Shown in pieces: positions 1 through 64,000 of a DNA stretch of 64,000 bases. The position numbers and the translations under genes were made by a program. The stretch is from Agrococcus sp. Marseille-P2731. Lineage in GTDB: Bacteria; Actinomycetota; Actinomycetes; Actinomycetales; Microbacteriaceae. Location of the stretch: the NCBI RefSeq assembly GCF_900117395.1, contig NZ_FPEG01000001.1, forward strand, positions 310,001 to 374,000, given 5' to 3'. The notes below the pieces were generated by a model. That model saw only the letters and a list, made by a program, of their open reading frames with translations. It was not told the origin of the DNA and did no database searches. Each line of letters begins with the position of its first letter. Positions within the stretch are counted from its first letter, which is position 1.

Positions 1-1
1 G

Positions 2-988
2 GTTCTGAACTGGCCGATCGAGTCGATCGGCTTCCTCTTCGCGTTCCTGATCGACGCCTCGAACGCGTCCCGCCGCTTCCACGAGATCACCGACTCCGAG
101 AACACCATCGTCGACCCCGAGGAGCCCACCACCATCGCGCGCCCGCACGGCTCGCTCGTCTTCGAGGACGTGCGGTTCCGCTACCAGGACGCGCAGCCCC
201 ACGAGCGCGACCTCGTCGACGGCGCCACGCTCGCGCTCGAGCCCGGCGAGACGATGGCGCTCATCGGCATCACCGGCTCCGGCAAGACGACGCTGACCGC
301 GCTGCCGGCGAGGCTCTACGACGTGACGGGCGGCCGCGTGCTGCTCGACGGCGTCGACGTGCGCGACCTCACGCTCAAGGAGCTCCGCACCCACGTGGCG
401 ATGGCCTTCGAGGACGCGACGCTGTTCTCCGCCTCCGTGCGAGACAACGTGCTGCTCGGCGCGCCGGAAGCGTCGGAGGAGGCGCTGGAGCGCGCGCTCG
501 CCATCGCGCAGGCGGGCTTCGCGCGCGACCTCCCGAAGGGCCTCGACACCGAGATCGGCGAGGAGGGCCTCTCGCTCTCGGGCGGCCAGCGACAGCGCCT
601 CGCGCTCGCTCGCGCCGTCGCCGCTGCGCCCGCGGTGCTCGTGCTCGACGACCCGCTCTCGGCGCTCGACGTCGAGACGGAGGCGCTCGTCGAGGAGGCG
701 CTGCGCAGCGTGCTCGGGACGACCACCGCGCTCATCGTGGCGCACCGGCCGAGCACGGTGCAGCTCGCCGACCGCGTCGCGCTCATGCGGGACGGCCGCA
801 TCGACGACGTCGGCACCCACTCCGAGCTGCTGGCGCGCAACGAGCACTACCGCTTCGTCATCTCGAGCCTCGAGGAGACCGAGCGCGGCCGCCAGAGCAT
901 CGAGGCGGTCACGGGCACGATGCAGGTGGTCGACGTGGATGCGCTCGGCAGCCACGAGCAGCACGACGACGAGGAGGTGTCCCGATGA
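2..988 (+). CDS. ABC exporter subunit A, ATP-binding/permease protein (5' partial)
   Basis: The frame is open from base 2, so the start lies before the window. The visible 328 residues hold the last stretch of a membrane domain followed by a complete nucleotide-binding domain: Walker [10 protein letters not shown], signature LSLSGGQ, Walker B VLVLDDP and H-loop IVAHRPS. The residue after the Walker B aspartate is Asp instead of the catalytic Glu, so this domain contributes the non-catalytic site of a heterodimer. Its stop overlaps the start of the next gene (ATGA), which encodes the partner half. Such pairs pump drugs, lipids or peptides out across the plasma membrane. The substrate cannot be read from the sequence. 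Confidence 0.9.
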
Positions 989-2793
989 CCGTCACCGGTG
1001 TGCAGGGCGAAGACCGCTCCGACTACACGAAGGAGGAGTCGCGGCAGATCCGCGCCCGCTCGCGGCGCCTGCTCGGCTCCCTCCTGCGGCCGCACGTCGG
1101 TCGCGTCGTGCTCACGATGCTGCTCGTCGTCGTCTCGGTCGCCGCGAGCATCGCGGGCCCGATGATCATCGCCTTCGGCATCGACCAGGCTCTGCCCGCG
1201 ATCATGGAGCAGGCCGACTGGATGCCACTGTGGGGCGCGACGATCGTCTACATCGCCGCCGCGATCCTGTCGGGCGTCCTGATGTTCCTCTACACGGTGA
1301 GCGTCGCCCGCATCAGCCAGACGGTGCTGTTCGACCTGCGCCGTCGGCTCTTCGACCACTCGCAGCGGCTCAGCCTCGAGTTCCACGAGAGCTACACCTC
1401 CGGCCGCATCATCGCACGCCAGACGAGCGACCTCGAATCCATCCGCGACCTGCTCGACCAGGGCCTCAACGAGCTCGTGCGAGGCATCCTCTTCATGGGC
1501 TTCACCGCGGTCGCGATGACGATCCTCGACCCGCTGTCGGGCTTGATCGTGGCGCTCGCGCTGATCCCCGCGGTCATCCTGACCCGCTGGTTCCAGGTGC
1601 GCTCGACGAAGCTGTTCCGAGAGACGCGGACGACGAGCGCGCGCATGATCGTGCACTTCGTCGAGACGATGACGGGCATCCGCGCCGTGAAGGCGTTCCG
1701 CAAGGAGCCGGCGAACCAGCGCGAGTTCGACCAGCGCGTCGACGACTACCGCGACGCGAACTTCCGCACGATCAACATCTTCGGCATCTACGAGCCCGGC
1801 ATCATGGCGATCGGCGCGGTCACGCTCGCGACGCTCGTGCTGGTCGGCGGGCTCCGCGTCGTCGACGGCTCGCTCGAGATCGGTGCGCTGCTGGGCATCG
1901 CGCTCTACGCTCGCAGCTTCTTCCAGCCCATCCAGGGCATCGGCATGTTCTTCAACGGCTACCAGGCGGCCTCCGCAGCGCTCGAGAAGATCTCGGGCGT
2001 GCTCGAGGAGGAGCCCACGGTGCGTGAGCCGGCGAGCCCCAAGGCGCTGCCGACCTCGCGCGGGCAGATCGACTTCGAGGACGTGCGCTTCGCCTACGAA
2101 TCCGGCAAGGTCGTGCTGCCCGACTTCGAGCTGCACATCCCCTCCGGCCAGACGATCGCGCTCGTCGGCACCACGGGCGCCGGCAAGTCGACGCTCGCGA
2201 AGCTCATCTCGCGCTTCTACGACCCGAGCGCCGGCGTCGTGCGGCTCGACGGCGTCGACCTGCGCGAGCTGGCCAACGACGACCTGCGCCGCGCGGTGGT
2301 GATGGTGACGCAGGAGGCCTACCTGTTCTCCGGCACCGTCGCCGACAACATCGCGCTCGGCAGGCCGGGCGCGACCGCCGAGGAGATCGAGCAGGCGGCC
2401 CGCGCGGTCGGTGCGCACGAGTTCATCACGGCGCTGCCCGATGGCTACGACACCGACGTCGCCAAGCGCGGCGGGCGCGTGAGCGCCGGCCAGCGGCAGC
2501 TGCTGTCGTTCGCGCGCGCCTTCCTGGCCGACCCGCGCGTGCTGATCCTCGATGAGGCGACCGCCTCGCTCGACATCCCGTCGGAGCGCCTGGTGCAGGA
2601 GGGACTGACGACGCTGCTCGCCGACCGCACGGCGATCATCATCGCGCACCGCCTCTCGACCGTGGCGATCGCCCACCGGGTGCTGGTGATGGAGCACGGG
2701 CGCATCATCGAGGACGGCAGCCCTGACGAGCTGATCGCACAGGGCGGGAAGTTCGCCTCGCTGCATCGGGCCTGGCGCGACTCGCTCGTGTAG
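985..2793 (+). CDS. ABC exporter subunit B, ATP-binding/permease protein
   Basis: This 602-residue fused exporter half has an N-terminal membrane domain (helices from about residue 35 to 310) and a C-terminal ATPase domain. Walker A is GTTGAGKST, Walker B VLILDEAT with the catalytic Glu, and the H-loop IIAHRLS. The signature reads RVSAGQ, a departure from LSGGQ. Together with the Asp-for-Glu change in subunit A, this gives the asymmetric ATP sites (one consensus, one degenerate) known from BmrCD and TM287/288-type heterodimers. The start codon overlaps the stop of subunit A, so the two are translationally coupled. Length is normal for the family and the substrate is unknown. Confidence 0.93.
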
Positions 2794-2830
2794 CCGCCGC
2801 CGGCCGCGCGGCCGGTGGCTGGGTCGCGGG

Positions 2831-2858
2831 TTAGGCTGAAGGACGTCGACGAGGGGGG
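2831..2858 (+). promoter_or_regulatory. Promoter -10 and ribosome binding site of the FadR-type regulator
   Basis: TTAGGCTG at 2831-2838 contains the TAGGCT -10 form that recurs before many genes in this window. A G-rich GAGGGGGG at 2851-2858 lies just ahead of the GTG start at 2862 and supports that start. No copy of the CTGGTANTACCAG palindrome is visible here, so autoregulation through that site is not supported. Confidence 0.55.
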
Positions 2859-2861
2859 CCT

Positions 2862-3593
2862 GTGGCCGGGATCCGATCCAAGATCGCGCCGGGCGGTGCG
2901 GTGTCCGAGCACCACTTCGTGACGCAGCTGCTCAACGACAACGCGTTCAGCGAGCTGCTCGAGCTGTTCGGCGACATCGAACCGGGGACCCGTCTGCCGT
3001 CGGAGCGCGAGCTCGCGCAGCAGCTCGGCGTCTCGCGCACGGCGCTGCGGGATCGCATCGGTCAGCTGGTCTCGCTCGGCGTGCTCGAGCGACGCGAGCG
3101 CGAGGGCACCTTCTTCAGCGGCATCAAGCCGGAGGCCGTCAGCGATGTCCTGGTGCTCGCGATGCTCTCGGAGCAGATGACGATCGAGTCGCTGGTCTCG
3201 GTCCGCACCGCGCTCGAACGACAGGCGGCGATCGACGCGTGCGCGACGACGGATGCGGAGGCGCTCGAGCAGCTGGGGGTCGCGGTCCGCAGGATGCACG
3301 AGTCCGACGACGGGTTCGAGCTCTTCGAGGCTGACAACGCCTTCCACCGCGCGATCTTCGCCGCGTCGGGATCCCAGGGCCTGGTGTTCTTCTCGAGGAT
3401 GCTCCACGCCGTCCTGCGCGGCACGCTGCAGCAGGTCTCGCTCAGCAACGATCGGGTGGTGCTGCGAGAGCGGCACCAGGCGATCTACGATGCGATCCTC
3501 GCGCGCGACGTCGAAGCGGCGGTGCGCGCGATGGATCTGCACTTCGACTGGCTCAAGGAGCTCCGCGCAGCAGAAGGGGGCGGGGAGCGCTGA
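2862..3593 (+). CDS. FadR/GntR-family transcriptional regulator
   Basis: 243 residues. The N-terminal winged helix (about residues 35-85) carries the GntR core RLPSERELAQQLGVSRTALR, and the C-terminal helical FCD domain includes DNAFHRAIFAASGS. FCD regulators bind a small organic acid and usually repress neighbouring catabolic genes by binding TGGT-N3-ACCA palindromes. Two such palindromes (10755-10767 and 11839-11851) lie in the adjoining TRAP/dehydrogenase cluster, so this gene is the obvious candidate controller. It runs convergently towards the E1 beta gene and shares a terminator hairpin with it. The effector is inferred to be the transported substrate or an intermediate. Confidence 0.88.
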   Translation: MAGIRSKIAPGGAVSEHHFVTQLLNDNAFSELLELFGDIEPGTRLPSERELAQQLGVSRTALRDRIGQLVSLGVLERREREGTFFSGIKPEAVSDVLVLAMLSEQMTIESLVSVRTALERQAAIDACATTDAEALEQLGVAVRRMHESDDGFELFEADNAFHRAIFAASGSQGLVFFSRMLHAVLRGTLQQVSLSNDRVVLRERHQAIYDAILARDVEAAVRAMDLHFDWLKELRAAEGGGER

Positions 3594-3605
3594 GCCCCCG
3601 CCCCC
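3576..3605. terminator. Bidirectional terminator hairpin between convergent genes
   Basis: GGGGGCGGGG (3576-3585) pairs exactly with CCCCGCCCCC (3596-3605) over a 10-base loop that contains the regulator's stop codon. It sits between the ends of the regulator and the E1 beta gene. There is no T-run, as is common for actinobacterial hairpins. Confidence 0.6.
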
Positions 3606-3621
3606 TCCAGCATCCCGAGCG

Positions 3622-4626
3622 CTAGGAGCGCAGCTTGCGCACCGCCGCTGCGATGTCGGTCGCCTGCGGCACGACGGCGCTCTCCAGATCTGCGGAGTAC
3701 GGGATCGGCGTGCGCGCCGCACCCAGTCGCGCTGGCGCGGCGTCCAGGTCGTCCCACGCGGCTTCGACCGCCTGCGCGACGAACTCGCCACCCCAGCCGT
3801 AGTCCCGCACCGCCTCGTGAGCGACGAGGAGGTGGCGCGTCTTCTTGACCGAGCGATGCACCGACTCCATGTCGAACGGGTAGAGCGTGCGGGGGTCGAC
3901 GATCTCGACGCTGATGCCGTCCTTCTCGAGCTCGACAGCCGCCTCCAGCGCACGGGCGGTCATGAGCTGCGTCGCCACGATGGTCACGTCGTCGCCCTCG
4001 CGGGCGACGCGAGCCTGCCCGAAGGGGATCGGCTCGAAGTCCACCGGTCCCTTGTCGTAGTACTGGTTCTTGTGCTCCAGGAAGATCGTCGGGTTGTCGG
4101 AGCGGACCGCGGTGCGGAGCAGGCCGTACGCATCGCCCGGCGTTCCCGGCAGCACCACCTCGAGGCCGGGGATGTGCGCGAACAGGGTCTCGAGCGACTG
4201 GGAGTGCTGGGCGGCCTTGCCGATGCCCGAGCCGCCGTTCGACCGGATCACCAGCGGCACGTCGAACTGACCGCCGAACATGTAGCGCGACTTCGCCGCC
4301 TGGTTGATGATGCCGTCGAACCCCAGCAGGCTGAAGTCCGAGTACATGATCTCCAGGATCGGGCGCGCACCCCGTGCCGCGGCAGCAGCCACGGCCGAGA
4401 TGAGCACCTCTTCGCTGATCGGGGTGTCGAGCACGCGGTCGCGGCCGAAGGCGTCGACCAGCTTGCGCGTGACGCCGTAGATGCCGCCGCCCGTGCCCCA
4501 AGTCGTGATGTCCTCGCCGATGACGAACGCCTCGGGGGTGTCCGCCAGGATGTCGTGCAGCGCAGTGTTCACCGCGCGCCACGTGGTCATGCTCTTCGTG
4601 GCGGTGCCGGTGGCAGTGGCAGTCAT
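3622..4626 (-). CDS. Thiamine-diphosphate 2-oxoacid/acetoin dehydrogenase E1, beta subunit
   Basis: 334 residues of the E1 beta (transketolase pyrimidine plus C-terminal) type, with the typical early block FVIGEDITTWGTGGGIYGVT and the block ARGARPILEIMYSDF. E1 alpha and beta form an alpha2beta2 enzyme that decarboxylates a 2-oxoacid or cleaves acetoin and passes the acyl group to a lipoyl lysine. The ATG at 4626 overlaps the E1 alpha stop (ATGA). The frame stays open about 68 codons further upstream, but that part lies inside E1 alpha and is not protein-like. It is the last gene of the TRAP operon. Whether the substrate is pyruvate, acetoin or another keto compound is open. Confidence 0.9.
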   Translation of the reverse strand: MTATATGTATKSMTTWRAVNTALHDILADTPEAFVIGEDITTWGTGGGIYGVTRKLVDAFGRDRVLDTPISEEVLISAVAAAAARGARPILEIMYSDFSLLGFDGIINQAAKSRYMFGGQFDVPLVIRSNGGSGIGKAAQHSQSLETLFAHIPGLEVVLPGTPGDAYGLLRTAVRSDNPTIFLEHKNQYYDKGPVDFEPIPFGQARVAREGDDVTIVATQLMTARALEAAVELEKDGISVEIVDPRTLYPFDMESVHRSVKKTRHLLVAHEAVRDYGWGGEFVAQAVEAAWDDLDAAPARLGAARTPIPYSADLESAVVPQATDIAAAVRKLRS

Positions 4627-5612
4627 CGGATGGCCTCCTGGGTCTGGGCTGCGTAGACGTCGACGAACGCGGTCGCGACCTCGGGGAAGGGTGAGCTGCG
4701 AGCGAACTGCTCGGCGGCATCGACGTCCGCCACGATGTCGAGCTCGAGCTGCTCGAACTGCTCCTGCGTCAGCACGCCCGCGTCGATCAGGCGAGCGGCG
4801 ATCTTCGCGATCGGGTCGCGGTCGCGCCACTGCTGCACCTCCTCAGCGGAGCGGTAGATCTCGGTGTCGCCCGCCATGTGCCCGAGGTAGCGGTAGGTGT
4901 CGGCGACGATGAACGTCGGTCCTTCACCCGCCCGTGCGCGGGCCACGGCTGCCGCGGACGCCTCGTAGACCTCGGCGACGTCCATGCCGTTCACGTCCAC
5001 GCTCGGCACGCCGTAGGCGATGCCGCGCTGCGTGAGATCGGTCTGCGCCGTCATCTGCTCGAAGGAGGCGGACTGCGCGTAGTGGTTGTTCTCGCACACG
5101 AAGATGACCGGGAGGTTCCAGATCGCGGCGAGGTTGAAGGCTTCGGCCAGCACACCCTGGTTCGCGGCACCGTCGCCGAAGTACGCGACCGCGACGGAGC
5201 CGTCGCCGAGCGTCTTCGCCGCCAGCGCCGAGCCCGTCGCCAGCCCGATGCCGGCGCCGACGATGCCGTTGGTGCCGAGCACCCCCAGCTCCTTGACGCC
5301 GATGTGCATCGAGCCGCCCTTGCCGCCGCAGTAGCCGTCGGCACGTCCGAGGATCTCCGCCATCGTGCGGCCGAAGTCGGCGCCCTTGGCGAGGGTGTGC
5401 GCGTGGCCGCGGTGGTTGCTGGCGATCGCGTCCTTCGCGTCGAGCGTCATCGAGACGCCGACGGCGACCGCCTCCATGCCGACCGAGGGGTGGGTGGATC
5501 CGCGGATCAGCCCCTCCTCGGACAGCAGCGGCATGCGCCGCTCGAACTCGCGGATGCGCGCCATGAGCTCCAGGGCCGGCAGCCCGTGCTCGGTGAGGTC
5601 GAATGTCGTCAT
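4623..5612 (-). CDS. Thiamine-diphosphate 2-oxoacid/acetoin dehydrogenase E1, alpha subunit
   Basis: 329 residues. The thiamine-diphosphate motif GDGAANQGVLAEAFNLAAIW ends in the paired Asn of CENNHYA. GGKGGSMH and TYRYLGHMAGD match the AcoA/PdhA family. The N-terminus is short, as in acetoin-dehydrogenase-type alpha subunits. The gene starts 4 bases after the lipoyl-domain gene stops, so the three are cotranscribed and the lipoyl protein is the likely acyl acceptor. No E2 acyltransferase or dihydrolipoyl dehydrogenase lies nearby, which sets this locus apart from ordinary aco or pdh operons. Confidence 0.9.
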   Translation of the reverse strand: MTTFDLTEHGLPALELMARIREFERRMPLLSEEGLIRGSTHPSVGMEAVAVGVSMTLDAKDAIASNHRGHAHTLAKGADFGRTMAEILGRADGYCGGKGGSMHIGVKELGVLGTNGIVGAGIGLATGSALAAKTLGDGSVAVAYFGDGAANQGVLAEAFNLAAIWNLPVIFVCENNHYAQSASFEQMTAQTDLTQRGIAYGVPSVDVNGMDVAEVYEASAAAVARARAGEGPTFIVADTYRYLGHMAGDTEIYRSAEEVQQWRDRDPIAKIAARLIDAGVLTQEQFEQLELDIVADVDAAEQFARSSPFPEVATAFVDVYAAQTQEAIR

Positions 5613-5616
5613 GGGG

Positions 5617-5844
5617 CTACGCGATCGTCGCGAAGACGTCGTCGAGGTTCACGACATCGCCCTCGCCCGCCTTCCGGGTGATCGTGCCGGCAGCCGGGGC
5701 GACGAACTCGCTGACGAGCTTCGACGTCTCGAACTGCGCGATGGGGGCTCCCTGCTCGACGGCGCTGCCGTCCTCGACGAGCCACTCCACCAGGTCTGCC
5801 TCTTCCTCGTCGCCGAGGAACTCTGCGTTGAGTGCGATGTCCAT
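5617..5844 (-). CDS. Free-standing lipoyl (biotinyl/lipoyl) domain protein
   Basis: Only 75 residues, a single lipoyl-type beta barrel. The attachment lysine is Lys42 in QFETSKLVSE, close to the ETDKA/ETSKA motif of E2 lipoyl domains, and LVEWLVEDGSAV is the matching N-terminal half. It has no subunit-binding or acyltransferase domain. The ATG at 5844 is preceded by a purine-rich AGAGAGAAGGA. Encoded between the tandem PPC protein and E1 alpha, it probably carries the acyl or aldehyde unit produced by E1 as a diffusible swinging arm. Biotinylation is less likely because the biotin motif MKM is absent. Confidence 0.85.
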   Translation of the reverse strand: MDIALNAEFLGDEEEADLVEWLVEDGSAVEQGAPIAQFETSKLVSEFVAPAAGTITRKAGEGDVVNLDDVFATIA

Positions 5845-5880
5845 GGTGCTTCCTTCTCTCTTGATGGTCTGGGTGCCGCG

Positions 5881-6768
5881 TCAGCGGATCTCTTGCAGGA
5901 CGAGCTCGAAGGTGACGGCGGCGGGATTGGCTGCCGCGGTCAGCACGCCTGCGTGCAGCTGGCCCTGCCGGTCGACGAGCGTCGCGGTCAGCGCCGCGGT
6001 CCGCGCCTCCGCATCCACGACGCCGTTGACCGAGATCACCTCGGTCGCGGGGCCGTCGACGATGCGGCGGCGGCCGCCGTCGACGGGAGCGAAGTCCGCG
6101 CCGATGAGCGAGCCGGTGCCCGCCCTGACGACGGCCCTGGCGAAGCCTGCCCTGCGCGTCAGCGCGATGGCGGCCTCGGTGAGGTCCTCGTTGGGCAGGA
6201 CACGGGCGATGATGGTGGGCACGAGCGCCTCCGATCCCGACCGGGCTCGGTCGGATGCGTGCGGGGTGAAGGTGGGCATGAGCGTCTCTGCGTCGTCGTC
6301 GCTGACGAGCTCGGCGCCGAAGACGGTGTTGAGGATGGCGTAGCCGCTGCCGGGCTCCACGAGGGTGTCGGGCAGCAGGTGGCCGCCGTGCAGGGCGCCG
6401 TCGCGGTCACGCCACATCGCGTGGCAGTGGGTGAAGTCCTCGCCGAAGCGCGAGCCGATCACGGCCGACGCCTGCACGAGCTCGACGGCGTCCTGCCGCT
6501 GCGCCGCGCTGAAGCTGACGGCGCGCCGGACCGTGTCCCCGATGGAGGGGTGGACGAAGCGGACGGATGCCAGCCGGATGCCGAACAGCTCGGCGAAGCC
6601 GCTCGACGCGCCGCGTGCGCGGAGGGCGTCGTGCAGCGCCTCCCCGAGCGGCATGGTGCGCTCGAACCGGATCAGGTGGCCCTCGGCACCGGCCTCGACG
6701 GCGATGAGTCGCTCGGGGTGCGCAGGGCCGAAGTGGTGGATGGTGGGCACGATGCTGGGCAGCGGCAT
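5881..6768 (-). CDS. Tandem PPC (DUF296)-domain protein
   Basis: 295 residues with two PPC/DUF296-like units. Unit one (about residues 20-150) has DFTHCHAMWRDRDGALHGGH, the His-rich core of the fold. Unit two (about 170-292) has TATLVDRQGQLHAGVL and a terminal TFELVLQE. PPC domains in plants are joined to AT-hook DNA-binding segments. In bacteria their role is mostly unknown and they form trimers. There is no AT hook here. The gene sits in the TRAP operon between the SDR and the lipoyl protein, so an enzymatic or acyl-handling role is more plausible than DNA binding, but this is inference from position only. Confidence 0.7.
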   Translation of the reverse strand: MPLPSIVPTIHHFGPAHPERLIAVEAGAEGHLIRFERTMPLGEALHDALRARGASSGFAELFGIRLASVRFVHPSIGDTVRRAVSFSAAQRQDAVELVQASAVIGSRFGEDFTHCHAMWRDRDGALHGGHLLPDTLVEPGSGYAILNTVFGAELVSDDDAETLMPTFTPHASDRARSGSEALVPTIIARVLPNEDLTEAAIALTRRAGFARAVVRAGTGSLIGADFAPVDGGRRRIVDGPATEVISVNGVVDAEARTAALTATLVDRQGQLHAGVLTAAANPAAVTFELVLQEIR

Positions 6769-6846
6769 GGTGGTCCTTTCAGCTTGTGGCTGGATCAGCG
6801 TCGGCAGGGGTGGCGCGTCGGCTGATGGAGACGGGGCGTGCGCTGC

Positions 6847-7614
6847 TCAGCCGATGGCAGCCCCGCCGCACACCTTGAGCGTCTCGCCGGTCACGAAGCC
6901 GGTGCGAGGAGAGGCGAGGTAGCCGACGGCGCCCGCGATGTCCTCCGGGGTGCCCATCCGCTTGATCGCCTGCGCGTCGAACGAGTAGGTCATGGCATCC
7001 GTCATCGGCGTCGCGATCGGGCCGGGAGCGACGGTGTTGACCGTGATGCCGAGCTCACCGACCTCCTTCGCGACCCACTTCGTGAAGGCGATGACGCCGC
7101 CCTTCGAGGCCGCGTACGCCGGCCCGCTGCGGCCACCGCCGTCCCCGGCCGCGAATGGGCCGCCCATGATGCCGGAGATCGAGCTCACGTTCACGACTCG
7201 GCCGTAGCCGGCGTCGCGCATGTGCGGGTAGATCGCGGCCTTGGTGAACAGGTACGTGCCGCGGAGGTTCGTCGCGAGGTCGCGCTCCCACGTCTCGTCG
7301 TCCATGGACTCGAGGTCGATGCGGCCGACGGTGCCGGCGTTGTTGACGAGGACGTCGAGCCGACCGAGCTCCTCGACGGTCTGGTCGACGACCGCCTGCA
7401 CCTGCTCGGGGGAGCGGACGTCGGCGACCTTCGCGATCGCACGGACGCCGCCGCCCGCATCCCGCTCGATCTCGGCCGCAGAGTCGGCTCCGTCGATGAT
7501 GTCGACGATGACGACGTGGGAGCCCTGCCGAGCGAGCTCTTGGGCGACGGCGAAGCCGATGCCGCGCGCGGCGCCGGTCACGATGCTGACCTGGCCCTGC
7601 ATGGGGAGTGTCAC
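6847..7614 (-). CDS. SDR-family NAD(P)-dependent oxidoreductase (FabG-like)
   Basis: 255 residues, a classical short-chain dehydrogenase. The Rossmann glycine motif is TGAARGIGFAV near residue 12, NNAG follows at about 90, the catalytic Ser lies in NVSSISG and the Tyr/Lys pair in YAASKGG. The C-terminal SPRTGFVTGETLKVCGG is the standard end of FabG relatives. VDIIDG after the second strand, with an acidic residue there, suggests NAD+ over NADP+. Inside the TRAP operon it would oxidise a hydroxyl of the imported compound to the ketone used by E1. The substrate is not identifiable. Confidence 0.88.
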   Translation of the reverse strand: MTLPMQGQVSIVTGAARGIGFAVAQELARQGSHVVIVDIIDGADSAAEIERDAGGGVRAIAKVADVRSPEQVQAVVDQTVEELGRLDVLVNNAGTVGRIDLESMDDETWERDLATNLRGTYLFTKAAIYPHMRDAGYGRVVNVSSISGIMGGPFAAGDGGGRSGPAYAASKGGVIAFTKWVAKEVGELGITVNTVAPGPIATPMTDAMTYSFDAQAIKRMGTPEDIAGAVGYLASPRTGFVTGETLKVCGGAAIG

Positions 7615-7641
7615 GGGAGGTTCCTCTCGTCGGGCACGGGG

Positions 7642-9114
7642 CTAGAGGCCCATGAGATCGGGCAGGAAGTTGCTGATCGCGGGCACGAAGGCGACTAGCA
7701 GCAGGACGGCGACGCCGGTGCCGAGGAAGGGCCAGATGCCCTTGACGGCTTCGCCGAAGCTGATCTTCGCGATGCCGGCGGCGACGAAGAGGTCGAGCCC
7801 GACGGGTGGCGTCACGAGGCCGAGCGCCAGGTTGATCGTCATGAACACGCCGATCGTGGTGATGTCGTAGCCGACCTCCAGGAGCAGCGGCACGATCAGC
7901 GGCACGAAGAGGTAGAACGCGCTCACCGCGTCGAGGAACATGCCGGCGATCAGGAGCACGACGTTCACGAGCAGCATGATCACGATCGCGTTGTCGGTGA
8001 TCGAGAGGATGCCGTCGGTGATGGTGGACGCGATGCGGTACTTCGTGATCACGTACGCGAACAGCGAGGCCGTCGCGATGATGAACATGATGCGCGCCGA
8101 CTGCGCGCCGGCTGCCGAGAAGATGCGGAAGAAGTCACCGAACTTGATCTCGCGGGAGAGGAAGATCCCCACGACGAGCGCGTAGACCACGGCGACGGCA
8201 GCCGACTCGGTCGGCGTGAAGATGCCGCCGTAGATGCCGCCGAGGATGATGACCGGCATGATGAGGCCGGGCAGGGCCTTGACGAAGGCGCGCCAGATCT
8301 CGCCGCCTGATGCGCGCTGGGTGCGGACGCCGACTCGGACGTCGGACTCGTCCGGGTGATCGAGCAGGTCGATGGCCGCCTCGTGCGCACCTGCGGGGAC
8401 GTCGTCGGCGCGCGAGTCGATGGACATCGCTCGCTGCTTCGCCGAGGGTCCGACTCCCAGACGATCGGCGGCCGTCGTCAGGTGGTGCTTCGCGTTCTCC
8501 GCCACGGCCTGCGTGTGGCGGGGGAGGTAGCGGGCCACCAGGTAGAAGGCGACCGCCAGGAGGATCCCGGGCACCACGCCCGCGGCGAAGAGCCGGGTGA
8601 TCGAGACGCGCTCGTAGTCGCTCGCGACGACCGCGAAGACGATGAACGCGATGCTGGGCGGGATGATGATGCCCATCTCGCCCGCGCTCGCCATGAGCGA
8701 TGCGGCGTGGCGCTTCGAGTATCCGTGGCGCACCAGGGCGGGGATCAGGATGCCGCCGAGCGCCGCGACGGTGGCCGGGCCGGATCCCGAGATGGAGGCG
8801 AACACCATCGCGGCGATGATCGTGGTGAGCGCGATGCCGCTCTTGCGGTGTCCGAACAGCGCATCCGCGAAGGCGACCAGCCGCGTCGATATGCCGGTCA
8901 TCTCCATGATGACGCCGGCGAGGATGAAGAAGGGGATCGCCAGCAGCGTCTCGGACGCCATCGAGGCGAACATGATGCCGGTCGTGGGGAACAGGGCGGT
9001 GACGCTCTGCTCGGTGACGATGGTCAGCATCGCCGACAGGCCCATCGAGAAGGCGATGGGCACCCCGAGGAAGAGGAAGACGACGAAGCTCCCGAGGAGC
9101 ACGAGCTCGACCAT
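7642..9114 (-). CDS. TRAP transporter large permease subunit (DctM family)
   Basis: 490 residues with 12 or so hydrophobic helices and family blocks such as AIPFFILAGVIMEMTGIS, GSGPATVAALGGILIPAL and TPTESAAVAVVYALVVG. DctM is the Na+-driven transport subunit. It is about 60 residues longer than usual because of a hydrophilic insert (about residues 200-270, with AKHHLTTAADRLGVGPSAKQ and DHPDESDVRVGVRTQ) in a central loop. The small permease gene ends 3 bases before this one starts, so the two form a functional pair with the DctP receptor. Confidence 0.92.
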   Translation of the reverse strand: MVELVLLGSFVVFLFLGVPIAFSMGLSAMLTIVTEQSVTALFPTTGIMFASMASETLLAIPFFILAGVIMEMTGISTRLVAFADALFGHRKSGIALTTIIAAMVFASISGSGPATVAALGGILIPALVRHGYSKRHAASLMASAGEMGIIIPPSIAFIVFAVVASDYERVSITRLFAAGVVPGILLAVAFYLVARYLPRHTQAVAENAKHHLTTAADRLGVGPSAKQRAMSIDSRADDVPAGAHEAAIDLLDHPDESDVRVGVRTQRASGGEIWRAFVKALPGLIMPVIILGGIYGGIFTPTESAAVAVVYALVVGIFLSREIKFGDFFRIFSAAGAQSARIMFIIATASLFAYVITKYRIASTITDGILSITDNAIVIMLLVNVVLLIAGMFLDAVSAFYLFVPLIVPLLLEVGYDITTIGVFMTINLALGLVTPPVGLDLFVAAGIAKISFGEAVKGIWPFLGTGVAVLLLVAFVPAISNFLPDLMGL

Positions 9115-9117
9115 GGT

Positions 9118-9618
9118 TCAGGCCTCCTTGGTCTGGGCGTCGACGACGGCGGGAGCCGGGGTGCGAACGGTCGCGATGGTGTTCTGGATGACGCGGATCG
9201 CGCCGAGCGTCGCCCCGATGGGGATCGCGAGGGAGAGCGTCCACTGGGGGAGGGCGAGGCTGGGGGTCGCTCGCCCCTGGCCCATCTGCGTGGTGACCTG
9301 ATCGAGCCCCAGCCATGCCAGCAGCACGAAGAAGGCGAGCGTGAGGACGCCGATGGCGATCACGACCACCGCTCGGGCCCACCCTCGTGCGGTGTCCCGC
9401 ACGAGGGTGAAACCGGGGTGGATGTCGAGGCGGACTGCGGCGCTCGTGCCGATCATGATCATGAACACGGCGAGCGCCGTGACGATCTCAGCGGTCCAGG
9501 AGAGGGACCCGTGGAGCGCGTAGCGACTGACGACGTTGACGAACGCGACGATCGTCATGATGGCGAAGGTCGTCGCCACGAGGACGTTCTCGGCGCGGGT
9601 CAGGAGCTTGTCGAACAC
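9118..9618 (-). CDS. TRAP transporter small permease subunit (DctQ family)
   Basis: 166 residues with four hydrophobic segments, the DctQ layout. SRYALHGSLSWTAEIVTALA is the family's most recognisable block. It starts with GTG at 9618. DctQ pairs with DctM in the membrane and helps dock the substrate-loaded receptor. It is second in the operon after dctP, with 19 bases between them. Confidence 0.88.
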   Translation of the reverse strand: MFDKLLTRAENVLVATTFAIMTIVAFVNVVSRYALHGSLSWTAEIVTALAVFMIMIGTSAAVRLDIHPGFTLVRDTARGWARAVVVIAIGVLTLAFFVLLAWLGLDQVTTQMGQGRATPSLALPQWTLSLAIPIGATLGAIRVIQNTIATVRTPAPAVVDAQTKEA

Positions 9619-9637
9619 GAGCGGCAGTCCGTCTCGA

Positions 9638-10663
9638 CTACTCGGGGCGGACGGCGTCGAGCAGCTCGGTGGTCCAGATCGACTCGTACTTCGAGTAGAT
9701 CGGCTCCATCGTCTCGCGGAAGTCGGTCGTCTGCTCGGGCGTGAGCTCGGAGACGGTCATCTCCTCGCGCATCTCGGCCAGCTGCTCCTCGCCGCGCTCG
9801 CGGTTCTCGGTGATCTGCGCCTCGTTGGCTGCCGCTGCGGCCTGGCGCACGATCTCCTGGTCCTCGGGCGAGAGGCCATCGAAGGTCGCCTGGTTCATGC
9901 CGAGCATGAGCGGGTCGTAGACGTAGTTCCAGACCGACATGTAGTCCTGGACCTCGGTGAGGCCGTTGGAGTAGATGACGTCGTACGGGTTCTCCTGGCC
10001 GTCGATCGTGCCGCTCTGCAGCGAGGTGAAGACCTCTGCGAAGTTCATCGTGATCGGGTCGGCACCGAGCTCCGTGAAGATGTCGAGGAACAGCGATGAG
10101 CCGGGCACGCGGATCTTGAGCCCGGCGAGGTCCGCGGGGCCGCTGATGGGGGTGGAGCTCGTCGTGACCTGGCGGAAGCCGGACTCGCCGAACCCGAGCA
10201 GCTCGACCCCGTGCTCGCGCGAGAGCTCGGTGTAGGCCTCGAGCCCGCCTGCCTCGATCGCGGCCTCAGCCTGCTCGTACGAGTCGTAGAGGAAGGGCGC
10301 GTTGATCGCGCCGAAGCGCGGGTCGATCCCGGAGTAGATGATCGTCGAGTTGTACGAGAACGTCTTGTCGCCGTTCATGAGCTGCTCGACGCCGGCGGCA
10401 GGGTCGCCGCCGGAGAGCTGCTCGTTCGCGTAGATGCTCAGCTGCATGCGGCCGTCGGAGAGCTCGTCGAGCTGCTCGGCGAACACCTCGGCGCCCATGT
10501 ACCAGCTCGACGTGTCGCTGACCGTGATGGTCATGTCCCACTCGTAGGTCTCGCCTGCCGCGGCGTCGTCGCCGCCGCCTGCTCCGCCGGTCCCGCCCGA
10601 GCAGGCGGTGAGTGCCAGGAGCGAGACTGCCCCGAGTGCGAGCAGTGTGGATCGATGCTTCAT
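9638..10663 (-). CDS. TRAP transporter substrate-binding lipoprotein (DctP family)
   Basis: 341 residues. A lipoprotein signal (LLALTAC, acylated Cys at about residue 21) anchors it outside the membrane. The DctP fold is shown by FREVTTSS-like QVTTSSTPISGPADLAGLKI, followed by IRVPGSSLF with the conserved Arg that usually salt-bridges a substrate carboxylate, and SLQSGTIDGQENPYDVI. This favours an organic acid as ligand. A strong AAGGAGGAAG ribosome site precedes the ATG at 10663. It is the first gene of the eight-gene operon, and the palindrome at 10755-10767 lies about 90 bases upstream. Confidence 0.92.
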   Translation of the reverse strand: MKHRSTLLALGAVSLLALTACSGGTGGAGGGDDAAAGETYEWDMTITVSDTSSWYMGAEVFAEQLDELSDGRMQLSIYANEQLSGGDPAAGVEQLMNGDKTFSYNSTIIYSGIDPRFGAINAPFLYDSYEQAEAAIEAGGLEAYTELSREHGVELLGFGESGFRQVTTSSTPISGPADLAGLKIRVPGSSLFLDIFTELGADPITMNFAEVFTSLQSGTIDGQENPYDVIYSNGLTEVQDYMSVWNYVYDPLMLGMNQATFDGLSPEDQEIVRQAAAAANEAQITENRERGEEQLAEMREEMTVSELTPEQTTDFRETMEPIYSKYESIWTTELLDAVRPE

Positions 10664-10752
10664 GACTTCCTCCTTGAAGTGAGCAACAGGTCCGTGATGG
10701 TGAGGTCGGCTCCTGTGGGTGCCGAGATCAGATCACGCCTGACGGAGCAATC

Positions 10753-10770
10753 ATCTGGTAGTACCAGGAT
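10753..10770. promoter_or_regulatory. Candidate FadR-type operator in the dctP/AEC divergent region
   Basis: The core CTGGTAGTACCAG (10755-10767) is a TGGT-N3-ACCA palindrome, the recognised shape for FCD-type GntR regulators, with partly symmetric ATC/GAT flanks. It lies between the divergently transcribed TRAP operon and AEC gene and matches a second site at 11839 in 12 of 13 bases. Assignment to the regulator at 2862 is inference. Confidence 0.7.
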
Positions 10771-10850
10771 CGTGTCAAGTCGAGCGCGGCGGGCTGCGCG
10801 CGTCGCGCCGCCGTGCATGATGGGGGCTCGGGTGATCGAGTGGGACGTGA

Positions 10851-11831
10851 GTGGGGACGATGTTCATCGAGGTCGTGGGGCAGACGCTGCCGCTGTTCTT
10901 CGGCATGGCGCTCGGCTTCGCGGCCAGCTGGGCGCGCCCCTTCCGCACCGCTGAGCCGGGCATCACGGCGTTCGTCTTCTACGTCGCGCTGCCTGCGCTG
11001 CTGTTCACGCTGACGGCGGAGTCCGAGCTCGCCGAGGGCGTCCCCTGGCAGTTCGTCGTCACGATCGTCCTCTCGCTCGGCATCGTCATGGGCCTGCTCG
11101 GCGCCGCGCTGCGGCTGAGCATGCGACGCCGGCCGGGCTCGCCCATGCACCTCGCCATGGCGGGGAGCTTCGGCAACGTCGCCTATCTCGGCATCCCCGT
11201 GGTGCTGGGCGTGCTGGGGCCGACCGCAGGTCTCATCGCTGTGGTGGGACAGCTCGTGCACAACCTGGTGTTCCTCGTGGCCTACCCGGTGATGGCCTCT
11301 GTGCTGCTCGCTCGTGCCCGCGCGGGTGAAGGAGGGTCCGAGGGGATCGGGGCGGCGATCCGCCGCTCGACGCTCCAGAGCCCGCTCCTGTGGAGCGTCG
11401 CGGCGGGCGCCGCCGTCAACCTGCTGGGCATCCGGCTGCCGGCCCTCGTGACGGAGGTGACGGGCACGTTCGCAGCCGCAGCAGCCCCGGCAGCGCTGTT
11501 CGCCATCGGGCTGACGCTCCGCGGCGCCCTCGGGGCGCTGCGGCAGGGGGTCGCGGCGATCGGCCCGGTCGCCATCGCCGCGGTGGGCAAGATCGTGCTG
11601 CTGCCGCTCGTCACCGCGCTGCTGGCAATCGCGCTCGCACCGGGCCTCGACTCGGTCTGGGTCGTCGGCCTCGTGATCCTCGCCGCGATGCCGACGTCGG
11701 CGAGCGCCTTCGCGCTCGTCGGGACGCTCGTCGATCGCCAGTCCGTCGCGACGGTCACGCTCGCGACCAACGCGATCTCGATGCTCTCCGTTCCGGCGAT
11801 CGCTGCGCTCTGCATGGCCCTGCTGGCTTGA
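10851..11831 (+). CDS. AEC-family transporter (auxin efflux carrier/malonate permease type)
   Basis: 326 residues with about ten hydrophobic helices in the AEC pattern: VGQTLPLFFGMALGF at the start, FGNVAYLGIPVV in the middle and ILAAMPTSASAFALVG near the end, where the Pro-Thr-Ser segment is the conserved crossover. AEC proteins move organic anions such as malate, malonate or indole acetate. I start at GTG 10851. ATG 10860 in the same frame is an alternative. The gene lies divergent from dctP and between the two candidate operators, suggesting export or import of an acid related to the TRAP substrate. Confidence 0.87.
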   Translation: MGTMFIEVVGQTLPLFFGMALGFAASWARPFRTAEPGITAFVFYVALPALLFTLTAESELAEGVPWQFVVTIVLSLGIVMGLLGAALRLSMRRRPGSPMHLAMAGSFGNVAYLGIPVVLGVLGPTAGLIAVVGQLVHNLVFLVAYPVMASVLLARARAGEGGSEGIGAAIRRSTLQSPLLWSVAAGAAVNLLGIRLPALVTEVTGTFAAAAAPAALFAIGLTLRGALGALRQGVAAIGPVAIAAVGKIVLLPLVTALLAIALAPGLDSVWVVGLVILAAMPTSASAFALVGTLVDRQSVATVTLATNAISMLSVPAIAALCMALLA

Positions 11832-11838
11832 CTTCGGC

Positions 11839-11851
11839 CTGGTAATACCAG
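11839..11851. promoter_or_regulatory. Candidate FadR-type operator upstream of the second SDR
   Basis: CTGGTAATACCAG, one base different from the 10755-10767 palindrome, lies 8 bases after the AEC stop and 46 bases before the SDR start. Its position means the SDR can be controlled separately from the AEC gene. Confidence 0.7.
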
Positions 11852-11897
11852 AGGCTGATCCCGCGCGGCGACCGGGTCGCGCGGATGGGAGCGCGGC

Positions 11898-12710
11898 ATG
11901 GGCAGGCTGGCAGATCGGTCGGTGGTGGTCTTCGGTGGAGGATCGAAGGGCGCGCGGCTCAACAACGGGCTCGCGACCTCGATCGTCTATGCCCGTGAGG
12001 CTGCGGCGCTGACGATCGTGGATCGCGACGCCGACGCGGTGGCCGACGCCACCGCTCGAGTGCGCGAGCTGCAGCCATCCGCCGAGGTGCTGGGTGTCGT
12101 CGGCGACGTGACGGACCCCGAGAGCGTCGCGGCCGCGGTGCAGGAGGCAGAGGCCTTCGGCGGTGGCATCGACGTGCTGCACAACAACGTCGGCATCGCC
12201 CGCATGGGCGGCCCGATGGAGATGACGCTCGAGGAGTGGGACCTGGTGCACCGCGTCAACCTCACGAGCGTCTTCCTCACCTGCAAGCACGTCCTGCCGG
12301 GGATGCTCGGGCGCGGCCGCGGCGCGATCGTGAACGTCGCGTCGGTCGGCGGGATGCGCTACATCGGCTACAACTACCCGAGCTACTCGGCCACGAAGGG
12401 GGCACTGGTCCAGTTCACCCAGAACCTCGCCCTCGAGTACGCCGCTCAGGGGATCCGGGCCAACTGCGTCTCGCCCGGCTACATCGAGACGCCCATGATC
12501 CACGAGCAGATCAGCGGCAGCTACGCCTCCGTGGAGGAGATGCTCGCAGCGCGCAACGCGCTGTCACCGACCAAGCGGATGGGCGAGCCCTTCGACGTCG
12601 CGCACGCCGCGCTCTTCCTGGCCTCGGATGAGGCGAAGTACGTCAACGGCGTGAACCTGCCCGTCGACGGCGGCCTCGTGCAGCAGGCGGCGGCGCCCGT
12701 CGCGCACTGA
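11898..12710 (+). CDS. SDR-family oxidoreductase with atypical cofactor motif
   Basis: 270 residues. The fold is classical SDR: LTIVDRDADAV after the second strand, NVASVGG with the catalytic Ser, YSATKGALV with the Tyr/Lys pair and a C-terminal VNGVNLPVDGG. Two core motifs deviate. The glycine motif is GGGSKGARLNNGLA instead of TGxxxGIG, and NNAG is NNVG. This still permits dinucleotide binding and is seen in some SDR subfamilies. A candidate FadR operator lies directly upstream, so it probably belongs to the same catabolic regulon as the TRAP operon and supplies a second alcohol or hydroxy-acid oxidation step. The substrate is unknown. Confidence 0.85.
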   Translation: MGRLADRSVVVFGGGSKGARLNNGLATSIVYAREAAALTIVDRDADAVADATARVRELQPSAEVLGVVGDVTDPESVAAAVQEAEAFGGGIDVLHNNVGIARMGGPMEMTLEEWDLVHRVNLTSVFLTCKHVLPGMLGRGRGAIVNVASVGGMRYIGYNYPSYSATKGALVQFTQNLALEYAAQGIRANCVSPGYIETPMIHEQISGSYASVEEMLAARNALSPTKRMGEPFDVAHAALFLASDEAKYVNGVNLPVDGGLVQQAAAPVAH

Positions 12711-12783
12711 TGGCGGCGCCGGGCTAGGGGCGCGCGAGGCGGTCGAGGGAGTCGAGCGCCACGACGTCGCGGTCGCGGCCGGC

Positions 12784-13230
12784 TCAGAGCGTCTTGCGCC
12801 CGATGGCCTCGCCATACTCGTTCTCGCCGATGACCTCGAACCCGACTGCCTGGAAGAAGCTGCCGGGTCCCTGGTCGCCCTCTTCCCACACGGCGTAGAC
12901 GCTGTCGAAGCCCCTGCGCTGCGCCTCCTCGGCGACCTGGTGGACGGTGAAGGTGCCGACGCCGCGACGCTGCGCGGTGCCCGCCACGTACATCCGCAGG
13001 ATGCTCGAGCGGTACTCGTCGCGATCGACCTCCGGGTCGAAGTTGGCCATCACGAAGGCGACCGGCTCGTCGGCGTCGAAGACGACCCGCTGCCACGCGC
13101 TCTGCGTGTTGACGAACTCCTCGAGTCGGGCATTGGCCGCGAGGAAGGCCTCCTGGCCGCGCTTGAGCGTCATGCCGTTGGCTGCGACGACGTTCGCGGC
13201 GGACAGCTCTTCGAGGCGCAGGTTCTCCAT
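12784..13230 (-). CDS. GNAT-family N-acetyltransferase
   Basis: 148 residues. The acetyl-CoA loop is AQRRGVGTFTVHQVAEEAQR (Q/RxxGxG/A type), preceded by the beta strand SSILRMYVAG and followed by FFQAVGFEVIGENEYG, the usual C-terminal GNAT strand pair. I start at ATG 13230. A TACGGT -10 box ends 6 bases upstream, giving a leaderless message. An in-frame start 7 codons earlier is possible. The acceptor substrate is unknown and the neighbours do not help. Confidence 0.82.
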   Translation of the reverse strand: MENLRLEELSAANVVAANGMTLKRGQEAFLAANARLEEFVNTQSAWQRVVFDADEPVAFVMANFDPEVDRDEYRSSILRMYVAGTAQRRGVGTFTVHQVAEEAQRRGFDSVYAVWEEGDQGPGSFFQAVGFEVIGENEYGEAIGRKTL

Positions 13231-13287
13231 GCGCACACCGTACCAGCGCATCCCGCCAGCCAGAATGAACGTTGGGCGGCCCCGCGA

Positions 13288-14274
13288 TCAGCCGATCGGG
13301 GTGATGCGGATGCGCGGCTCGAGCTCGGCGGGATCGACGATCGAGCCCGCCTGCGGGGCGAGCACGGCGGCGCTCGACCACGCCGCCGCGCGCGCGAGCT
13401 GCGCCTCGAGGGTCTCGCCCTCGGCGATGGTGAGCGCGAGGGCGGCGACCGCCGCGTCGCCGGCGCCGGTCGGGTTGCCGTCGAGCACTCGGTCGAGCTG
13501 CGCGTGCCACGCGCGGCCGTCGGGCAGCACCGCGAGCATGCCCTCGATGTCAAGCGAGGCGAAGACGGTGCCGGTGCCGGCGGCGGCGAGCCGTCGGGCG
13601 GCGTCGAGCGGGTCGGTGCCGCCCATCGCCTCGAGCAGCTCGTGCCGGTTGGGCTTGACCGCGGTCGCGCCGGCGGCCATGGCGGCGCGCAGCTGCTCGC
13701 CGCCGACGTCGATGATGCAGGGCCTGCCGGCGGCGACCGCCACGTCGACGACGCTGGCGCAGAAGCCGAACGGGGTCTCGGGCGGCAGTGAGCCCGAGGA
13801 GACGATGATGCGGGATGCGGGAGCCTCGGCGCGCACGATCTCGAGCAGCCGCTGCCAGTCGTCGGCGCCGATCGCCTGGCCGCGCTCGTTGAGGTTGGTG
13901 GTGCCGGCCGGCGTCACGATCGCGGTGGTGCGACGCGTCGGCGCGCTGACCTCGACGAGGCGGTGGGGGATCCCGGAGCGCTCGAGGTCGTGCACGAAGA
14001 GCACGCGCACGGGACCGCCGATCGGTGCGATCACCACGGCGGGCTCGTGGTGCTGGTGCAGCACGCGCGCGACGTTGACGCCCTTGCCGCCGGCCCTGGC
14101 CAGGCCGGTCTCGACGCGGTGGCTCGTGCCGGGGCGCAGCTCCTCCATGGCGTAGGTGATGTCGATCGCGGGGTTCGTCGTCACGCACAGGATGGGGGAG
14201 GAGCTGCGCCCACCGACGCCGCGCTCGCCGGGCTCGCGCTCCCGAGCAGCCCCCTCGCCGTCCGCTCCGCTCAT
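13288..14274 (-). CDS. PfkB-family sugar-phosphate kinase (1-phosphofructokinase/tagatose-6-phosphate kinase type)
   Basis: 328 residues of the LacC/FruK branch of the ribokinase fold: TTNPAIDITYAM at the N-terminus, GGKGVNVARVL for sugar binding and GNPTGAGDAAVAALAL at the C-terminus with the GAGD anion hole and catalytic Asp. The product is expected to be a sugar 1,6-bisphosphate. The ATG at 14274 has GAGGGGTGG upstream and is preferred over more distal starts that add low-complexity sequence. It diverges from the ROK repressor of the amino-sugar operon, so it may act on a product of that pathway or on galactosamine/tagatose-type sugars. Confidence 0.85.
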   Translation of the reverse strand: MSGADGEGAAREREPGERGVGGRSSSPILCVTTNPAIDITYAMEELRPGTSHRVETGLARAGGKGVNVARVLHQHHEPAVVIAPIGGPVRVLFVHDLERSGIPHRLVEVSAPTRRTTAIVTPAGTTNLNERGQAIGADDWQRLLEIVRAEAPASRIIVSSGSLPPETPFGFCASVVDVAVAAGRPCIIDVGGEQLRAAMAAGATAVKPNRHELLEAMGGTDPLDAARRLAAAGTGTVFASLDIEGMLAVLPDGRAWHAQLDRVLDGNPTGAGDAAVAALALTIAEGETLEAQLARAAAWSSAAVLAPQAGSIVDPAELEPRIRITPIG

Positions 14275-14419
14275 GCTCCACCCCTCGATGCCGCGACCGC
14301 CCTGCGCGGTCGCGCCGTGACTGCTGACATTCTTCACGCATCCGCTCGCGCTCGCCGACCGGATCGTGGCGGGAGACGCGACGCCCGGCCATCGTTACCG
14401 TTTCGTGATCGGCCAAGCC

Positions 14420-14456
14420 TTGCGGTTTGATTGTTTGGAAGGTGTACTAACAAACA
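14420..14456 (+). promoter_or_regulatory. Promoter with inverted repeat before the ROK repressor
   Basis: TTGCGG (14420-14425), a 17-base spacer and TGTACT (14443-14448) form a plausible promoter whose start point falls within about 2 bases of the ATG at 14456. TGTTTG (14432-14437) and CAAACA (14451-14456) are inverted repeats flanking the -10 box. The stretch is conspicuously AT-rich for this genome and is a likely autoregulatory ROK operator. Confidence 0.5.
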
Positions 14457-15637
14457 TGCCGATGTCGATGGGGACGCAGCCGCGGGCGCGGAGGGATGCA
14501 GCGATCGCGCTGCCCCACGATGCCTTCGCGATGGGGGCGAGGCGACGGCAGAAGGTCCTGCCGGAGCACGCGCGAGCGCACAACCGCACCCTGGTGCTGC
14601 AGACCCTGCTCGACGACGGCCCCGGCTCGCGCGCCGACCTCGCCCGCGCCACGATGCTCACGCGCGTCACCGTCTCCGACCTCGTCGCCGAGCTGCTGCA
14701 GGAGGGCCTGCTCGTCGAGCTCGGTCCTCGCGACGGCGCCCGGCCGGGCAAGCCCGCCACGCTGCTCGACCTCGCGCACGACACCTTCCAGCTCGTCGGG
14801 CTCGACCTCTCGGAGCCGCACCGGTTCCGCGGCGCCATCGTGCGGCTCGACGGCACGGTGGTCGAGCGGCTCGAGCGCGAGATCGGCGAGGCGACGGGGG
14901 ATGCGGCGCTCGAGCACGCGATCGAGCTCGCCCGCGCGCTCGTGGCGCGCGCCGATCGCGTGGTGCTCGGCGTCGGCGTCGGCACGCCCGGCATCGTCGA
15001 CGCGGCAGGCGTCGTGCACCAGGCGCCGAACCTCGGCTGGCACGAGCTGCCGCTGCGCGATCGCCTCGCCGACGCGCTCGAGCTGCCCGTGCACGTCGCG
15101 AACGACGCCAACATCGCGCTGCTGGCCGAGCTCTCGAGCTCCGGTGCCGAGACCCTGCTGGTCGTGCGCATCGGCCTCGGCGTCGGCGCCGGCGTGGCGG
15201 TCGCGGGCGCTCCCGTGCGCGGCGATCGCTCCGCCGCGGGCGAGATCGGCCACGTCACCATCGGCACCGACGGGGGTCCGCGCTGCGCGTGCGGCCGCGA
15301 CGGCTGCTTGGAGGCCTGGCTCGCCGCGCCCCGGCTGCGCGCCGCGATCGACGCGGCGGGCGAGGCCGGTCGCGAGCGCGTGCTGGAGGAGGCGGGTCGC
15401 CGCCTCGGCATCGCGGTCGCGCCGATCGTCGGCGCGATCGACGTGCGACGCATCGTCATGAGCGGGCCGCCAGCGCTGATCGAGGGACCGCTGCTGGAGG
15501 CCACGGCCGCCACCCTGCGCGAGCGCACGCTCGACGAGGGCGACGGCTTGGTGGTCGCCATGACCGAGCACGGCGACGACGTCGTCGTGCGTGGTGCTGC
15601 GCTGCTGGTGCGCACCGGAGAGCTCGGGGTCTCGTAG
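14456..15637 (+). CDS. ROK-family transcriptional repressor (NagC/XylR type)
   Basis: 393 residues. A winged helix at about 45-100 (AHNRTLVLQTLLDDGPGSRA then LARATMLTRVTVSDLV) precedes a ROK sugar-kinase-like domain with GVGVGTPGIVD, GEIGHVTIG and the zinc motif CACGRDGCLE. ROK repressors bind an amino sugar or its phosphate and release operators. Placement directly ahead of the sugar ABC, hexosaminidase, kinase and deaminase genes makes N-acetylglucosamine or its 6-phosphate the likely inducer. Start codon ATG 14456 sits just downstream of the promoter. A GCGACGGC/GCCGTCGC hairpin (15649-15667) separates it from the receptor gene. Confidence 0.88.
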   Translation: MPMSMGTQPRARRDAAIALPHDAFAMGARRRQKVLPEHARAHNRTLVLQTLLDDGPGSRADLARATMLTRVTVSDLVAELLQEGLLVELGPRDGARPGKPATLLDLAHDTFQLVGLDLSEPHRFRGAIVRLDGTVVERLEREIGEATGDAALEHAIELARALVARADRVVLGVGVGTPGIVDAAGVVHQAPNLGWHELPLRDRLADALELPVHVANDANIALLAELSSSGAETLLVVRIGLGVGAGVAVAGAPVRGDRSAAGEIGHVTIGTDGGPRCACGRDGCLEAWLAAPRLRAAIDAAGEAGRERVLEEAGRRLGIAVAPIVGAIDVRRIVMSGPPALIEGPLLEATAATLRERTLDEGDGLVVAMTEHGDDVVVRGAALLVRTGELGVS

Positions 15638-15648
15638 CCCCGGACACC

Positions 15649-15667
15649 GCGACGGCGCCGCCGTCGC
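15649..15667 (+). terminator. Hairpin between ROK repressor and receptor gene
   Basis: GCGACGGC (15649-15656) and GCCGTCGC (15660-15667) form a perfect 8-bp stem with a 3-base loop, 12 bases after the repressor stop and 17 before the receptor ATG. It may attenuate read-through or set the 5' end of the receptor message. Confidence 0.4.
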
Positions 15668-15684
15668 CGAGGAGAGGATCATCC

Positions 15685-16962
15685 ATGAAGAAGAACGCGA
15701 TCGCGGCGCTCGGCGCCGTGGGAGTGCTCGCCATCACGGGCTGCAGCGCCGCAGCCGGTGACGGCGAGACCGAGTCGCCGGCGGCAGAGGGCGCAGAGCT
15801 GCGCGTCTGGCTGGTCGGCACCGACACGCCCGACGACGCTCGGCAGCTGCTGATCGACACCTTCGAGGACGAGCACCCGGGCTCGACCCTCATCATCGAG
15901 GAGCAGTCGTGGGACGGGCTCGTCGACCGGCTGACGACGGCGCTGTCTGGCTCCGACAGCCCCGACATCGTCGAGATCGGCAACACGCAGGCACCGGCCT
16001 TCACGACCGCCGGCGCCTTCCTCGACCTCACCGAGCACGCCGAGCGGCTGCAGGCAGACGACCTGCTGCCCGGCTTCGTCGAGATCGGCACGGCCGACGG
16101 CGCGCTCTACGCCCCGCCGCTCTACTCGGGCTCGCGCCTCGTCTTCTACGACACGGCGGTCTACGAGGAGGCGGGGCTCGAGGCGCCCACCACGCTCGAC
16201 GAGTACGTCTCGAACGCCACCGCGCTCGCGGAGGCGAACCCCGACGCCTCCGGCCTCTGGTGGCCGGGGCAGGACTGGTACAACGGCCTGCCCTTCATCT
16301 GGGAGCACGGCGGCGAGATCGCCGTGCCCGAGGGCGAGGGATGGGATGCGCAGCTCTCGAGCGACGCCTCGGTCGCGGGCCTCGAGCAGGTGCAGCAGGT
16401 GATGCAGGAGGCCTCGCGCGCACCGATCGACGGCAACGAGACGAACCCGCAGGTGGGCTACTGCGACGGCACCAGCCTGCAGCTCTCGGCCCCCAGCTGG
16501 GTGAAGTGGTCGATCCTGGCACCGGCCGATGCTGAGACGCCGGGCTGCCCGGGGGCCGAGGAGACGCTGGGCGTGTACGCGCTGCCCGGCATGGACGGCG
16601 GCGCGGCGCAGGTCTTCGCCGGCGGCTCGAACATCGCCATCTCGGCGGCGAGCGAGCACCCCGAGCTCGCGGTCGATGCGCTCGAGATCATCCTGGGCGA
16701 CGAGTTCCAGACGATCTATGGCCAGAACGGGCTCGTGCCCGCTCGCGTCTCGCTCGCGGACACCCTCGGCACCGATGCCGTGGCGCAGGCGACGACCGAG
16801 GCGGCCGCCAACGCCCGCCTGACCCCCGCGTCGCCCCGCTGGGCCGACGTCGAGGCCTCCGGCCTGCTGCAGGACCTCTTCGTCAGCATCGCGCAGGGCG
16901 GCGACGTGCGCTCGCTCGCCGAGGCTGCCGATGCCCAGATCGAATCCATCCTGAACGGCTGA
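15685..16962 (+). CDS. Sugar ABC transporter substrate-binding lipoprotein
   Basis: 425 residues of the family-1 extracellular solute-binding type. The lipoprotein signal ends ITGCSA. ELRVWLVGTDTPD is the first strand, and DIVEIGNTQAPAFTTAGAFL and YSGSRLVFYDTAVYEEAGLE are typical of N,N'-diacetylchitobiose or oligosaccharide receptors. GGAGAGG precedes the ATG. With the two permeases and the downstream cytosolic hexosaminidase, it most likely captures chitobiose, chito-oligosaccharides or cell-wall muropeptide sugars. The exact ligand is inferred from context. Confidence 0.9.
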   Translation: MKKNAIAALGAVGVLAITGCSAAAGDGETESPAAEGAELRVWLVGTDTPDDARQLLIDTFEDEHPGSTLIIEEQSWDGLVDRLTTALSGSDSPDIVEIGNTQAPAFTTAGAFLDLTEHAERLQADDLLPGFVEIGTADGALYAPPLYSGSRLVFYDTAVYEEAGLEAPTTLDEYVSNATALAEANPDASGLWWPGQDWYNGLPFIWEHGGEIAVPEGEGWDAQLSSDASVAGLEQVQQVMQEASRAPIDGNETNPQVGYCDGTSLQLSAPSWVKWSILAPADAETPGCPGAEETLGVYALPGMDGGAAQVFAGGSNIAISAASEHPELAVDALEIILGDEFQTIYGQNGLVPARVSLADTLGTDAVAQATTEAAANARLTPASPRWADVEASGLLQDLFVSIAQGGDVRSLAEAADAQIESILNG

Positions 16963-16967
16963 CGCGC

Positions 16968-17005
16968 CGGGTCGTGACCGACGCATCCGCGCCGGTCACG
17001 ACCCG
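16968..17005 (+). terminator. Strong intercistronic stem-loop after the receptor gene
   Basis: CGGGTCGTGACCG (16968-16980) pairs perfectly with CGGTCACGACCCG (16993-17005) over a 12-base loop. Such hairpins between receptor and permease genes of sugar ABC operons stabilise the receptor message and reduce read-through, giving more receptor than permease. Confidence 0.65.
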
Positions 17006-17031
17006 CCGTGCCTCCACACCGAGGAGACCCC

Positions 17032-17979
17032 ATGATCGAGGCTGAGGCCGCAGCGCAGGCAGCGCTGCCCACGCCGCGGCGAAGCCCCAGGCGGCGCGCG
17101 ACCGTGCTGCCGCTCGTGCTGCTGGCACCGGCGACCGCCATCGTCGCCGTCGTCATCGGCTGGCCGCTCGTGCAGCTGGCGCTGCTCTCCTTCCAGGAGT
17201 TCGGCCGCGCGCAGGTCTTCGGCCAGCCGGCCGAGTGGGTGTGGTTCGACAACTACGTCACCGTGCTCGGCGACGGCGAGTTCTGGACGGTGCTCGGGCG
17301 CACGGTCGCCTTCGCGCTGGTGTGCGTGGTGTCGGCGATGCTCATCGGCATCGCGCTCGCGCTGCTCATGCAGCGGCTGCCGAAGCCGTTCCGGGTGCTC
17401 ATGAGCGTCGGGCTGCTGCTGGCCTGGGCGATGCCGGCCCTCACCGCCACGATCGTCTGGGGGTGGATGTTCGACACCGAGTACGGCGTCGTGAACTCGC
17501 TGCTGCGCGACGTGCTGGGGCTGAGCGAGTTCGACCGCCGCTCGTGGCTCATCGACCCGATGGGCTTCTTCACCGTCGCGACGATCATCATCGTCTGGGG
17601 CGCCGTGCCGTTCGTGACCTTCATGGTCTTCGCCGGGCTCACGCAGGTGCCGGAGGAGCAGCTCGAGGCGGCCGCGCTCGACGGCGCGGGCCCCGCGCGG
17701 CGCTTCTCGTCGATCGTGCTGCCGCAGCTCGCGCCGATCCTCGTGATCGCCACGATCCTGCAGCTGATCTGGGACCTGCGGGTCTTCACCCAGATCTTCG
17801 CCCTGCAGGACATCGGCGGCATCCGCTCCGAGACCTCGACGCTCGGCGTGTACATCTACCAGACCGCGATCGCCGGCGGCGAGTTCGGCATCGGCGGCGC
17901 GCTCGCCATCATCACGATGCTCGTGCTGCTCGTGCTCGCCTTCCCGCTGATGCGGAACATGCTCAGGAGCGAGTCGTGA
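17032..17979 (+). CDS. Sugar ABC transporter permease (MalF type)
   Basis: 315 residues with six or so hydrophobic helices. The ATPase-contacting EAA loop is EEQLEAAALDGAGPARRFSS followed by IVLPQLAPI, the hallmark of these permeases. The ATG at 17032 has GAGGAGA upstream. Its stop overlaps the GTG of the partner permease. No ATPase gene is present in this operon, so an MsiK-like shared ATPase is presumably used. Confidence 0.92.
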   Translation: MIEAEAAAQAALPTPRRSPRRRATVLPLVLLAPATAIVAVVIGWPLVQLALLSFQEFGRAQVFGQPAEWVWFDNYVTVLGDGEFWTVLGRTVAFALVCVVSAMLIGIALALLMQRLPKPFRVLMSVGLLLAWAMPALTATIVWGWMFDTEYGVVNSLLRDVLGLSEFDRRSWLIDPMGFFTVATIIIVWGAVPFVTFMVFAGLTQVPEEQLEAAALDGAGPARRFSSIVLPQLAPILVIATILQLIWDLRVFTQIFALQDIGGIRSETSTLGVYIYQTAIAGGEFGIGGALAIITMLVLLVLAFPLMRNMLRSES

Positions 17980-18827
17980 GGCACAAGCAGCGGCGCCGCG
18001 CCGCGACCGTCCTGTGGTGCGCCGTCGCGGTCTTCGTCTTCGTCTGCTCCACGTTCCCCGTCTACTGGATGGTCAAGACCTCCTTCCAGCCCAACAACGA
18101 GGTGCGCTCGCGCGAGCTGCAGCTGTGGCCGGAGTCGTTCACCCTGCGCAACTACGAGACCGTGCTCTTCGATCCGGGCCGCACGCCGTTCCTGCCGGCG
18201 CTCGGGATGTCGCTGGTGGTCACCCTCGCGACCGTGCTGGTCGCCGCGGTGCTCTCGTTCTTCGCCGCGGTCGCCATCTCGCGCTTCCGCTTCCGCAGCC
18301 GCAAGGGCTTCATCGTCGCGATCATCGCGATCCAGATGCTGCCGCTCGAGGCGATGATGGTCTCGCTCTACCGCGTGCTCGACGCCTGGCAGCTGCTCAA
18401 CACGGCCATCGCGCTCATCCTGATCTACTCGGCGACGGTCGTGCCCTTCACGATCTGGACCCTGCGCGGCTTCGTCGACGGGCTGCCGATCGAGCTCGAG
18501 GAGGCTGCGCAGATCGACGGCTGCTCGCGCGTGGGCGCGTTCTTCCGCATCACCTTCCCGCTGCTCGCGCCCGGCCTCGTGGCCACCGGCGTCTTCGCCT
18601 TCATCCAGGCCTGGAACGAGTTCCTGATGGCATTGATCGTCAACACCCGACCCGATCTCATGACGCTGCCCGTGTGGCTGCGCACCTTCCTCACGCTCAA
18701 CGGCACGACCAACTGGGCGGCGATCATGGCCGGCTCCACGCTCATGGCGATCCCGGTCGTGGTGTTCTTCCTCCTCATCCAGGGCCGCATGGCCAGCGGC
18801 CTCGCAGGCGGGGCGGTGAAGGGATGA
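17976..18827 (+). CDS. Sugar ABC transporter permease (MalG type)
   Basis: 283 residues starting at GTG 17976, overlapping the previous stop (GTGA). VYWMVKTSF at the first helix end, the loop IELEEAAQIDGCSRVGAFFR and TFPLLAPGL identify the inner-membrane permease partner. It forms the channel together with the gene at 17032 and receives sugar from the lipoprotein at 15685. The stop overlaps the next start, tying transport to intracellular hydrolysis. Confidence 0.92.
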   Translation: MRHKQRRRAATVLWCAVAVFVFVCSTFPVYWMVKTSFQPNNEVRSRELQLWPESFTLRNYETVLFDPGRTPFLPALGMSLVVTLATVLVAAVLSFFAAVAISRFRFRSRKGFIVAIIAIQMLPLEAMMVSLYRVLDAWQLLNTAIALILIYSATVVPFTIWTLRGFVDGLPIELEEAAQIDGCSRVGAFFRITFPLLAPGLVATGVFAFIQAWNEFLMALIVNTRPDLMTLPVWLRTFLTLNGTTNWAAIMAGSTLMAIPVVVFFLLIQGRMASGLAGGAVKG

Positions 18828-20224
18828 GCCTGCTCGCAGACGCACGCGCCACGCTCATGCCGGGCTTCGTCGGCACCGAGCTGCCGGCCTGGATGGCCGG
18901 CCTGCTCGCCGAGGGCCTCGTCTCCTGCTGCCTCTACGGAGAGAACGTGGTCGACCCGCAGCAGCTGCGCCGGCTGTCGGATGCGGTGCGCGCCGTGCGC
19001 GCGGACGCGATCGTCGCGCTCGACGAGGAGGGCGGCGACGTGACCCGCGTGCACTACGCGACCGGCTCGCCCTTCCCGGGCGCCGCGGTGCTCGGCCGCG
19101 CGGACGATCTCGACTGGACCCGCTCGATCGCTGCACGAGTGGGGGAGCACGTGCGCGCCGTCGGCGCCACGATGACCTTCGGGCCCGTCGCCGACGTCAA
19201 CGTCGACCCCGACAACCCGGTCATCGGGGTGCGCAGCTTCGGCGCGGATGCGCAGCTCGCGGCGCGCCACGCGGCCGCGTGGGTCGAGGGCGCGCAGGGC
19301 GTGGGCGTCGCCGCGACCGCGAAGCACTTCCCCGGCCACGGCGACACCGCGGTCGACTCGCACGTCGGGCTGCCCGTCGTGCACGCCGACGTCGCACTGC
19401 TGCGCGCCCGCGAGCTCGAGCCGTTCCGCGCGGTGATCGCGGCGGGAGCCGCAGCCATCATGACCTCGCACATCCTGGTCCCGGCGATCGATGCGGTGCC
19501 CGCGACGCACTCGCGGGCGATCCTCACCGAGCTGCTGCGCGGCGAGCTCGGCTACGAGGGGCTCATCGTCTCCGACGCGCTCGACATGGCGGGGGCCAGT
19601 GCCGAGATCGGCATCCCGGAGGCCGCGGTGCGCGCACTCACGGCGGGCTGCGACCTGCTGTGCCTCGGCACGGCCACGGGCGCCGAGGGCATCGCCGCGA
19701 TCGAGCGCGCCGTGCTCGCCGCGGTGGAGGAGGGCAGGCTCGACGCCGAGCGGGTGCGCGACGCCGCCCGTCGCACGCGCGCCCGGGCGGCCGCTGCGCC
19801 GCCGCCCCTGCCGCTGAGCGCGCTCGGCGACGCGACCGCCGACGACCTGGCGCGCATCCGCTCGACCTTCTCCGTGACCGAGGAGGCGCTGCGGTGGATC
19901 GCGCAGCATCGCGGCGAGGCAGCGGTGGTGCGGCTCGAGCGCGCCGCGAACATCGCCGCGGGCGCGGTGCCGTGGGATCCCTTCGAAGGATCGGTCGTCG
20001 TCGAGCCGGGCGCCGTGCCGCAGCTGCAAGCAGGGCCCGTCATCGTGCTCGGCAAGGATCTCGAGCGCGGGCCGGAGTCAGCCGCGAGCATCGCGGCGCT
20101 GCGCGAGCGGCACGACCTGCTCGTCGTCGACGCGGGGTGGTCTGCCGGCCGCCTCGCCGACGTCGCGACCTTCGGCGCCTCGCGCGCCTGCGGGCTCGCG
20201 CTGCGCGAGATGCTCGCGCGATGA
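18824..20224 (+). CDS. nagZ: Glycoside hydrolase family 3 beta-N-acetylhexosaminidase (NagZ-like)
   Basis: 466 residues. KHFPGHGDTAVDSH is the NagZ signature with the catalytic His loop of family 3 hexosaminidases, and LIVSDALDMAGA carries the Asp nucleophile. No signal peptide is present, so it acts in the cytoplasm, cleaving GlcNAc from imported chito-oligosaccharides or muropeptides. Some family 3 members are phosphorylases, and this sequence does not exclude that. The C-terminal 110 residues beyond the barrel resemble the second domain of two-domain NagZ/NagA-type enzymes of actinobacteria. ATGA overlaps couple it to the permease before and the kinase after. Confidence 0.88.
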   Translation: MSLLADARATLMPGFVGTELPAWMAGLLAEGLVSCCLYGENVVDPQQLRRLSDAVRAVRADAIVALDEEGGDVTRVHYATGSPFPGAAVLGRADDLDWTRSIAARVGEHVRAVGATMTFGPVADVNVDPDNPVIGVRSFGADAQLAARHAAAWVEGAQGVGVAATAKHFPGHGDTAVDSHVGLPVVHADVALLRARELEPFRAVIAAGAAAIMTSHILVPAIDAVPATHSRAILTELLRGELGYEGLIVSDALDMAGASAEIGIPEAAVRALTAGCDLLCLGTATGAEGIAAIERAVLAAVEEGRLDAERVRDAARRTRARAAAAPPPLPLSALGDATADDLARIRSTFSVTEEALRWIAQHRGEAAVVRLERAANIAAGAVPWDPFEGSVVVEPGAVPQLQAGPVIVLGKDLERGPESAASIAALRERHDLLVVDAGWSAGRLADVATFGASRACGLALREMLAR

Positions 20225-21123
20225 GCGCGCTCGGCATCGACATCGGCGGCACCACGACGGTCGCCGTCGTGCTCGAGCATGGGCGCGTGCTCGGCTCGCA
20301 CCAGGTGGCGACGCGTCGCGGCGACGGCGTCGTGGCCTCTGCGGTCGCGGCGGCGCGCGAGGCGCTCGCGGTCGCCGGCGTCGAGCGCTCGGCGCTCGAA
20401 GGCGCAGGTCTCGGGGTGCCCGGCATCGTCGGCGACGACCGCACGCTCGTGCGCGGCGCCGTCAACCTCGGCATCGAGGCACTCGACATCGGCAGCGCGG
20501 TGAGCGAGGGCCTCGGCGTCGCGGTCACGGTCGACAACGACGTGCGCGCCGCGGTGCTCGGCGCCCGGCACCTGATGGCAGAGCCCGCTGCGGTGATCGC
20601 CTACGTCGGGCTCGGCACCGGCATCGCCGCAGGGCTGGCCTTCGGCGACCGCGTGCTGCGCGGCGCGAGCGGCATGGCGGGCGAGATCGGTCACATCCCC
20701 GTGCCGGGTGCGAGCAGCCGATGCCGCTGCGGGCAGCTCGGCTGCCTCGAGACGCTCGCCTCCGGCTGGTCGCTCGCACAGCGCTGGGCGGGCGATATCC
20801 CCGCCGCCGCCATGCTGGCCGCCGCCGAGCGCGGCCAGGAGCGGGGCGAGCGCGAGTGGCGGGCGTTCATCGACGGGATCGCGCACGCGGTGCGCAGCCT
20901 CGTGCTCACGACCGGCGTCGACGCCGTGCTGATCGGCGGCGGGATCAGCGGGCTCGGCGCCCCGCTGCTCGACGGGGTGCAGGGGCGGATCGCCGCCTGG
21001 GCCGAGGACTCGCCGCTGCTGGGCGCGCTCGACGTGCCCGCGCGCATCCGCCTGCTGCCACCCGGTGCGCAGCCGGGTGCTGTGGGCGCCGCCATCATGG
21101 GGAGCGCCGCATGGAGGTCGTGA
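20221..21123 (+). CDS. ROK-family sugar kinase (N-acetylglucosamine/glucose kinase type)
   Basis: 300 residues. The ATP loop IDIGGTTTVAVVLEHG is at the N-terminus, with GVPGIVGDD and DNDVRAAVLG for sugar contacts (catalytic Asp in VDNDV). GEIGHIPVPG and CRCGQLGCLE form the zinc site. There is no helix-turn-helix, so it is an enzyme and not a regulator. Between the hexosaminidase and deaminase genes, its expected reaction is ATP-dependent phosphorylation of released GlcNAc to GlcNAc-6-phosphate. Start and stop overlap both neighbours. Confidence 0.88.
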   Translation: MSALGIDIGGTTTVAVVLEHGRVLGSHQVATRRGDGVVASAVAAAREALAVAGVERSALEGAGLGVPGIVGDDRTLVRGAVNLGIEALDIGSAVSEGLGVAVTVDNDVRAAVLGARHLMAEPAAVIAYVGLGTGIAAGLAFGDRVLRGASGMAGEIGHIPVPGASSRCRCGQLGCLETLASGWSLAQRWAGDIPAAAMLAAAERGQERGEREWRAFIDGIAHAVRSLVLTTGVDAVLIGGGISGLGAPLLDGVQGRIAAWAEDSPLLGALDVPARIRLLPPGAQPGAVGAAIMGSAAWRS

Positions 21124-21887
21124 TCGTCGCGGACGCCGCAGCTGCCGGCGATCTCGCCGCCGCGCGGGTCGCCGAGGTCGTGGAGGCCATGCCCGATGCG
21201 GTGCTGGGCGTCGCGACCGGCTCGAGCCACCTCGCGACCTACCGCGCGCTCGCCGCCAGGAGGGAGGCGGGCCTCGATCTCTCGCGCGTGTCGGCGTTCG
21301 CGCTCGACGAGTACGTCGGGCTGGCCAGGCGGCACCCGGAGTCGTACCGCGAGGTGATCGCGAGGGAGGTGACGGCGCCGCTCGGCCTCGATCCCGCGCG
21401 AGTGCACGTGCCCAAGGGCGACGCCGCCGACCTCGCGGCGGAGTGCGCGCGCTACGAGCGGCGGATCGCGATCAGCGGCATCGACCTGCAGCTGCTCGGC
21501 ATCGGGGCGAACGGGCACATCGGGTTCAACGAGCCGACCTCGTCACTCAGCTCACGAACGCGGGTGAAGTCGCTGTCGGTGCGCACGCGGGCGGACAACG
21601 CGCGCTTCTTCGCGAGCGCCGACGACGTGCCGACGCACTGCATCACGCAGGGGCTCGGCACCATCCTGGATGCCGACCGCGTGCTGCTGGTCGCGACGGG
21701 GGAGCGGAAGGCGGAGGCGGTGGCGCAGATGGTGGAGGGGTCGCTGTCGGCGATGTGGCCGGGATCGGTGCTGCAGCTGCATCGGCGGGCGACCGTGATC
21801 GTCGACGAGGCGGCGGCCGGCGGGCTGCGGATGCAGGACTACTACCGCGAGGCGGCTGCTGCGAGCGAGGCGCTGCGAGCGCGCTGA
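21111..21887 (+). CDS. nagB: Glucosamine-6-phosphate deaminase
   Basis: 258 residues. GVATGSSHLATYRAL is the phosphate loop, FALDEYVGL contains the catalytic Asp-Glu-Tyr, and LGIGANGHIGFNEP carries the catalytic His of the NagB family. It converts glucosamine-6-phosphate to fructose-6-phosphate and ammonia. The ATG overlaps the kinase gene by 13 bases. The preceding step, deacetylation by NagA, is encoded separately at 32823-33947. It is the last gene of the amino-sugar operon. Confidence 0.93.
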   Translation: MEVVIVADAAAAGDLAAARVAEVVEAMPDAVLGVATGSSHLATYRALAARREAGLDLSRVSAFALDEYVGLARRHPESYREVIAREVTAPLGLDPARVHVPKGDAADLAAECARYERRIAISGIDLQLLGIGANGHIGFNEPTSSLSSRTRVKSLSVRTRADNARFFASADDVPTHCITQGLGTILDADRVLLVATGERKAEAVAQMVEGSLSAMWPGSVLQLHRRATVIVDEAAAGGLRMQDYYREAAAASEALRAR

Positions 21888-21948
21888 TGCGCGCGCGCTG
21901 CGGCCGGCGGAGGCCGTCGGCGAGGCCGTGGCGACACGCCGCGCGCGA

Positions 21949-21978
21949 TTGACAGCGATCGAACACACGTTCGATCAT
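21949..21978 (+). promoter_or_regulatory. SOS promoter with LexA box, imuA'
   Basis: TTGACA (21949-21954) is a perfect -35, and GATCAT (21973-21978) serves as -10 at 18-base spacing. Between and over them lies GATCGAACACACGTTCGATC (21957-21976), symmetric except for its central four bases and matching the actinobacterial LexA box CGAACRNNYGTTCG. The transcription start would fall at or next to the GTG at 21984. Confidence 0.88.
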
Positions 21979-21983
21979 GGAGT

Positions 21984-22673
21984 GTGAGCACACGGGTTCC
22001 AGCACGACTCGAGCGCCGCACGGGAGACGACCGCACGGCGACGGTCGAAGCGCTGCGCGCGCGGCTCCGCGGCATGCAGCAGGCCACCACGCAGCAGGCG
22101 CCGGTGCCCGACGAGTCGATGCTGGAGGGCCTGGACGAGGTGGTGCGGCGCCTGCGTGCGGGTGCCGTGCACAGCATCGAGTCGCGAGGGCTCGCGCTCG
22201 CGTGCCTGGGGGCGGTGATGCCGGCAGGTGCCTGGGGCGCGATCGTCGGACTCCCCGATCTCGGCATCGAGGCGGCCCGCGACCTCGGGGTGCCCATCGA
22301 CCGCGTGGCGCTCGTGCCGCATCCGGGCCGCTCGTGGCTCGATGTGGTGGCGAGCCTGGCCGAGGCGATGCCGGTGGTGCTCGCCGCCTCGCCCGGCAGG
22401 GTGACGCCGACGGATGCTGCTCGGCTCGCCGCGCGGTTGCGGCAGGCCTCGTCGACGCTGCTCATCGCGGGGCCGTGGCATGGGGCAGCGACCGTGGTGC
22501 GCAGCGTGCGCGCCGAGTGGCAGGGGCTCGCCGACGGCGACGGGCGGATCGCTGCCGGCGGCCTCGTCGTCGAGGTGGCGACCGGCGGGGCTCCGAGCTT
22601 CGCGAGGATCCCCATCGACAGGACGGGTGGGCCGGGGATGCGGGCGGTGGAAGCGCGCAGATCGGCCGCGTGA
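21984..22673 (+). CDS. imuA': Mutasome accessory protein ImuA' (RecA-like)
   Basis: 229 residues. It has the SulA/ImuA-type RecA-like core: LACLGAVMPAGAWGAIVGLP, VALVPHPGRSWLDVVASL and VLAASPGRVTPTDAARLAAR. The Walker A lysine of true RecA is not evident. ImuA' works with ImuB and DnaE2 in SOS-induced translesion synthesis and mutagenesis. The GTG start follows the SOS promoter with essentially no leader. Uniquely here, imuB does not follow: two exported repeat proteins occupy the next 4 kb. Confidence 0.82.
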   Translation: MSTRVPARLERRTGDDRTATVEALRARLRGMQQATTQQAPVPDESMLEGLDEVVRRLRAGAVHSIESRGLALACLGAVMPAGAWGAIVGLPDLGIEAARDLGVPIDRVALVPHPGRSWLDVVASLAEAMPVVLAASPGRVTPTDAARLAARLRQASSTLLIAGPWHGAATVVRSVRAEWQGLADGDGRIAAGGLVVEVATGGAPSFARIPIDRTGGPGMRAVEARRSAA

Positions 22674-22682
22674 ATCTTTCAC
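22670..22682. repeat. Short palindrome at the imuA' stop
   Basis: GTGAA-TCT-TTCAC is a perfect 5-bp inverted repeat that includes the imuA' TGA stop. The following 120 bases up to the next gene are AT-richer than the surroundings and may hold its promoter, but no clear -35/-10 pair can be chosen. Confidence 0.35.
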
Positions 22683-22805
22683 ACTCCGCAGAACTGGGAG
22701 GCGAGCAGAATTGCTGTGAATGCTCTGAGATTCCTCGCTTCTCCCATGCCAGCGGCCTAGCGTGACCAGAGAACACCCGAGAAGGCATGACTTCGGAGGA
22801 CCGCA

Positions 22806-24107
22806 ATGGACGCGAGCGCACCGCGCAGGCAGCCCCGCCTGCTGCGCCTCGCGCTCGCGAGCGGCACCGCGACGATCGGAGCCGCGGCGCTGTTCCTCTT
22901 CGCAGGCGGGATGCCTGCGCATGCGGCCGGTGATGAGGCGGTCGGCGGATCCACCACAGGGCTCGTGCAGGACCTCGGCGACCTGGTCGGTGGTGTGACG
23001 GAGCCGGTCGGCGACCTGGCCGGAGAGGTCACGGAGCCCGTCGGCGAGCTGGTCGGCGGAGTGGCGGAGCCGGTCGGCGACCTCGTCGAAGAGGTCGCGG
23101 AGCCTGCGGGAGATCTCGTCGGCGACATGGCAGCGCCCGTCGGCGACGTGGTCGCAGCGGTGGCGGAGCCGGTCACCGAGGTCACGCAGCCGGCCGGCGA
23201 TCTGGTCTCTGCGGTGACGGCGCCTGTTGGCGACCTGGTCTCCGAGGTGACGGTGCCGGTGGGCGATGTCGTCTCCGAGGTGACGGCGCCGGTGGGCGAT
23301 CTGGTCTCCGAGGTGACGCAGCCGGTCGGCGATCTGGTGACCGAGGTGACGCAGCCGGTCGGCGATCTGGTGACCGAGGTGACGCAGCCGGTCGGCGATC
23401 TGGTGACCGAGGTGACGCAGCCCGTCGGCGATCTGGTCACTGAGGTGACCGAGCCGGTCGTCGACGCCGTCGAGGAGACGCTGGAGCCGGTGACCGAGCC
23501 CGTCGTCGACGTCGTCGAAGAGGCGCTGGACCCGGTGCTCGACCCGGTCGTGGACGTGGTCGAGGCAGTCACGCCGAACCCGAGCCCCGCAGCTCCGAAC
23601 CCTGTGGTGCCGGTCCCCTCGAGCCCGAGCCCCGCAGTCCCGACCCCCGCAGTCCCGAGCCCGTCGCCGCAGCCGATCCCCGCTACGCCGGCACCCGCAG
23701 CGCCGATCCTCCAGACCCCGGCTCCCGCCCCGACGACGCAGGCCGACGACGCGAGCGCCGTGGACGCATCCGACGCCCCCGACGCTGCCGACACCCTCGC
23801 GCTCCGCGTGATGGCGGCACTCACCTTCGCGCCGATGCCTGCCGCCGTCACGACGGTCGAGGCTCCGCAGCCTGGAGCGCTGCCCACGGTCGGCGAGCGC
23901 GCCGTGCCGATCGAGGCGCCCGCTGCTCCCGCGGTCGCGCCGGCTGCGCCGGCTGGCGCGAGCGGCGCTGCCGCCGGAGCCGCCGCCGCTGTGGCGGACA
24001 CCCATGACCACCTGCTGCCCGAGCTCTCGGGCGGGCAGGCTGGCGCGATCGCGAACGATCGCGCCCCCGCCTCGATCGTCGAGGAGCACACCGCAAGTCC
24101 TGATTGA
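22806..24107 (+). CDS. Exported protein with 11-residue amphipathic repeats and a Pro/Ala-rich tail
   Basis: 433 residues, family not recognised. Residues 1-41 form a signal peptide (RRQPRLLRLAL, hydrophobic core, cleavage after PAHA). Residues about 57-257 are some 18 consecutive 11-residue units of the form EVTQPVGDLVT, alternating valine/leucine with acidic residues. Four of them are near-identical 33-bp DNA repeats (23315-23446). The rest is rich in Pro, Ala, Ser and Val with a PNPSPAAPN stretch, and there is no LPXTG motif or C-terminal membrane anchor. GGAGGA precedes the ATG. The regular period suggests a beta or coiled extracellular fibre. The function is unknown. It lies between imuA' and imuB. 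Confidence 0.8.
   Translation: MDASAPRRQPRLLRLALASGTATIGAAALFLFAGGMPAHAAGDEAVGGSTTGLVQDLGDLVGGVTEPVGDLAGEVTEPVGELVGGVAEPVGDLVEEVAEPAGDLVGDMAAPVGDVVAAVAEPVTEVTQPAGDLVSAVTAPVGDLVSEVTVPVGDVVSEVTAPVGDLVSEVTQPVGDLVTEVTQPVGDLVTEVTQPVGDLVTEVTQPVGDLVTEVTEPVVDAVEETLEPVTEPVVDVVEEALDPVLDPVVDVVEAVTPNPSPAAPNPVVPVPSSPSPAVPTPAVPSPSPQPIPATPAPAAPILQTPAPAPTTQADDASAVDASDAPDAADTLALRVMAALTFAPMPAAVTTVEAPQPGALPTVGERAVPIEAPAAPAVAPAAPAGASGAAAGAAAAVADTHDHLLPELSGGQAGAIANDRAPASIVEEHTASPD
23315..23446 (+). repeat. Tandem 33-bp DNA repeats within the 22806 gene
   Basis: Four near-identical units starting GACGCAGCCGGTCGGCGAT encode DLVTEVTQPVG. Diverged copies extend on both sides across about 22975-23580. Confidence 0.85.
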
Positions 24108-24190
24108 GCGATCCCCTGCCGCGCTCGCGCGGCATGCACAGCCGTCCCGGAGCGGGATGGCGGATCACTCCAATCAGGAAAGGCAGAGCA

Positions 24191-26587
24191 ATGAACAAGC
24201 TCATGTGGCGAGCGCTGTGCACAGCAGCGGTCGCGGGCGGCCTGTGGGCCGCAGGCACTGGCATCGCCAGTGCGACAGAGACCGAGGGCGCAGACGGCCT
24301 CGGTGCAGGGAACCAGGCGGTGGTGGATGTCTCGCTGCCGGTGACGATCAGCGGCACATCCCTCGGTCTGCTCGGCGATGCCGAGTCGACGGATGCGCAC
24401 ACGACGTCGGACTCGTCGGCGGAAGCGCCGTCGGCCGGCGTCTCGACCTCCGGGATCGGCGGCGTGCTCTCGGGCACGACGGCGCTCGTGGACGTCGACC
24501 TGCCGGTGACGATCGCAGGCAATGCGGTCGGCGTGCTCGGCGACGCGACGAGCGAGGGCTCGACCGCGACGACGAGCTCAGGCGGCGGCGACGCCGCGGC
24601 GGCATCGACGTCCGGTGATGACAGCGTGCTGAGCGGCACCCAGCTGCTCGGCGACGTCTCGGTGCCGGTGAACATCTCGGGCAACGCGGTCGCGGTGCTG
24701 GGCGATGCGACGAGCACCGACTCGAGCAGCACCGCGTCGACCGGGGATGCAGGAGCGAGCGCTCCTGCTGCCACCTCGGGTGACGACGGTGTCGGCAGCG
24801 GCACGCAGGAGGTCTACGACGTCGCAGCGCCCGTGATCACGGGCGGCAATGCTGTCGGTGTGGGCGGTGACGCGCACAGCGAGGGCTCGTCGGCTGAGGC
24901 GATGACGGGCTCCGGTTCGTCGGATGCGCCGGTGACCTCGGGAGACGACAGCCTGCTGGGTGGTTCGCAGGTGGTGGCTGATGTCGTGGCGCCCATCGTC
25001 GCTGGCGGCAACGCTGTCGGCGTCGTCGGTGACGCGACGAGCACCGGTTCGGACGCTGGGGCGATGACGGGCTCCGGTTCGTCGGATGCTGCCGAGTCGA
25101 CCTCCGGTGACGGCAGCCTGCTGGGTGGCACGCAGGTGGTGGCTGATGTCGTGGCGCCCATCGTCGCTGGCGGCAACGCTGTCGGCGTCGTCGGTGACGC
25201 GACGAGCACCGGTTCGGACGCTGGGGCGATGACGGGCTCCGGTTCGTCGGATGCTCCGTCGACCTCCGGTGACGACAGCCTGCTGGGTGGCACGCAGGTG
25301 GTCGCTGATGTCGTGGCGCCCATCGTCGTTGGTGGCAACGCTGTCGGCGTCGTCGGTGACGCGACGAGCACCGGTTCGGACGCTGGGGCGATGACGGGCT
25401 CCGGTTCGTCGGATGCTGCCGAGTCGACCTCGGGTGATGACAGCCTGCTGGGTGGTTCGCAGGTGGTCGCTGATGTGGTTGCGCCGATCGTCGCTGGCGG
25501 CAACGCTGTCGGCGTCGTCGGTGACGCGACGAGCACCGGTTCGGACGCTGGCGCGATGACGGGCTCCGGTTCGTCGGATGCTCCGTCGACCTCCGGTGAT
25601 GACAGCCTGCTGGGTGGCACGCAGGTGGTCGCTGATGTCGTGGCGCCGATCGTCGCTGGCGGCAACGCTGTCGGCGTCGTCGGTGACGCGACGAGCACCG
25701 GTTCGGACGCTGGCGCGACGACGGGCTCCGGCTCGTCGGATGCTCCGTCGACCTCCGGTGACGACAGCCTGCTGGGCGGTCTGCAGACCGTCATCGAGGC
25801 CGCGGTTCCCGTGGCTGTCGGTGGCAACGCGATCGCCGTGCTGGGCGACGCGACGAGCGAGGGGTCCACGGTCGACTCCTCCGCGACCACTGGGTCGGGC
25901 AACGGCTCGACCTCCGGTGACGACGGGCTGCTCTCGGGCCTGCTCGGCAGCATCGGCGTCTCGGTGCCGGTGAACGTCTCCTGCAACGCGATCGGCCTCA
26001 TCGGCGATGCGTCGTCGAGCGACTGCAGCGCGGTGACGGGCCCGGGAACCCCAGGTGAGCCGGGTACCCCGGGTGAGCCGGGTACCCCGGGTGAGCCGGG
26101 TACCCCGGGTGAGCCTGGTACCCCGGGTGAGCCTGGTACGCCTGGTGAGCCTGGTACGCCGGGTGACCCGGGTACCCCGGGTACCCCGGGTACCCCGGGT
26201 ACCCCGGGTACCCCGGGTACCCCGGGTACCCCGGGTAAGCCTGGTACGCCGGGTGAGCCGGGTACCCCGGGTGAGCCTGGTACGCCGGGTGAGCCGGGTA
26301 CGCCGGGCACCCCGGGTGAGCCGGGAACCCCCGGCCAGCCGGGCACCCCTGGCGAGCCGAACATGCCCGGTGAGCCCAGCACTCCGGGCGACGACGGCAA
26401 GGCCGACCTCCCGGTGATCGACCGCCCGGCGGACGACGGGGCGAACCCGTCGGCCGCGGGCGGCTCGGCGGCGATGCTGCCGCAGACGGGCGCGGAGCAC
26501 TCCGCAGCCCTGCTGATGGCGCTCGGTCTGCTGGCGCTCGGTGCACTGCTGATGCTGGGCGCACGTCGCGTCCGCAGCATGCAGTGA
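24191..26587 (+). CDS. LPXTG-anchored surface protein with chaplin-like and collagen-like repeats
   Basis: 798 residues. A signal peptide (to about residue 30, IASATE) is followed by 11 repeats of 52-55 residues (24287-26037). Each has a hydrophobic [16 protein letters not shown]-type core resembling the chaplin GN-V-G motif of Streptomyces aerial-hypha proteins, joined by Ser/Thr/Asp-rich linkers. Next come about 40 Gly-X-Pro triplets (GTPGEP, also GDP, GKP, GQP), collagen-like. The end is a sortase signal: LPQTG at residues 763-767, a hydrophobic helix and RRVRSMQ. It should be covalently fixed to peptidoglycan with the repeats displayed outside. Only one repeat has cysteine pairs like those of classical chaplins. 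The role is inferred to be surface hydrophobicity or adhesion. Confidence 0.85.
24938..25753 (+). repeat. Five near-identical 162/165-bp tandem repeats
   Basis: Repeats 5 to 9 of the chaplin-like array begin at SGDDSLLGG or SGDGSLLGG and differ at only a few bases, with unit lengths alternating 55 and 54 codons through a DAAEST/DAPST switch. Flanking repeats 1-4 and 10-11 are diverged. Such identity points to recent unequal recombination. Confidence 0.9.
26039..26392 (+). repeat. 9/18-bp collagen-like coding repeats
   Basis: CCGGGTACC and CCGGGTGAG nonamers alternate, then run as an uninterrupted series of about seven CCGGGTACC units near 26169-26234. They encode Gly-Thr-Pro and Gly-Glu-Pro triplets and are prone to slippage. 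Confidence 0.9.
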
Positions 26588-26678
26588 TGTGCAGGGAGGT
26601 GCGGGGCGCGTACGACAGCGTCCCGCACCTCCGCATGCCCGCGTGCGGTGCAGGCTGATCGCGACACACCGCATCCGC

Positions 26679-26708
26679 TTGACTGCGTTCGAACGTGTGT
26701 TCGATCAT
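26679..26708 (+). promoter_or_regulatory. SOS promoter with LexA box, imuB
   Basis: TTGACT (26679-26684) and GATCAT (26703-26708) with an 18-base spacer flank TCGAACGTGTGTTCGA (26689-26704), an actinobacterial LexA box. The segment 26661-26710 aligns with 21931-21980 before imuA' in most positions, including GCGACAC upstream and TCGATCATGGA downstream. Confidence 0.88.
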
Positions 26709-26714
26709 GGATGC

Positions 26715-28268
26715 ATGGCAGAGCAGACGATGGAGCGGGGCGCGCAGTCGCGCGCCACCCCGCAGCGCGACAGCCGCATCGGCGTGCTGCGCGTGCCCGA
26801 CTGGGCGGTCGTCGTCGCGCGCCAGACCGGCGCGCTGCCCGCTGGCGGCGAGGCCGGCGTGCCGGGCGCGATCACCCACGCGCTGCGGGTCGTCGCCTGC
26901 GACGCAGGGGCTCGAGCCGATGGCGTGCGGGTCGGCATGCGGGTGCGCGACGCGCAGTCGGCCTCGCCCATGCTCGCGCTCGCGCCCGCCGACCCGGTGG
27001 GCGAGGCGCTCGCCTTCGAGCAGGTCGTGCGCGCGGTGCTCGCGGTCGTGCCCGCCGCGCAGCCCATCGGCGACGGGGCGTTGGCGTTCCGGATGCGGGG
27101 GGCCAGCAGGTTCTACGGCTCGGAGCCGCGCGCGATCGAGGCGGTGCGCTCGGCGCTCGCGGCGCTGGGGCTGACGGCGGCGTTCGGCGTCGCCGATGAT
27201 CGCTTCACCGCCGAGCTCGCCGCGGCCGCAGACACGATCGTGCCCGAGGGGCGCAGCCAGGAGTTCCTGAGCGCGCTGCCCGTCGGGGTGCTGGGCGACG
27301 ATGAGCTGCCGGGCATGCTGCACCGGCTCGGCGTGCACACGCTGGGCGACTTCGCGCAGCTGCCGGAGGCGAGCATCCGCGATCGCTTCGGCGCCGCGGG
27401 GCTCATCGCCCTCTCCCGTGCTCGCGGGCTCGACGACCGCCGCGTCGACGAGGCGGGGCTGGGGGAGGAGCGCGTGCTGCGGCTCGTGTTCGAGCCCGGC
27501 ATCGAGGGCGTGGCAGAGCTGGCGCTCGCGGTGCGCGAGCCGGTCGAGCGCTTCGTGCGGCAGCTGGCCGAGCAGCGGCTCGTGTGCAGCGAGATCCGCA
27601 TCCTGCTGCGCGCCGAGGAGGGGCGGGTGAGCGAGCGCCTCTGGCGGCAGCCTGGCTTCCTGCGCGCGAGCGACATCGTCGACCGGATGCGCTGGCAGCT
27701 CGCCGAGAGCGACCTCGGCTCGGCGCTCGTCGAGGTCGAGGCGCTGCCAGAGCGGCTCGACGCCGACACCGAGCACATGCCGGGGCTGTGGGGCGGCGGC
27801 GACATCGACGACCGCACGAAGCACGCGCTCGAGCGGCTGCAGAGCATGCTGGGGCGCGAGGCAGTGCTCACCGCGGCGACCGGCGGCGGCAGGCTGCTGG
27901 CCGAGCGCGGCGTGCTCACCCCGTGGGGCGACGCCGCACCGCCGCAGCCGGTCGGACCCTGGCCGGGCGCGCTGCCCGCACCGCGGCCCTCCGTCGTCTT
28001 CCGCCCGCCGCTGCCGGTGCTGCTCGTCGATGCCGCCGGTCTCGCCGTCGAGCCCAGCGCGCTCGACGTGCGCGAGGCATCCCCCGCCGTCTTCTCGCCG
28101 CCCGCCGCGCCGCGGCGGCGGGTGGTGACGTGGGCGGGGCCGTGGCCGATCAGGCGGCGCGAGCTCGGCGACGTCGTGCACCGGCTGCAGCTGCTCGACG
28201 GCGAGGGCGAGGCCTGGGTACTGCTGCACGCCGACGGCGCCTGGCTCGCCGAGGGCCGTTATGCGTGA
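26715..28268 (+). CDS. imuB: Mutasome hub protein ImuB (inactive Y-family polymerase)
   Basis: 517 residues. The N-terminal half follows the DinB/ImuB fold: [44 protein letters not shown] and the helix-hairpin-helix [20 protein letters not shown]. The active-site acidic pair of real Y-family polymerases is missing at the RGASRFYG position, as in ImuB, which acts as scaffold between the beta clamp, ImuA' and DnaE2. The ATG at 26715 follows the SOS promoter by 6 bases. dnaE2 lies 168 bases downstream. Confidence 0.9.
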
Positions 28269-28291
28269 GGGGCGCAGCACGCCGGCGACCG

Positions 28292-28352
28292 TCAACCGGC
28301 ATGGAGGGGGTTCGACCGGATAGCCCGGTCGAACCACCGGGAGACCGGTTGA
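28292..28352. repeat. Nested inverted repeats in the imuB-dnaE2 spacer
   Basis: An inner perfect 11-bp stem GGTTCGACCGG (28309-28319)/CCGGTCGAACC (28325-28335) with a 5-base loop is enclosed by an outer 8-bp stem TCAACCGG (28292-28299)/CCGGTTGA (28345-28352). It can form a two-tier hairpin or cruciform between two SOS genes. Confidence 0.75.
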
Positions 28353-28375
28353 AGAACGGCGGATGAGGCGGACGA

Positions 28376-28416
28376 GGCAGGCGCAGGCAGGCGCAGGCAG
28401 GCGCAGGCAGGCGCAG
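28376..28416. repeat. Four tandem 10-bp repeats before dnaE2
   Basis: GCGCAGGCAG-type decamers repeat about four times immediately upstream of the AGGGGAAGGGGGAG ribosome site of dnaE2. Slippage here would alter the spacing in the leader. Confidence 0.8.
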
Positions 28417-28436
28417 CAGCAGGGGAAGGGGGAGCG

Positions 28437-31400
28437 ATGGCCGGCTGGAACAACCCGGCGATGCCGTGGCGCGAGCTCGAGGGCATCCTCAGCGACCGCG
28501 ACGTCGGGGCGGGCAAGACCCCGCGCGCCGAGGAGCTCGACGAGGCGCGGCGCCCGCGCATCCGCGTGCCGAGCGCCTCGACGCCCTACGCCGAGCTGCA
28601 CGCCCACTCGCACTACTCCTTCCTCGACGGCGCCTCGAGCCCGGCAGAGCTCGTGAACGAGGCGCGCAGGCTCGGCCTCGAGGCGCTCGCGCTCGTCGAC
28701 CACGACGGGCTCTACGGCGCGGTGCGCTTCGCCGAGGCCGCCGCAGAGGCGCAGCTGCCCACCGTCTTCGGCACCGAGTTCTCGCTCGGCCTCGAGACCC
28801 CGCAGCACGGCATCCCCGACCCCGACGGCAGCCACCTCGTCGCACTCGCGACCGGCCCGACGGGCTACTCGGCGCTCGCCTCGGCGCTCACCGACGGCTA
28901 CCTCTCGACCGACAGCCGCGGCCGGCCGGGCGAGAAGGGGCGGCCCATCTTCGAGCTCGAGCGGCTCGCCGAGACCGCGCGCGGCGAGTGGATGATCCTG
29001 TCGGGCTGCCGCAAGGGCACCGTGCGCCAGGCGCTCGACCGCTTCGGTGCCGACGCAGACGGGGCGGATGCCGCCGGTCACGAGCTCGACCGGCTCGCGT
29101 CGCTCTTCGGTCGGGATCGCGTCGTGGTCGAGCTGAGCGACATCGGCGACCCGCGCGACCACGAGCGCAACCGGGTGCTCGCCGACCTCGCCGAGCGCCG
29201 CGGGCTGCCGATGATCGCGACCACCAACGCCCACATCGCGAGCCCCGCCCGGCAGCAGCTCGGCGACGCGGTCGCGGCCGTGCGCGCCCGCCGCTCGATC
29301 GACGAGCTCGACGCCTGGCTGCCCGCCGGCGGCGTGCCGTCGCTGCGCTCGGGCGCCGTCATGGCCCGTCGCTTCCGCGCGTTCCCCGGCGCCGTCGACA
29401 CGGCCGCGGCGCTCGGGCGCGACCTCGCCTTCGACCTGCGCGCCGCATCCCCCGCCCTGCCGAAGACCGAGGTGCCACCGGGGCACACCCCCATGAGCTG
29501 GCTGCGGGCGCTCGTCGACGAGCGGCTGCCGCGCGTCTACGACACCGGCGCAGACGGCGCACCCAGCCCCTCGGTGCGGGGGCGGCTCGACCACGAGCTG
29601 CGCCTCATCGACGAGAAGGGCTTCGCCGGCTACTTCCTCATCGTGTTCGAGATCGCCGAGTTCGCCCACAGCCGCGGCATCCTCTGCCAGGGCCGCGGCT
29701 CGGCCGTCGCGAGCGCCGTCTGCTTCATCCTCGGCATCACCGCCGTCGACCCCATCCGCTACGACCTGCCCTTCGAGCGCTTCATCTCGATGATGCGCAC
29801 CGAGGAGCCCGACATCGACATCGACTTCGACGCCGACCGGCGCGAAGAGGTGATCCAGCACGTCTACGAGCGCTACGGCCGCCGCAACGCCGCGCAGGTC
29901 GCCAACGTCATCACCTACCGCCCGAAGTCGGCGGTGCGCGACGCGGCGAAGGCGCTCGGCTATGCCGTCGGGCAGCAGAACGCCTGGTCGAAGTCGGTCG
30001 AGTCCTACTCGCGCATCGACGAGGACAGCGGCATCCCCGAGCCGGTCGCGCTGCTCGCCGGCGAGTTCCTGCACGCGCCCCGCCACCTCGGCATCCACTC
30101 GGGTGGCATGGTGCTCACCGAGCAGCCCGTCGGCACGGTCTGCCCCATCGAGCCCGCGCGCATGGAGCATCGCACGGTGCTGCAGTGGGACAAGGACGAC
30201 TGCGAGTGGATGGGCCTGGTGAAGTTCGACCTGCTGGGCCTCGGCATGCTCGGCGCCATGTCGCACACCCTCGAGCTCGCGCGCGAGCACCTCGGCGAGG
30301 AGTGGTCGATCGGGTCGATCCCCGCCGAGGAGGCGGGGGTCTACGACATGCTGTGCGAGGCGGATGCGGTGGGCGTGTTCCAGGTCGAGTCGCGCGCGCA
30401 GATGGCCACCCTCCCGCGGCTGAAGCCGCGCAGCTTCTACGACCTGGTGATCGAGATCGCGCTCATCCGCCCCGGCCCCATCCAGGGCGGTGCGGTGCAC
30501 CCCTACATCCGCCGCCGCACCGGTGCCGAGCCGGTGACCTATCCGCACGCGCTGCTCGTGCCGGTCCTCGAGCGCACCCTCGGGGTGCCGCTGTTCCAGG
30601 AGCAGCTGATGCAGATGTCGGTCGCGGTCGGCGGCTTCGACGCCGGCGAGGCCGACCAGCTGCGCCGCGCGATCGGCTCGAAGCGATCGCGGGAGCGCAT
30701 CGAGGCGCTCAAGGCGAAGCTCTTCGCGGGCATGGCCGCGAACGGTGTGGACGACGAGACGGCCGAGTCGATCTACCGCAAGATCGAGGCCTTCGCGGGC
30801 TTCGGCTTCGCCGAGTCGCACTCGCTCGCGTTCGGCAAGCTCGTCTACTCCTCGTCGTGGCTCAAGCTGCACTACCCGGCGGCGTTCCTCGCTGGGCTGC
30901 TGCGCAGCCAGCCCATGGGGTTCTGGTCCCCGCAGACGCTCGTGAAGGATGCCTCGAGGCACGGCGTCGAGACGCTGCGCCCCGACGTGGCGCGGTCGGG
31001 CATCGTCGCTGGCCTCGAGCGGCACGGCGAGCGCAGGCCAGGCGTCGACGCGTGCCTCGAGCGGGAGCAGCCGCCCGTGCCGAAGGTCGCGACAGAGACG
31101 CTCGCGATGCGCGACCGGCATCGGCGCGACGCGGGCTTCGCCGTGCGGATGGGGCTCACGAGCGTCGCGGGCGTGGGCGAGGCGGCCGCCGAGCGCATCG
31201 TCGCCGCGCGCGAGGCGGCGCCGCTGCGCGACATCCACGACCTCGCGCGCCGCGCCGACCTCGACCGCGGCGAGCTCGAGGCGCTCGCGACCGCTGGCGC
31301 GCTCGAGGGGCTGGGCGTCAGCCGGCGGGAGGGGCTGTGGCTCGCGGGCCCCGCGTCGGCGGAGCGCGAGGATCAGCTCGAGGGCTCGCAGCTGGTCATC

Positions 31401-31835
31401 CAGCCGCCGCTGCTGCCGATGCTGTCGGCCTCCGAGCAGGTGGCGCTCGACATCTGGTCGACGGGTGTCGCGACGGATGATCATCCGGTGCGGCACGCGC
31501 GCGCGATGCTCGACGGCCGCGGCGTGCTGCCGATCGCGGCGCTCGCTGAGGCAGAGCCCGGCCGGCGCGTGCAGGCGGCGGGCGTCGTCACGCACCGGCA
31601 GCGGCCGAGCACGGCGCAGGGCGTCACCTTCATGAACCTCGAGGACGAGACGGGCATGCTGAACGTCATCATCTCGAAGGGGCTGTGGGCGCACTCGCGG
31701 CAGGTCGCGCGGCACTCGCCAGCGCTCATCGTGCAAGGCATGCTGCAGCGGACGCCCGAGGGGGTCATCGCGCTGCTCGCCGATCGGCTCGAGCGCTTCG
31801 AGGTGCCGAGCTCGGGGTCGCGCGACTTCCGCTAG
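28437..31835 (+). CDS. dnaE2: Error-prone DNA polymerase III alpha subunit DnaE2
   Basis: 1132 residues, normal for DnaE2. The PHP domain begins YAELHAHSHYSFLDGASSP. The polymerase core shows GRGSAVASAVCFILGITAVD and the catalytic aspartates of EPDIDIDFDADRREEV. GFAESHSLAFGKLVYSSSWL and HPAAFLAGLL-type sequence follow, and the C-terminal OB domain contains GVTFMNLEDETGMLNVI. It is the translesion polymerase of the ImuA'/ImuB mutasome, induced by DNA damage. It probably shares the imuB SOS promoter, since no separate LexA box is visible in the 168-base spacer. Confidence 0.95.
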   Translation: MAGWNNPAMPWRELEGILSDRDVGAGKTPRAEELDEARRPRIRVPSASTPYAELHAHSHYSFLDGASSPAELVNEARRLGLEALALVDHDGLYGAVRFAEAAAEAQLPTVFGTEFSLGLETPQHGIPDPDGSHLVALATGPTGYSALASALTDGYLSTDSRGRPGEKGRPIFELERLAETARGEWMILSGCRKGTVRQALDRFGADADGADAAGHELDRLASLFGRDRVVVELSDIGDPRDHERNRVLADLAERRGLPMIATTNAHIASPARQQLGDAVAAVRARRSIDELDAWLPAGGVPSLRSGAVMARRFRAFPGAVDTAAALGRDLAFDLRAASPALPKTEVPPGHTPMSWLRALVDERLPRVYDTGADGAPSPSVRGRLDHELRLIDEKGFAGYFLIVFEIAEFAHSRGILCQGRGSAVASAVCFILGITAVDPIRYDLPFERFISMMRTEEPDIDIDFDADRREEVIQHVYERYGRRNAAQVANVITYRPKSAVRDAAKALGYAVGQQNAWSKSVESYSRIDEDSGIPEPVALLAGEFLHAPRHLGIHSGGMVLTEQPVGTVCPIEPARMEHRTVLQWDKDDCEWMGLVKFDLLGLGMLGAMSHTLELAREHLGEEWSIGSIPAEEAGVYDMLCEADAVGVFQVESRAQMATLPRLKPRSFYDLVIEIALIRPGPIQGGAVHPYIRRRTGAEPVTYPHALLVPVLERTLGVPLFQEQLMQMSVAVGGFDAGEADQLRRAIGSKRSRERIEALKAKLFAGMAANGVDDETAESIYRKIEAFAGFGFAESHSLAFGKLVYSSSWLKLHYPAAFLAGLLRSQPMGFWSPQTLVKDASRHGVETLRPDVARSGIVAGLERHGERRPGVDACLEREQPPVPKVATETLAMRDRHRRDAGFAVRMGLTSVAGVGEAAAERIVAAREAAPLRDIHDLARRADLDRGELEALATAGALEGLGVSRREGLWLAGPASAEREDQLEGSQLVIQPPLLPMLSASEQVALDIWSTGVATDDHPVRHARAMLDGRGVLPIAALAEAEPGRRVQAAGVVTHRQRPSTAQGVTFMNLEDETGMLNVIISKGLWAHSRQVARHSPALIVQGMLQRTPEGVIALLADRLERFEVPSSGSRDFR

Positions 31836-31854
31836 GCGGGCTCAGCTGGCGACG

Positions 31855-31994
31855 GGTCGCTGAGCCGGTGCGTGCCGCAGGCGCTCACCGTGTCGAAGCG
31901 TGGTCGCTGAGCCGGTGCGTGCCGCAGGCGCTCACCGTGTCGAAGCGCGGTCGCTGAGCCGGTGCGTGCCGCAGGCGCTCACCGTGTCGAAGCG
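31855..31994. repeat. Three tandem copies of a dispersed palindromic repeat
   Basis: Copies of 46 bp at 31855-31900, 31902-31947 and 31949-31994 each begin GGTCGCTGAGCCGGTGCG and end CACCGTGTCGAAGCG, nearly identical to one another. The core GGTGCGTGCCGCAGGCGCTCACC folds as a hairpin. Related single copies occur at 32792, 36862, 36913, 47742 and 47835. Confidence 0.9.
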
Positions 31995-32065
31995 TGCGCC
32001 CGTCACACCACCGATACCCTGCGGTGCTGCGTGGTCGGCATCCCCCGCACATCGGAGGCGAACCC

Positions 32066-32785
32066 ATGTTCTCGAGCACTGTCACCCAGTACTGGCTGCC
32101 CCTGTCTGCGGATGCCACACCCGTCTCGAACGGCGAGCTCGGCGTGGTCGTCGACGAGACCCTGCCGCAGAATCGGCGCCTGGCGGTGCTCGAGCCCACC
32201 GACGGTGCCGGCATCGTCTCCGCCACTCCTTCGATCGCGCGCGCGCTCGGCCTCGTGCACGGCGGCACCGTCGGCTCGGCGCAGCTCGCGGCGGCGCTGC
32301 AGCGGGCGGACCTCTCGCTGCACGGCGCCGATGCGCTCTTCTACCTGCCCGCCGAGGGGCATGAGCTGCTCGTGCAGGCGACCGCGCCGTCACACGTGCG
32401 GCAGCTCACCGTCGCCGACGCGACGGCCTTCGCGGCGTTCGAGCGAGAGGCCCCCGAGAGCGACCTCGACGACGCCTTCGTCGAGCTCGATCACTGGCTC
32501 GTGTTCGGCGCCTTCGTGGAGGACGAGCTCGCATGCGCCGCCAGCATGTACCCGTGGCCCGAGACGGCGCTCGCCGACCTGGGGGTGCTGACGCTGCCGC
32601 GATTCCGGGGCCGCGGACTCGCCCGGCAGACGGTGCGGGCGATGAGCGCCCATGCGCTCTCGCTCGGCTACGAGCCGCAGTACCGCTGCCAGCTCGACAA
32701 CGGAGCCTCCATCGCGCTCGCGCGCTCGGCGGGGCTGGCGTGCTTCGGCACGTGGGACGTCGTCGCCGAGCCTGACGAGGACTAG
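32066..32785 (+). CDS. GNAT-family N-acetyltransferase with N-terminal extension
   Basis: 239 residues. The C-terminal half is GNAT: LGVLTLPRFRGRGLARQTVR holds the acetyl-CoA RxxGxG loop, followed by CQLDNGASIALARSAGLACF. Residues 1-110 form an extra domain with a strand pattern but no motif I recognise, as in two-domain GNAT proteins. CGGAGG precedes the ATG at 32066, which makes this start better than in-frame codons lying inside the upstream repeats. Substrate unknown. Confidence 0.82.
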   Translation: MFSSTVTQYWLPLSADATPVSNGELGVVVDETLPQNRRLAVLEPTDGAGIVSATPSIARALGLVHGGTVGSAQLAAALQRADLSLHGADALFYLPAEGHELLVQATAPSHVRQLTVADATAFAAFEREAPESDLDDAFVELDHWLVFGAFVEDELACAASMYPWPETALADLGVLTLPRFRGRGLARQTVRAMSAHALSLGYEPQYRCQLDNGASIALARSAGLACFGTWDVVAEPDED

Positions 32786-32791
32786 ACCTGC

Positions 32792-32838
32792 GGCTCGCTG
32801 AGCCGGTGCGCTCCGCAGGCGCTCATCGTGTCGAAGCG
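32792..32838. repeat. Single copy of the dispersed palindromic repeat
   Basis: GGCTCGCTGAGCCGGTGCG to GTGTCGAAGCG, differing by a few bases from the 31855 copies. On the minus strand it contains the last five codons and the stop of nagA. Confidence 0.85.
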
Positions 32839-33947
32839 CGCCACACCCCGACGACCTCGAGCCGCGCGTCGAGCGCCACGAGATCGGCTCGGGCACCCAC
32901 CCGGATGCGGCCGAGGTCGTCGCGACCCACTGCATTCGCCGGTGCTCGCGTCGCCGCATCGACGGCGACCTCGAAGGGCACGCCGGCAGCGACGAGCACC
33001 CGCACCGCCCGGTCGAGCGTGAGCGTCGAGCCGGCGATCGTGCCATCTGCCGCCAGGCGCGGCAGCCCGCCCACGACCCGCACGTCGAGCGCACCGATGC
33101 GGTAGTCGCCGTCGGGCATGCCCGCGGCCGCCATCGCGTCGGTGACGAGCGCGATGCGGCCCGGCGCCGAGCGCAGCAGCAGCGCGAGCATCTCGGGGGC
33201 GACGTGGTGGCCGTCGGCGATCGCCTCGAGCGTCACGCGCTCGTCGAGGAGCGCTGCAGCCAGCGGGCCAGGGGCGCGGTGGTGCAACGGCGGCATGGCG
33301 TTGCAGGCGTGCGTCAGGAGCGTCGCGCCAGCATCGAACGCGGCGCGAGCGGTGGCTGCATCGGCGCCCGTGTGGCCGACGGCGACGCGCGCGCCCGCAT
33401 CTGCGAAGCTGCCGATCGCGTCGAGCGCCCCGGGCAGCTCGGGCGCGATCGTGACCTGCAGGATGCGGCCCTCGCCGGCGTCGAGCAGCTGCTCGACCGC
33501 ATCGGGCGTCGGCGCGCGCAGCGCCGAGGCGTCGTGGGCGCCGCGGTGGCTGTCGGCGAGGAACGGGCCCTCGAGGTGGATGCCGAGCAGCGATGGGTCG
33601 ACCGCACAGCGACGGGCGGCGGCGGCGACGCGCGGCAGCAGCTCGTCGAGCGGAGCCGTCACGAGCGAGACCGCCCTGCTGGTGCTGCCGCGCTCGCCGT
33701 GGAAGCGGTCGACGGCCTCCCAGTCGGGTGCCCCGTCGTCGAACGCCGAGCCGCCGCCGCCGTGGCAGTGCAGGTCGACGAAGCCGGGCACGAGCGTGAC
33801 GCCTCGCAGCTCGAGATCGGGGGCGCGCGGCGGCGCTCCCTGCCCGACTGCGGTGATGATGCCGTCTGCCGTCTCGACCCACGCATCCGGCACCAGGACG
33901 CCCTCGGCCAGAGCCCGGTCGACCGTCAGCAGCATGCGCTCCGTCAC
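32823..33947 (-). CDS. nagA: N-acetylglucosamine-6-phosphate deacetylase
   Basis: 374 residues. The amidohydrolase metal motif is FVDLHCHGGGG, GIHLEGPFLA carries the metal-binding Glu, and GHTGAD, THACNAM and LVTDAMAAAGMPDG with the catalytic Asp complete the NagA pattern. It removes acetate from GlcNAc-6-phosphate to feed NagB (21111). I start at GTG 33947 because a TAGGCT -10 (33955-33960) ends 7 bases upstream, giving a leaderless message. ATG 33935 is an alternative. The last residues RASTR and the stop lie inside a dispersed repeat. Being unlinked to nagB suggests separate control. Confidence 0.92.
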   Translation of the reverse strand: MTERMLLTVDRALAEGVLVPDAWVETADGIITAVGQGAPPRAPDLELRGVTLVPGFVDLHCHGGGGSAFDDGAPDWEAVDRFHGERGSTSRAVSLVTAPLDELLPRVAAAARRCAVDPSLLGIHLEGPFLADSHRGAHDASALRAPTPDAVEQLLDAGEGRILQVTIAPELPGALDAIGSFADAGARVAVGHTGADAATARAAFDAGATLLTHACNAMPPLHHRAPGPLAAALLDERVTLEAIADGHHVAPEMLALLLRSAPGRIALVTDAMAAAGMPDGDYRIGALDVRVVGGLPRLAADGTIAGSTLTLDRAVRVLVAAGVPFEVAVDAATRAPANAVGRDDLGRIRVGARADLVALDARLEVVGVWRASTR

Positions 33948-34030
33948 GCTCGTCAGCCTACGCGGAGGACGCAGAGGGCCCGCCTCGAGCAGCACTCGAG
34001 CACGGGCCCCTGCGGCCGATCAGGATCCGA

Positions 34031-36751
34031 TCAGCAGCTCGTGCGCCAGGCCTCCGGGTGCAGCGAGGGAAGGCCGCCGACGTTGTAGACAGCCGTCGGG
34101 GCGAGCTTCGCGATCTGCTCCTCCACCGAGAGCAGCACGCAGCTGCGCACCGCGAGCACCACCGGGGCGCTGTGCGCACCGGCGACCATGGAGGCCGAGA
34201 GCGCATCGGGGAAGTTCTGCCCCGATGCGACGGCGATCGCCTGCTCGTCGCCCGGCGTGATGTAGGCGTCGATCAGCATGGCGTTGGTCGCGTAGCGGTC
34301 GGAGCCGGCGATGCGGGTGACCGTCGCCCCCGTCGCGCGGTAGGCGCGCAACGCGGTGTCCGAGACCGAGGGCTGTCCGCCCAGCACGGTCGCCGACTCG
34401 ATGCCCAGTGACTCGAACGCCTCGAGCGTCGCCTCGTCGGATCGATCGCGCGGCGTGAGCAGCACGGGGATGTCGCCCAGCGCTGCAGCCGTGCCGCTGG
34501 CAGAGACGGCGTCGGCGAACACCTGGCCACTGGCGACGAACGCGGTGGTGGCGTCGCCGAAGTAGCGCTCGGCCAGCTCGGCCGCCGTCTGGTAGCGGTT
34601 GGCACCCGCGATGCGCTCGACGGTCGCGCCGGGCACGATGTCGAGCACCTGCGCGACGACGGCGGGCGAGATCGAGGGGGCGCCGCCGACGATCGTGACG
34701 GTCGAGGGCTGCAGGCGCTCGAGCTCCTCGGCCGTCGCGGTGGGCAGCACCGAGGCGCGCGTCAGCAGGAGGCTCGCGTCGACGCTCGCCGCCGCGGGGC
34801 CTGCGGCCAGCGCATCCGGGAACAGCTCGCCGGAGGCCAGCAGCACGTCGGTGCCAGCCGCGAAGGTGGCGCGCGAGGTCTCGGCGTTCGTCTCGAAGCG
34901 GTTCGCGCCGGCGTAGGTCTCGACCACCGTCTCGGTCGGCGGGGCGGCCTCGAGCGCGAGCCCGATCACGACGGCATCGTGGTCGCTCGACCGGTAGGGG
35001 TCGGGTGCGAAGAGCGCATCCTGCGCGTCGGCCTTGAAGGCCATCGCATAGTCGATGATGCTCGGCTCGTCCGCGTTCGCGTGCCATGCGGCGGCGCCCA
35101 CGACGTGCGGCTGCAGCGCCTGATCGGCCAGACCGTAGTCGAGGTAGCCGAGCAGACCGTCGAAGACGTAGGTGTAGGCCTCCTCGCCCTGGAACTGCTC
35201 GAGCAGGTCGCTCCAGCCTGCGGCCTCGAGCGTGGTGATCGGATCCTCGTGGTCGTAGGAGTTCAGGTCGCCGATGATGAGCGAGCCGTCAGCCTCCACA
35301 CCGGTGGGCTCGCTCGCCATCCAGTCGGCGAGCGCGGCCGCGGCATCCGTGCGCACCTCGTTGCAGTTGCCCTGCTCGGGCGTGCCGGTGTCGCCCTCGC
35401 ACGCCGAGCCCTTGGACTTCAGGTGGTTGACGGCGACGGTGATGACGCGGTCGGTCGCGGTGTCGACGAACGACTGCGCGATCGCGGGGCGGTTGGCCGA
35501 GGTGTCGAAGCGCGCGTCGACGGTCTCGTCGAGCACGGCGTGCTCGCCCTCGGGGGTGACGAGGGCGGGCTGGTAGAGCAGTGCGGTCGTGATCTCGTCC
35601 GTGCCGACGGTGCCGGTGTCGATGCCCGCCCAACGAGCCGAGCCGTCGTCGTTCGGACCGGCGGCCTCGTTGAGCGCGGCGACCAGCGCATCCAGCGCCT
35701 CGCCGTCGTTGTTCTCGATCTCGTTCACACCGATGATGGCGGAGTCGAGCTCGGTGAGGGCGGCGACGATCTTCGCCTCCTGGCGCGCGAGCTCTTCAGC
35801 GGTCTGCGCGCCGCGGCTGCCGAGCGTCGTGAAGTAGTTGAGCACGTTGAACGAGGTCACCTCGAGCGTCGCGCCGGCGATCTCGGGTGCCGGTCCGCGG
35901 CTGTTGACCGACGTGAAGGTGCCCGCCTCGGTCGGCTGCAGACGCCAGAGGTCGAAGCGGTAGTCGAGCACACCGGTGATGCCGGTGATGAGGTCGCCTC
36001 CGCGGAAGGTGTTCTCGAGCGTGAACTCCTCGAGGTTGCCGGGGTGGATGGCCGGGTCGGCGTTCTGCGCCGTGCGGCTGTCGTCGATGGTGAGGCGGTT
36101 CATCGCGTTGGCCTCTCGGATCGCTGCCGCCTCGGGGGACCCCGGCGCCGCGACGGCGGTGGGCTGCATCTGGCGCTCCGTGCCGACGACGACCTCGCCG
36201 TAGCGGCCGTAGTTGAAGTACTCGAGGATCGCGAGATCCTGCGGCAGCGTGACGAGCATGCTCTCGTAGCGCTCGTGGTCGTCGATCGGCAGCTCGAGCT
36301 CGGTCGCGGCCGGCATCGCGCCCTCGCCGCAGGCGAGCACGGTGGCGCTCGAGAGCTGCGTCATGCCGAAGTGCTCGCCCGCGACGCCGCTGACGGTCAC
36401 CGCGTCGCCCTCGGCGACCTCCGCTGCACCGGGTGCGTAGACGAAGATGCCGTCGCTCGTCGCGGCGTCGCCGTCGCCGGCGTCCTGCACGGTGAAGCCG
36501 TTGAAGCCTCCGACCTGCCAGTCGCCCACGACCGTGCCGCGCACGACCACGGTCTGGCCGGCGAGCGGGGTCGCCTCGCCGCTGCCCTGCACGGCGCCGA
36601 TCGCCATCGCCTGCGACTCGCAGCTGAGGTCGATGTTCGCCGAGGACTCGTCGATGACCGGATGGTCAGCCGCCATCGCCGGCGTCGCGACCAGGCCGGC
36701 GAGGGCGAGGGACGCGATGGTGGCGGTGCCGAGCATGGTGCGTGCGCGCAT
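34031..36751 (-). CDS. Secreted ExeM/NucH-like endonuclease with cell-wall-binding repeats
   Basis: 906 residues. The signal peptide ends ATPAMA. Residues 40-150 form an OB-fold typical of ExeM-type nucleases, and about 300-610 is an endonuclease/exonuclease/phosphatase domain with SFNVLNYF, GVNEIENN, VNHLKSKGS, IIGDLNSYDHEDPI and SSDHDAVV (metal and catalytic Glu, His, Asp residues present). From about 620 three cell-wall-binding type 2 repeats follow: GANRFETNAETS, GANRYQTAAELA and GSDRYATNAMLI. It should degrade extracellular DNA while held non-covalently at the wall. ATG 36751 follows a GGAG site. Confidence 0.9.
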   Translation of the reverse strand: MRARTMLGTATIASLALAGLVATPAMAADHPVIDESSANIDLSCESQAMAIGAVQGSGEATPLAGQTVVVRGTVVGDWQVGGFNGFTVQDAGDGDAATSDGIFVYAPGAAEVAEGDAVTVSGVAGEHFGMTQLSSATVLACGEGAMPAATELELPIDDHERYESMLVTLPQDLAILEYFNYGRYGEVVVGTERQMQPTAVAAPGSPEAAAIREANAMNRLTIDDSRTAQNADPAIHPGNLEEFTLENTFRGGDLITGITGVLDYRFDLWRLQPTEAGTFTSVNSRGPAPEIAGATLEVTSFNVLNYFTTLGSRGAQTAEELARQEAKIVAALTELDSAIIGVNEIENNDGEALDALVAALNEAAGPNDDGSARWAGIDTGTVGTDEITTALLYQPALVTPEGEHAVLDETVDARFDTSANRPAIAQSFVDTATDRVITVAVNHLKSKGSACEGDTGTPEQGNCNEVRTDAAAALADWMASEPTGVEADGSLIIGDLNSYDHEDPITTLEAAGWSDLLEQFQGEEAYTYVFDGLLGYLDYGLADQALQPHVVGAAAWHANADEPSIIDYAMAFKADAQDALFAPDPYRSSDHDAVVIGLALEAAPPTETVVETYAGANRFETNAETSRATFAAGTDVLLASGELFPDALAAGPAAASVDASLLLTRASVLPTATAEELERLQPSTVTIVGGAPSISPAVVAQVLDIVPGATVERIAGANRYQTAAELAERYFGDATTAFVASGQVFADAVSASGTAAALGDIPVLLTPRDRSDEATLEAFESLGIESATVLGGQPSVSDTALRAYRATGATVTRIAGSDRYATNAMLIDAYITPGDEQAIAVASGQNFPDALSASMVAGAHSAPVVLAVRSCVLLSVEEQIAKLAPTAVYNVGGLPSLHPEAWRTSC

Positions 36752-36861
36752 GGTTCCACTCCGTTGAGGTGCAGGGACACTGCCGACGGTAGTGAAGGCC
36801 ACCCACGGCGCGCCCGGGGCCTCAGTTGAACATCGGGTGACGAACGGCGCAAGGGTCGCGA

Positions 36862-36958
36862 CCCTTCGACGCGCTCAGCGCCCTGCCGGCGCGGAGCGGC
36901 TCAGGGAACGTGGGTCGCTGAGCCGGTGCGCGCCGGATGCGCACACCGTGCCGAAGCG
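36862..36958. repeat. Inverted pair of dispersed palindromic repeats
   Basis: One copy in reverse orientation (36862-36907, CCCTTCGACGCGCTCAGCG...) and one forward (36913-36958, GGTCGCTGAGCCGG...GCCGAAGCG) face each other between the nuclease start and the purU stop. The palindrome GGGTCGCGACCC (36853-36864) adjoins them. Confidence 0.8.
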
Positions 36959-36962
36959 GAGG

Positions 36963-37811
36963 TCAGCGGAAGATGATGGTGCGCTGCCCGTCGAGCAGCA
37001 CGCGATCCTCGGCGAACCACTGCACCGCGCGCGACAGCGTGCGCGACTCCTCGTCCTGCCCGATCGCGATCAGCTGGGCGGGGGAGTGCGCGTGATCGAC
37101 GCGCACGACGTTCTGCTCGATGATCGGGCCCTCATCGAGGTCGCTCGTCACGAAGTGGGCCGTCGCGCCGATGAGCTTGACGCCGCGCGCGTGCGCCTGC
37201 CGATAGGGGTTGGCGCCCTTGAAGCCCGGCAGGAAGGAGTGGTGGATGTTGATCAGTCGCCCGGCGAGCGCGTCGCACAGCTCGGGGGAGAGGATCTGCA
37301 TGTATCGGGCGAGCACGACGAGCTCGATGCCCTCCGCCTCGACGACCTCGAGGATCCGGCGCTCGAACGCGGCCTTCGATCCAGCGTCGACGACTGGCGA
37401 GTGCTCGAAGGGCACGTCGTAGAAGGAGGCGAGCGAACCGAGCTCCGCGTGGTTCGACATGACGAGCGGGATGTCGACGGAGAGCTGCCCCGCGCGCTGC
37501 CGGAAGAGCATGTCGTTGAGGCAGTGCGCAGCCTTCGACACCAATACGAGCGTCTTGAGTGGCCGGCCGACGTCGTCGAGCTGCCACTGCATGCCGTAGC
37601 GCTCGACGATCGGTGCGAGCCGCGACTCGAAGTCGGTGCGCTCGGCGTCGGCCTCGACCTGCAGCCGCATGAAGAAGCGGTCGGTGTCGGCAGAGGAGAA
37701 CTGCTGCGACTCGGTGATGTTGCCGCCGCTGGCGACGATCGCACCGGAGATGGCGTGCACGATGCCCGGCCGGTCCTCGCAGACGAACGACAGGATCCAG
37801 TGGTTGCTCAC
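36963..37811 (-). CDS. purU: Formyltetrahydrofolate deformylase
   Basis: 282 residues. The N-terminal ACT domain is LSFVCEDRPGIVHAISGAIV. The formyltransferase-like catalytic domain has NHAELGSLASFYDVPFEH and HHSFLPGFKGANPYRQA with the catalytic His, then GATAHFVTSDLDEGPII. It hydrolyses 10-formyl-THF to formate and THF and balances the folate pool also used by GlyA and FolD (45496-47741). Start is GTG 37811: a TAGACT -10 (37819-37824) lies 7 bases upstream, so the message is leaderless. Confidence 0.93.
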   Translation of the reverse strand: MSNHWILSFVCEDRPGIVHAISGAIVASGGNITESQQFSSADTDRFFMRLQVEADAERTDFESRLAPIVERYGMQWQLDDVGRPLKTLVLVSKAAHCLNDMLFRQRAGQLSVDIPLVMSNHAELGSLASFYDVPFEHSPVVDAGSKAAFERRILEVVEAEGIELVVLARYMQILSPELCDALAGRLINIHHSFLPGFKGANPYRQAHARGVKLIGATAHFVTSDLDEGPIIEQNVVRVDHAHSPAQLIAIGQDEESRTLSRAVQWFAEDRVLLDGQRTIIFR

Positions 37812-37818
37812 CCGGTCG

Positions 37819-37824
37819 AGTCTA
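37819..37824 (-). promoter_or_regulatory. Leaderless -10 box of purU overlapping a stop codon
   Basis: TAGACT is followed by 7 bases and the purU GTG. Its TAG is also the stop codon of the upstream DivIVA-like gene, so the end of one gene forms the promoter of the next. Confidence 0.6.
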
Positions 37825-38115
37825 GGAGGGGGCGAGCCCGGCCGACTGCTCGTGCGAGCGGAGCGTCGCGCGCACCTCGTCGAGGAAGGCGTCGACCTCC
37901 CCGGCCGCATAGCCCTCGCGGAACCGCGTGGTCGCGAATCGCGCGGCGGCGACGTCGTCGGAGAGGAGCTCGATCGCTGCACCGTCGCCCTCGAGGTATC
38001 CGCGGAGCGTCAGCACGATGCGATCCAGGTAGTCGTCCACCTCGTCGGCCTCATAGCCCGGCGCGAACCGCGTCATCGAGAAGTGCTTCGTCACGATCTC
38101 CTGCGGTGTCAGCAT
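37822..38115 (-). CDS. Small DivIVA-domain protein with two repeated motifs
   Basis: 97 residues. Two copies of the DivIVA-type motif occur back to back: FSMTRFAPGYEADEVDDYLD (residues 12-31) and FATTRFREGYAAGEVDAFLD (about 59-78). In DivIVA/Wag31 this motif is the membrane-binding, pole-locating N-terminal segment followed by a long coiled coil, which is absent here. A TAGGAT -10 ends 6 bases before the ATG, so the message is leaderless. A role at the cell pole or as a small partner of Wag31 is inference from the motif alone. Confidence 0.8.
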   Translation of the reverse strand: MLTPQEIVTKHFSMTRFAPGYEADEVDDYLDRIVLTLRGYLEGDGAAIELLSDDVAAARFATTRFREGYAAGEVDAFLDEVRATLRSHEQSAGLAPS

Positions 38116-38146
38116 GCGCCGATCCTAGGGCGGGCGGCGCCAGCAC

Positions 38147-38152
38147 TAGGCT
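38147..38152 (+). promoter_or_regulatory. -10 box of the MFS transporter gene
   Basis: TAGGCT ends 11 bases before the ATG at 38164, giving a leader of only about 5 bases. It is back-to-back with the TAGGAT box (38122-38127, minus strand) of the DivIVA-like gene. Confidence 0.5.
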
Positions 38153-38163
38153 TGCGCCGCACC

Positions 38164-39387
38164 ATGTCAGCCCCCACCGCACCCCACGCATCCGCCGCCC
38201 GGTCCTTCCCGATGGCGCCGCTGCTCGTGCTCGCGCTGGCGATCTTCACCAACATCTCCGTCGAGATGCTGCCCATGGGGCTGCTGCTGCCGATGAGCCG
38301 CGAGCTCGCCGTGAGCGAGAGCGCCATCGGCCTGCTGGTGACGATCTTCGCGTTCACGGTCGTCGCCTCGTCGACCACGCTCATCCGCCTCACGCGCCGC
38401 GTGCCCAGGCACCTGCTCGTGCTCACCGTGCTCGCGGTCTTCGCCGTCAGCTGCTTCGGCTCGGCGCTGGCGCCGACCTACGAGTGGATGATCGCCTTCC
38501 GCGTGCTCGGCGGCCTCGCACACGGTGTCTTCTGGACGGTCGTGGGCGCGTACGCCGCCTACCTCGTGCCGCCCCACCAGCTCGCGCGCGCCGTCGCGCT
38601 CACCTCAGCGGGCGGCTCCTTCGCCTACGTGCTCGGCCTGCCGCTGGCCACCCTGCTCGGGCAGGTGATCGGATGGCGCTGGTCGTTCGCGCTCTTCGGT
38701 GCCGTCTGCATCGTGGTCGCCGTGGCCGTCTGGCGGATGCTGCCGCCCGTCGATCACCTGCGGGACCAGGCGACCACCTCCACGGGATCCATCGCGCTGC
38801 CGAGCCCCGAGCCGGGGAAGAGCCTGCGCGGCGTGGCGCTCGCGATCATCTCGACCACGCTCGTGATGCTCGGCCACTACGCGCTGTACACCTACATCTC
38901 GCCCTTCCTCGTGCAGCACGCGGGGGTGCCCGAGTCGTGGCTCTCGGGCGCGCTGCTCGGCTACGGCGTCGTCGGCATCGTCGCGGTGCTCGCGATCGCG
39001 CTCTGGCTCGGCAAGCGCCCCACCGCGTCGACGCTCGCGATGATGCTCGCCGGCATCGTGGCGATGGTGCTGCTGGGCCTCTCGCAGCTCGCGCTGCTCA
39101 CGATCGCCGCGGTGCTGGTGTGGGCCTTCGCGCTCGGCGCCCTGCCGGCGCTGCTGCAGACGAGGCAGCTGCAGGCGACGCCCGAGCGGCTGCTGCAGCA
39201 GGCCACCGCCTGGTACACGACGGGCTTCAACGTCGGCATCGGTGCCGGCGCGCTGCTGGGCGCGCTCGTGCTCGACTCGATCGGCGTCGCGTTCCTGCCC
39301 TGGGCGCTGTGCGCCGGGCTCGTCGTCGCCCTCGTGCTCGTCGCGGTCGACGCGGCGCTGCACCGCCGCGACCTCACGGCCCGCTGA
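38164..39387 (+). CDS. MFS transporter (DHA1, sugar/purine efflux type)
   Basis: 407 residues with 12 predicted helices. SVEMLPMGLLLPMSRELAVS matches the first-helix block of the AraJ/NepI/YdhP group, and FRVLGGLAHGVFWTVVGAYA is the conserved helix-4/5 region. These proteins export small molecules (arabinose-like sugars, purine ribonucleosides, drugs) by proton antiport. No neighbour indicates a substrate. It is divergent from the DivIVA-like gene and convergent with the AI-2E family gene. Confidence 0.87.
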   Translation: MSAPTAPHASAARSFPMAPLLVLALAIFTNISVEMLPMGLLLPMSRELAVSESAIGLLVTIFAFTVVASSTTLIRLTRRVPRHLLVLTVLAVFAVSCFGSALAPTYEWMIAFRVLGGLAHGVFWTVVGAYAAYLVPPHQLARAVALTSAGGSFAYVLGLPLATLLGQVIGWRWSFALFGAVCIVVAVAVWRMLPPVDHLRDQATTSTGSIALPSPEPGKSLRGVALAIISTTLVMLGHYALYTYISPFLVQHAGVPESWLSGALLGYGVVGIVAVLAIALWLGKRPTASTLAMMLAGIVAMVLLGLSQLALLTIAAVLVWAFALGALPALLQTRQLQATPERLLQQATAWYTTGFNVGIGAGALLGALVLDSIGVAFLPWALCAGLVVALVLVAVDAALHRRDLTAR

Positions 39388-39393
39388 CGCGGT

Positions 39394-40575
39394 TCAGCGG
39401 CGGTGGCGCCGCTGCGACGCGCGCGCAGCCGCACCCGTCTCCACGACCTCCGGCCGCTTCTGCCGGAACATCCGCGCGGGGGTGTCCTCGCCGTCCCACA
39501 CCTGCACGATGCCCCACGCGACCGCGGCGACGGGCACCGAGAGCACGGCGCCGACAACGCCACCGAGGACGGTGCCGATGGTCAGGGCGATGAGGATGAC
39601 GAGCGCGTGCAGCTTGAGCGAGCGACCCATCACGACCGGCTGCAGGAAGTTGCCCTCGAGCTGGTTGACGACGATGACGGCGCCCAGCACGATCAGGGCG
39701 GTCACGACCTCGCCGGTCGACACGAGCGCCACGAGCGTGGCGAGGATGCCAGCGAGGGTGGCGCCCACGAGCGGGATGAAGGCGAGCAGGAAGACGAGGA
39801 CCGCGAGCGGCAGGGCGAGCGGGATCTGGAGGATCCACAGCACCACGCCGATGCCGACGGCGTCGACGAGCGCGACGGTGGCCGTGCCGCGAACGTATCC
39901 GCCCAGCGTGTCGACGGTGCGGTCGCCGATGCGCTCGGCGCGGGCGTAGGACTCGCCCTCGAAGGGCCGCAGCAGGAACTCCCAGATGCGCGGGCCGTCC
40001 TTCAGGAAGAAGAACAGCACGACGATCATCAGCACGAGCCCGGTGAGGAAGCTCGCGGCGGCGCTGACGCCCGCGAGCGCGCCGGAGCCGAACTGGGCGC
40101 TCGTGACGAAGTCGATCACAGCGTCGCGCGCCTCGGTGATCTGCTCGTCGGTGGGGGCGAACGGCAGGGTGGCCACCCACTCGAGCACCCGGTCGAATCC
40201 TTCCTGCGCCTGCTCCGCGAGCTCGCCGAACTGGTCGCGCACCGCGTTGACGATGAGCCAGACCACGCCGCCGAGCACCACGACGATGGCGAGCAGCGAG
40301 ATCACCGTCGCGAGCACCGACGGCACGCCCTTGCGGCGCATCCAGCGCATCAGGGGAGCGAAGGCCGAGGCGAGGATGAGCGCGAGGATCACCGGGATGA
40401 TGACGAGCGTGAGCTGCGTCATGGCGTAGACGAGCCCGGCGACGACCAGCAGCACCAGGATGATCTGGAGGGCCCGCGTCGCGAGTCGGCCGAACGAGTC
40501 GGCCCACAGCGACCACGGTGGCCGGACGGGCCGCTGAGCGACGGGTGTCGGCTGCGTGCGTGTGAACAGGCCCAT
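39394..40575 (-). CDS. AI-2E (PerM) family membrane protein
   Basis: 393 residues with eight hydrophobic helices of the AI-2E/PerM family: LVIIPVILALILASAFAPLM, FLTGLVLMIVVLFFFLKDGP and VNQLEGNFLQPVVMGRSLKL are characteristic. Members include Na+(Li+)/H+ antiporters and putative autoinducer exporters, so the function is uncertain. It has a hydrophilic 35-residue N-terminal extension. A GGAGGGGG ribosome site precedes the ATG at 40575. Its TAGGTT -10 (40602-40607) contains the stop codon of the upstream LysR gene. Confidence 0.88.
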   Translation of the reverse strand: MGLFTRTQPTPVAQRPVRPPWSLWADSFGRLATRALQIILVLLVVAGLVYAMTQLTLVIIPVILALILASAFAPLMRWMRRKGVPSVLATVISLLAIVVVLGGVVWLIVNAVRDQFGELAEQAQEGFDRVLEWVATLPFAPTDEQITEARDAVIDFVTSAQFGSGALAGVSAAASFLTGLVLMIVVLFFFLKDGPRIWEFLLRPFEGESYARAERIGDRTVDTLGGYVRGTATVALVDAVGIGVVLWILQIPLALPLAVLVFLLAFIPLVGATLAGILATLVALVSTGEVVTALIVLGAVIVVNQLEGNFLQPVVMGRSLKLHALVILIALTIGTVLGGVVGAVLSVPVAAVAWGIVQVWDGEDTPARMFRQKRPEVVETGAAARASQRRHRR

Positions 40576-40604
40576 GGTTCCCCCTCCGAAGCGTGCGCCC
40601 AAAC

Positions 40605-41543
40605 CTACCGATCGGCGGCTGGGAGCGACGGCGCCGTGGGCGCTCGCTCGTCGGCCGCGGCATCCGCTGGCACCGCGCCGCGCAGCGCCTCGCGCACGGC
40701 GGTGATCGCGGGCGAGCCGCTCGAGGCCGACCGGGCGGCCGTGAAGACCTCGCGCCGGGGCGCCCCCGGCAGCGGCAGCGCGCGGAACCGCACGGGCGTG
40801 CCGACCCAGGTGAGGTCGTTCATGATCCCGACGGCGTGCCCGGTCTCGATCAGCCGCATCTGCGCTTGCAGATCGGCGGTCGCGAAGCGCACGTCGGGCT
40901 CGAAGCCGGCGATGCGGCACTGCTGCTCGCCGAAGTGCCGCGATGCGGCGCCCTGCGGCTCCATGACCCAGGGGTGGGCGGATGCGTCGGCGAGCGAGCC
41001 GATGCGGCTGCCGGGTGGCACCGCCAGTCGCAGCGCATCCGTCATGAGCACCTCGCGGTCGAGCCCGAGGTGCTGCGGGGCCGCGTGCCCCGGGTACTGC
41101 TCGGCGACGACGAGGTCGAAGTCGCCCACGTGCGTGTCGTAGAGGGCGGTCTCGGGCTCGCGCTGCACCATCTCGATGCGCACCTCCGGAGCGGTCTCCG
41201 CGAGGATCCGCAGCATGCCGGGCACGAGCGACAGCGCCGCCGACTGGAAGACGGCGATGCGCACGGTGCCGATCGGGCGACCGAGCGACACCGCGACGGC
41301 GCGCTCGGCCGTCTCGAGCTGGGCGAGGATGCCCTCGGCGTGCTGGGCGAGCAGCTCACCCTGCGGAGTGAGTGCGAGCCGCCGCCCCTGCTTGCGCGTG
41401 AGGGGCACGCCGACCTCTCGCTCGAGCGCCGAGAGCTGCTGGGAGACGGCGCTCGGCGCGTAGGCGAGCGCTGTGGCGACCGCTGCGATCGTGCCACGCA
41501 GGCGCAGCTCGCGCAGCAGTCTGAGCCGTCGGATGTCGAGCAT
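40605..41543 (-). CDS. LysR-family regulator (ArgP/LysG type), likely proline-responsive
   Basis: 312 residues. The N-terminal helix-turn-helix contains GTIAAVATALAYAPSAVSQQ and REVGVPLTRKQGRRLALTPQ. The ligand-binding domain shows GTVRIAVFQSAALSLVPGML. It is divergent from putA across 139 bases, the classical layout for a regulator and its target, so it probably activates putA in response to proline or a related amino acid. The spacer has no obvious strong T-N11-A dyad that I could pick out with confidence. Confidence 0.87.
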   Translation of the reverse strand: MLDIRRLRLLRELRLRGTIAAVATALAYAPSAVSQQLSALEREVGVPLTRKQGRRLALTPQGELLAQHAEGILAQLETAERAVAVSLGRPIGTVRIAVFQSAALSLVPGMLRILAETAPEVRIEMVQREPETALYDTHVGDFDLVVAEQYPGHAAPQHLGLDREVLMTDALRLAVPPGSRIGSLADASAHPWVMEPQGAASRHFGEQQCRIAGFEPDVRFATADLQAQMRLIETGHAVGIMNDLTWVGTPVRFRALPLPGAPRREVFTAARSASSGSPAITAVREALRGAVPADAAADERAPTAPSLPAADR

Positions 41544-41682
41544 GCGCGCCCTTCGAGAAGCATCGCGAAAAGCGACGGATACTCGTCGCCAACCGTCACT
41601 GTACCTGAATGGTGGATGGGTGCAGACTGGCGCTGCGCGCACCGTCGTGCGCACCTCCATCACCGCAGGAAAGGGCAGCAGC

Positions 41683-44600
41683 ATGGGCGCAGCCGCCACC
41701 CCGAAGCACGCCGAGATCACCGGCACCGAGACGACCGTGGACGCGGCCGAGCTCGCAGAGCTCCAGGCGCTCGCGCCGCAGATCGTCGAGCAGGTGCGCA
41801 CCTGGCTCGAGCAGGCGGAGCAGATCCCCTCCGACTCGAGCGCCGAGCAGCTCGCCGGCGTGCTGCGCGACCCGAAGGGCCTTGACTTCGCGGTCGCCTT
41901 CGTCGACGGCGTCGTGCGCCCCGAGGACGTCCACGTCGCTGCGCGCACGCTGCGCGAGATCGCCGGGGATGCGCCCTCGTTCCTCCCCTGGCCGATGCGC
42001 CAGGCGCTCAAGCTCGGCGGCGGCGTCGCGCCCCTCGCCCCGCAGGTCGTCGTCCCGATCGCGCGCCGCGTGCTGCGCGAGATGGTCGGCCACCTCATCA
42101 TCGACGCGACCGACGCCCGCCTCGGTGCCGCGATCAAGCGCATCCGCGCCACCGGCGCCCGTCTGAACGTCAACCTGCTCGGCGAGGCCGTGCTCGGCGA
42201 CCGCGAGGCGAAGCGCCGCCTCGAGGGCACCATGGCGCTCATCGAGCGCGACGACGTCGACTACGTCTCGATCAAGGTCTCTGCCACGACCGCGCCGCAC
42301 CAGGCGTTCGGCTTCGACGCCGCCGTCGAGCACGTGATCGAGCGGCTGCTGCCGCTCTATCGCCGCGCAGCCGAGACGAAGACCTTCATCAACCTCGACA
42401 TGGAGGAGTACAAGGACCTCGAGATGACCATGGCGGTCTTCACGCGGATCCTGGAGACGCCGGGCCTCGAGCAGTACCGCGGCGGCATCGTGCTGCAGGC
42501 CTACCTGCCCGACGCGCTGCCCGCGATGCAGCGCCTGCAGGTGTGGGCCGCCGAGCGCCGCGCGCAGGGCGGGGCAGGCGTCAAGGTGCGCCTCGTCAAG
42601 GGCGCGAACCTGCCGATGGAGCGCGTCGAGGCCTCGATCCACGACTGGCCGCTCGCGACCTGGCACACGAAGCAGGACAGCGACACGCACTACAAGCGAG
42701 TGCTCGCCTGGTCGCTGACGCCTGAGCGCATCGGCAACGTCGAGCTCGGCGTCGCCGGCCACAACCTCTTCGACGTCGCCTTCGCGTGGCTGCTCGCGAA
42801 GCAGCGCGGCATCACCGCGGGGCTCGAGTTCGAGATGCTGCTCGGCATGGCGCAGGGCCAGGCAGAGGTCGTGCGCCGCGACGTCGGCGGCCTGCTGCTC
42901 TACACCCCGGTCGTGCACCCGGCCGAGTTCGACGTGGCGATCGCCTACCTGATCCGCCGCCTCGAGGAGGGTGCGAGCCGCGAGAACTTCATGTCGGCCG
43001 TCTTCGAGCTCGCGAACGACCGCGGCCTCTTCGACCGCGAGCGCGACCGCTTCCTCGCGTCGCTCGACGCGCTCGCCGCGCAGGCGCCCGGCACGCACCG
43101 CGTGCAGGACCGCACGCAGGCGCCGGAGCCGGCAGCGACCGACGCGTTCCACAACGCGCCCGACACCGACCCCTCGCTGCCCGCCAACCAGGCCTGGGCA
43201 GCAGGCATCCGCGAGCGCGCGCAGGGCTCGAGCCTGGGCGCAGACGCCGTCGCTGCCGCGACCCTGCACGACGCCGCAGCGCTCGACGCCGTGATCGAGA
43301 CCGGCATCGCCGCCAACGACGCGTGGCGCTCGCTCTCGGGCGCCGAGCGCGCCGAGATCCTGCACCGCGTCGGTCACGAGCTCGAGGTGCGCCGCGCAGA
43401 GCTCATGGAGGTCGCCGCGAGCGAGGCGGGCAAGACGCTCGACCAGTCCGACCCCGAGGTCTCCGAGGCGATCGACTTCGCGCACTACTACGCCGAGCGC
43501 GCGCGCGACCTCGACCGCGTCGACGGCGCCACCGCGGTGCCCTCGCGGCTGATCGTCGTCACGCCGCCGTGGAACTTCCCGATCGCCATCCCCGCGGGCT
43601 CGACCCTCGCAGCCCTCGCGAGCGGCGCATCCGTCATCATCAAGCCCGCCCGCGCCACCGCGCGCACCGGAGCCACGATGGTCGAGGCGCTCTGGGCCGC
43701 CGGTGTGCCGAAGGACGTGCTGCAGCTCGTGCAGCTCGGCGAGCGCTCGCTCGGCGACCAGCTCATCGGAGACGAGCGCGTCGACCGCGTGATCCTCACC
43801 GGCGGCTTCGAGACCGCGCAGGCCTTCCGACGCATCCGCCCCGACCTCAGCCTGCTGGCCGAGACGAGCGGCAAGAACGCCATCATCGTCACCCCCTCCG
43901 CCGACTTCGACCTCGCGGCGAAGGACATCGTCTCGAGCGCCTTCGGCCACGCCGGCCAGAAGTGCTCGGCGGCCTCGCTGGTGATCCTCGTCGGCCAGGC
44001 CGGCCGCTCGAAGCGCCTGCACAACCAGATCGTCGACGGCGTGCGCTCGCTCGAGGTCGGCTACCCGTGGGAGGCCACGAGCCAGATGGGCCCGATCGTC
44101 GCGCCCGCCGAGGGCAAGCTGCTCGACGGCCTGACGACGCTCGGCGAGGGCGAGTCGTGGATCGTCGAGCCGAAGCAGCTCGACGACGAGGGCAAGCTGT
44201 GGACGCCGGGCCTGCGCGCAGGCGTGCAGCGCGGCAGCGAGTACCACCTGACGGAGTACTTCGGGCCGATCCTCGGCATCATGCGCGTCGAGACGCTGGA
44301 GGAGGCGATCGCGATCGTCAACGAGGTCGACTACGGCCTCACCTCCGGCATCCACTCGCTCAACCCGGCAGAGATCGGCCGGTGGCTCGACACCATCGAG
44401 GCCGGCAACCTCTACGTCAACCGCGGCATCACCGGCGCGATCGTGCAGCGCCAGCCCTTCGGCGGCTGGAAGCGCTCGGTCGTCGGCCCGACCACGAAGG
44501 CCGGCGGCCCGAGCTACCTCATGCCGCTCGTCGAGTGGGTGAGCGCCGAGGCTGCGCAGCTCGCGCCGATCGAGCTGCTGTCGGTGCAGACGGTCGTCGA

Positions 44601-45198
44601 CGCCATCGAGTCGCTGGCGAGGTCGGCGGATGCGTCGGTGACGGTCGCCGAGGCCGCGGCGCTGTGGCGGTCGGCCGGCTCCGACCAGCAGGTGTGGGCG
44701 ACCGACCTGGGCGTGGCGCGCGACGAGCAGCAGCTGCTGGCCGAGCGCGACATCCTGCGGCACCTGCCGATGCCGGGCGTCACCATCCGCCTCGCGGAGG
44801 GCGGCCGCATCGTGCAGCTCGCGCGATCGGTGGTCGCAGCGCTGCGCGCCGGAGCCTCGGTGCGCGTCTCGACGGCGATCGAGCCGGCACCCGCGGTGCG
44901 GGCTGCGCTCGCCGCGGCGAACGTGCCGGTCGAGGTGCAGGACGACGCCGCCTTCCGGCGCGCTGCTGCGGGCCTGGGCCAGGGGCGCATCCGCTATCTC
45001 GCGGCAGAGGACGCCGTCGCCGAAGGCGTGCGCGCGCTCGCCGAGGCGGTCGACGGGCGCCCCGACCTCGCCATCGTGTCGCACGCACTCGTCGAGGCCG
45101 GCCGGGTCGAGATGCTGCCGTTCCTGCGCGAGCAGGCGATCGCCATCACGGCGCACCGCTTCGGCACGCCGAACCACCTGACCGACGCGCTGATCTAG
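41683..45198 (+). CDS. putA: Bifunctional proline dehydrogenase/L-glutamate gamma-semialdehyde dehydrogenase
   Basis: 1171 residues. The proline dehydrogenase barrel (about 90-450) includes INLDMEEYKDLEMTMAVFTR, VRLVKGANLPMERVE and TKQDSDTHYKRVLAW for FAD and proline binding. The aldehyde dehydrogenase domain (about 520-1000) has TPPWNFPIAIPAGSTLAALA, SGKNAIIVTP and the catalytic Cys in HAGQKCSAASLVI. A C-terminal domain of about 170 residues follows. No N-terminal DNA-binding ribbon-helix-helix is present, so it is not its own repressor. It oxidises proline to glutamate at the membrane. AGGAAAGG precedes the ATG. Confidence 0.95.
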   Translation: MGAAATPKHAEITGTETTVDAAELAELQALAPQIVEQVRTWLEQAEQIPSDSSAEQLAGVLRDPKGLDFAVAFVDGVVRPEDVHVAARTLREIAGDAPSFLPWPMRQALKLGGGVAPLAPQVVVPIARRVLREMVGHLIIDATDARLGAAIKRIRATGARLNVNLLGEAVLGDREAKRRLEGTMALIERDDVDYVSIKVSATTAPHQAFGFDAAVEHVIERLLPLYRRAAETKTFINLDMEEYKDLEMTMAVFTRILETPGLEQYRGGIVLQAYLPDALPAMQRLQVWAAERRAQGGAGVKVRLVKGANLPMERVEASIHDWPLATWHTKQDSDTHYKRVLAWSLTPERIGNVELGVAGHNLFDVAFAWLLAKQRGITAGLEFEMLLGMAQGQAEVVRRDVGGLLLYTPVVHPAEFDVAIAYLIRRLEEGASRENFMSAVFELANDRGLFDRERDRFLASLDALAAQAPGTHRVQDRTQAPEPAATDAFHNAPDTDPSLPANQAWAAGIRERAQGSSLGADAVAAATLHDAAALDAVIETGIAANDAWRSLSGAERAEILHRVGHELEVRRAELMEVAASEAGKTLDQSDPEVSEAIDFAHYYAERARDLDRVDGATAVPSRLIVVTPPWNFPIAIPAGSTLAALASGASVIIKPARATARTGATMVEALWAAGVPKDVLQLVQLGERSLGDQLIGDERVDRVILTGGFETAQAFRRIRPDLSLLAETSGKNAIIVTPSADFDLAAKDIVSSAFGHAGQKCSAASLVILVGQAGRSKRLHNQIVDGVRSLEVGYPWEATSQMGPIVAPAEGKLLDGLTTLGEGESWIVEPKQLDDEGKLWTPGLRAGVQRGSEYHLTEYFGPILGIMRVETLEEAIAIVNEVDYGLTSGIHSLNPAEIGRWLDTIEAGNLYVNRGITGAIVQRQPFGGWKRSVVGPTTKAGGPSYLMPLVEWVSAEAAQLAPIELLSVQTVVDAIESLARSADASVTVAEAAALWRSAGSDQQVWATDLGVARDEQQLLAERDILRHLPMPGVTIRLAEGGRIVQLARSVVAALRAGASVRVSTAIEPAPAVRAALAAANVPVEVQDDAAFRRAAAGLGQGRIRYLAAEDAVAEGVRALAEAVDGRPDLAIVSHALVEAGRVEMLPFLREQAIAITAHRFGTPNHLTDALI

Positions 45199-45211
45199 CG
45201 CACGCCAGCGA

Positions 45212-45339
45212 AGGACCCCTTCCGCCATCGCGGACCCGGTGCACCGGGTCCCCGATGGCAGAAGGGGTCCTCGTTCGTGGGGACCCCTTCCGCCACGAGG
45301 GACCCGGCGCACGGGGTCCCCGATGGCAGAAGGGGTCCC
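45212..45339. repeat. Two tandem 60-bp stem-loop repeats between putA and glyA
   Basis: Copy one (45212-45271) runs AGGACCCCTTCCGCCATCG...CGATGGCAGAAGGGGTCCT and encloses the perfect 20-bp palindrome GGACCCGGTGCACCGGGTCC (45232-45251). Copy two (45280-45339) has the same plan with a few changes. Each can fold into one long hairpin. They are unrelated in sequence to the 46-bp dispersed repeats. They may terminate putA. Confidence 0.85.
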
Positions 45340-45371
45340 TGTGCGGAGGCGCGGGGGGAGCGGTCGCGAGA

Positions 45372-45377
45372 TATCAT
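45372..45377 (+). promoter_or_regulatory. -10 box of the glyA-folD operon
   Basis: TATCAT within GAGATATCATGG is the best -10 in the spacer. Transcription would begin about 7 bases later, at the very start of the ZTP riboswitch fold. Confidence 0.6.
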
Positions 45378-45380
45378 GGT

Positions 45381-45456
45381 GGGAGGCCGTGACTGGCGCA
45401 CAGGTGGAGCACCACCGGGGAGCGGCCGATCTCGAGCCGCGCGCCTGGGCGACACC
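45381..45456 (+). ncRNA. ZTP (pfl) riboswitch
   Basis: The conserved blocks are present in order: CCGTGACTGGCGCA, GTGGAGCACCACCGGGGAGC and, after a variable linker, CGCGCCTGGGCGACA. GTGG/CCAC forms the inner hairpin and the downstream CGCCTGGGC makes the pseudoknot with GGCG-containing sequence. This motif senses ZTP/AICAR monophosphate, which accumulates when 10-formyl-THF is short, and turns on one-carbon genes. Here it precedes glyA and folD, its textbook targets. A ribosome site follows about 30 bases downstream, so translation control is plausible. Confidence 0.9.
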
Positions 45457-45495
45457 GCCAGCGACGCGCGCGAGCGCATCAGCGAAGGAGCACCC

Positions 45496-46857
45496 GTGAC
45501 CGACCGCATGCCCAGCACGTTCAACTCGCCCCTCGCCGAGGTCGATCCCGAGATCGCCGAGGTCCTGCAGCAGGAGCTGAACCGCCAGCGCGACTTCCTC
45601 GAGATGATCGCGAGCGAGAACTTCGTGCCGGTCGCGGTGCTCGAGTCCGCCGGCAGCGTGCTGACCAACAAGTACGCAGAGGGCTACCCGGGCCGCCGCT
45701 ACTACGGCGGCTGCGAGTACGTCGACGTCGCCGAGCAGCTCGCGATCGACCGCGCCAAGTCGCTCTTCGGCGCCGAGTTCGCCAACGTGCAGCCCCACTC
45801 GGGCGCCACCGCCAACGCCGCCGTCCTGCACGCGATCGCGCGCCCGGGCGACACGGTGCTCGGCCTCTCGCTCGACCACGGCGGCCACCTCACGCACGGC
45901 ATGAAGATCAACTTCTCCGGCCGGCTCTACGACATCGTCGCCTACGGCGTCGACGCCGAGACGAGCCGCGTCGACATGGAGGAGGTGCGCCGCCTCGCCA
46001 TCGAGCACAAGCCGAAGGTGATCGTCGCCGGCTGGTCGGCCTACCCGCGCCAGCTCGACTTCGCGGCCTTCCGCGCCATCGCCGACGAGGTCGGCGCGCT
46101 GCTGTGGGTCGACATGGCCCACTTCGCGGGCCTCGTCGCCGCCGGCGTGCACCCGAGCCCGGTGCCGCACGCGCACGTCGTCTCGTCCACGGTGCACAAG
46201 ACCATCGGCGGCCCCCGTTCGGGCTTCATCCTGACGAACGACGCCGACATCGCGAAGAAGATCAACTCCGGCGTCTTCCCCGGCCAGCAGGGCGGCCCGC
46301 TCATGCACGCGATCGCGGCGAAGGCGACCGCCTTCAAGCTCGCGGCCTCCGCCGAGTTCAAGGAGCGCCAGGAGCGCACCCTGCGCGGCGCGCACATCCT
46401 CGCCGACCGCCTCATGCAGCAGGATGTGGCGGATGCGGGCATCACCGTGCGCTCGAACGGCACCGACGTGCACCTGGTGCTCGTCGACCTGCGCGACGCC
46501 GCGATCGACGGCAAGCAGGCCGAGGATCTCCTGCACGAGATCCGCATCACCGTGAACCGCAACGCCGTGCCCAACGACCCGCGGCCTCCGATGGTCACGT
46601 CGGGCCTCCGCATCGGCACGCCGGCGCTTGCCACCCGCGGCTTCGGCGACACCGAGTTCACCGAGGTCGCCGACGTGATCGCGCTCGCGCTGCAGCTCGG
46701 CGCCGATGCAGCCGAGGCCGACCTCGAGCCGCTGCGCGCCCGCGTCGCGAAGCTCGCCGACGCCTTCCCGCTCTACGCGGGCTTCGGCCCCTCGGGGCAG
46801 CCCGAGGCGGTGCACGAGCTCGGCTCGTCGGTCGACGGCAGCGGCTCCGCCCGATGA
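45496..46857 (+). CDS. glyA: Serine hydroxymethyltransferase
   Basis: 453 residues. The active-site lysine is in [16 protein letters not shown], and [27 protein letters not shown] and [17 protein letters not shown] are family signatures for PLP and folate binding. It interconverts serine and glycine with transfer of a one-carbon unit to THF. GTG 45496 is chosen because AAGGAG lies at the right distance, with ATG 45508 as an alternative. The message carries a ZTP riboswitch. The stop overlaps folD (ATGA). Confidence 0.95.
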
Positions 46858-47741
46858 CGGCGCGCCTGCTCGACGGCAACGCGACCGCGGCGGCCATCAA
46901 GCTCGAGCTCAAGGAGCGAGTGGATGCGCTCGGCGCCAAGGGCGTGCACCCGGGCCTCGGCACGCTGCTGGTGGGCGAGGACCCGGCGAGCCAGTCCTAT
47001 GTGAAGGGCAAGCACCGCGACTGCGCCGAGGTGGGCATCGAGTCGATCCGCGTGGACCTGCCGGCGAACGCGTCGAGCGCCGACGTGCGGACGGCGATCG
47101 AGGACCTCAACTCGGCGCGAGAGGTGACCGGCTACATCATCCAGCTGCCGCTGCCGCCCGGGCACGACGAGCACGCGATGCTCGAGCTGATGGACCCCGA
47201 CAAGGATGCCGATGGCCTGCACCCGACCAACCTCGGCCGGCTCGTGCTGGGCGTCGACGGCCCCATCGACTCGCCGCTGCCGTGCACCCCGGCGGGCATC
47301 GTGCAGATGCTGCGCCGCCACGACATCGCGATCGCCGGCGCCACCGTCGCGGTGGTCGGCCGCGGGCTGACGGTCGGCCGTCCGCTCGGGCTGCTCCTGA
47401 CCCGCAAGGGCATCGACGCGACCGTGACGCTCTGCCACTCCCGCACGCCCGATCTGGCCGCGCAGGTGCGCGAGGCCGACATCGTGGTGGCAGCTGTGGG
47501 CGTGCCGGGGCTCATCACGGCCGACTGGGTGAAGCCCGGTGCCGCGGTGCTCGACGTCGGCATCACGCGCGGCCTCTCGGCCGAGACGGGCAAGGTGAAG
47601 CTGCTGGGCGACGTCGACCCCGGTGTGCGCGAGGTCGCTGGCTGGGTCTCGCCCGTGCCCGGCGGCGTGGGCCCGATGACGCGCGTCATGCTGCTCGACA
47701 ACGTCGTGCAGATGGCAGAGAAGTCGGTGCGCTCGCGCTGA
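46854..47741 (+). CDS. folD: Bifunctional methylene-THF dehydrogenase/methenyl-THF cyclohydrolase
   Basis: 295 residues. [10 protein letters not shown] carries the catalytic Tyr/Lys, [11 protein letters not shown] and [15 protein letters not shown] are FolD signatures, [11 protein letters not shown] binds NADP and [14 protein letters not shown] is the C-terminal block. It turns the methylene-THF made by GlyA into 10-formyl-THF, the shortage of which the upstream riboswitch reports. It is coupled to glyA by an ATGA overlap. Its 3' end is immediately followed by a reverse-oriented dispersed repeat that may act as terminator. Confidence 0.95.
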
Positions 47742-47877
47742 CCCTTCGACACGCTCTGCGCCCTTCGGGCGCGGAGCGGCTCAGGGGACGGCTGGGAGCC
47801 GTTCGGGCGCAGAGCGGCTCAGGGAGCAGTAGCCCGCTGAGCCGGTGCGCGCCGAAGGCGCTCACCGTGTCGAAGCG
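47742..47877. repeat. Cluster of dispersed palindromic repeats after folD
   Basis: A reverse copy (47742-47786, CCCTTCGACACGCTCTGCG...), a partial reverse copy (about 47795-47825) and a forward copy (47835-47877, CGCTGAGCCGGTGCGCGCCG...) fill the spacer between the convergent folD and SRPBCC genes. The forward core GGTGCGCGCCGAAGGCGCTCACC is a near-perfect hairpin. Confidence 0.85.
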
Positions 47878-47882
47878 CCGGG

Positions 47883-48377
47883 TCAGGCCGTGTAGGCGTC
47901 GCGGAGCGCCGGGTAGTAGTCGTCCCACTCCGGCATGGGCTGGCCTCCGATCGCGGCGACGAGGCGGTCGAGGTACCACTCCCAGCCCGCGGCGACGTCG
48001 GGCAGCATCGTCAGCGGCAGCTCGTGCTGCGTGAAGCGGATCAGCGTGCCGGAGCCGGGCTCGCGCCCGCCATCCACCAGCTCGACCTCGAGGCTCCAGC
48101 TGCCGGCCTCATCCGTCGTCTGCACGACCAGGTGCTCGGGGGCCGTGCAGTCGATGATCTCGACGGCGCTCGTCGCGTCGCCCTCCTCGGCGGTCATCGC
48201 CAGCACGACCTCGCCCGAGTCGGGGTCGCCGACGTAGGTGGCGAACCAGAGACCCAGCTCCCGCGACTCCGACAGGAACGGCCACACCGCGATCGCGTCG
48301 GCCGTCACTTGCCGCTCCAGGGTCAGCTCGCACATCTGCCCGTGCTCGGTCACGCTGCCCGTCCGTTCGATGCCCAT
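47883..48377 (-). CDS. SRPBCC/AHSA1-family protein
   Basis: 164 residues with the START-like pattern of the AHSA1 group: LTLERQVTADAIAVWPFLSE, LGLWFATYVGDPDSGEVVLA, TLIRFTQHEL and the C-terminal helix DVAAGWEWYLDRLVAAIGG. Such proteins bind small hydrophobic ligands or act as chaperone activators, and no specific role can be given. The ATG at 48377 has GGGAGGAG upstream and a TAGGCT -10 further up. Confidence 0.82.
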   Translation of the reverse strand: MGIERTGSVTEHGQMCELTLERQVTADAIAVWPFLSESRELGLWFATYVGDPDSGEVVLAMTAEEGDATSAVEIIDCTAPEHLVVQTTDEAGSWSLEVELVDGGREPGSGTLIRFTQHELPLTMLPDVAAGWEWYLDRLVAAIGGQPMPEWDDYYPALRDAYTA

Positions 48378-48493
48378 GCGGTCTCCTCCCGGTGCAGCCG
48401 AGCCTACGCATCCGCACCCGTGCACCGCCAGGGTGGCGTCACCGGCCGGCGCTGCGCCGCGAGCTGGCGCCCTCAGCGCCTCCCGCTGCTGCC

Positions 48494-49030
48494 TCAGCGC
48501 CCGATCGCGTCGACGTAGAGGCGGATGCGCTTCGCGTAGGTCTCGGCGTTGCGGGCGATCGCGAGCACCTCGTCGTCGGTCGTCTCTCGCCGCACCTTGC
48601 CGGGCACGCCGGCGACGAGCGAGCGCTCGGGGATGACGGTGCCCTCGGTGACGAGCGCTCCGGCGGCGATGATCGAGCCCGAGCCGATGACGGCACCGTT
48701 CATGACGGTCGCGTGCATGCCGATGAGCACGTCGTCCTCGACGGTGCAGCCGTGCACGACGGCGTTGTGGCCGATCGAGACGCGCGCACCGATCGTCAGC
48801 GGCGAGCCGTGGTCGACGTGCAGCGAGCAGGAGTCCTGCACGTTGGAGTCGTCGCCGATCACGACGGCCTCCTCCTCGGCGCGCAGCGAGGCGCCCGGCC
48901 AGATCCCGACGCGCTCGCCGAGCGAGACGGCCCCGGCGATCACGACGCCCGGCATCACGAGCGCCGACTTGGGCAGGTGCGGCACCCGGTCGGGCAGCGG
49001 GATGATCGTGGCTCGCTCGTGGACGGTCAT
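48494..49030 (-). CDS. Gamma-class carbonic anhydrase-like hexapeptide protein
   Basis: 178 residues of left-handed beta-helix hexapeptide repeats (VVIAGAVSLGERVGIWPGAS). The zinc-type histidines appear in SLHVDHGSP, SIGHNAVVHGC and LIGMHATVM, matching the gamma carbonic anhydrase/YrdA-CaiE group. Catalysis is not certain, since many members are inactive. A TACGCT -10 (49037-49042) lies 6 bases before the ATG, giving a leaderless message. Confidence 0.87.
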   Translation of the reverse strand: MTVHERATIIPLPDRVPHLPKSALVMPGVVIAGAVSLGERVGIWPGASLRAEEEAVVIGDDSNVQDSCSLHVDHGSPLTIGARVSIGHNAVVHGCTVEDDVLIGMHATVMNGAVIGSGSIIAAGALVTEGTVIPERSLVAGVPGKVRRETTDDEVLAIARNAETYAKRIRLYVDAIGR

Positions 49031-49201
49031 GGGGTCAGCGTACGCCGGGACTCCGCTGATGGCGCGGTCAGCGCGAGCGGATGCGCTGCACGCTGCAGCC
49101 CCCGCACGCGCGCCGCTGGAGAAGAACGGGATGCGCTTCTCAGAGAAAGGGGGTACAAGGAGAGCAGCGCTTCTCCCGGATCGCTCGAATGGAGGACATC
49201 G

Positions 49202-50209
49202 GTGTCGAACTCGTCTGCAGCTGCCGCACCGCCCGTGGACCCGTCGGCATCAGCAGACGACCTGCCTGCGAGCGGCAAGCGCGGGCGCCCACGCGAGCGC
49301 AAGCGCGCGAGCCCGATGCGGCGGCGCGAGGCGCTCGCCGGCTACCTGTTCATCTCGCCGTGGGTGCTGGGCTTCCTGATCTTCACGCTCGGCGCGATGA
49401 TCTACAGCCTCGTCATCTCCTTCAGCTACTACCAGCTGGCGACCGACACCGCGCGGCCCGCGGGCTTCGCGAACTACGAGTCGCTGATCACCGACCCCAA
49501 GATTGCGACGGCGCTCGGCAACACGCTCTTCTACGCCGTACTGGCTGTGCCGCTCGAGATCGCGCTCGCGCTGGGGCTCGCGCTGCTGCTCAACAGCGTT
49601 CGGCGCGGCGCCGGCTTCTTCCGCACCATCTTCTACCTCCCGAAGATGACGCCGACGGTCGCCACCGCATCCGTCTTCCTGCTGCTGCTGAACGGCTCGA
49701 CGGGTGCGATCAACCGCGGCCTCGCATCCATCGGCATCGACGGGCCCGACTGGCTGCTCGACCCGGACTGGGTGAAGCCGTCGATCGTGCTGATGACCAT
49801 CTGGGGCGTCGCCGGCACGATGGTGATCTTCCTCGCCGCGCTGCAGAACGTGCCGAAGGAGCTCTACGAGGCGGCGTCGATCGACGGCGCCGGGCCGTGG
49901 GGCCGCTTCTGGCACGTGACGCTGCCGCTGATCTCTCCGGCGGTGCTCTTCAACGTGCTGGTGCTCACGATCGCGGCCTTCCAGATCTTCGATCAGGCCT
50001 TCCTGCTCTTCCATCGGACCACGGGGACCGGGTCGACGGATGCATCGCTGTTCTATGCGATCTACCTGTTCGAGCAGGCCTTCCGGCAGTTCAACTTCGG
50101 CTTCGCAGCCGCCATGGCGTGGCTGCTGTTCCTGATCATCCTCATCATCTCGATGATCCAGATGCGGGTCGGCAACCGATTCGTCTACTACGAGGGGGAT
50201 GAGCGATGA
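49202..50209 (+). CDS. Sugar ABC transporter permease (MalF type)
   Basis: 335 residues. A hydrophilic N-terminus of about 45 residues precedes six helices. The EAA loop is VPKELYEAASIDGAGPWGRF followed by HVTLPLISPAVLF. GTG 49202 has GGAGG 7 bases upstream. GGGGGTACAAGG (49150-49160) further upstream includes a TACAAG -10 candidate, and GGGGTACAA recurs in the promoter of the receptor gene. The stop overlaps the partner permease. No ATPase gene is adjacent. Confidence 0.9.
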   Translation: MSNSSAAAAPPVDPSASADDLPASGKRGRPRERKRASPMRRREALAGYLFISPWVLGFLIFTLGAMIYSLVISFSYYQLATDTARPAGFANYESLITDPKIATALGNTLFYAVLAVPLEIALALGLALLLNSVRRGAGFFRTIFYLPKMTPTVATASVFLLLLNGSTGAINRGLASIGIDGPDWLLDPDWVKPSIVLMTIWGVAGTMVIFLAALQNVPKELYEAASIDGAGPWGRFWHVTLPLISPAVLFNVLVLTIAAFQIFDQAFLLFHRTTGTGSTDASLFYAIYLFEQAFRQFNFGFAAAMAWLLFLIILIISMIQMRVGNRFVYYEGDER

Positions 50210-51162
50210 CCGCTTCGACCGACGTCAGCGCGAAGGCGGCCGCGGCTGCCCCGATGACCTCTGGCGACCTCGCGAAGGCGGCAGCCAAGCCCTCGCGCGA
50301 TCGCGGGCCGCGGCTCTCGGCATGGGGCTGGGCCGGCCAGGTGGTGCGCTGGCTGCTGCTGCTGGGCTGCAGCGCGCTGTTCCTCTACCCGCTCGTGTGG
50401 CTGGTCTCCGCGAGCCTCAAGCCGCGTGGCGAGGTGTTCGACAACCGCCTGATCCCCGAGACCTGGGTGCCGCAGAACTACGTCGACGTCTTCAACGAGC
50501 TGCCGCTGCTCTCGTGGCTCGGCAACAGCGTGCTGATCGCCGTGCTGGCCGCAGGGTTCGTGACGATCGCGAGCGCCATGGTGGCGTTCGGCTTCGCTCG
50601 GTTCCGCTTCCCGGGCAGGAAGGTGCTCTTCGGTGTGCTGCTCGCGACGATGATGCTGCCGGGCGCGGTCACCCTCGTGCCGCAGTTCCTGATCTGGAAC
50701 CAGCTGGGCTTCGTGGGCACGAACGTGCCGCTGTGGGGCGCCAACCTCTTCGGCTCGGCCTTCTACATCTTCCTGCTGCGGCAGTTCTTCCTCGGGCTGC
50801 CGAAGGAGCTGTTCGAGGCGGCGCGCGTCGACGGGCTGAGCGCGTGGGGGCAGTTCTGGCGCATCGCGTTCCCGCTGTCGCTCCCGTCGTTCGTCATCGT
50901 GTTCCTCTTCGAGTTCCAGGCGAGCTGGAACAACCTGCAGGGGGCGCTCATCTACCTGAACACCGGGTCGGCCGAGGGGTACACCGTGCCGCTCGGCATC
51001 GCCAGCGCGATGACGAAGTACGCACCGGAGTCCGGCGGGCACGGCGACTACCAGTACGTCATGGTCGCAGCGCTGATCGTGACGCTGCCGATGCTGATCC
51101 TCTTCGCCTTCGGGCAGCGCTCGTTCATCCACGGCATCGCCACCTCTGGCAAGACCGGCTGA
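50206..51162 (+). CDS. Sugar ABC transporter permease (MalG type)
   Basis: 318 residues. After an Ala/Lys-rich start there are six helices. YPLVWLVSASLKPRGEV is the typical first-loop block, and LPKELFEAARVDGLSAWGQF with RIAFPLSLPSFV is the ATPase-contact loop. ASWNNLQGALIYLNTGSAEG is characteristic of MalG relatives. The ATG overlaps the previous stop. It works with the receptor encoded convergently at 51231. Confidence 0.92.
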   Translation: MTASTDVSAKAAAAAPMTSGDLAKAAAKPSRDRGPRLSAWGWAGQVVRWLLLLGCSALFLYPLVWLVSASLKPRGEVFDNRLIPETWVPQNYVDVFNELPLLSWLGNSVLIAVLAAGFVTIASAMVAFGFARFRFPGRKVLFGVLLATMMLPGAVTLVPQFLIWNQLGFVGTNVPLWGANLFGSAFYIFLLRQFFLGLPKELFEAARVDGLSAWGQFWRIAFPLSLPSFVIVFLFEFQASWNNLQGALIYLNTGSAEGYTVPLGIASAMTKYAPESGGHGDYQYVMVAALIVTLPMLILFAFGQRSFIHGIATSGKTG

Positions 51163-51171
51163 GGCGGCACG

Positions 51172-51207
51172 CGAGAGCGGGGGAGGCCGAAGCCGCCCCC
51201 GCTCTCG
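51172..51207. terminator. Bidirectional terminator between permease and receptor genes
   Basis: CGAGAGCGGGGG (51172-51183) pairs perfectly with CCCCCGCTCTCG (51196-51207), a 12-bp stem with a 12-base loop, placed between two convergent stop codons. Confidence 0.8.
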
Positions 51208-51230
51208 TGTGCGTCAGGTGAGTGCCTGGC

Positions 51231-52607
51231 TCAGCCCTCGTTGACGTCGGCCGCCTGCTCGTACGCAGACATCGCCGCCTGCTGCGCCTCCGCGAGCGCG
51301 TCAGCCGGCGAGGACTCGCCGAGCAGGGCAGAGGTGACGGCGCTCTCGAGCTCGCCACGGATCTGCTGCCCAGCGGCCGAGCCGCCGAGCGAGGCGCCTT
51401 CTGCCGCGACGTCGTAGTAGACGTCGATGGCCTGCTCGAAGCCCTCGTAGCCGTCGGCCGCGGCATACTCGTCGCGGATCATCTCGTCGGCCGCGGGCGA
51501 GCCGGTGAACAGACCCGTGTTGATGCCGTTGCGACCCTCGTCCTCCTCGGTCGTCGCCGCGCGGGCGTCGGCAGCTGCGGTCCAGGCCTCCTCGCTGGTC
51601 AGCTCGAGCGCCCAGGCGCACGCGGCAGCCGGGTTCTGCGCGCCCGCCGGGATCACGAACGCCGATCCTCCGGTGGCGGAGAAGGGCTCGCCCTCGGTCG
51701 TCGTCATCGGGATGGCGCCGATCTCGACGTCGTCGGCGTAGGGCGTCAGCACGTTGAGGTACCACTGGTCGAAGACCGCGGCGCCGACGGTGTCGTTCGC
51801 ATAGCTGTTGCCGTCGCCGAAGATGTCGATCGAGTCGACGAAGCCGCTCACCTCGGCGTAGCCGCCCTGCACCTCGTAGAGCTCCTGCAGGAACTCGACA
51901 GCCTCGACGTTCTCGGCGCGGTCGAGCGTCGGTGCGCCCTCCTCGTCGACGGTGCCGCCGCCGAACGCGAGCATCCACTGGTTGGCCTTCGGCACGCCCT
52001 GCGGGTCGAAGCCGACGCGCGTCACGCTGTTGCCCTCCATCACGGTCATCGCCTCCGCGGCGGCGATCATCGCCTCCTGGTCGCTCAGATCGAGATCCTC
52101 GGCGCTCACGCCGGCCTCTTCCATGACGCGCGCGTTCGTGAGGATGGCGGGCGGCTGGTAGAACTGCGGCACCGCCCAGATCTGATCCTGATAGGTGATG
52201 TCGCTCGTCACCTGCGGGTACCAGTGCGACTGCGGGTCGAGGTCGTTGGCCTCGAAGCACGCGTCGAGCGGCATGATGAGCCCCTGCGCGGCATAGGTCG
52301 GCACGAACTGGCGATCCATCTGCACGACGTCGGCCATGCCGCCCGAGACCGAGAGGGTGGTGAACTTCTGCGCGTCGAACGCGGTCTGGTCGAGCTCGAC
52401 GGTGACGCCCTCGAGCGCTCCAGCCGCGTGATCGAGTCGAGCCTGCCCGACGTCATCGGTGTTCTCGAAGCCCCAGCCGCTCAGCGTGCCGGTCGGCTCA
52501 GCGCCGAAGTCGGCCTCCGCGGCAGGCGTGCCGCCTCCTCCGCAGCCGGTCAGCAGCAGTGCTGTCGCAGCCGCAGCGGCGCCAGCGGCGCCCAAGCGTG
52601 ATCGCAT
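51231..52607 (-). CDS. Sugar ABC transporter substrate-binding lipoprotein
   Basis: 458 residues. The lipoprotein signal ends LLLTGCGGGG. FTTLSVSGGMADVVQMDRQF, YAAQGLIMPLDACFEANDLD and GGSAFVIPAGAQNPAAACAW belong to the family-1 solute-binding fold. It is transcribed towards the two permease genes from the other side, an unusual layout that allows separate expression. A TACCC-CGC-GGGTA dyad (52673-52685) sits in its promoter region. The sugar is unknown. Confidence 0.88.
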   Translation of the reverse strand: MRSRLGAAGAAAAATALLLTGCGGGGTPAAEADFGAEPTGTLSGWGFENTDDVGQARLDHAAGALEGVTVELDQTAFDAQKFTTLSVSGGMADVVQMDRQFVPTYAAQGLIMPLDACFEANDLDPQSHWYPQVTSDITYQDQIWAVPQFYQPPAILTNARVMEEAGVSAEDLDLSDQEAMIAAAEAMTVMEGNSVTRVGFDPQGVPKANQWMLAFGGGTVDEEGAPTLDRAENVEAVEFLQELYEVQGGYAEVSGFVDSIDIFGDGNSYANDTVGAAVFDQWYLNVLTPYADDVEIGAIPMTTTEGEPFSATGGSAFVIPAGAQNPAAACAWALELTSEEAWTAAADARAATTEEDEGRNGINTGLFTGSPAADEMIRDEYAAADGYEGFEQAIDVYYDVAAEGASLGGSAAGQQIRGELESAVTSALLGESSPADALAEAQQAAMSAYEQAADVNEG

Positions 52608-52672
52608 GTCAACCCTCTCTCCTGCAGCGGTCACCATACGACCGCTCCTCTCGCGGACGGTACGCCCCTTTG

Positions 52673-52685
52673 TACCCCGCGGGTA
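52673..52685. promoter_or_regulatory. Dyad in the promoter region of the receptor gene
   Basis: TACCC-CGC-GGGTA is a perfect 5-bp inverted repeat about 66 bases upstream of the receptor ATG. It overlaps TTTGTACCCC, the complement of the GGGGTACAA element also found before the permease operon at 49151-49158. Operator function is inference. Confidence 0.4.
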
Positions 52686-52758
52686 TCGGCCACTTCTCAG
52701 GTTCTCCTCCTCCGTCGACGAGCGCGGGCGGATGCGCGGCGTGCACGCGCAGGCGCAG

Positions 52759-52780
52759 ACAGGTTAGGCTCGCCTTACTT
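52759..52780 (+). promoter_or_regulatory. IdeR/DtxR-type iron box overlapping the siderophore operon promoter
   Basis: ACAGGTTAGGCTCGCCTTA (52759-52777) matches the IdeR consensus TTAGGTTAGSCTAACCTAA at 14 of 19 positions, and its TAGGCT (52765-52770) doubles as the -10 box. Iron-loaded repressor would block transcription of the four genes downstream. Confidence 0.8.
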
Positions 52781-52787
52781 CGGCACC

Positions 52788-53903
52788 GTGGTCCTCCACG
52801 ATCGCCTGGCCCGACCGTGGAGCCCCCTCCTGCCTGACACCTCGACCGCACGACCGGATGCGAGCGCCGACGCGCTCGCTGCCGGCCGTCGCCGCACCGG
52901 TCGTCGCCGCAGCACCCGCACCCGCGTCCTCGCCGTCGTGGCGTCGCTCCTCCTGCTCGCGGCCTCGTCGGCGCTCAGCCTCTTCGTCGGCTCGGGCGAC
53001 CTCTCTCCTCAGATCGTCCTGAACGCGCTCATGGGCGACGGGACCACCACCAACGACCTGCTGGTGCGCGACTACCGCGTGCCCCGCACGATCCTCGCCG
53101 TGCTCGCCGGGCTCGCGCTCGGCCTCGCGGGTGTCGTCATGCAGGCCCTCACGCGCAACCCGCTCGCCGACCCCGGCCTGCTCGGCGTCAACGCCGGCGC
53201 CTACTTCGCCGTCGTCGTCGGCACCGGCTTCTTCGGCGCAGGCATCGCATCCGGCCAGATCGTCTGGGGCGTGGTGGGCGCCGGCATCGCCGCAGCCGTC
53301 GTCTACCTGGTCGGCACGACCGGGCCGGCGGCGGGCACGCCCGTCAAGCTGGTGCTCGCGGGTGTCGCGATCGGGGCCGTCCTCTCTGGCTTCAGCCAGG
53401 CGATCACGTTCGCGAACCCCACGGTCTTCGACCGCGTGCGCTTCTGGTCGGCCGGCTCGCTGCAGGGCAGGCAGTTCGACAGCGTGCACGCCGTCTGGCT
53501 GCTCATCGTCGTCGCCGCAGTCGCCGTGCTGCTGCTCTCTCGCTCGCTCAACGCGCTCACGATGGGCGAGGAGGTCGCGAGAGCGCTCGGCACGAACATC
53601 CCGCTCGTGCGCGGCGTCGGCTTCGTGGCCATCACGCTGCTGTGCGGCGCCGCGACGGCGGCGGTCGGCCCGATCACGTTCGTCGGCCTCGTCGTGCCGT
53701 TCGTCGCGCGGTTCACGGTCGGCGTCGACCACCGCTGGATCATCGCCTTCAGCCTCGTGGCCGGTCCTGCGCTCGTGCTGCTGTCGGATGTCCTCGGTCG
53801 CGTGCTCGTGGGCAGCGAGCTGCCCGTCGGGGTCGTCACGGCGTTCGTGGGTGCGCCCGTGCTCATCGCGCTCGTGCGCCGCACGAGGATGCGGTCGCTG
53901 TGA
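52788..53903 (+). CDS. Iron-siderophore ABC transporter permease (FecCD family)
   Basis: 371 residues starting at GTG 52788, about 11 bases after the likely transcription start. A charged N-terminus of about 45 residues precedes ten helices with family blocks RVPRTILAVLAGLALGLAGV, MQALTRNPLADPGLLGVNAG and AVGPITFVGLVVPFVARF. It forms the membrane channel with the next gene. The iron box at 52759 makes iron starvation the inducing signal. Confidence 0.93.
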   Translation: MVLHDRLARPWSPLLPDTSTARPDASADALAAGRRRTGRRRSTRTRVLAVVASLLLLAASSALSLFVGSGDLSPQIVLNALMGDGTTTNDLLVRDYRVPRTILAVLAGLALGLAGVVMQALTRNPLADPGLLGVNAGAYFAVVVGTGFFGAGIASGQIVWGVVGAGIAAAVVYLVGTTGPAAGTPVKLVLAGVAIGAVLSGFSQAITFANPTVFDRVRFWSAGSLQGRQFDSVHAVWLLIVVAAVAVLLLSRSLNALTMGEEVARALGTNIPLVRGVGFVAITLLCGAATAAVGPITFVGLVVPFVARFTVGVDHRWIIAFSLVAGPALVLLSDVLGRVLVGSELPVGVVTAFVGAPVLIALVRRTRMRSL

Positions 53904-54961
53904 GCGGCGCGAGCATGGCGCTGTGGCCCTCGCGCGTCCGGATGCTTCGCGGCCCCGCCGGGATCCGGCTGCTGCTCGACGGACGAGCGCTCGCGGTGTG
54001 CGCGGCGCTGCTCGTCGCGATCGCGGCGCTCTCGGCGCTCGCGCTCACCTTCGGCGACTCCGACCTCTCGGTGCCCCAGGTGCTCGCGGCGCTGCTCGGG
54101 CAGGGCGACGACAGCACCGTGCGCGTGGTGCGGGAGTGGCGGCTCTCGCGCGTGGTGCTCGCGATCGTCGGGGGGATGAGCCTGGCGATCTCCGGAGCGA
54201 TCTTCCAGTCGATGACGCGCAACCCGCTCGGCAGCCCCGACATCATCGGCTTCTCGACCGGCGCCTACACGGGCGCGCTCGTGGTGACCCTCGTGCTCGG
54301 CGCGAGCGCCGCATCCGTGTCCGTCGGCGCCTTCATCGGTGGCCTCGCGACGGCGCTCGCGGTCTATGCGCTCGCCTTCAAGCGCGGAGTGCAGGGCTTC
54401 AGGCTCATCGTGGTCGGCATCGCGGTGAGCGCGGTGCTGAGCGCGGTCAACGCCTACCTGCTCGTGCGGGCGAGCCTCGAGCAGGCCGTGACGGCCGCCA
54501 TCTGGGGCGCCGGCACGCTCAACGAGGCGCGCTGGCCGGAGGTGCTGCCGGTGATCGCGACGCTCGCAGTGCTGACGCCCGCGTGCATGCTGCTCTCGCG
54601 GCGGCTCACGGTGCTCGAGCTCGGCGACGACCATGCCCGCATGCTGGGTGTGCGGGCAGAGCCGACGCGCATCATGCTGCTCGTCGTGGGCGTCGGGCTC
54701 GTCTCGATCGTCACCGCGATCACCGGGCCCATCACCTTCGTCGCGCTCGCGGCACCGCAGATCGCCAAGCGGCTCGTGCGCGGCACGGGCCCTGCGCTCA
54801 TGGCGTCGGCGCTCGTCGGCGCGCTGCTGCTGCTGGCGAGCGACGTGCTCGCGCAGCGCGTCATCGCGCCCTCGCAGTACCCCGTCGGCGTCATCACCGC
54901 GTGCCTCGGCGGCGCCTACCTCGTCTGGCTGCTCTCGCGCGGCATGAAGGAGCAGCGATGA
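53900..54961 (+). CDS. Iron-siderophore ABC transporter permease (FecCD family)
   Basis: 353 residues from GTG 53900, overlapping the previous stop (GTGA). The pattern WRLSRVVLAIVGGMSLAISG, FQSMTRNPLGSPDIIGFSTG and AITGPITFVALAAPQIAKRL marks the FepG/FecD partner. With the gene at 52788 it builds a heterodimeric channel for ferric siderophore uptake. Its stop overlaps the ATPase start. Confidence 0.93.
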   Translation: MSGASMALWPSRVRMLRGPAGIRLLLDGRALAVCAALLVAIAALSALALTFGDSDLSVPQVLAALLGQGDDSTVRVVREWRLSRVVLAIVGGMSLAISGAIFQSMTRNPLGSPDIIGFSTGAYTGALVVTLVLGASAASVSVGAFIGGLATALAVYALAFKRGVQGFRLIVVGIAVSAVLSAVNAYLLVRASLEQAVTAAIWGAGTLNEARWPEVLPVIATLAVLTPACMLLSRRLTVLELGDDHARMLGVRAEPTRIMLLVVGVGLVSIVTAITGPITFVALAAPQIAKRLVRGTGPALMASALVGALLLLASDVLAQRVIAPSQYPVGVITACLGGAYLVWLLSRGMKEQR

Positions 54962-55794
54962 CTGTGCACCCCGCCGACGGCGGCTCCCGCCTCGAGGCCC
55001 GCGGCGCCTCGATCGGCTACGGCGACCGCCACGTGATCGACGGGCTCGACGTCGCGATCCCGGACGGCTCGTTCACGGTCATCATCGGCCCGAACGCGTG
55101 CGGCAAGTCGACGCTGCTGCGCTCGCTCGCCCGGCTGCTGCCGCCCACGCACGGGCAGATCGTGCTCGACGGCGACGACATCCGCTCGAAGCCCACGCGC
55201 GAGGTGGCCCGCACCATCGGCCTGTTGCCGCAGACCGCGATCGCACCCGAGGGCATCACGGTCGTCGACCTCGTGAGCCGCGGCCGGTACCCGCACCAGG
55301 GGCTGCTGCAGCAGTGGTCGGCGGAGGACGAGCAGGCCGTGCGCGCGGCACTGCAGGCGACGTCGACCGAGGATCTCGCGAAGCGTCGCGTCGACGAGCT
55401 CTCCGGCGGGCAGCGGCAGCGCGTCTGGATCGCGATGGTGCTCGCGCAGGAGACCCCGCTCGTGCTGCTCGACGAGCCCACCACCTTCCTCGACATCGCG
55501 CACCAGATCGAGCTGCTCGAGCTGTGCCGCCGACTGCACCACGAGGGGCGCACCCTCGTGGCCGTGCTGCACGACATCAACCAGGCCGCGCGCTATGCCA
55601 CGCACCTGATCGCGATGCGCGACGGCGCGATCGTCGCCGAGGGCACGCCCGCCGAGGTCGTCACCGTCGAGCTCGTCGAGCGCGTGTTCGGCGTGCGCAG
55701 CCGCGTGCTCGATGACCCCGAGTCGCACACGCCCATGATCGTTCCCCTCGCCCACGGCGCCGTCTCGGCGATGCCGCAGGCCGCGGGCGACTGA
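54958..55794 (+). CDS. Iron-siderophore ABC transporter ATP-binding protein
   Basis: 278 residues. Walker A is GPNACGKSTLL, signature [11 protein letters not shown], Walker B LVLLDEPTTFLD and H-loop VLHDINQAARY. RTIGLLPQ and SRGRYPHQGLLQQW are typical of the FecE/FepC group. It powers the FecCD pair encoded just before. The start codon overlaps the stop of the second permease (ATGA), so the operon is tightly coupled. Confidence 0.95.
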   Translation: MTVHPADGGSRLEARGASIGYGDRHVIDGLDVAIPDGSFTVIIGPNACGKSTLLRSLARLLPPTHGQIVLDGDDIRSKPTREVARTIGLLPQTAIAPEGITVVDLVSRGRYPHQGLLQQWSAEDEQAVRAALQATSTEDLAKRRVDELSGGQRQRVWIAMVLAQETPLVLLDEPTTFLDIAHQIELLELCRRLHHEGRTLVAVLHDINQAARYATHLIAMRDGAIVAEGTPAEVVTVELVERVFGVRSRVLDDPESHTPMIVPLAHGAVSAMPQAAGD

Positions 55795-55813
55795 ACCCAC
55801 CGAAAGGAAACCC

Positions 55814-56857
55814 ATGACACTCCGCACTCGCCGCGCTCGCGCGGCCACCGCAGCGATCGCCGGCGCGCTGGCCATCGGCCTGCTCGCCGGCTGCTCGGCC
55901 TCCACGCCCGAGGTCTCCACAGAGCCCACCGGCAGCGAGGCGCCCGCGGGTGACGGCCCCCTCGCGACGGTCGACACGATGTTCGGCGCCGTCGAGGTGC
56001 CGCAGCCCGAGGACGGCGAGCTCACCGTCGTCGCGCTCGGCTGGTCGGATGCCGAGATGGCGCTCGCCCTCGGCGTCACGCCGGTCGCCGTCTTCGACTG
56101 GCAGGGCTTCGGCGCCGAGAGCAACGGCGTCGGACCTTGGGCGGCCGAGCTCTTCGGCGATGAGGAGCCGGTGCTCATCGAGCGCGGCGACGAGTCGCTC
56201 AACTACGAGCAGATCCTCGGCCTCGACCCCGACGTGATCCTCAACACCCGCTCAGGCAACGACGAGGCGGAGTTCACGAACCTCAGCGACATCGCCCCCA
56301 CCATCTACGGACCCGAGGGCGCTGGTGCGTTCGCGACCGAGTGGACGGACCAGCTGACGCTCGTCGGCGAGGCGCTCGGCAAGGCCGACGAGGCGCAGGC
56401 GCTCATCGAGGAGGTCGAGGGCGAGATCACCGCGGCCGCCGAGGCCAACCCCGAGTTCGCGGGCCTGACCACGGCATCCGTCGCCAAGTTCGGCGACGCC
56501 TACGGCGCCTACCTCCCGGGCGACGGCCGCTTCGACCTGCTCGCAGAGCTCGGCTTCGAGAACAACCCGGCGATCGCCGACCTCGAGTCCTCCGGCTTCT
56601 TCGCCAATGCCTCTGCCGAGAGCGTCGCTGCCTTCGACGCCGATACGGCGGTCATCCTGCCCATCGGCTACACGCTCGAGGAGACCGAGCAGGATGCGCT
56701 GCTCTCGTCGCTGAGCGTCGTGCAGGACGGCCGGGCGGTCTTCATCGACCCCGCCTCCGACCTCGCCGGCGCATGGGGTGCGGCGAGCGCGCTCAGCATC
56801 CCGGTCGTGCTCGACGAGCTGGTGCCGCAGCTGGCGGAGGCCGCTGCGAAGCTCTGA
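55814..56857 (+). CDS. Iron-siderophore ABC transporter substrate-binding lipoprotein
   Basis: 347 residues of the FecB/FepB (TroA-like) fold. The lipobox is GLLAGCSA. Further blocks are TVVALGWSDAEMALALGVTP, LNYEQILGLDPDVILNTRSG and the long central helix AQALIEEVEGEITAAAEANP. It captures the ferric siderophore outside the membrane. AAAGGAAA precedes the ATG, and a strong hairpin (56887-56921) ends the operon. The siderophore type cannot be told, and no biosynthesis genes are present here. Confidence 0.92.
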   Translation: MTLRTRRARAATAAIAGALAIGLLAGCSASTPEVSTEPTGSEAPAGDGPLATVDTMFGAVEVPQPEDGELTVVALGWSDAEMALALGVTPVAVFDWQGFGAESNGVGPWAAELFGDEEPVLIERGDESLNYEQILGLDPDVILNTRSGNDEAEFTNLSDIAPTIYGPEGAGAFATEWTDQLTLVGEALGKADEAQALIEEVEGEITAAAEANPEFAGLTTASVAKFGDAYGAYLPGDGRFDLLAELGFENNPAIADLESSGFFANASAESVAAFDADTAVILPIGYTLEETEQDALLSSLSVVQDGRAVFIDPASDLAGAWGAASALSIPVVLDELVPQLAEAAAKL

Positions 56858-56886
56858 CCGCGACGTCTGCCATCTCGGCAGCGCCT

Positions 56887-56921
56887 CGAAGGGCGGGTGC
56901 GCCTCGGCGCCCCGCCCTTCG
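56887..56921. terminator. Terminator of the siderophore uptake operon
   Basis: CGAAGGGCGGG (56887-56897) and CCCGCCCTTCG (56911-56921) form a perfect 11-bp stem with a 13-base loop, 30 bases after the receptor stop and just before the tRNA promoter. Confidence 0.75.
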
Positions 56922-56949
56922 GCGTACCGTAGTGGCGGGCGAGCGCCCG

Positions 56950-57023
56950 GCCCCCGTAGCCCAATCGGCAGAGGCAGCGGACTTAAACTCCGCGCAGTCT
57001 GGGTTCGAACCCCAGCGGGGGCA
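56950..57023 (+). tRNA. tRNA-Leu-like, anticodon UAA, short variable arm
   Basis: The cloverleaf is complete: acceptor GCCCCCG/CGGGGGC with discriminator A at 57023, D-arm with a 3-bp stem, anticodon stem GCGGA/TCCGC around loop CTTAAAC (anticodon TAA), and T-arm CTGGG-TTCGAAC-CCCAG. CCA is not encoded. UAA decodes UUA leucine codons, but bacterial tRNA-Leu normally has a long variable arm, whereas here the variable loop is only five bases (GCAGT). The D-arm GGCAGAGGC does resemble leucine tRNAs. TACCGT (56935-56940) is a possible -10. Confidence 0.85.
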
Positions 57024-57056
57024 CGCGTCGCCCGGGCGGCCTCGGCCGCGAGGGGC

Positions 57057-57959
57057 TCAGAGCCCGACGAGCTCCTCGAGCGCGACCGGCGGGCGGCCGG
57101 TGAGCAGCTCGACGTCGCCGCTTACATGCTCGTTCTCGCCCGCAGCGATCGCCGTGTAGGTCGAGACCCAGGCCTCCACGCGCATCTCGCTCGCTCCCGT
57201 CGCCGCTCGCCAGCGACGGCCCTCCTCGACGGTCTCGTCGAGATAGCGGATGCGTCGGCCGGTCGCCGCGGTGAGGGTCGCGGCGATCTCGTGGAACGAG
57301 AGCGCTCGCGGCCCGGTCAGCTCGTAGGTGCGGCCGGCATGCGCTGCGGGATCCCGCAGGACGGCAGCTGCAGCTCGGGCGACATCGAGCTTGGCGACGG
57401 CCGCGACTCGGCCCTCTCCCGCGGGGCCCTGCACGGTGTCGTCCGCGCCCGGCAGCAGGGCGACGAGGTCGAGAGGGAAGGCGCTGCGCAGGATGGTCCA
57501 GGCCATGCCGCTCGCGCGGATCGCCTCCTCGGTCGCGAAGTGCGAGCGGCCGAAGGTGAAGGTCGAGGTCGCCGAGGCGCCCTGGGTCGACAGGTAGACG
57601 ATGTGCTCGACGCCGGCGTCGACGGCGGCGGCGACGAAGCCGAGCTGCTGCTCGAGCCACTGGGGCTCCTCGTCGGCCGACACCATCAGCAGGGTGCGCA
57701 CGCCGACGAGCGCAGCCCGCGCGAGCTCGTCGTCGCAGTAGGTGCAGGCCATGATCGCGGCGCGCGGCAGCTGCGGGGCCCTGGCCGAGTCGCGGGCGAG
57801 CAGCCGCAGCGCCGCACCGCCCCGTGCGAGCTCCTCTGCCGTCAGCCGCCCGACCGTGCCGGTCGCGCCGGTGATCGCGAGCTCGGGAAGCGCCGGCGCA
57901 GCGGCTGAGCGCGCGCCATCGGGCAGCGCTCCATCAGCCAGTGCGGGGGCCTCGGTCAT
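57057..57959 (-). CDS. NmrA-like/atypical SDR NAD(P)H-binding protein
   Basis: 300 residues. The nucleotide loop ITGATGTVGRLTAEELARGG is near residue 29, EHIVYLSTQGA and GRSHFATEEAIRASGMAWTI are typical of the NmrA/QorB (NAD(P)H:quinone oxidoreductase 2-like) group, and YELTGPRALSFHEIAATLTA is the C-terminal block. No catalytic YxxxK is present, so it is either a redox sensor or a reductase of the QorB kind. AGGAGAG precedes the ATG at 57959. Confidence 0.87.
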   Translation of the reverse strand: MTEAPALADGALPDGARSAAAPALPELAITGATGTVGRLTAEELARGGAALRLLARDSARAPQLPRAAIMACTYCDDELARAALVGVRTLLMVSADEEPQWLEQQLGFVAAAVDAGVEHIVYLSTQGASATSTFTFGRSHFATEEAIRASGMAWTILRSAFPLDLVALLPGADDTVQGPAGEGRVAAVAKLDVARAAAAVLRDPAAHAGRTYELTGPRALSFHEIAATLTAATGRRIRYLDETVEEGRRWRAATGASEMRVEAWVSTYTAIAAGENEHVSGDVELLTGRPPVALEELVGL

Positions 57960-58110
57960 GCGTGTCTCTCCTGGGTGGCTGGGGCCGGTCGACTCCCGAA
58001 TGCTGGACTCTCGACGATACGACGCCGAAGCCGCTCGCCGTGCCGTGCGCGGGCTGCTTCAGGGAACCCTGCGTCAGCCCTCAGACCTCAGACCTCAGTA
58101 GGCTCGCGGC

Positions 58111-59043
58111 ATGCGCGCACCCACCGGCCAGCAGTTCTCCCTCTCGGGCACCGTCGACGGCAAGCAGCTGCGCGCGACGATCACGGAGGTCGCTGCGGGG
58201 CTGCGCGAGCTCGTCTTCGATGGCGTCGACCTCGTCGAGCCGTTCCCGGAGGAGGCCCGCCCGGCCAAGGCGCAGGGCATCGTGCTGGCGCCGTGGGGCG
58301 GCCGCGTCGCCCGCGGCGACTGGCAGCTCGACGGCAAGCGCCAGCAGCTGGCCATCACCGAGCGCGACCTCGGCAACGCCAGCCACGGCCTGCTGCGCTT
58401 CGCGCCATACCGCGTGCTCGAGCACACCGACTCGAAGGTCGTGCTGCAGGCGACCATCCACGCGCAGACCGGCTTCCCGTTCCTGCTCGACACCTCCGTC
58501 ACCTACGAGCTCACCGACGATGGCCTGCTCGTCACCCACGAGGCCGTCAACGTCGGGACGGAGCGGGCGCCGTGGTCGTGCGGCGCGCATCCGTATCTCT
58601 CCGTCGGCGACACACCGGCCGAGCGCCTCACGCTCACCGTGCCGGCAGCGCGCGTGTTCAACGCAGAAGGGCTCATCCCGACCGAGGAGACCCTGGTCGA
58701 TGCGATGGATGCGACGGCGCCAGACCTGCGCGGCGGCCGTCGGCTGGCAGAGCTCGACATCGACCACAACTACTCCGGGCTCGAGCTCGAGGACGGCGTG
58801 GTCACCTCGTCGCTCATCGACGACACCGGCCGCGGGGCCGAGCTCTGGCAGGACTCCGCGTTCCCCTTCGCGGTCGTGTTCACGCCCCGCGACTTCCCGG
58901 CGGCCGTCGGCCCGAAGCACGTCGCCGCCGTCGAGCCGATGTCGGCGCCCGCGAATGCTCTCAACAGCGGCACCGGCCTCGTCTGGCTCGAGCCGGGGGA
59001 GCGCTGGGTCGGCCACTGGGGCATCGACCCGGTCGGCTTCTGA
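58111..59043 (+). CDS. Aldose 1-epimerase family protein
   Basis: 310 residues of the galactose-mutarotase fold. APWGGRVARGDWQLDGK, NASHGLLRFAPYRV with one catalytic His, PWSCGAHPYLSVG with the second, and the Glu near AAVEPMSAPANAL match the YihR/Mro-like group. It interconverts alpha and beta anomers of a sugar. A TAGGCT -10 (58099-58104) ends 6 bases before the ATG, so the message is leaderless. It has no functional neighbours. Confidence 0.9.
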   Translation: MRAPTGQQFSLSGTVDGKQLRATITEVAAGLRELVFDGVDLVEPFPEEARPAKAQGIVLAPWGGRVARGDWQLDGKRQQLAITERDLGNASHGLLRFAPYRVLEHTDSKVVLQATIHAQTGFPFLLDTSVTYELTDDGLLVTHEAVNVGTERAPWSCGAHPYLSVGDTPAERLTLTVPAARVFNAEGLIPTEETLVDAMDATAPDLRGGRRLAELDIDHNYSGLELEDGVVTSSLIDDTGRGAELWQDSAFPFAVVFTPRDFPAAVGPKHVAAVEPMSAPANALNSGTGLVWLEPGERWVGHWGIDPVGF

Positions 59044-59065
59044 GGCGGATCCCCGCGCGCACCCA

Positions 59066-59332
59066 TTGACGCCCCGCGCCGCATGGCATAGCGTCGCAAG
59101 GCTGTGCACCCCGCACGGCAGGCAGTCGAGAAGGTGGCGATCGTGAGCGTCAAGCGCGAACGACAGGCAGAGGTTCGGGATCACTCGAACCTCCCCACGC
59201 CATGCCCTCCGGCGCTCGCCGCGTAGCCCATCCGCTTCGCGTCCCGCACCGTCAGGGTTCGGGACGACGCCTCCTCGTGAGCGGCTGCCCGCACCCTGTG
59301 GCAGTCATCGCAACTCACAAGGAACAGGAACC
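59066..59332 (+). promoter_or_regulatory. Promoter and long structured leader of rtcB
   Basis: TTGACG (59066-59071), 17 bases, TAGCGT (59089-59094) is a good sigma-70-type promoter. The implied leader of about 230 bases is far longer than for other genes here. It contains hairpins GAGGTTCG/CGAACCTC (59170-59193) and CGTCCCG/CGGGACG (59240-59266). No convincing gene lies in it. A regulatory RNA is inferred from length and structure only. Confidence 0.5.
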
Positions 59333-60502
59333 ATGGAGACCATCTCCAAGCGGCTCGTGTCGTGGGCGAGCATCATCGAGGACCACACCCTCGAGCAGGC
59401 TCGCACCGCGTCGCGGATGCCGTTCATCCACCCGCACCTGGCACTGATGCCCGACGCCCACCTCGGGCGCGGCGCGACGGTCGGGTCGGTCATCCCGACG
59501 CTCGGCGCCATCATGCCGGCCGCCGTCGGCGTCGACATCGGCTGCGGCATGATCGCCGTGCGCACCCAGCTGCAGCGCAGCGACCTCGAGGGTCGCGAGC
59601 TCGGCGAGCTGCGCCAGCAGATCGAGCGCAGCATCCCGCTCTCGGCGGGTCACGCCAACCGCAAGCTGCAGGCGACCGCCGAGCCGCGCATCGCCGAGCT
59701 CGAGCAGCTGGCGTCCGACGGCGACTTCGACCCCGCGTCCTACGCGAAGCAGTGGCGGCTGCAGCTGGGCTCGCTCGGCAGCGGCAACCACTTCATCGAG
59801 GTGTCGCTCGATGAGGCGGGAGCAGTGTGGATGTTCCTGCACTCCGGCTCGCGCGGGGTGGGCAACAGGATCGCCGGCCACCACATCAAGGTCGCCCAGC
59901 GCCTCGCGCAGCAGTGGTGGATCGACCTGCCCGACCCCGACCTGGCCTACCTCGTCGAGGGCACGGAGGAGTTCGACCGCTACATCACCGAGCTGCGCTG
60001 GGCGCAGCGGTTCGCGCTGCTCAACCGCGAGGAGATGATGGATCGCGTCGCGAACCAGCTCGGCCGCTTCGTCGGGGCCGAGATCCAGGAGCTCGAGCGC
60101 ATCAACTGCCACCACAACTTCACCGAGTCGGAGCGCCACTTCGGCAAGCAGGTGTGGGTGTCGCGCAAGGGCGCCATCATGGCCGACGAGGGTCGGCCGG
60201 GGCTGATCCCGGGCTCGATGGGCACCGCGTCCTACGTGGTCGAGGGGCTCGGCAACCCGGTCTCGCTCAACTCGGCGCCGCACGGTGCCGGGCGCAGGCT
60301 CTCCCGCAGCGCCGCCCGTCGGGCCTTCTCCCGCGACGAGCTGCGCGCGGCGATGGTGGGCATCGAGTACCGCGACACCGACGCCTTCATCGACGAGATC
60401 CCGCAGGCCTACAAGCCGATCGACGAGGTGATGGCGGATGCGTCAGACCTGGTGCGCGTGCGGCACACGCTGCGTCAGATCGTCAACGTGAAGGGCGACT
60501 GA
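59333..60502 (+). CDS. rtcB: RtcB-family RNA ligase
   Basis: 389 residues. MPDAHLGRGATVGSVIP, GVDIGCGM (metal-binding Cys), GSGNHFIEVS, HSGSRGVGN, NCHHNF and SAPHGAGRRLSRS with the guanylylated His are all present and in order. RtcB joins RNA 3'-phosphate (or 2',3'-cyclic phosphate) ends to 5'-OH ends with GTP and Mn2+, repairing cut tRNA or rRNA. The length fits the short bacterial RtcB form. The ribosome site is weak (AAGGAAC). No archease, RtcA or RtcR gene is adjacent. Confidence 0.95.
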   Translation: METISKRLVSWASIIEDHTLEQARTASRMPFIHPHLALMPDAHLGRGATVGSVIPTLGAIMPAAVGVDIGCGMIAVRTQLQRSDLEGRELGELRQQIERSIPLSAGHANRKLQATAEPRIAELEQLASDGDFDPASYAKQWRLQLGSLGSGNHFIEVSLDEAGAVWMFLHSGSRGVGNRIAGHHIKVAQRLAQQWWIDLPDPDLAYLVEGTEEFDRYITELRWAQRFALLNREEMMDRVANQLGRFVGAEIQELERINCHHNFTESERHFGKQVWVSRKGAIMADEGRPGLIPGSMGTASYVVEGLGNPVSLNSAPHGAGRRLSRSAARRAFSRDELRAAMVGIEYRDTDAFIDEIPQAYKPIDEVMADASDLVRVRHTLRQIVNVKGD

Positions 60503-60513
60503 CGGCTGACGCC

Positions 60514-60561
60514 TGACCTCGCACCTCTCCTGCGCCACCAGCGCGGAGGGGTGCGGGGTCA
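60514..60561. terminator. Bidirectional terminator after rtcB
   Basis: A 17-bp stem (60514-60530 with 60545-60561, including two G-T pairs) and a 14-base loop lie between rtcB and the convergent membrane-protein gene, overlapping the latter's stop codon. Confidence 0.8.
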
Positions 60562-60849
60562 GCCGGTGTGCGAGGTGGCGATCAGCAGCACGACGACCGT
60601 GGCGATCGCGGCCGCGCCGAGCGCGACGCCGAGCATCGCGAGCACCGATCGCCAGGCGCGCCGCCCGTGGGCCGCGCGGATGCCGACGAAGCCGAGCGCG
60701 ACCGCGCCGGCCGCGAAGGGCAGCGTGATGACGTCGCCGATCACCGGCACGAACGCGCAGGCGATCGCGATGATGCCGAGCACGAGCGACCACTCGCCGG
60801 CGCTGTCGCTCCAACGGTGGGGCGGCTCGGGTGCGCGCCCGGCGCTCAC
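60559..60849 (-). CDS. Small membrane protein (DUF4190-like)
   Basis: 96 residues. SLVLGIIAIACAFVPVIGDV and AAGAVALGFVGIRAAHGRRA are the two halves of a DUF4190-type hairpin, followed by a third helix SVLAMLGVALGAAAIATVVV. I start at GTG 60849, which overlaps the stop of the 36-residue gene before it (GTGA). Longer in-frame versions upstream read through that gene in another frame and look unnatural. The function is unknown. Confidence 0.7.
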   Translation of the reverse strand: MSAGRAPEPPHRWSDSAGEWSLVLGIIAIACAFVPVIGDVITLPFAAGAVALGFVGIRAAHGRRAWRSVLAMLGVALGAAAIATVVVLLIATSHTG

Positions 60850-60956
60850 CCCGTCACCGGCGCTGGCTTCTCCGTCGTGGCCTCGGCTCGCACCAGCTCG
60901 CCGCGCGTGGCGCGGTAGGGGTCGAGCGCCTTCGTGTAGTCGACCTTGTCGGCCAT
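60846..60956 (-). CDS. 36-residue small protein upstream of the membrane-protein gene
   Basis: The sequence begins MADKVDYTKALDPYRATRGE and ends APVTG. The opening recalls the first residues of GyrI-like small-molecule-binding proteins (KVDxxKxLxxYxAxRGE), with the rest of that domain missing. It may be a relic or a real small protein. Its stop overlaps the GTG of the DUF4190-like gene, which supports translation. Confidence is limited by length. Confidence 0.5.
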   Translation of the reverse strand: MADKVDYTKALDPYRATRGELVRAEATTEKPAPVTG

Positions 60957-61052
60957 CGCCCGCCTCGTCGATCGATCGGATGCTGCGCACCAGGATACGG
61001 CGGTCGGTCCTGCGCGCGGCTCATCCCCGTCGGAGACGCGGAGCGCGCTCGA

Positions 61053-61271
61053 CTACGCGGGGTCGCCGGGCCGGAGCTCGCTGTCCTGCCCGGCCGCGCG
61101 CGCTCTGCGCCTCGCGTGCACGATGGCCTGGATCTCTGCGCAGAGGGCGAGCTCGGCGGGGTCGGGGTCTGCCGCGAGCGTTCCGGTCGGGTATCTCGCG
61201 AGGTCGTCGAGGAGCTCGCGAAGTCGCGTCGCCTGCTCTGAGCTGCCGGGGAGGGGATCGCCGACGGTCAC
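61053..61271 (-). CDS. Hypothetical 72-residue protein
   Basis: Family not recognised. It is mostly helical and charged, with ATRLRELLDDLARYPTGTLA and AELALCAEIQAIVHARRRAR. GTG 61271 overlaps the stop of the 95-residue gene upstream (GTGA), so the two are translated as a coupled pair. Small coupled genes of this size can be toxin-antitoxin modules, but no toxin motif is visible. Confidence 0.6.
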   Translation of the reverse strand: MTVGDPLPGSSEQATRLRELLDDLARYPTGTLAADPDPAELALCAEIQAIVHARRRARAAGQDSELRPGDPA

Positions 61272-61555
61272 AGCGCGCGTTCCCAGATGCCGTCGACGAG
61301 CATGACGACGATCGGGACATGCTGCTCATCTCGATGGGTGAGGCGGATGTAGGTGAGGCTCGGGACGTTCACGATGCGGGCCATCTGGATGTCGGACCGC
61401 TCGATCCAGGGCTGCAGCTGCGCGCGGTCGCGCACATGCACGTTGAGCTCGGCGAGGAGCTCGTCGATGGCGATGACGCTGTGGGCGTGGAGCGCAGGCT
61501 TCACGATGGGCACCTGCCGTGAGCGATGGGCGTCGCGGGCTGCGGATTCGGACAT
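61268..61555 (-). CDS. Hypothetical 95-residue protein
   Basis: Family not recognised. Residues 20-95 alternate strands and helices (PALHAHSVIAIDELLAELNV, QMARIVNVPSLTYIRLTHRD, VPIVVMLVDGIWERAL), suggesting a small alpha/beta domain. It is coupled to the 72-residue gene by a GTGA overlap. The 228 bases upstream (61556-61783) contain no other supported gene and are less GC-rich than average. They must hold the promoters of this gene and of the divergent gene at 61784. Confidence 0.6.
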   Translation of the reverse strand: MSESAARDAHRSRQVPIVKPALHAHSVIAIDELLAELNVHVRDRAQLQPWIERSDIQMARIVNVPSLTYIRLTHRDEQHVPIVVMLVDGIWERAL

Positions 61556-61783
61556 GTGTGGTCGTTTCGCTGTCCGCTGTCGGGAGCTTCGGCCTGCGAT
61601 GCCTGGGGCGCGGGATGTGCGTGCATCGCGGAGCTCAGCCGGAACCCGTGTGGGGCTGAGGGTACGCGCTTCTCCGAGGTGCGCAAGGGGTCCATATGGC
61701 CGAGCCCGCTCTCATAGGCGCTGTTCACACCATTCGGAGCACCATCGTGGCGGCGGTCCCGCCGGGCGCTCGATACTGAGAGC

Positions 61784-61981
61784 ATGACCACGAACTTCGA
61801 CCGCGACGAGATCATCGCCCAGGTGACGGCCCGCCTGGCGGCCGCGCGCCCTGAGTGGGACGCCGCGGAGATCCAGCGGGTGGCGAGCGAGGAGCTCGAC
61901 GCGATCTCCGACAGCCCGGTGACGGACTTCCTCACCGTGCTGACGGAGCGGGCGACGAAGAAGCGGCTCAAGCGGTCGTAG
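61784..61981 (+). CDS. Small three-helix-bundle protein (DUF3562-like)
   Basis: 65 residues forming three short helices: DEIIAQVTARLAAARP, WDAAEIQRVASEELDAI and VTDFLTVLTERATKKRL. This layout matches small actinobacterial three-helix-bundle dimerisation domain proteins, whose role is unknown. TACTGA lies 4 bases before the ATG and may be a -10 for a leaderless message. It is encoded just before, and convergent with, tRNA-Lys. Confidence 0.65.
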   Translation: MTTNFDRDEIIAQVTARLAAARPEWDAAEIQRVASEELDAISDSPVTDFLTVLTERATKKRLKRS

Positions 61982-61992
61982 CGACGGCGTCG

Positions 61993-62068
61993 TGGTGGGC
62001 CCGGTGGGGCTCGAACCCACGACCAGCGGATTAAAAGTCCGACGCTCTACCGACTGAGCTACAGGCCC
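61993..62068 (-). tRNA. tRNA-Lys, anticodon UUU
   Basis: A cloverleaf on the minus strand: acceptor GGGCCTG/CGGGCCC, D-arm GCTCAGTCGGTAGAGC, anticodon stem TCGGA/TCCGC-type around loop CTTTTAA (anticodon TTT) and T-arm GTGGGTTCGAGCCCCAC. CCA is encoded (61993-61995). Confidence 0.95.
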
Positions 62069-62116
62069 GTGCCTCCAGGGTAGTAGCGCGATCGGGCCGG
62101 GAGCGACGCCTGGCGC

Positions 62117-62506
62117 TCAGCGCTCGATCGCGTGGCCGGCCGAGGCGAGCGACTCGGTCGCGACGTCGATCGAGGTCACTGGCACGAGCAGCAGATCGGC
62201 CGTCGCCGTGCCGACGACGAACGCGCCGATGCCCGCCGCGGCGAGCGGCGCCAGCAGCGAGGCGGTCATGCCGGGCGCCTCGAGGCCGTGCGCGGTGCCG
62301 CCGGAGAAGAGCGCGACGAACCGCTCCGCGTCGCCCTCCCGAGCGCGTCGGACGAGCGTCACGCCATCAGGCGCCGCGACCCGCGCCATCACCTGGCCCG
62401 GGTCGGCCGCGCCCTCGTCACCCGTCTGCACGATGGCGAGCTCACCCGGCAGCACCGTGAGCCGCTGCGGCACGATGCGCACCTCGACCGAGATCGTCTC
62501 GTCCAT
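62117..62506 (-). CDS. ACT-domain protein (CASTOR-like)
   Basis: 129 residues. LTVLPGELAIVQTG at the start and MTASLLAPLAAAGIGAFVVG with TATADLLLVPV at the end fit the ACT/CASTOR amino-acid-sensing fold common as stand-alone proteins in actinobacteria. It probably binds an amino acid, and no enzyme is attached. TAGGGT ends 7 bases before the ATG at 62506, giving a leaderless message. Confidence 0.8.
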   Translation of the reverse strand: MDETISVEVRIVPQRLTVLPGELAIVQTGDEGAADPGQVMARVAAPDGVTLVRRAREGDAERFVALFSGGTAHGLEAPGMTASLLAPLAAAGIGAFVVGTATADLLLVPVTSIDVATESLASAGHAIER

Positions 62507-62576
62507 GCGGCCAACCCTAGGCGCGGCCGCCGCTGTCTCGATCCGCGCCCATCCGCGCGTGGGAGACTTGCAACCC

Positions 62577-63206
62577 ATGGCTGACGACTTCCACCGCCCC
62601 ACCCGCTTCTCGAACGACTGGTTCGAGCGGGTGGAGGGCGACGTCGATCCGGTCGTGCGGCTCCAGCTCGCGAGCGAGACGGCGCAGGCGCTGCTCGCCC
62701 GCGTGCGCTCGGGTGCCGACCCGCAGGTCGTCGAGCGCATCCTGCAGGTCGCGCGCGAGGACGGCATCGACACCGTCGCAGAGCTCTGGTCGCACGCCCG
62801 CGCCCACTCGCTGCCCGGCACGCTCTGGCGGGTGCACCTGCTGCACGCGCTCGTGACGCAGCGCGCCGACGAGACCGCGCACCTCTACCAGGCGGGGGCG
62901 GATGCGCTGCACACGGCCGCGCCCGTCGTCGCGGGAGTGCCCGCCCCGGCGACGCCGGAGGAGCTGCGCTCGCTCTCGGAGACGATCCTGCGCGGCGTCT
63001 TCTCGGGCGACTTCGCGATGGCGCTCGAGCGCGCGGCGGCGTTCGCCACCGTGACCGCCGCGGGCGCCGTGCAGGTGGCGCACGCCGACGAGGCGACGAA
63101 CCCGGAGCGCGCGAGCGACCGCACCCGCCTCGCAGCGCGCCTGACCGACATCGCCGCCGACCTCCTGATCAGCGCTCGCATGTGGCGGGCCGACTCGCTC
63201 GACTGA
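62577..63206 (+). CDS. Conserved helical protein of unknown function
   Basis: 209 residues, almost entirely helical and Ala/Arg/Glu-rich, with no signal or membrane segment. RLQLASETAQALLARVRSGA, ELWSHARAHSLPGTLWRVHL and ETILRGVFSGDFAMALERAA are ordered blocks I associate with a conserved Microbacteriaceae protein that is sometimes labelled, without basis in its domains, as an RNA polymerase subunit. No catalytic motif is seen. The ATG at 62577 has no clear ribosome site and may be leaderless. Confidence 0.75.
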   Translation: MADDFHRPTRFSNDWFERVEGDVDPVVRLQLASETAQALLARVRSGADPQVVERILQVAREDGIDTVAELWSHARAHSLPGTLWRVHLLHALVTQRADETAHLYQAGADALHTAAPVVAGVPAPATPEELRSLSETILRGVFSGDFAMALERAAAFATVTAAGAVQVAHADEATNPERASDRTRLAARLTDIAADLLISARMWRADSLD

Positions 63207-63298
63207 GCGGTCACCGAGGGCCGCCGAGCCGCCCACCGGCGCGCCCATTCCCGCGTTCGCGGTGAGCGCACCCGCCTGCGTGTCGGCTCGCGCCTCGG

Positions 63299-63405
63299 TA
63301 CATTGGTGGGGCCGGGCCGCGTAACCCCGGGCTCCATTATTCGCCGCTGCGAGCGGCCTTCCGCCGAGAGGCGTTCGCGGCCCGGCACTCGCATGTCTAG
63401 GCCCC
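63299..63405 (+). ncRNA. Candidate structured RNA upstream of pstS
   Basis: After a TACATT -10-like box (63299-63304), an 11-bp perfect long-range stem GCCGGGCCGCG (63311-63321)/CGCGGCCCGGC (63376-63386) encloses two perfect hairpins: GCCGCT-GCG-AGCGGC (63343-63357) and CGCC-GAGA-GGCG (63362-63373). The nested, multi-branch layout in a 397-base gene-free stretch (63207-63603) is unlike the simple terminators elsewhere. I do not recognise the family. Independent sRNA or leader element is possible. Confidence 0.45.
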
Positions 63406-63470
63406 GCTTCGGCGCCGATCTCGCGCCTCCACCGAGGCCAGCGCAGCGGCCTCGACCGGCCCGCTGCCGT

Positions 63471-63525
63471 GTTCACCCGCTGTTCACCTGTGCGGGGCCT
63501 CGCCGCCACCCGGCTTCCCTAGCGT
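63471..63525 (+). promoter_or_regulatory. Pho box and promoter of pstS
   Basis: GTTCACCCGCT (63471-63481) and GTTCACCTGTG (63482-63492) are adjacent 11-base direct repeats of the actinobacterial PhoP box. TAGCGT (63520-63525) is a suitable -10, leaving a leader of about 70 bases before the GTG. Confidence 0.8.
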
Positions 63526-63603
63526 GATCTCCGGCGCGCTCGTTCGCGCCGAATCCAGGCCGCTGATGCGCCCTGCACCGAATCATTCCGAAGGGAACCA
63601 TCC

Positions 63604-64000
63604 GTGAAGTTCACGAAGCTCGGCCGCGCTGCGGTCGTCGCTGCTGCAGGCGCACTCCTGCTCAGCTCCTGCGCTGCCAACGAGCCCGCCGCCACCGAGG
63701 CCCCTGCGGGCGAGACCGGTGGCGAGTCCACCGCTCCCGAGTCCACGCTCTCGGGCGACCTCGCCGGCGCCGGCGCCTCGTCGATGGGTGCTGCACAGGA
63801 GGCCTGGATCGCAGGCTTCCAGACGCAGAACGAAGACGTCAACATCACGTACGACCCCGCAGGCTCGGGCGCTGGCCGCGAGCAGTTCATCGCCGGCGGC
63901 GTCGCCTTCGCTGGCTCGGACGCCTACCTCGGCGACGACGAGCTCGAGGGCTCGTTCGGCGCCTGCGTCGCCGACACGCTGCCGGTCGACCTGCCGATCT
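63604..64000 (+). CDS. pstS: Phosphate ABC transporter substrate-binding lipoprotein (3' partial)
   Basis: The first 132 residues are visible and the gene runs off the window. The lipoprotein signal ends LLLSSCAA. After an acidic Thr/Glu/Ala linker, LAGAGASSMGAAQEAWIAGF, TYDPAGSGAGREQFIAGGVA and FAGSDAYL form the phosphate-binding loops of PstS. It captures phosphate for the PstCAB pump, presumably encoded beyond the window. GTG 63604 has GAAGGGAA upstream, and the Pho box at 63471 indicates induction by phosphate limitation. Confidence 0.93.
   Translation, partial: MKFTKLGRAAVVAAAGALLLSSCAANEPAATEAPAGETGGESTAPESTLSGDLAGAGASSMGAAQEAWIAGFQTQNEDVNITYDPAGSGAGREQFIAGGVAFAGSDAYLGDDELEGSFGACVADTLPVDLPI

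Follow-up and report, generated by a model that had tools for sequence, protein, structure and literature searches.

For the imuA/imuA'-imuB-dnaE2 (imuC) cassette, almost all layouts have been reported to exist, including those in which each gene stands apart with its own SOS box (PMC3901139, citing Erill 2006). In the mycobacterial split dnaE2 lies apart from imuA'-imuB, and these mycobacterial genes have been placed under both LexA and PafBC (PMC10421592); for the latter, which serves RecA-independent damage promoters, the consensus tTGTCRgtg-N8-TAnnnT has been given (PMC5656591). The locus described here resembles the known cassette in its gene content, its LexA boxes and the presence of a separate SOS box for each separated part. 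In contrast to the mycobacterial split, however, it is imuA' that is cut off, imuB and dnaE2 remain together, and the promoter before imuB resembles a duplicate of the one before imuA'.

The window, that is the whole stretch of DNA analysed, is 64 kb long (G000:C3:19991-83990, minus strand) and belongs to an Agrococcus-group genome of the family Microbacteriaceae. The first-pass annotation had located a mutasome at 21931-28268 in which two genes for exported proteins part imuA' from imuB, and both the position and the gene content were found to be correct. The genes are all encoded on the plus strand in the order imuA', orf2, orf3, imuB and dnaE2, and the features of the locus are given below.

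21931-21981, plus strand: SOS promoter copy 1, with CGACACGCCG element, TTGAC at 21949-21953, LexA box at 21959-21974 and -10-like GATCAT at 21973-21978 (sequence comparison, promoter scan)
21984-22673, plus strand: imuA', NCBIfam NF058630 at 128 bits against a cut-off of 65, start codon 9 nt after the LexA box, probably a leaderless mRNA
22674-22805, plus strand: intergenic region between imuA' and orf2, likely a separate promoter of the surface pair (read by eye)
22806-24107, plus strand: orf2, exported repeat protein with EPVGDLV-type repeats (open reading frame, signal-like N-terminus by eye)
24105-24190, plus strand: predicted intercistronic RNA with two hairpins, at about 24118-24133 and 24141-24161 (RNAalifold, 16 sequences)
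24191-26587, plus strand: orf3, sortase-anchored repeat protein with ChpA-C chaplin-type repeats, a collagen-like stretch and an LPQTG anchor (Pfam/NCBIfam matches)
26661-26711, plus strand: SOS promoter copy 2, with CGACACACCG element, TTGAC at 26679-26683, LexA box at 26689-26704 and -10-like GATCAT at 26703-26708 (sequence comparison, promoter scan)
26715-28268, plus strand: imuB, Y-family-like, Pfam IMS at 30.8 bits against a cut-off of 23.2, start 10 nt after the box
28437-31835, plus strand: dnaE2 (imuC), downstream of imuB, NCBIfam NF004225 error-prone DNA polymerase at 1364 bits against a cut-off of 939

The locus thus encodes an ImuA' family protein, a Y-family-like ImuB and an error-prone DnaE2. 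ImuB scored 22-45 bits against the eight listed NCBIfam Pol IV models, whose cut-offs are 256-399. In place of adjacent genes in one operon, about 4 kb and two genes stand between imuA' and imuB. An Rfam scan of 17000-34000 gave no match. An inverted repeat was seen by eye at 28306-28336, between imuB and dnaE2, and a 93-bp near-identical overlapping direct repeat occupies 31855-31994, before a GNAT-like gene.

The near-identity of the segments upstream of imuA' and imuB, as first noticed, was borne out. The stretches 21931-21981 and 26661-26711 are identical at 40 of 51 positions when aligned ungapped, and the next-best place in the 64-kb window for the 51 bases of copy 1 matches at 29 positions on the same strand and at 27 on the opposite one. 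If TTGAC and the LexA box are excluded, the imuB copy still matches at 23 of 30 positions, a value reached nowhere else among the 63,950 window positions. Both copies contain a perfect TCGAAC-N4-GTTCGA; as a refinement of the earlier description, each box is the exact reverse complement of the other, so that the two strings are not identical. In each copy the perfect palindromic box overlaps the predicted promoter, as would be expected of SOS control by LexA. The two copies were the only sigma-70-like sites reported by the scan in 21850-28500, and the same layout recurs in the imu promoters of the relatives. Where the imuA' box is exact, 19 of 20 genes have their first in-frame start 9 or 10 nt past it (7 nt in G018), as do 12 of 13 imuB genes of the window's Agrococcus clade, the ingroup (a TTG at 3 nt in G001); this spacing is partly by construction as the script picked the first in-frame start past the box. 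This short spacing, together with a TTGAC about 35 nt before the start, suggests that the mRNAs are leaderless.

Three distinct perfect LexA sites were counted in the genome of the window (G000). Two further perfect boxes lie inside a perfect inverted copy of the region and were hence left uncounted. On contig C3 the first 197 kb, from base 1, perfectly repeats the following 197 kb in inverted orientation (1-196995 against 196996-393990; sampled stretches identical), which is probably an assembly artefact and may be the cause of the 7.69% contamination value of this genome. A LexA scan of the whole genome allowing two mismatches was unusable, with 426 matches against 155 in the control.

The gene order was then compared across the genus, where imuA' was matched in 20 of 24 genomes. 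Neither imuA' nor imuB gave a match in G003, G009, G012 and G015, three of which are incomplete (65-86%). The fourth, G012, is 100% complete, and some lineage of the Agrococcus group thus seems to be without these mutasome genes. In the sister clade (the A. jejuensis group; G008, G021 and G023), imuA' and imuB are adjacent; a box precedes imuA' whereas imuB lacks one, and in G008 and G021 dnaE2 carries a box of its own. A surface pair homologous to orf2 and orf3 lies upstream of imuA' in this clade, across an opposite-strand gene that we take to be malQ-like. Among the 17 ingroup genomes, the order imuA'-orf2-orf3-imuB was found on one contig in 11 (G000, G002, G005, G006, G007, G010, G011, G013, G014, G017 and G018), with a divergent pair in G006 and G018. 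The fetched contigs end inside the pair in G004, G019 and G022 and inside imuA' in G020. Only the C-terminal part of orf3 is left in G016, and G001 has no surface pair at the imu locus, with both promoters present; a search of the whole G001 genome for orf2 gave no match, but the pairs of G006 and G023 escaped this search. A box precedes imuB in 15 of the 17, the imuB start of the other two (G004 and G020) lying outside the fetched stretch. Inspection by eye of the sequence before imuB in G016 and G001 showed no remnant of imuA'.

The split is therefore not peculiar to the genome of the window, since it belongs to a clade with 11 Agrococcus genomes carrying the order on one contig. Nor is an arrival of the surface genes from elsewhere supported, given that the sister clade already has a homologous pair ahead of imuA'. 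The same spacing with unrelated promoters, or an ancestral order in which imuA' and imuB were never adjacent, would each have told against the proposed duplication, and neither was seen in the genus. In a more distant genome, Microbacterium sp. STN6 (L156), an orf2/orf3-like pair occupies 2076-4589, about 5 kb upstream of imuA' and on the opposite strand, and the neighbourhood of pair and mutasome may thus predate Agrococcus.

Across Microbacteriaceae, imuA' was found in 108 of 150 genomes, and 100 loci were read after three Agrococcus genomes and five unfetched loci (G064, G117, G144, G149 and G168) had been set aside. Ahead of imuA', 94 of the 100 have a LexA box with no more than one mismatch. 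Loci were called split where more than 400 bp separated the imuA' match from imuB, which gave 15 loci at first; one of them, G086, appeared as a split without a box and was reassigned as contiguous, its imuA' frame spanning most of the gap. This left 14 split and 86 contiguous loci which, together with the sister clade, agrees with the earlier assertion that imuA' and imuB are normally adjacent. By parsimony, the comparison of gene orders supports contiguous imuA'-imuB as the ancestral state.

A box before imuB was present in all 14 split loci, against 3 of the 86 contiguous ones (G097, G152 and G173), and lay 324-4950 bp past the stop of imuA' in the splits. When the search was confined to at most 160 bp before imuB and G086 was counted as split, an exact box was found in 12 of 15 split and 2 of 85 contiguous loci; allowing one mismatch gave 14 and 3, and allowing two gave 14 and 7. 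A quick tree was built from 116 genomes (16 Agrococcus and 100 others of the family; SH-aLRT only, with long-branch warnings touching Agrococcus). On this tree, the box before imuB required at least five changes and the split at least six, G086 again being counted as split. In a test of independent pairs, split and box differed in the same way in 1.7, in opposite ways in 0.0 and not at all in 3.3 of five pairs on average, too few for significance. The open frames in the gaps, as judged from ORF calls alone, differ by lineage and are in some cases on the opposite strand. In five split loci of a 12-genome clade (L290, L281, L271, L288 and L266), look-alike small frames of about 100-130 aa with the pattern ...W.FV.LP...G.T.W.TSIFP... 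follow imuA'. In some splits (G029, G134 and G163) the two promoters look unlike beyond the box and -35, so that not every split shows signs of a copied imuA' promoter.

Many of the imu promoters in the family share a longer design. The composite TGTCGGNGGCNNTTGACN4-LexA box, with at most two mismatches, gave 44 matches in 40 of 150 whole family genomes and none in the control; 38 of these lie just upstream of imuA' and the other six coincide with imuB boxes. As all 44 are thus at imuA' or imuB, the composite is no general SOS design, and the pattern points to a damage promoter which, among the 150 genomes, is found at the imu genes only. It is reminiscent of the PafBC promoters in that 28 of 94 imuA' and 5 of 17 imuB promoters have a TGTC element 21 nt upstream of the LexA box. 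Eight nt past this element, nAnnnT is present in 27 of the 28 imuA' and all five imuB promoters, compared with 31 of 66 and 5 of 12, respectively, at the same place in promoters that lack the element. Agrococcus differs in this respect, as the three genomes searched (G000, G002 and G018) gave no match to the composite at two mismatches or fewer. A further motif, GACRYGCCG, occurs within 75 nt upstream of imuA' in 25 of 94 Microbacteriaceae loci, against 0.3 expected from shuffled sequence.

The origin of the imuB promoter was assessed by alignment scores averaged per base (1 for a match, 0 for a mismatch, with a gap penalty) over 32 nt upstream of the box, which include the -35, and 20 nt downstream. 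A third SOS promoter, before a radical SAM gene of the Rv2578c type, served as control in ten genomes, the gene family itself being tested in G000 only. Ingroup imuB promoters scored 0.55 upstream and 0.68 downstream against the imuA' promoters of the sister clade, and 0.53 and 0.52 against those of the ingroup; ingroup and sister imuA' promoters scored 0.56 and 0.62 against each other. In contrast, the scores of ingroup imuB promoters against the control promoter were 0.36 and 0.28, with 0.29-0.33 for shuffled sequence, corresponding to 11.7 of 32 positions upstream (shuffled 10.1) and 5.7 of 20 downstream (shuffled 6.0). The closest match given by any of 13 imuB genes is that of G006, where the 20 nt that follow the box, TCATGGATGCATGACGATCG, recur unchanged at imuA' of G008 and G023. 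Other comparisons tell less clearly for a copy. Within single genomes, the upstream likeness of the two promoters reached p<0.05 in five of seven genomes tested, G018 and G014 being the exceptions. From the start codon on, six ingroup imuB genes were compared with three sister imuA' genes, and 8 of the 18 comparisons gave an uncorrected p<0.05; the window's own imuB reached that level with no sister imuA'. As the ingroup imuA' and imuB promoters are equally like sister imuA', these scores do not distinguish which copy is the original.

Contiguity elsewhere in the family, the kinship of the imuB promoter with that of imuA' and the prior presence of the surface pair as a neighbour are together best fitted by duplication of the imuA' promoter plus a local rearrangement, which produced a translesion-mutagenesis cassette with its first gene separated, and we consider this account likely. 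The duplication originally proposed thus stands insofar as the imuB promoter shares features of the imuA' promoter that are absent from the third SOS promoter; an arrival of the surface genes from elsewhere finds no support, as the pair was already a neighbour, and the split is clade-wide. An ancestor would have had one LexA-controlled promoter before imuA'-imuB and, a short way upstream, the surface pair. The ingroup ancestor would then have duplicated a segment with the imuA' promoter and lost parts, possibly by tandem duplication and reciprocal deletion, giving the order promoter-imuA'-surface pair-promoter-imuB-dnaE2. The imuB promoter would then descend from the imuA' promoter, and is perhaps the original, with its first codons. 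Cleavage of LexA after DNA damage should open both promoters together, yielding two mRNAs, probably leaderless, one for ImuA' and one for ImuB-DnaE2, with the surface pair transcribed from its own promoter.

The two promoters could also look alike with no duplication at all, if all strong LexA promoters of these bacteria had one architecture. The control promoter does have a similar TTG-box-start layout, and GACRYGCCG is also found before imuB in distant genera, in 4 of the 17 remaining family loci whose imuB has a box (G097, G173, G108 and G032), so that functional convergence could account for some of the likeness; the unlike promoters of the G029, G134 and G163 splits can be read in the same way. 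The control promoter is, however, barely closer to the imuB promoters than shuffled sequence, and the confinement of the composite to imuA' and imuB argues against a common architecture, albeit from a design that Agrococcus lacks. We regard a shared architecture as an unlikely explanation.

Under the preferred reading of a duplicated imuA' promoter, the order of promoter gain and split was considered next. In a DNA tree of rpoB and gyrB, G001 pairs with G013 within the ingroup (91/94), as it is also nested in the quick family tree, and its surface pair was thus probably lost. A five-gene tree with G001 as the first branch was not rejected (AU p 0.15), in which case G001 would be an intermediate and not a loss; nor did a protein tree decide where it branches (AU p 0.44). 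Four genomes have adjacent genes and two boxes (G001, G097, G152 and G173), which suggests that the promoter was gained before the split. Operons are mostly seen either before or after their break-up. Here intact, two-promoter-adjacent and split states coexist in one family, so that the relative timing of promoter gain and operon splitting can be put to the test, and the pattern suggests that ImuA' and ImuB stay under common damage control once they are no longer co-transcribed. Tentatively, one may envisage a repeatable course of break-up in Microbacteriaceae in which imuB first gains a copy of the imu-only promoter and the junction is thereby freed for unrelated genes, the older form of the promoter ending at imuB in some lineages (Agrococcus and G111/G174) and imuA' keeping a diverged one. 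A limited literature search found no paper on imuB and LexA in Microbacteriaceae or on chaplins in Agrococcus, and on that basis what appears new is the likely promoter copy, the recurrent association of split loci with a promoter at imuB, and the composite promoter confined to the imu genes.

Both proteins of the surface pair have signal-like N-termini when read by eye. The orf2 product matched no Pfam family above cut-off. That of orf3 resembles chaplins and LPXTG collagen-like surface proteins in its matches above Pfam cut-offs to ChpA-C (23.0 bits against 21), Gram_pos_anchor (21.9 against 20) and collagen, and it also matched TIGR01167 (23.2 against 15.9). Streptomyces chaplins are short, and the many-repeat, collagen-bearing architecture of orf3 is unlike them. 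Upstream of orf2, a candidate promoter with TAGCGT at 22758-22763 and a Shine-Dalgarno-like GGAGG was noted, and by eye most ingroup relatives have a common -35/-10-like pair and GGAGG there; site scans found no LexA box at 22674-22805. The pair thus likely has its own, LexA-free promoter, as far as can be judged from its sequence.

This bears on the view that the pair is kept in the cassette through functional coupling, being read through from the SOS promoter so that DNA damage remodels the cell surface. The pair is on the same strand as the imu genes, the scan reported no terminator between imuA' and orf2, and the order is held on one contig in those 11 genus genomes. Against this, the pair is likely to be served by the separate promoter read by eye, it stands upstream of imuA' in the sister clade, and the other splits of the family hold differing frames, some on the opposite strand by ORF calls alone; we thus hold such coupling to be doubtful. 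A mobile or site-specific insertion of the pair, with the 50-bp promoter copied into direct repeats on either side, seems least probable of all, for although direct repeats do flank the unit of imuA' plus pair and G001 has both promoters without the pair, copy 1 stands before imuA' and not at the left edge of the pair, so that the repeats do not border the pair alone, and the sister clade already has the homologous pair close by, across the malQ-like gene.

Between orf2 and orf3, RNAalifold predicted 16 base pairs from the 16 sequences, of which seven were changed on both sides in at least one sequence, with a small covariation term (-0.88 kcal/mol). This predicted two-hairpin RNA is present in the sister clade too.
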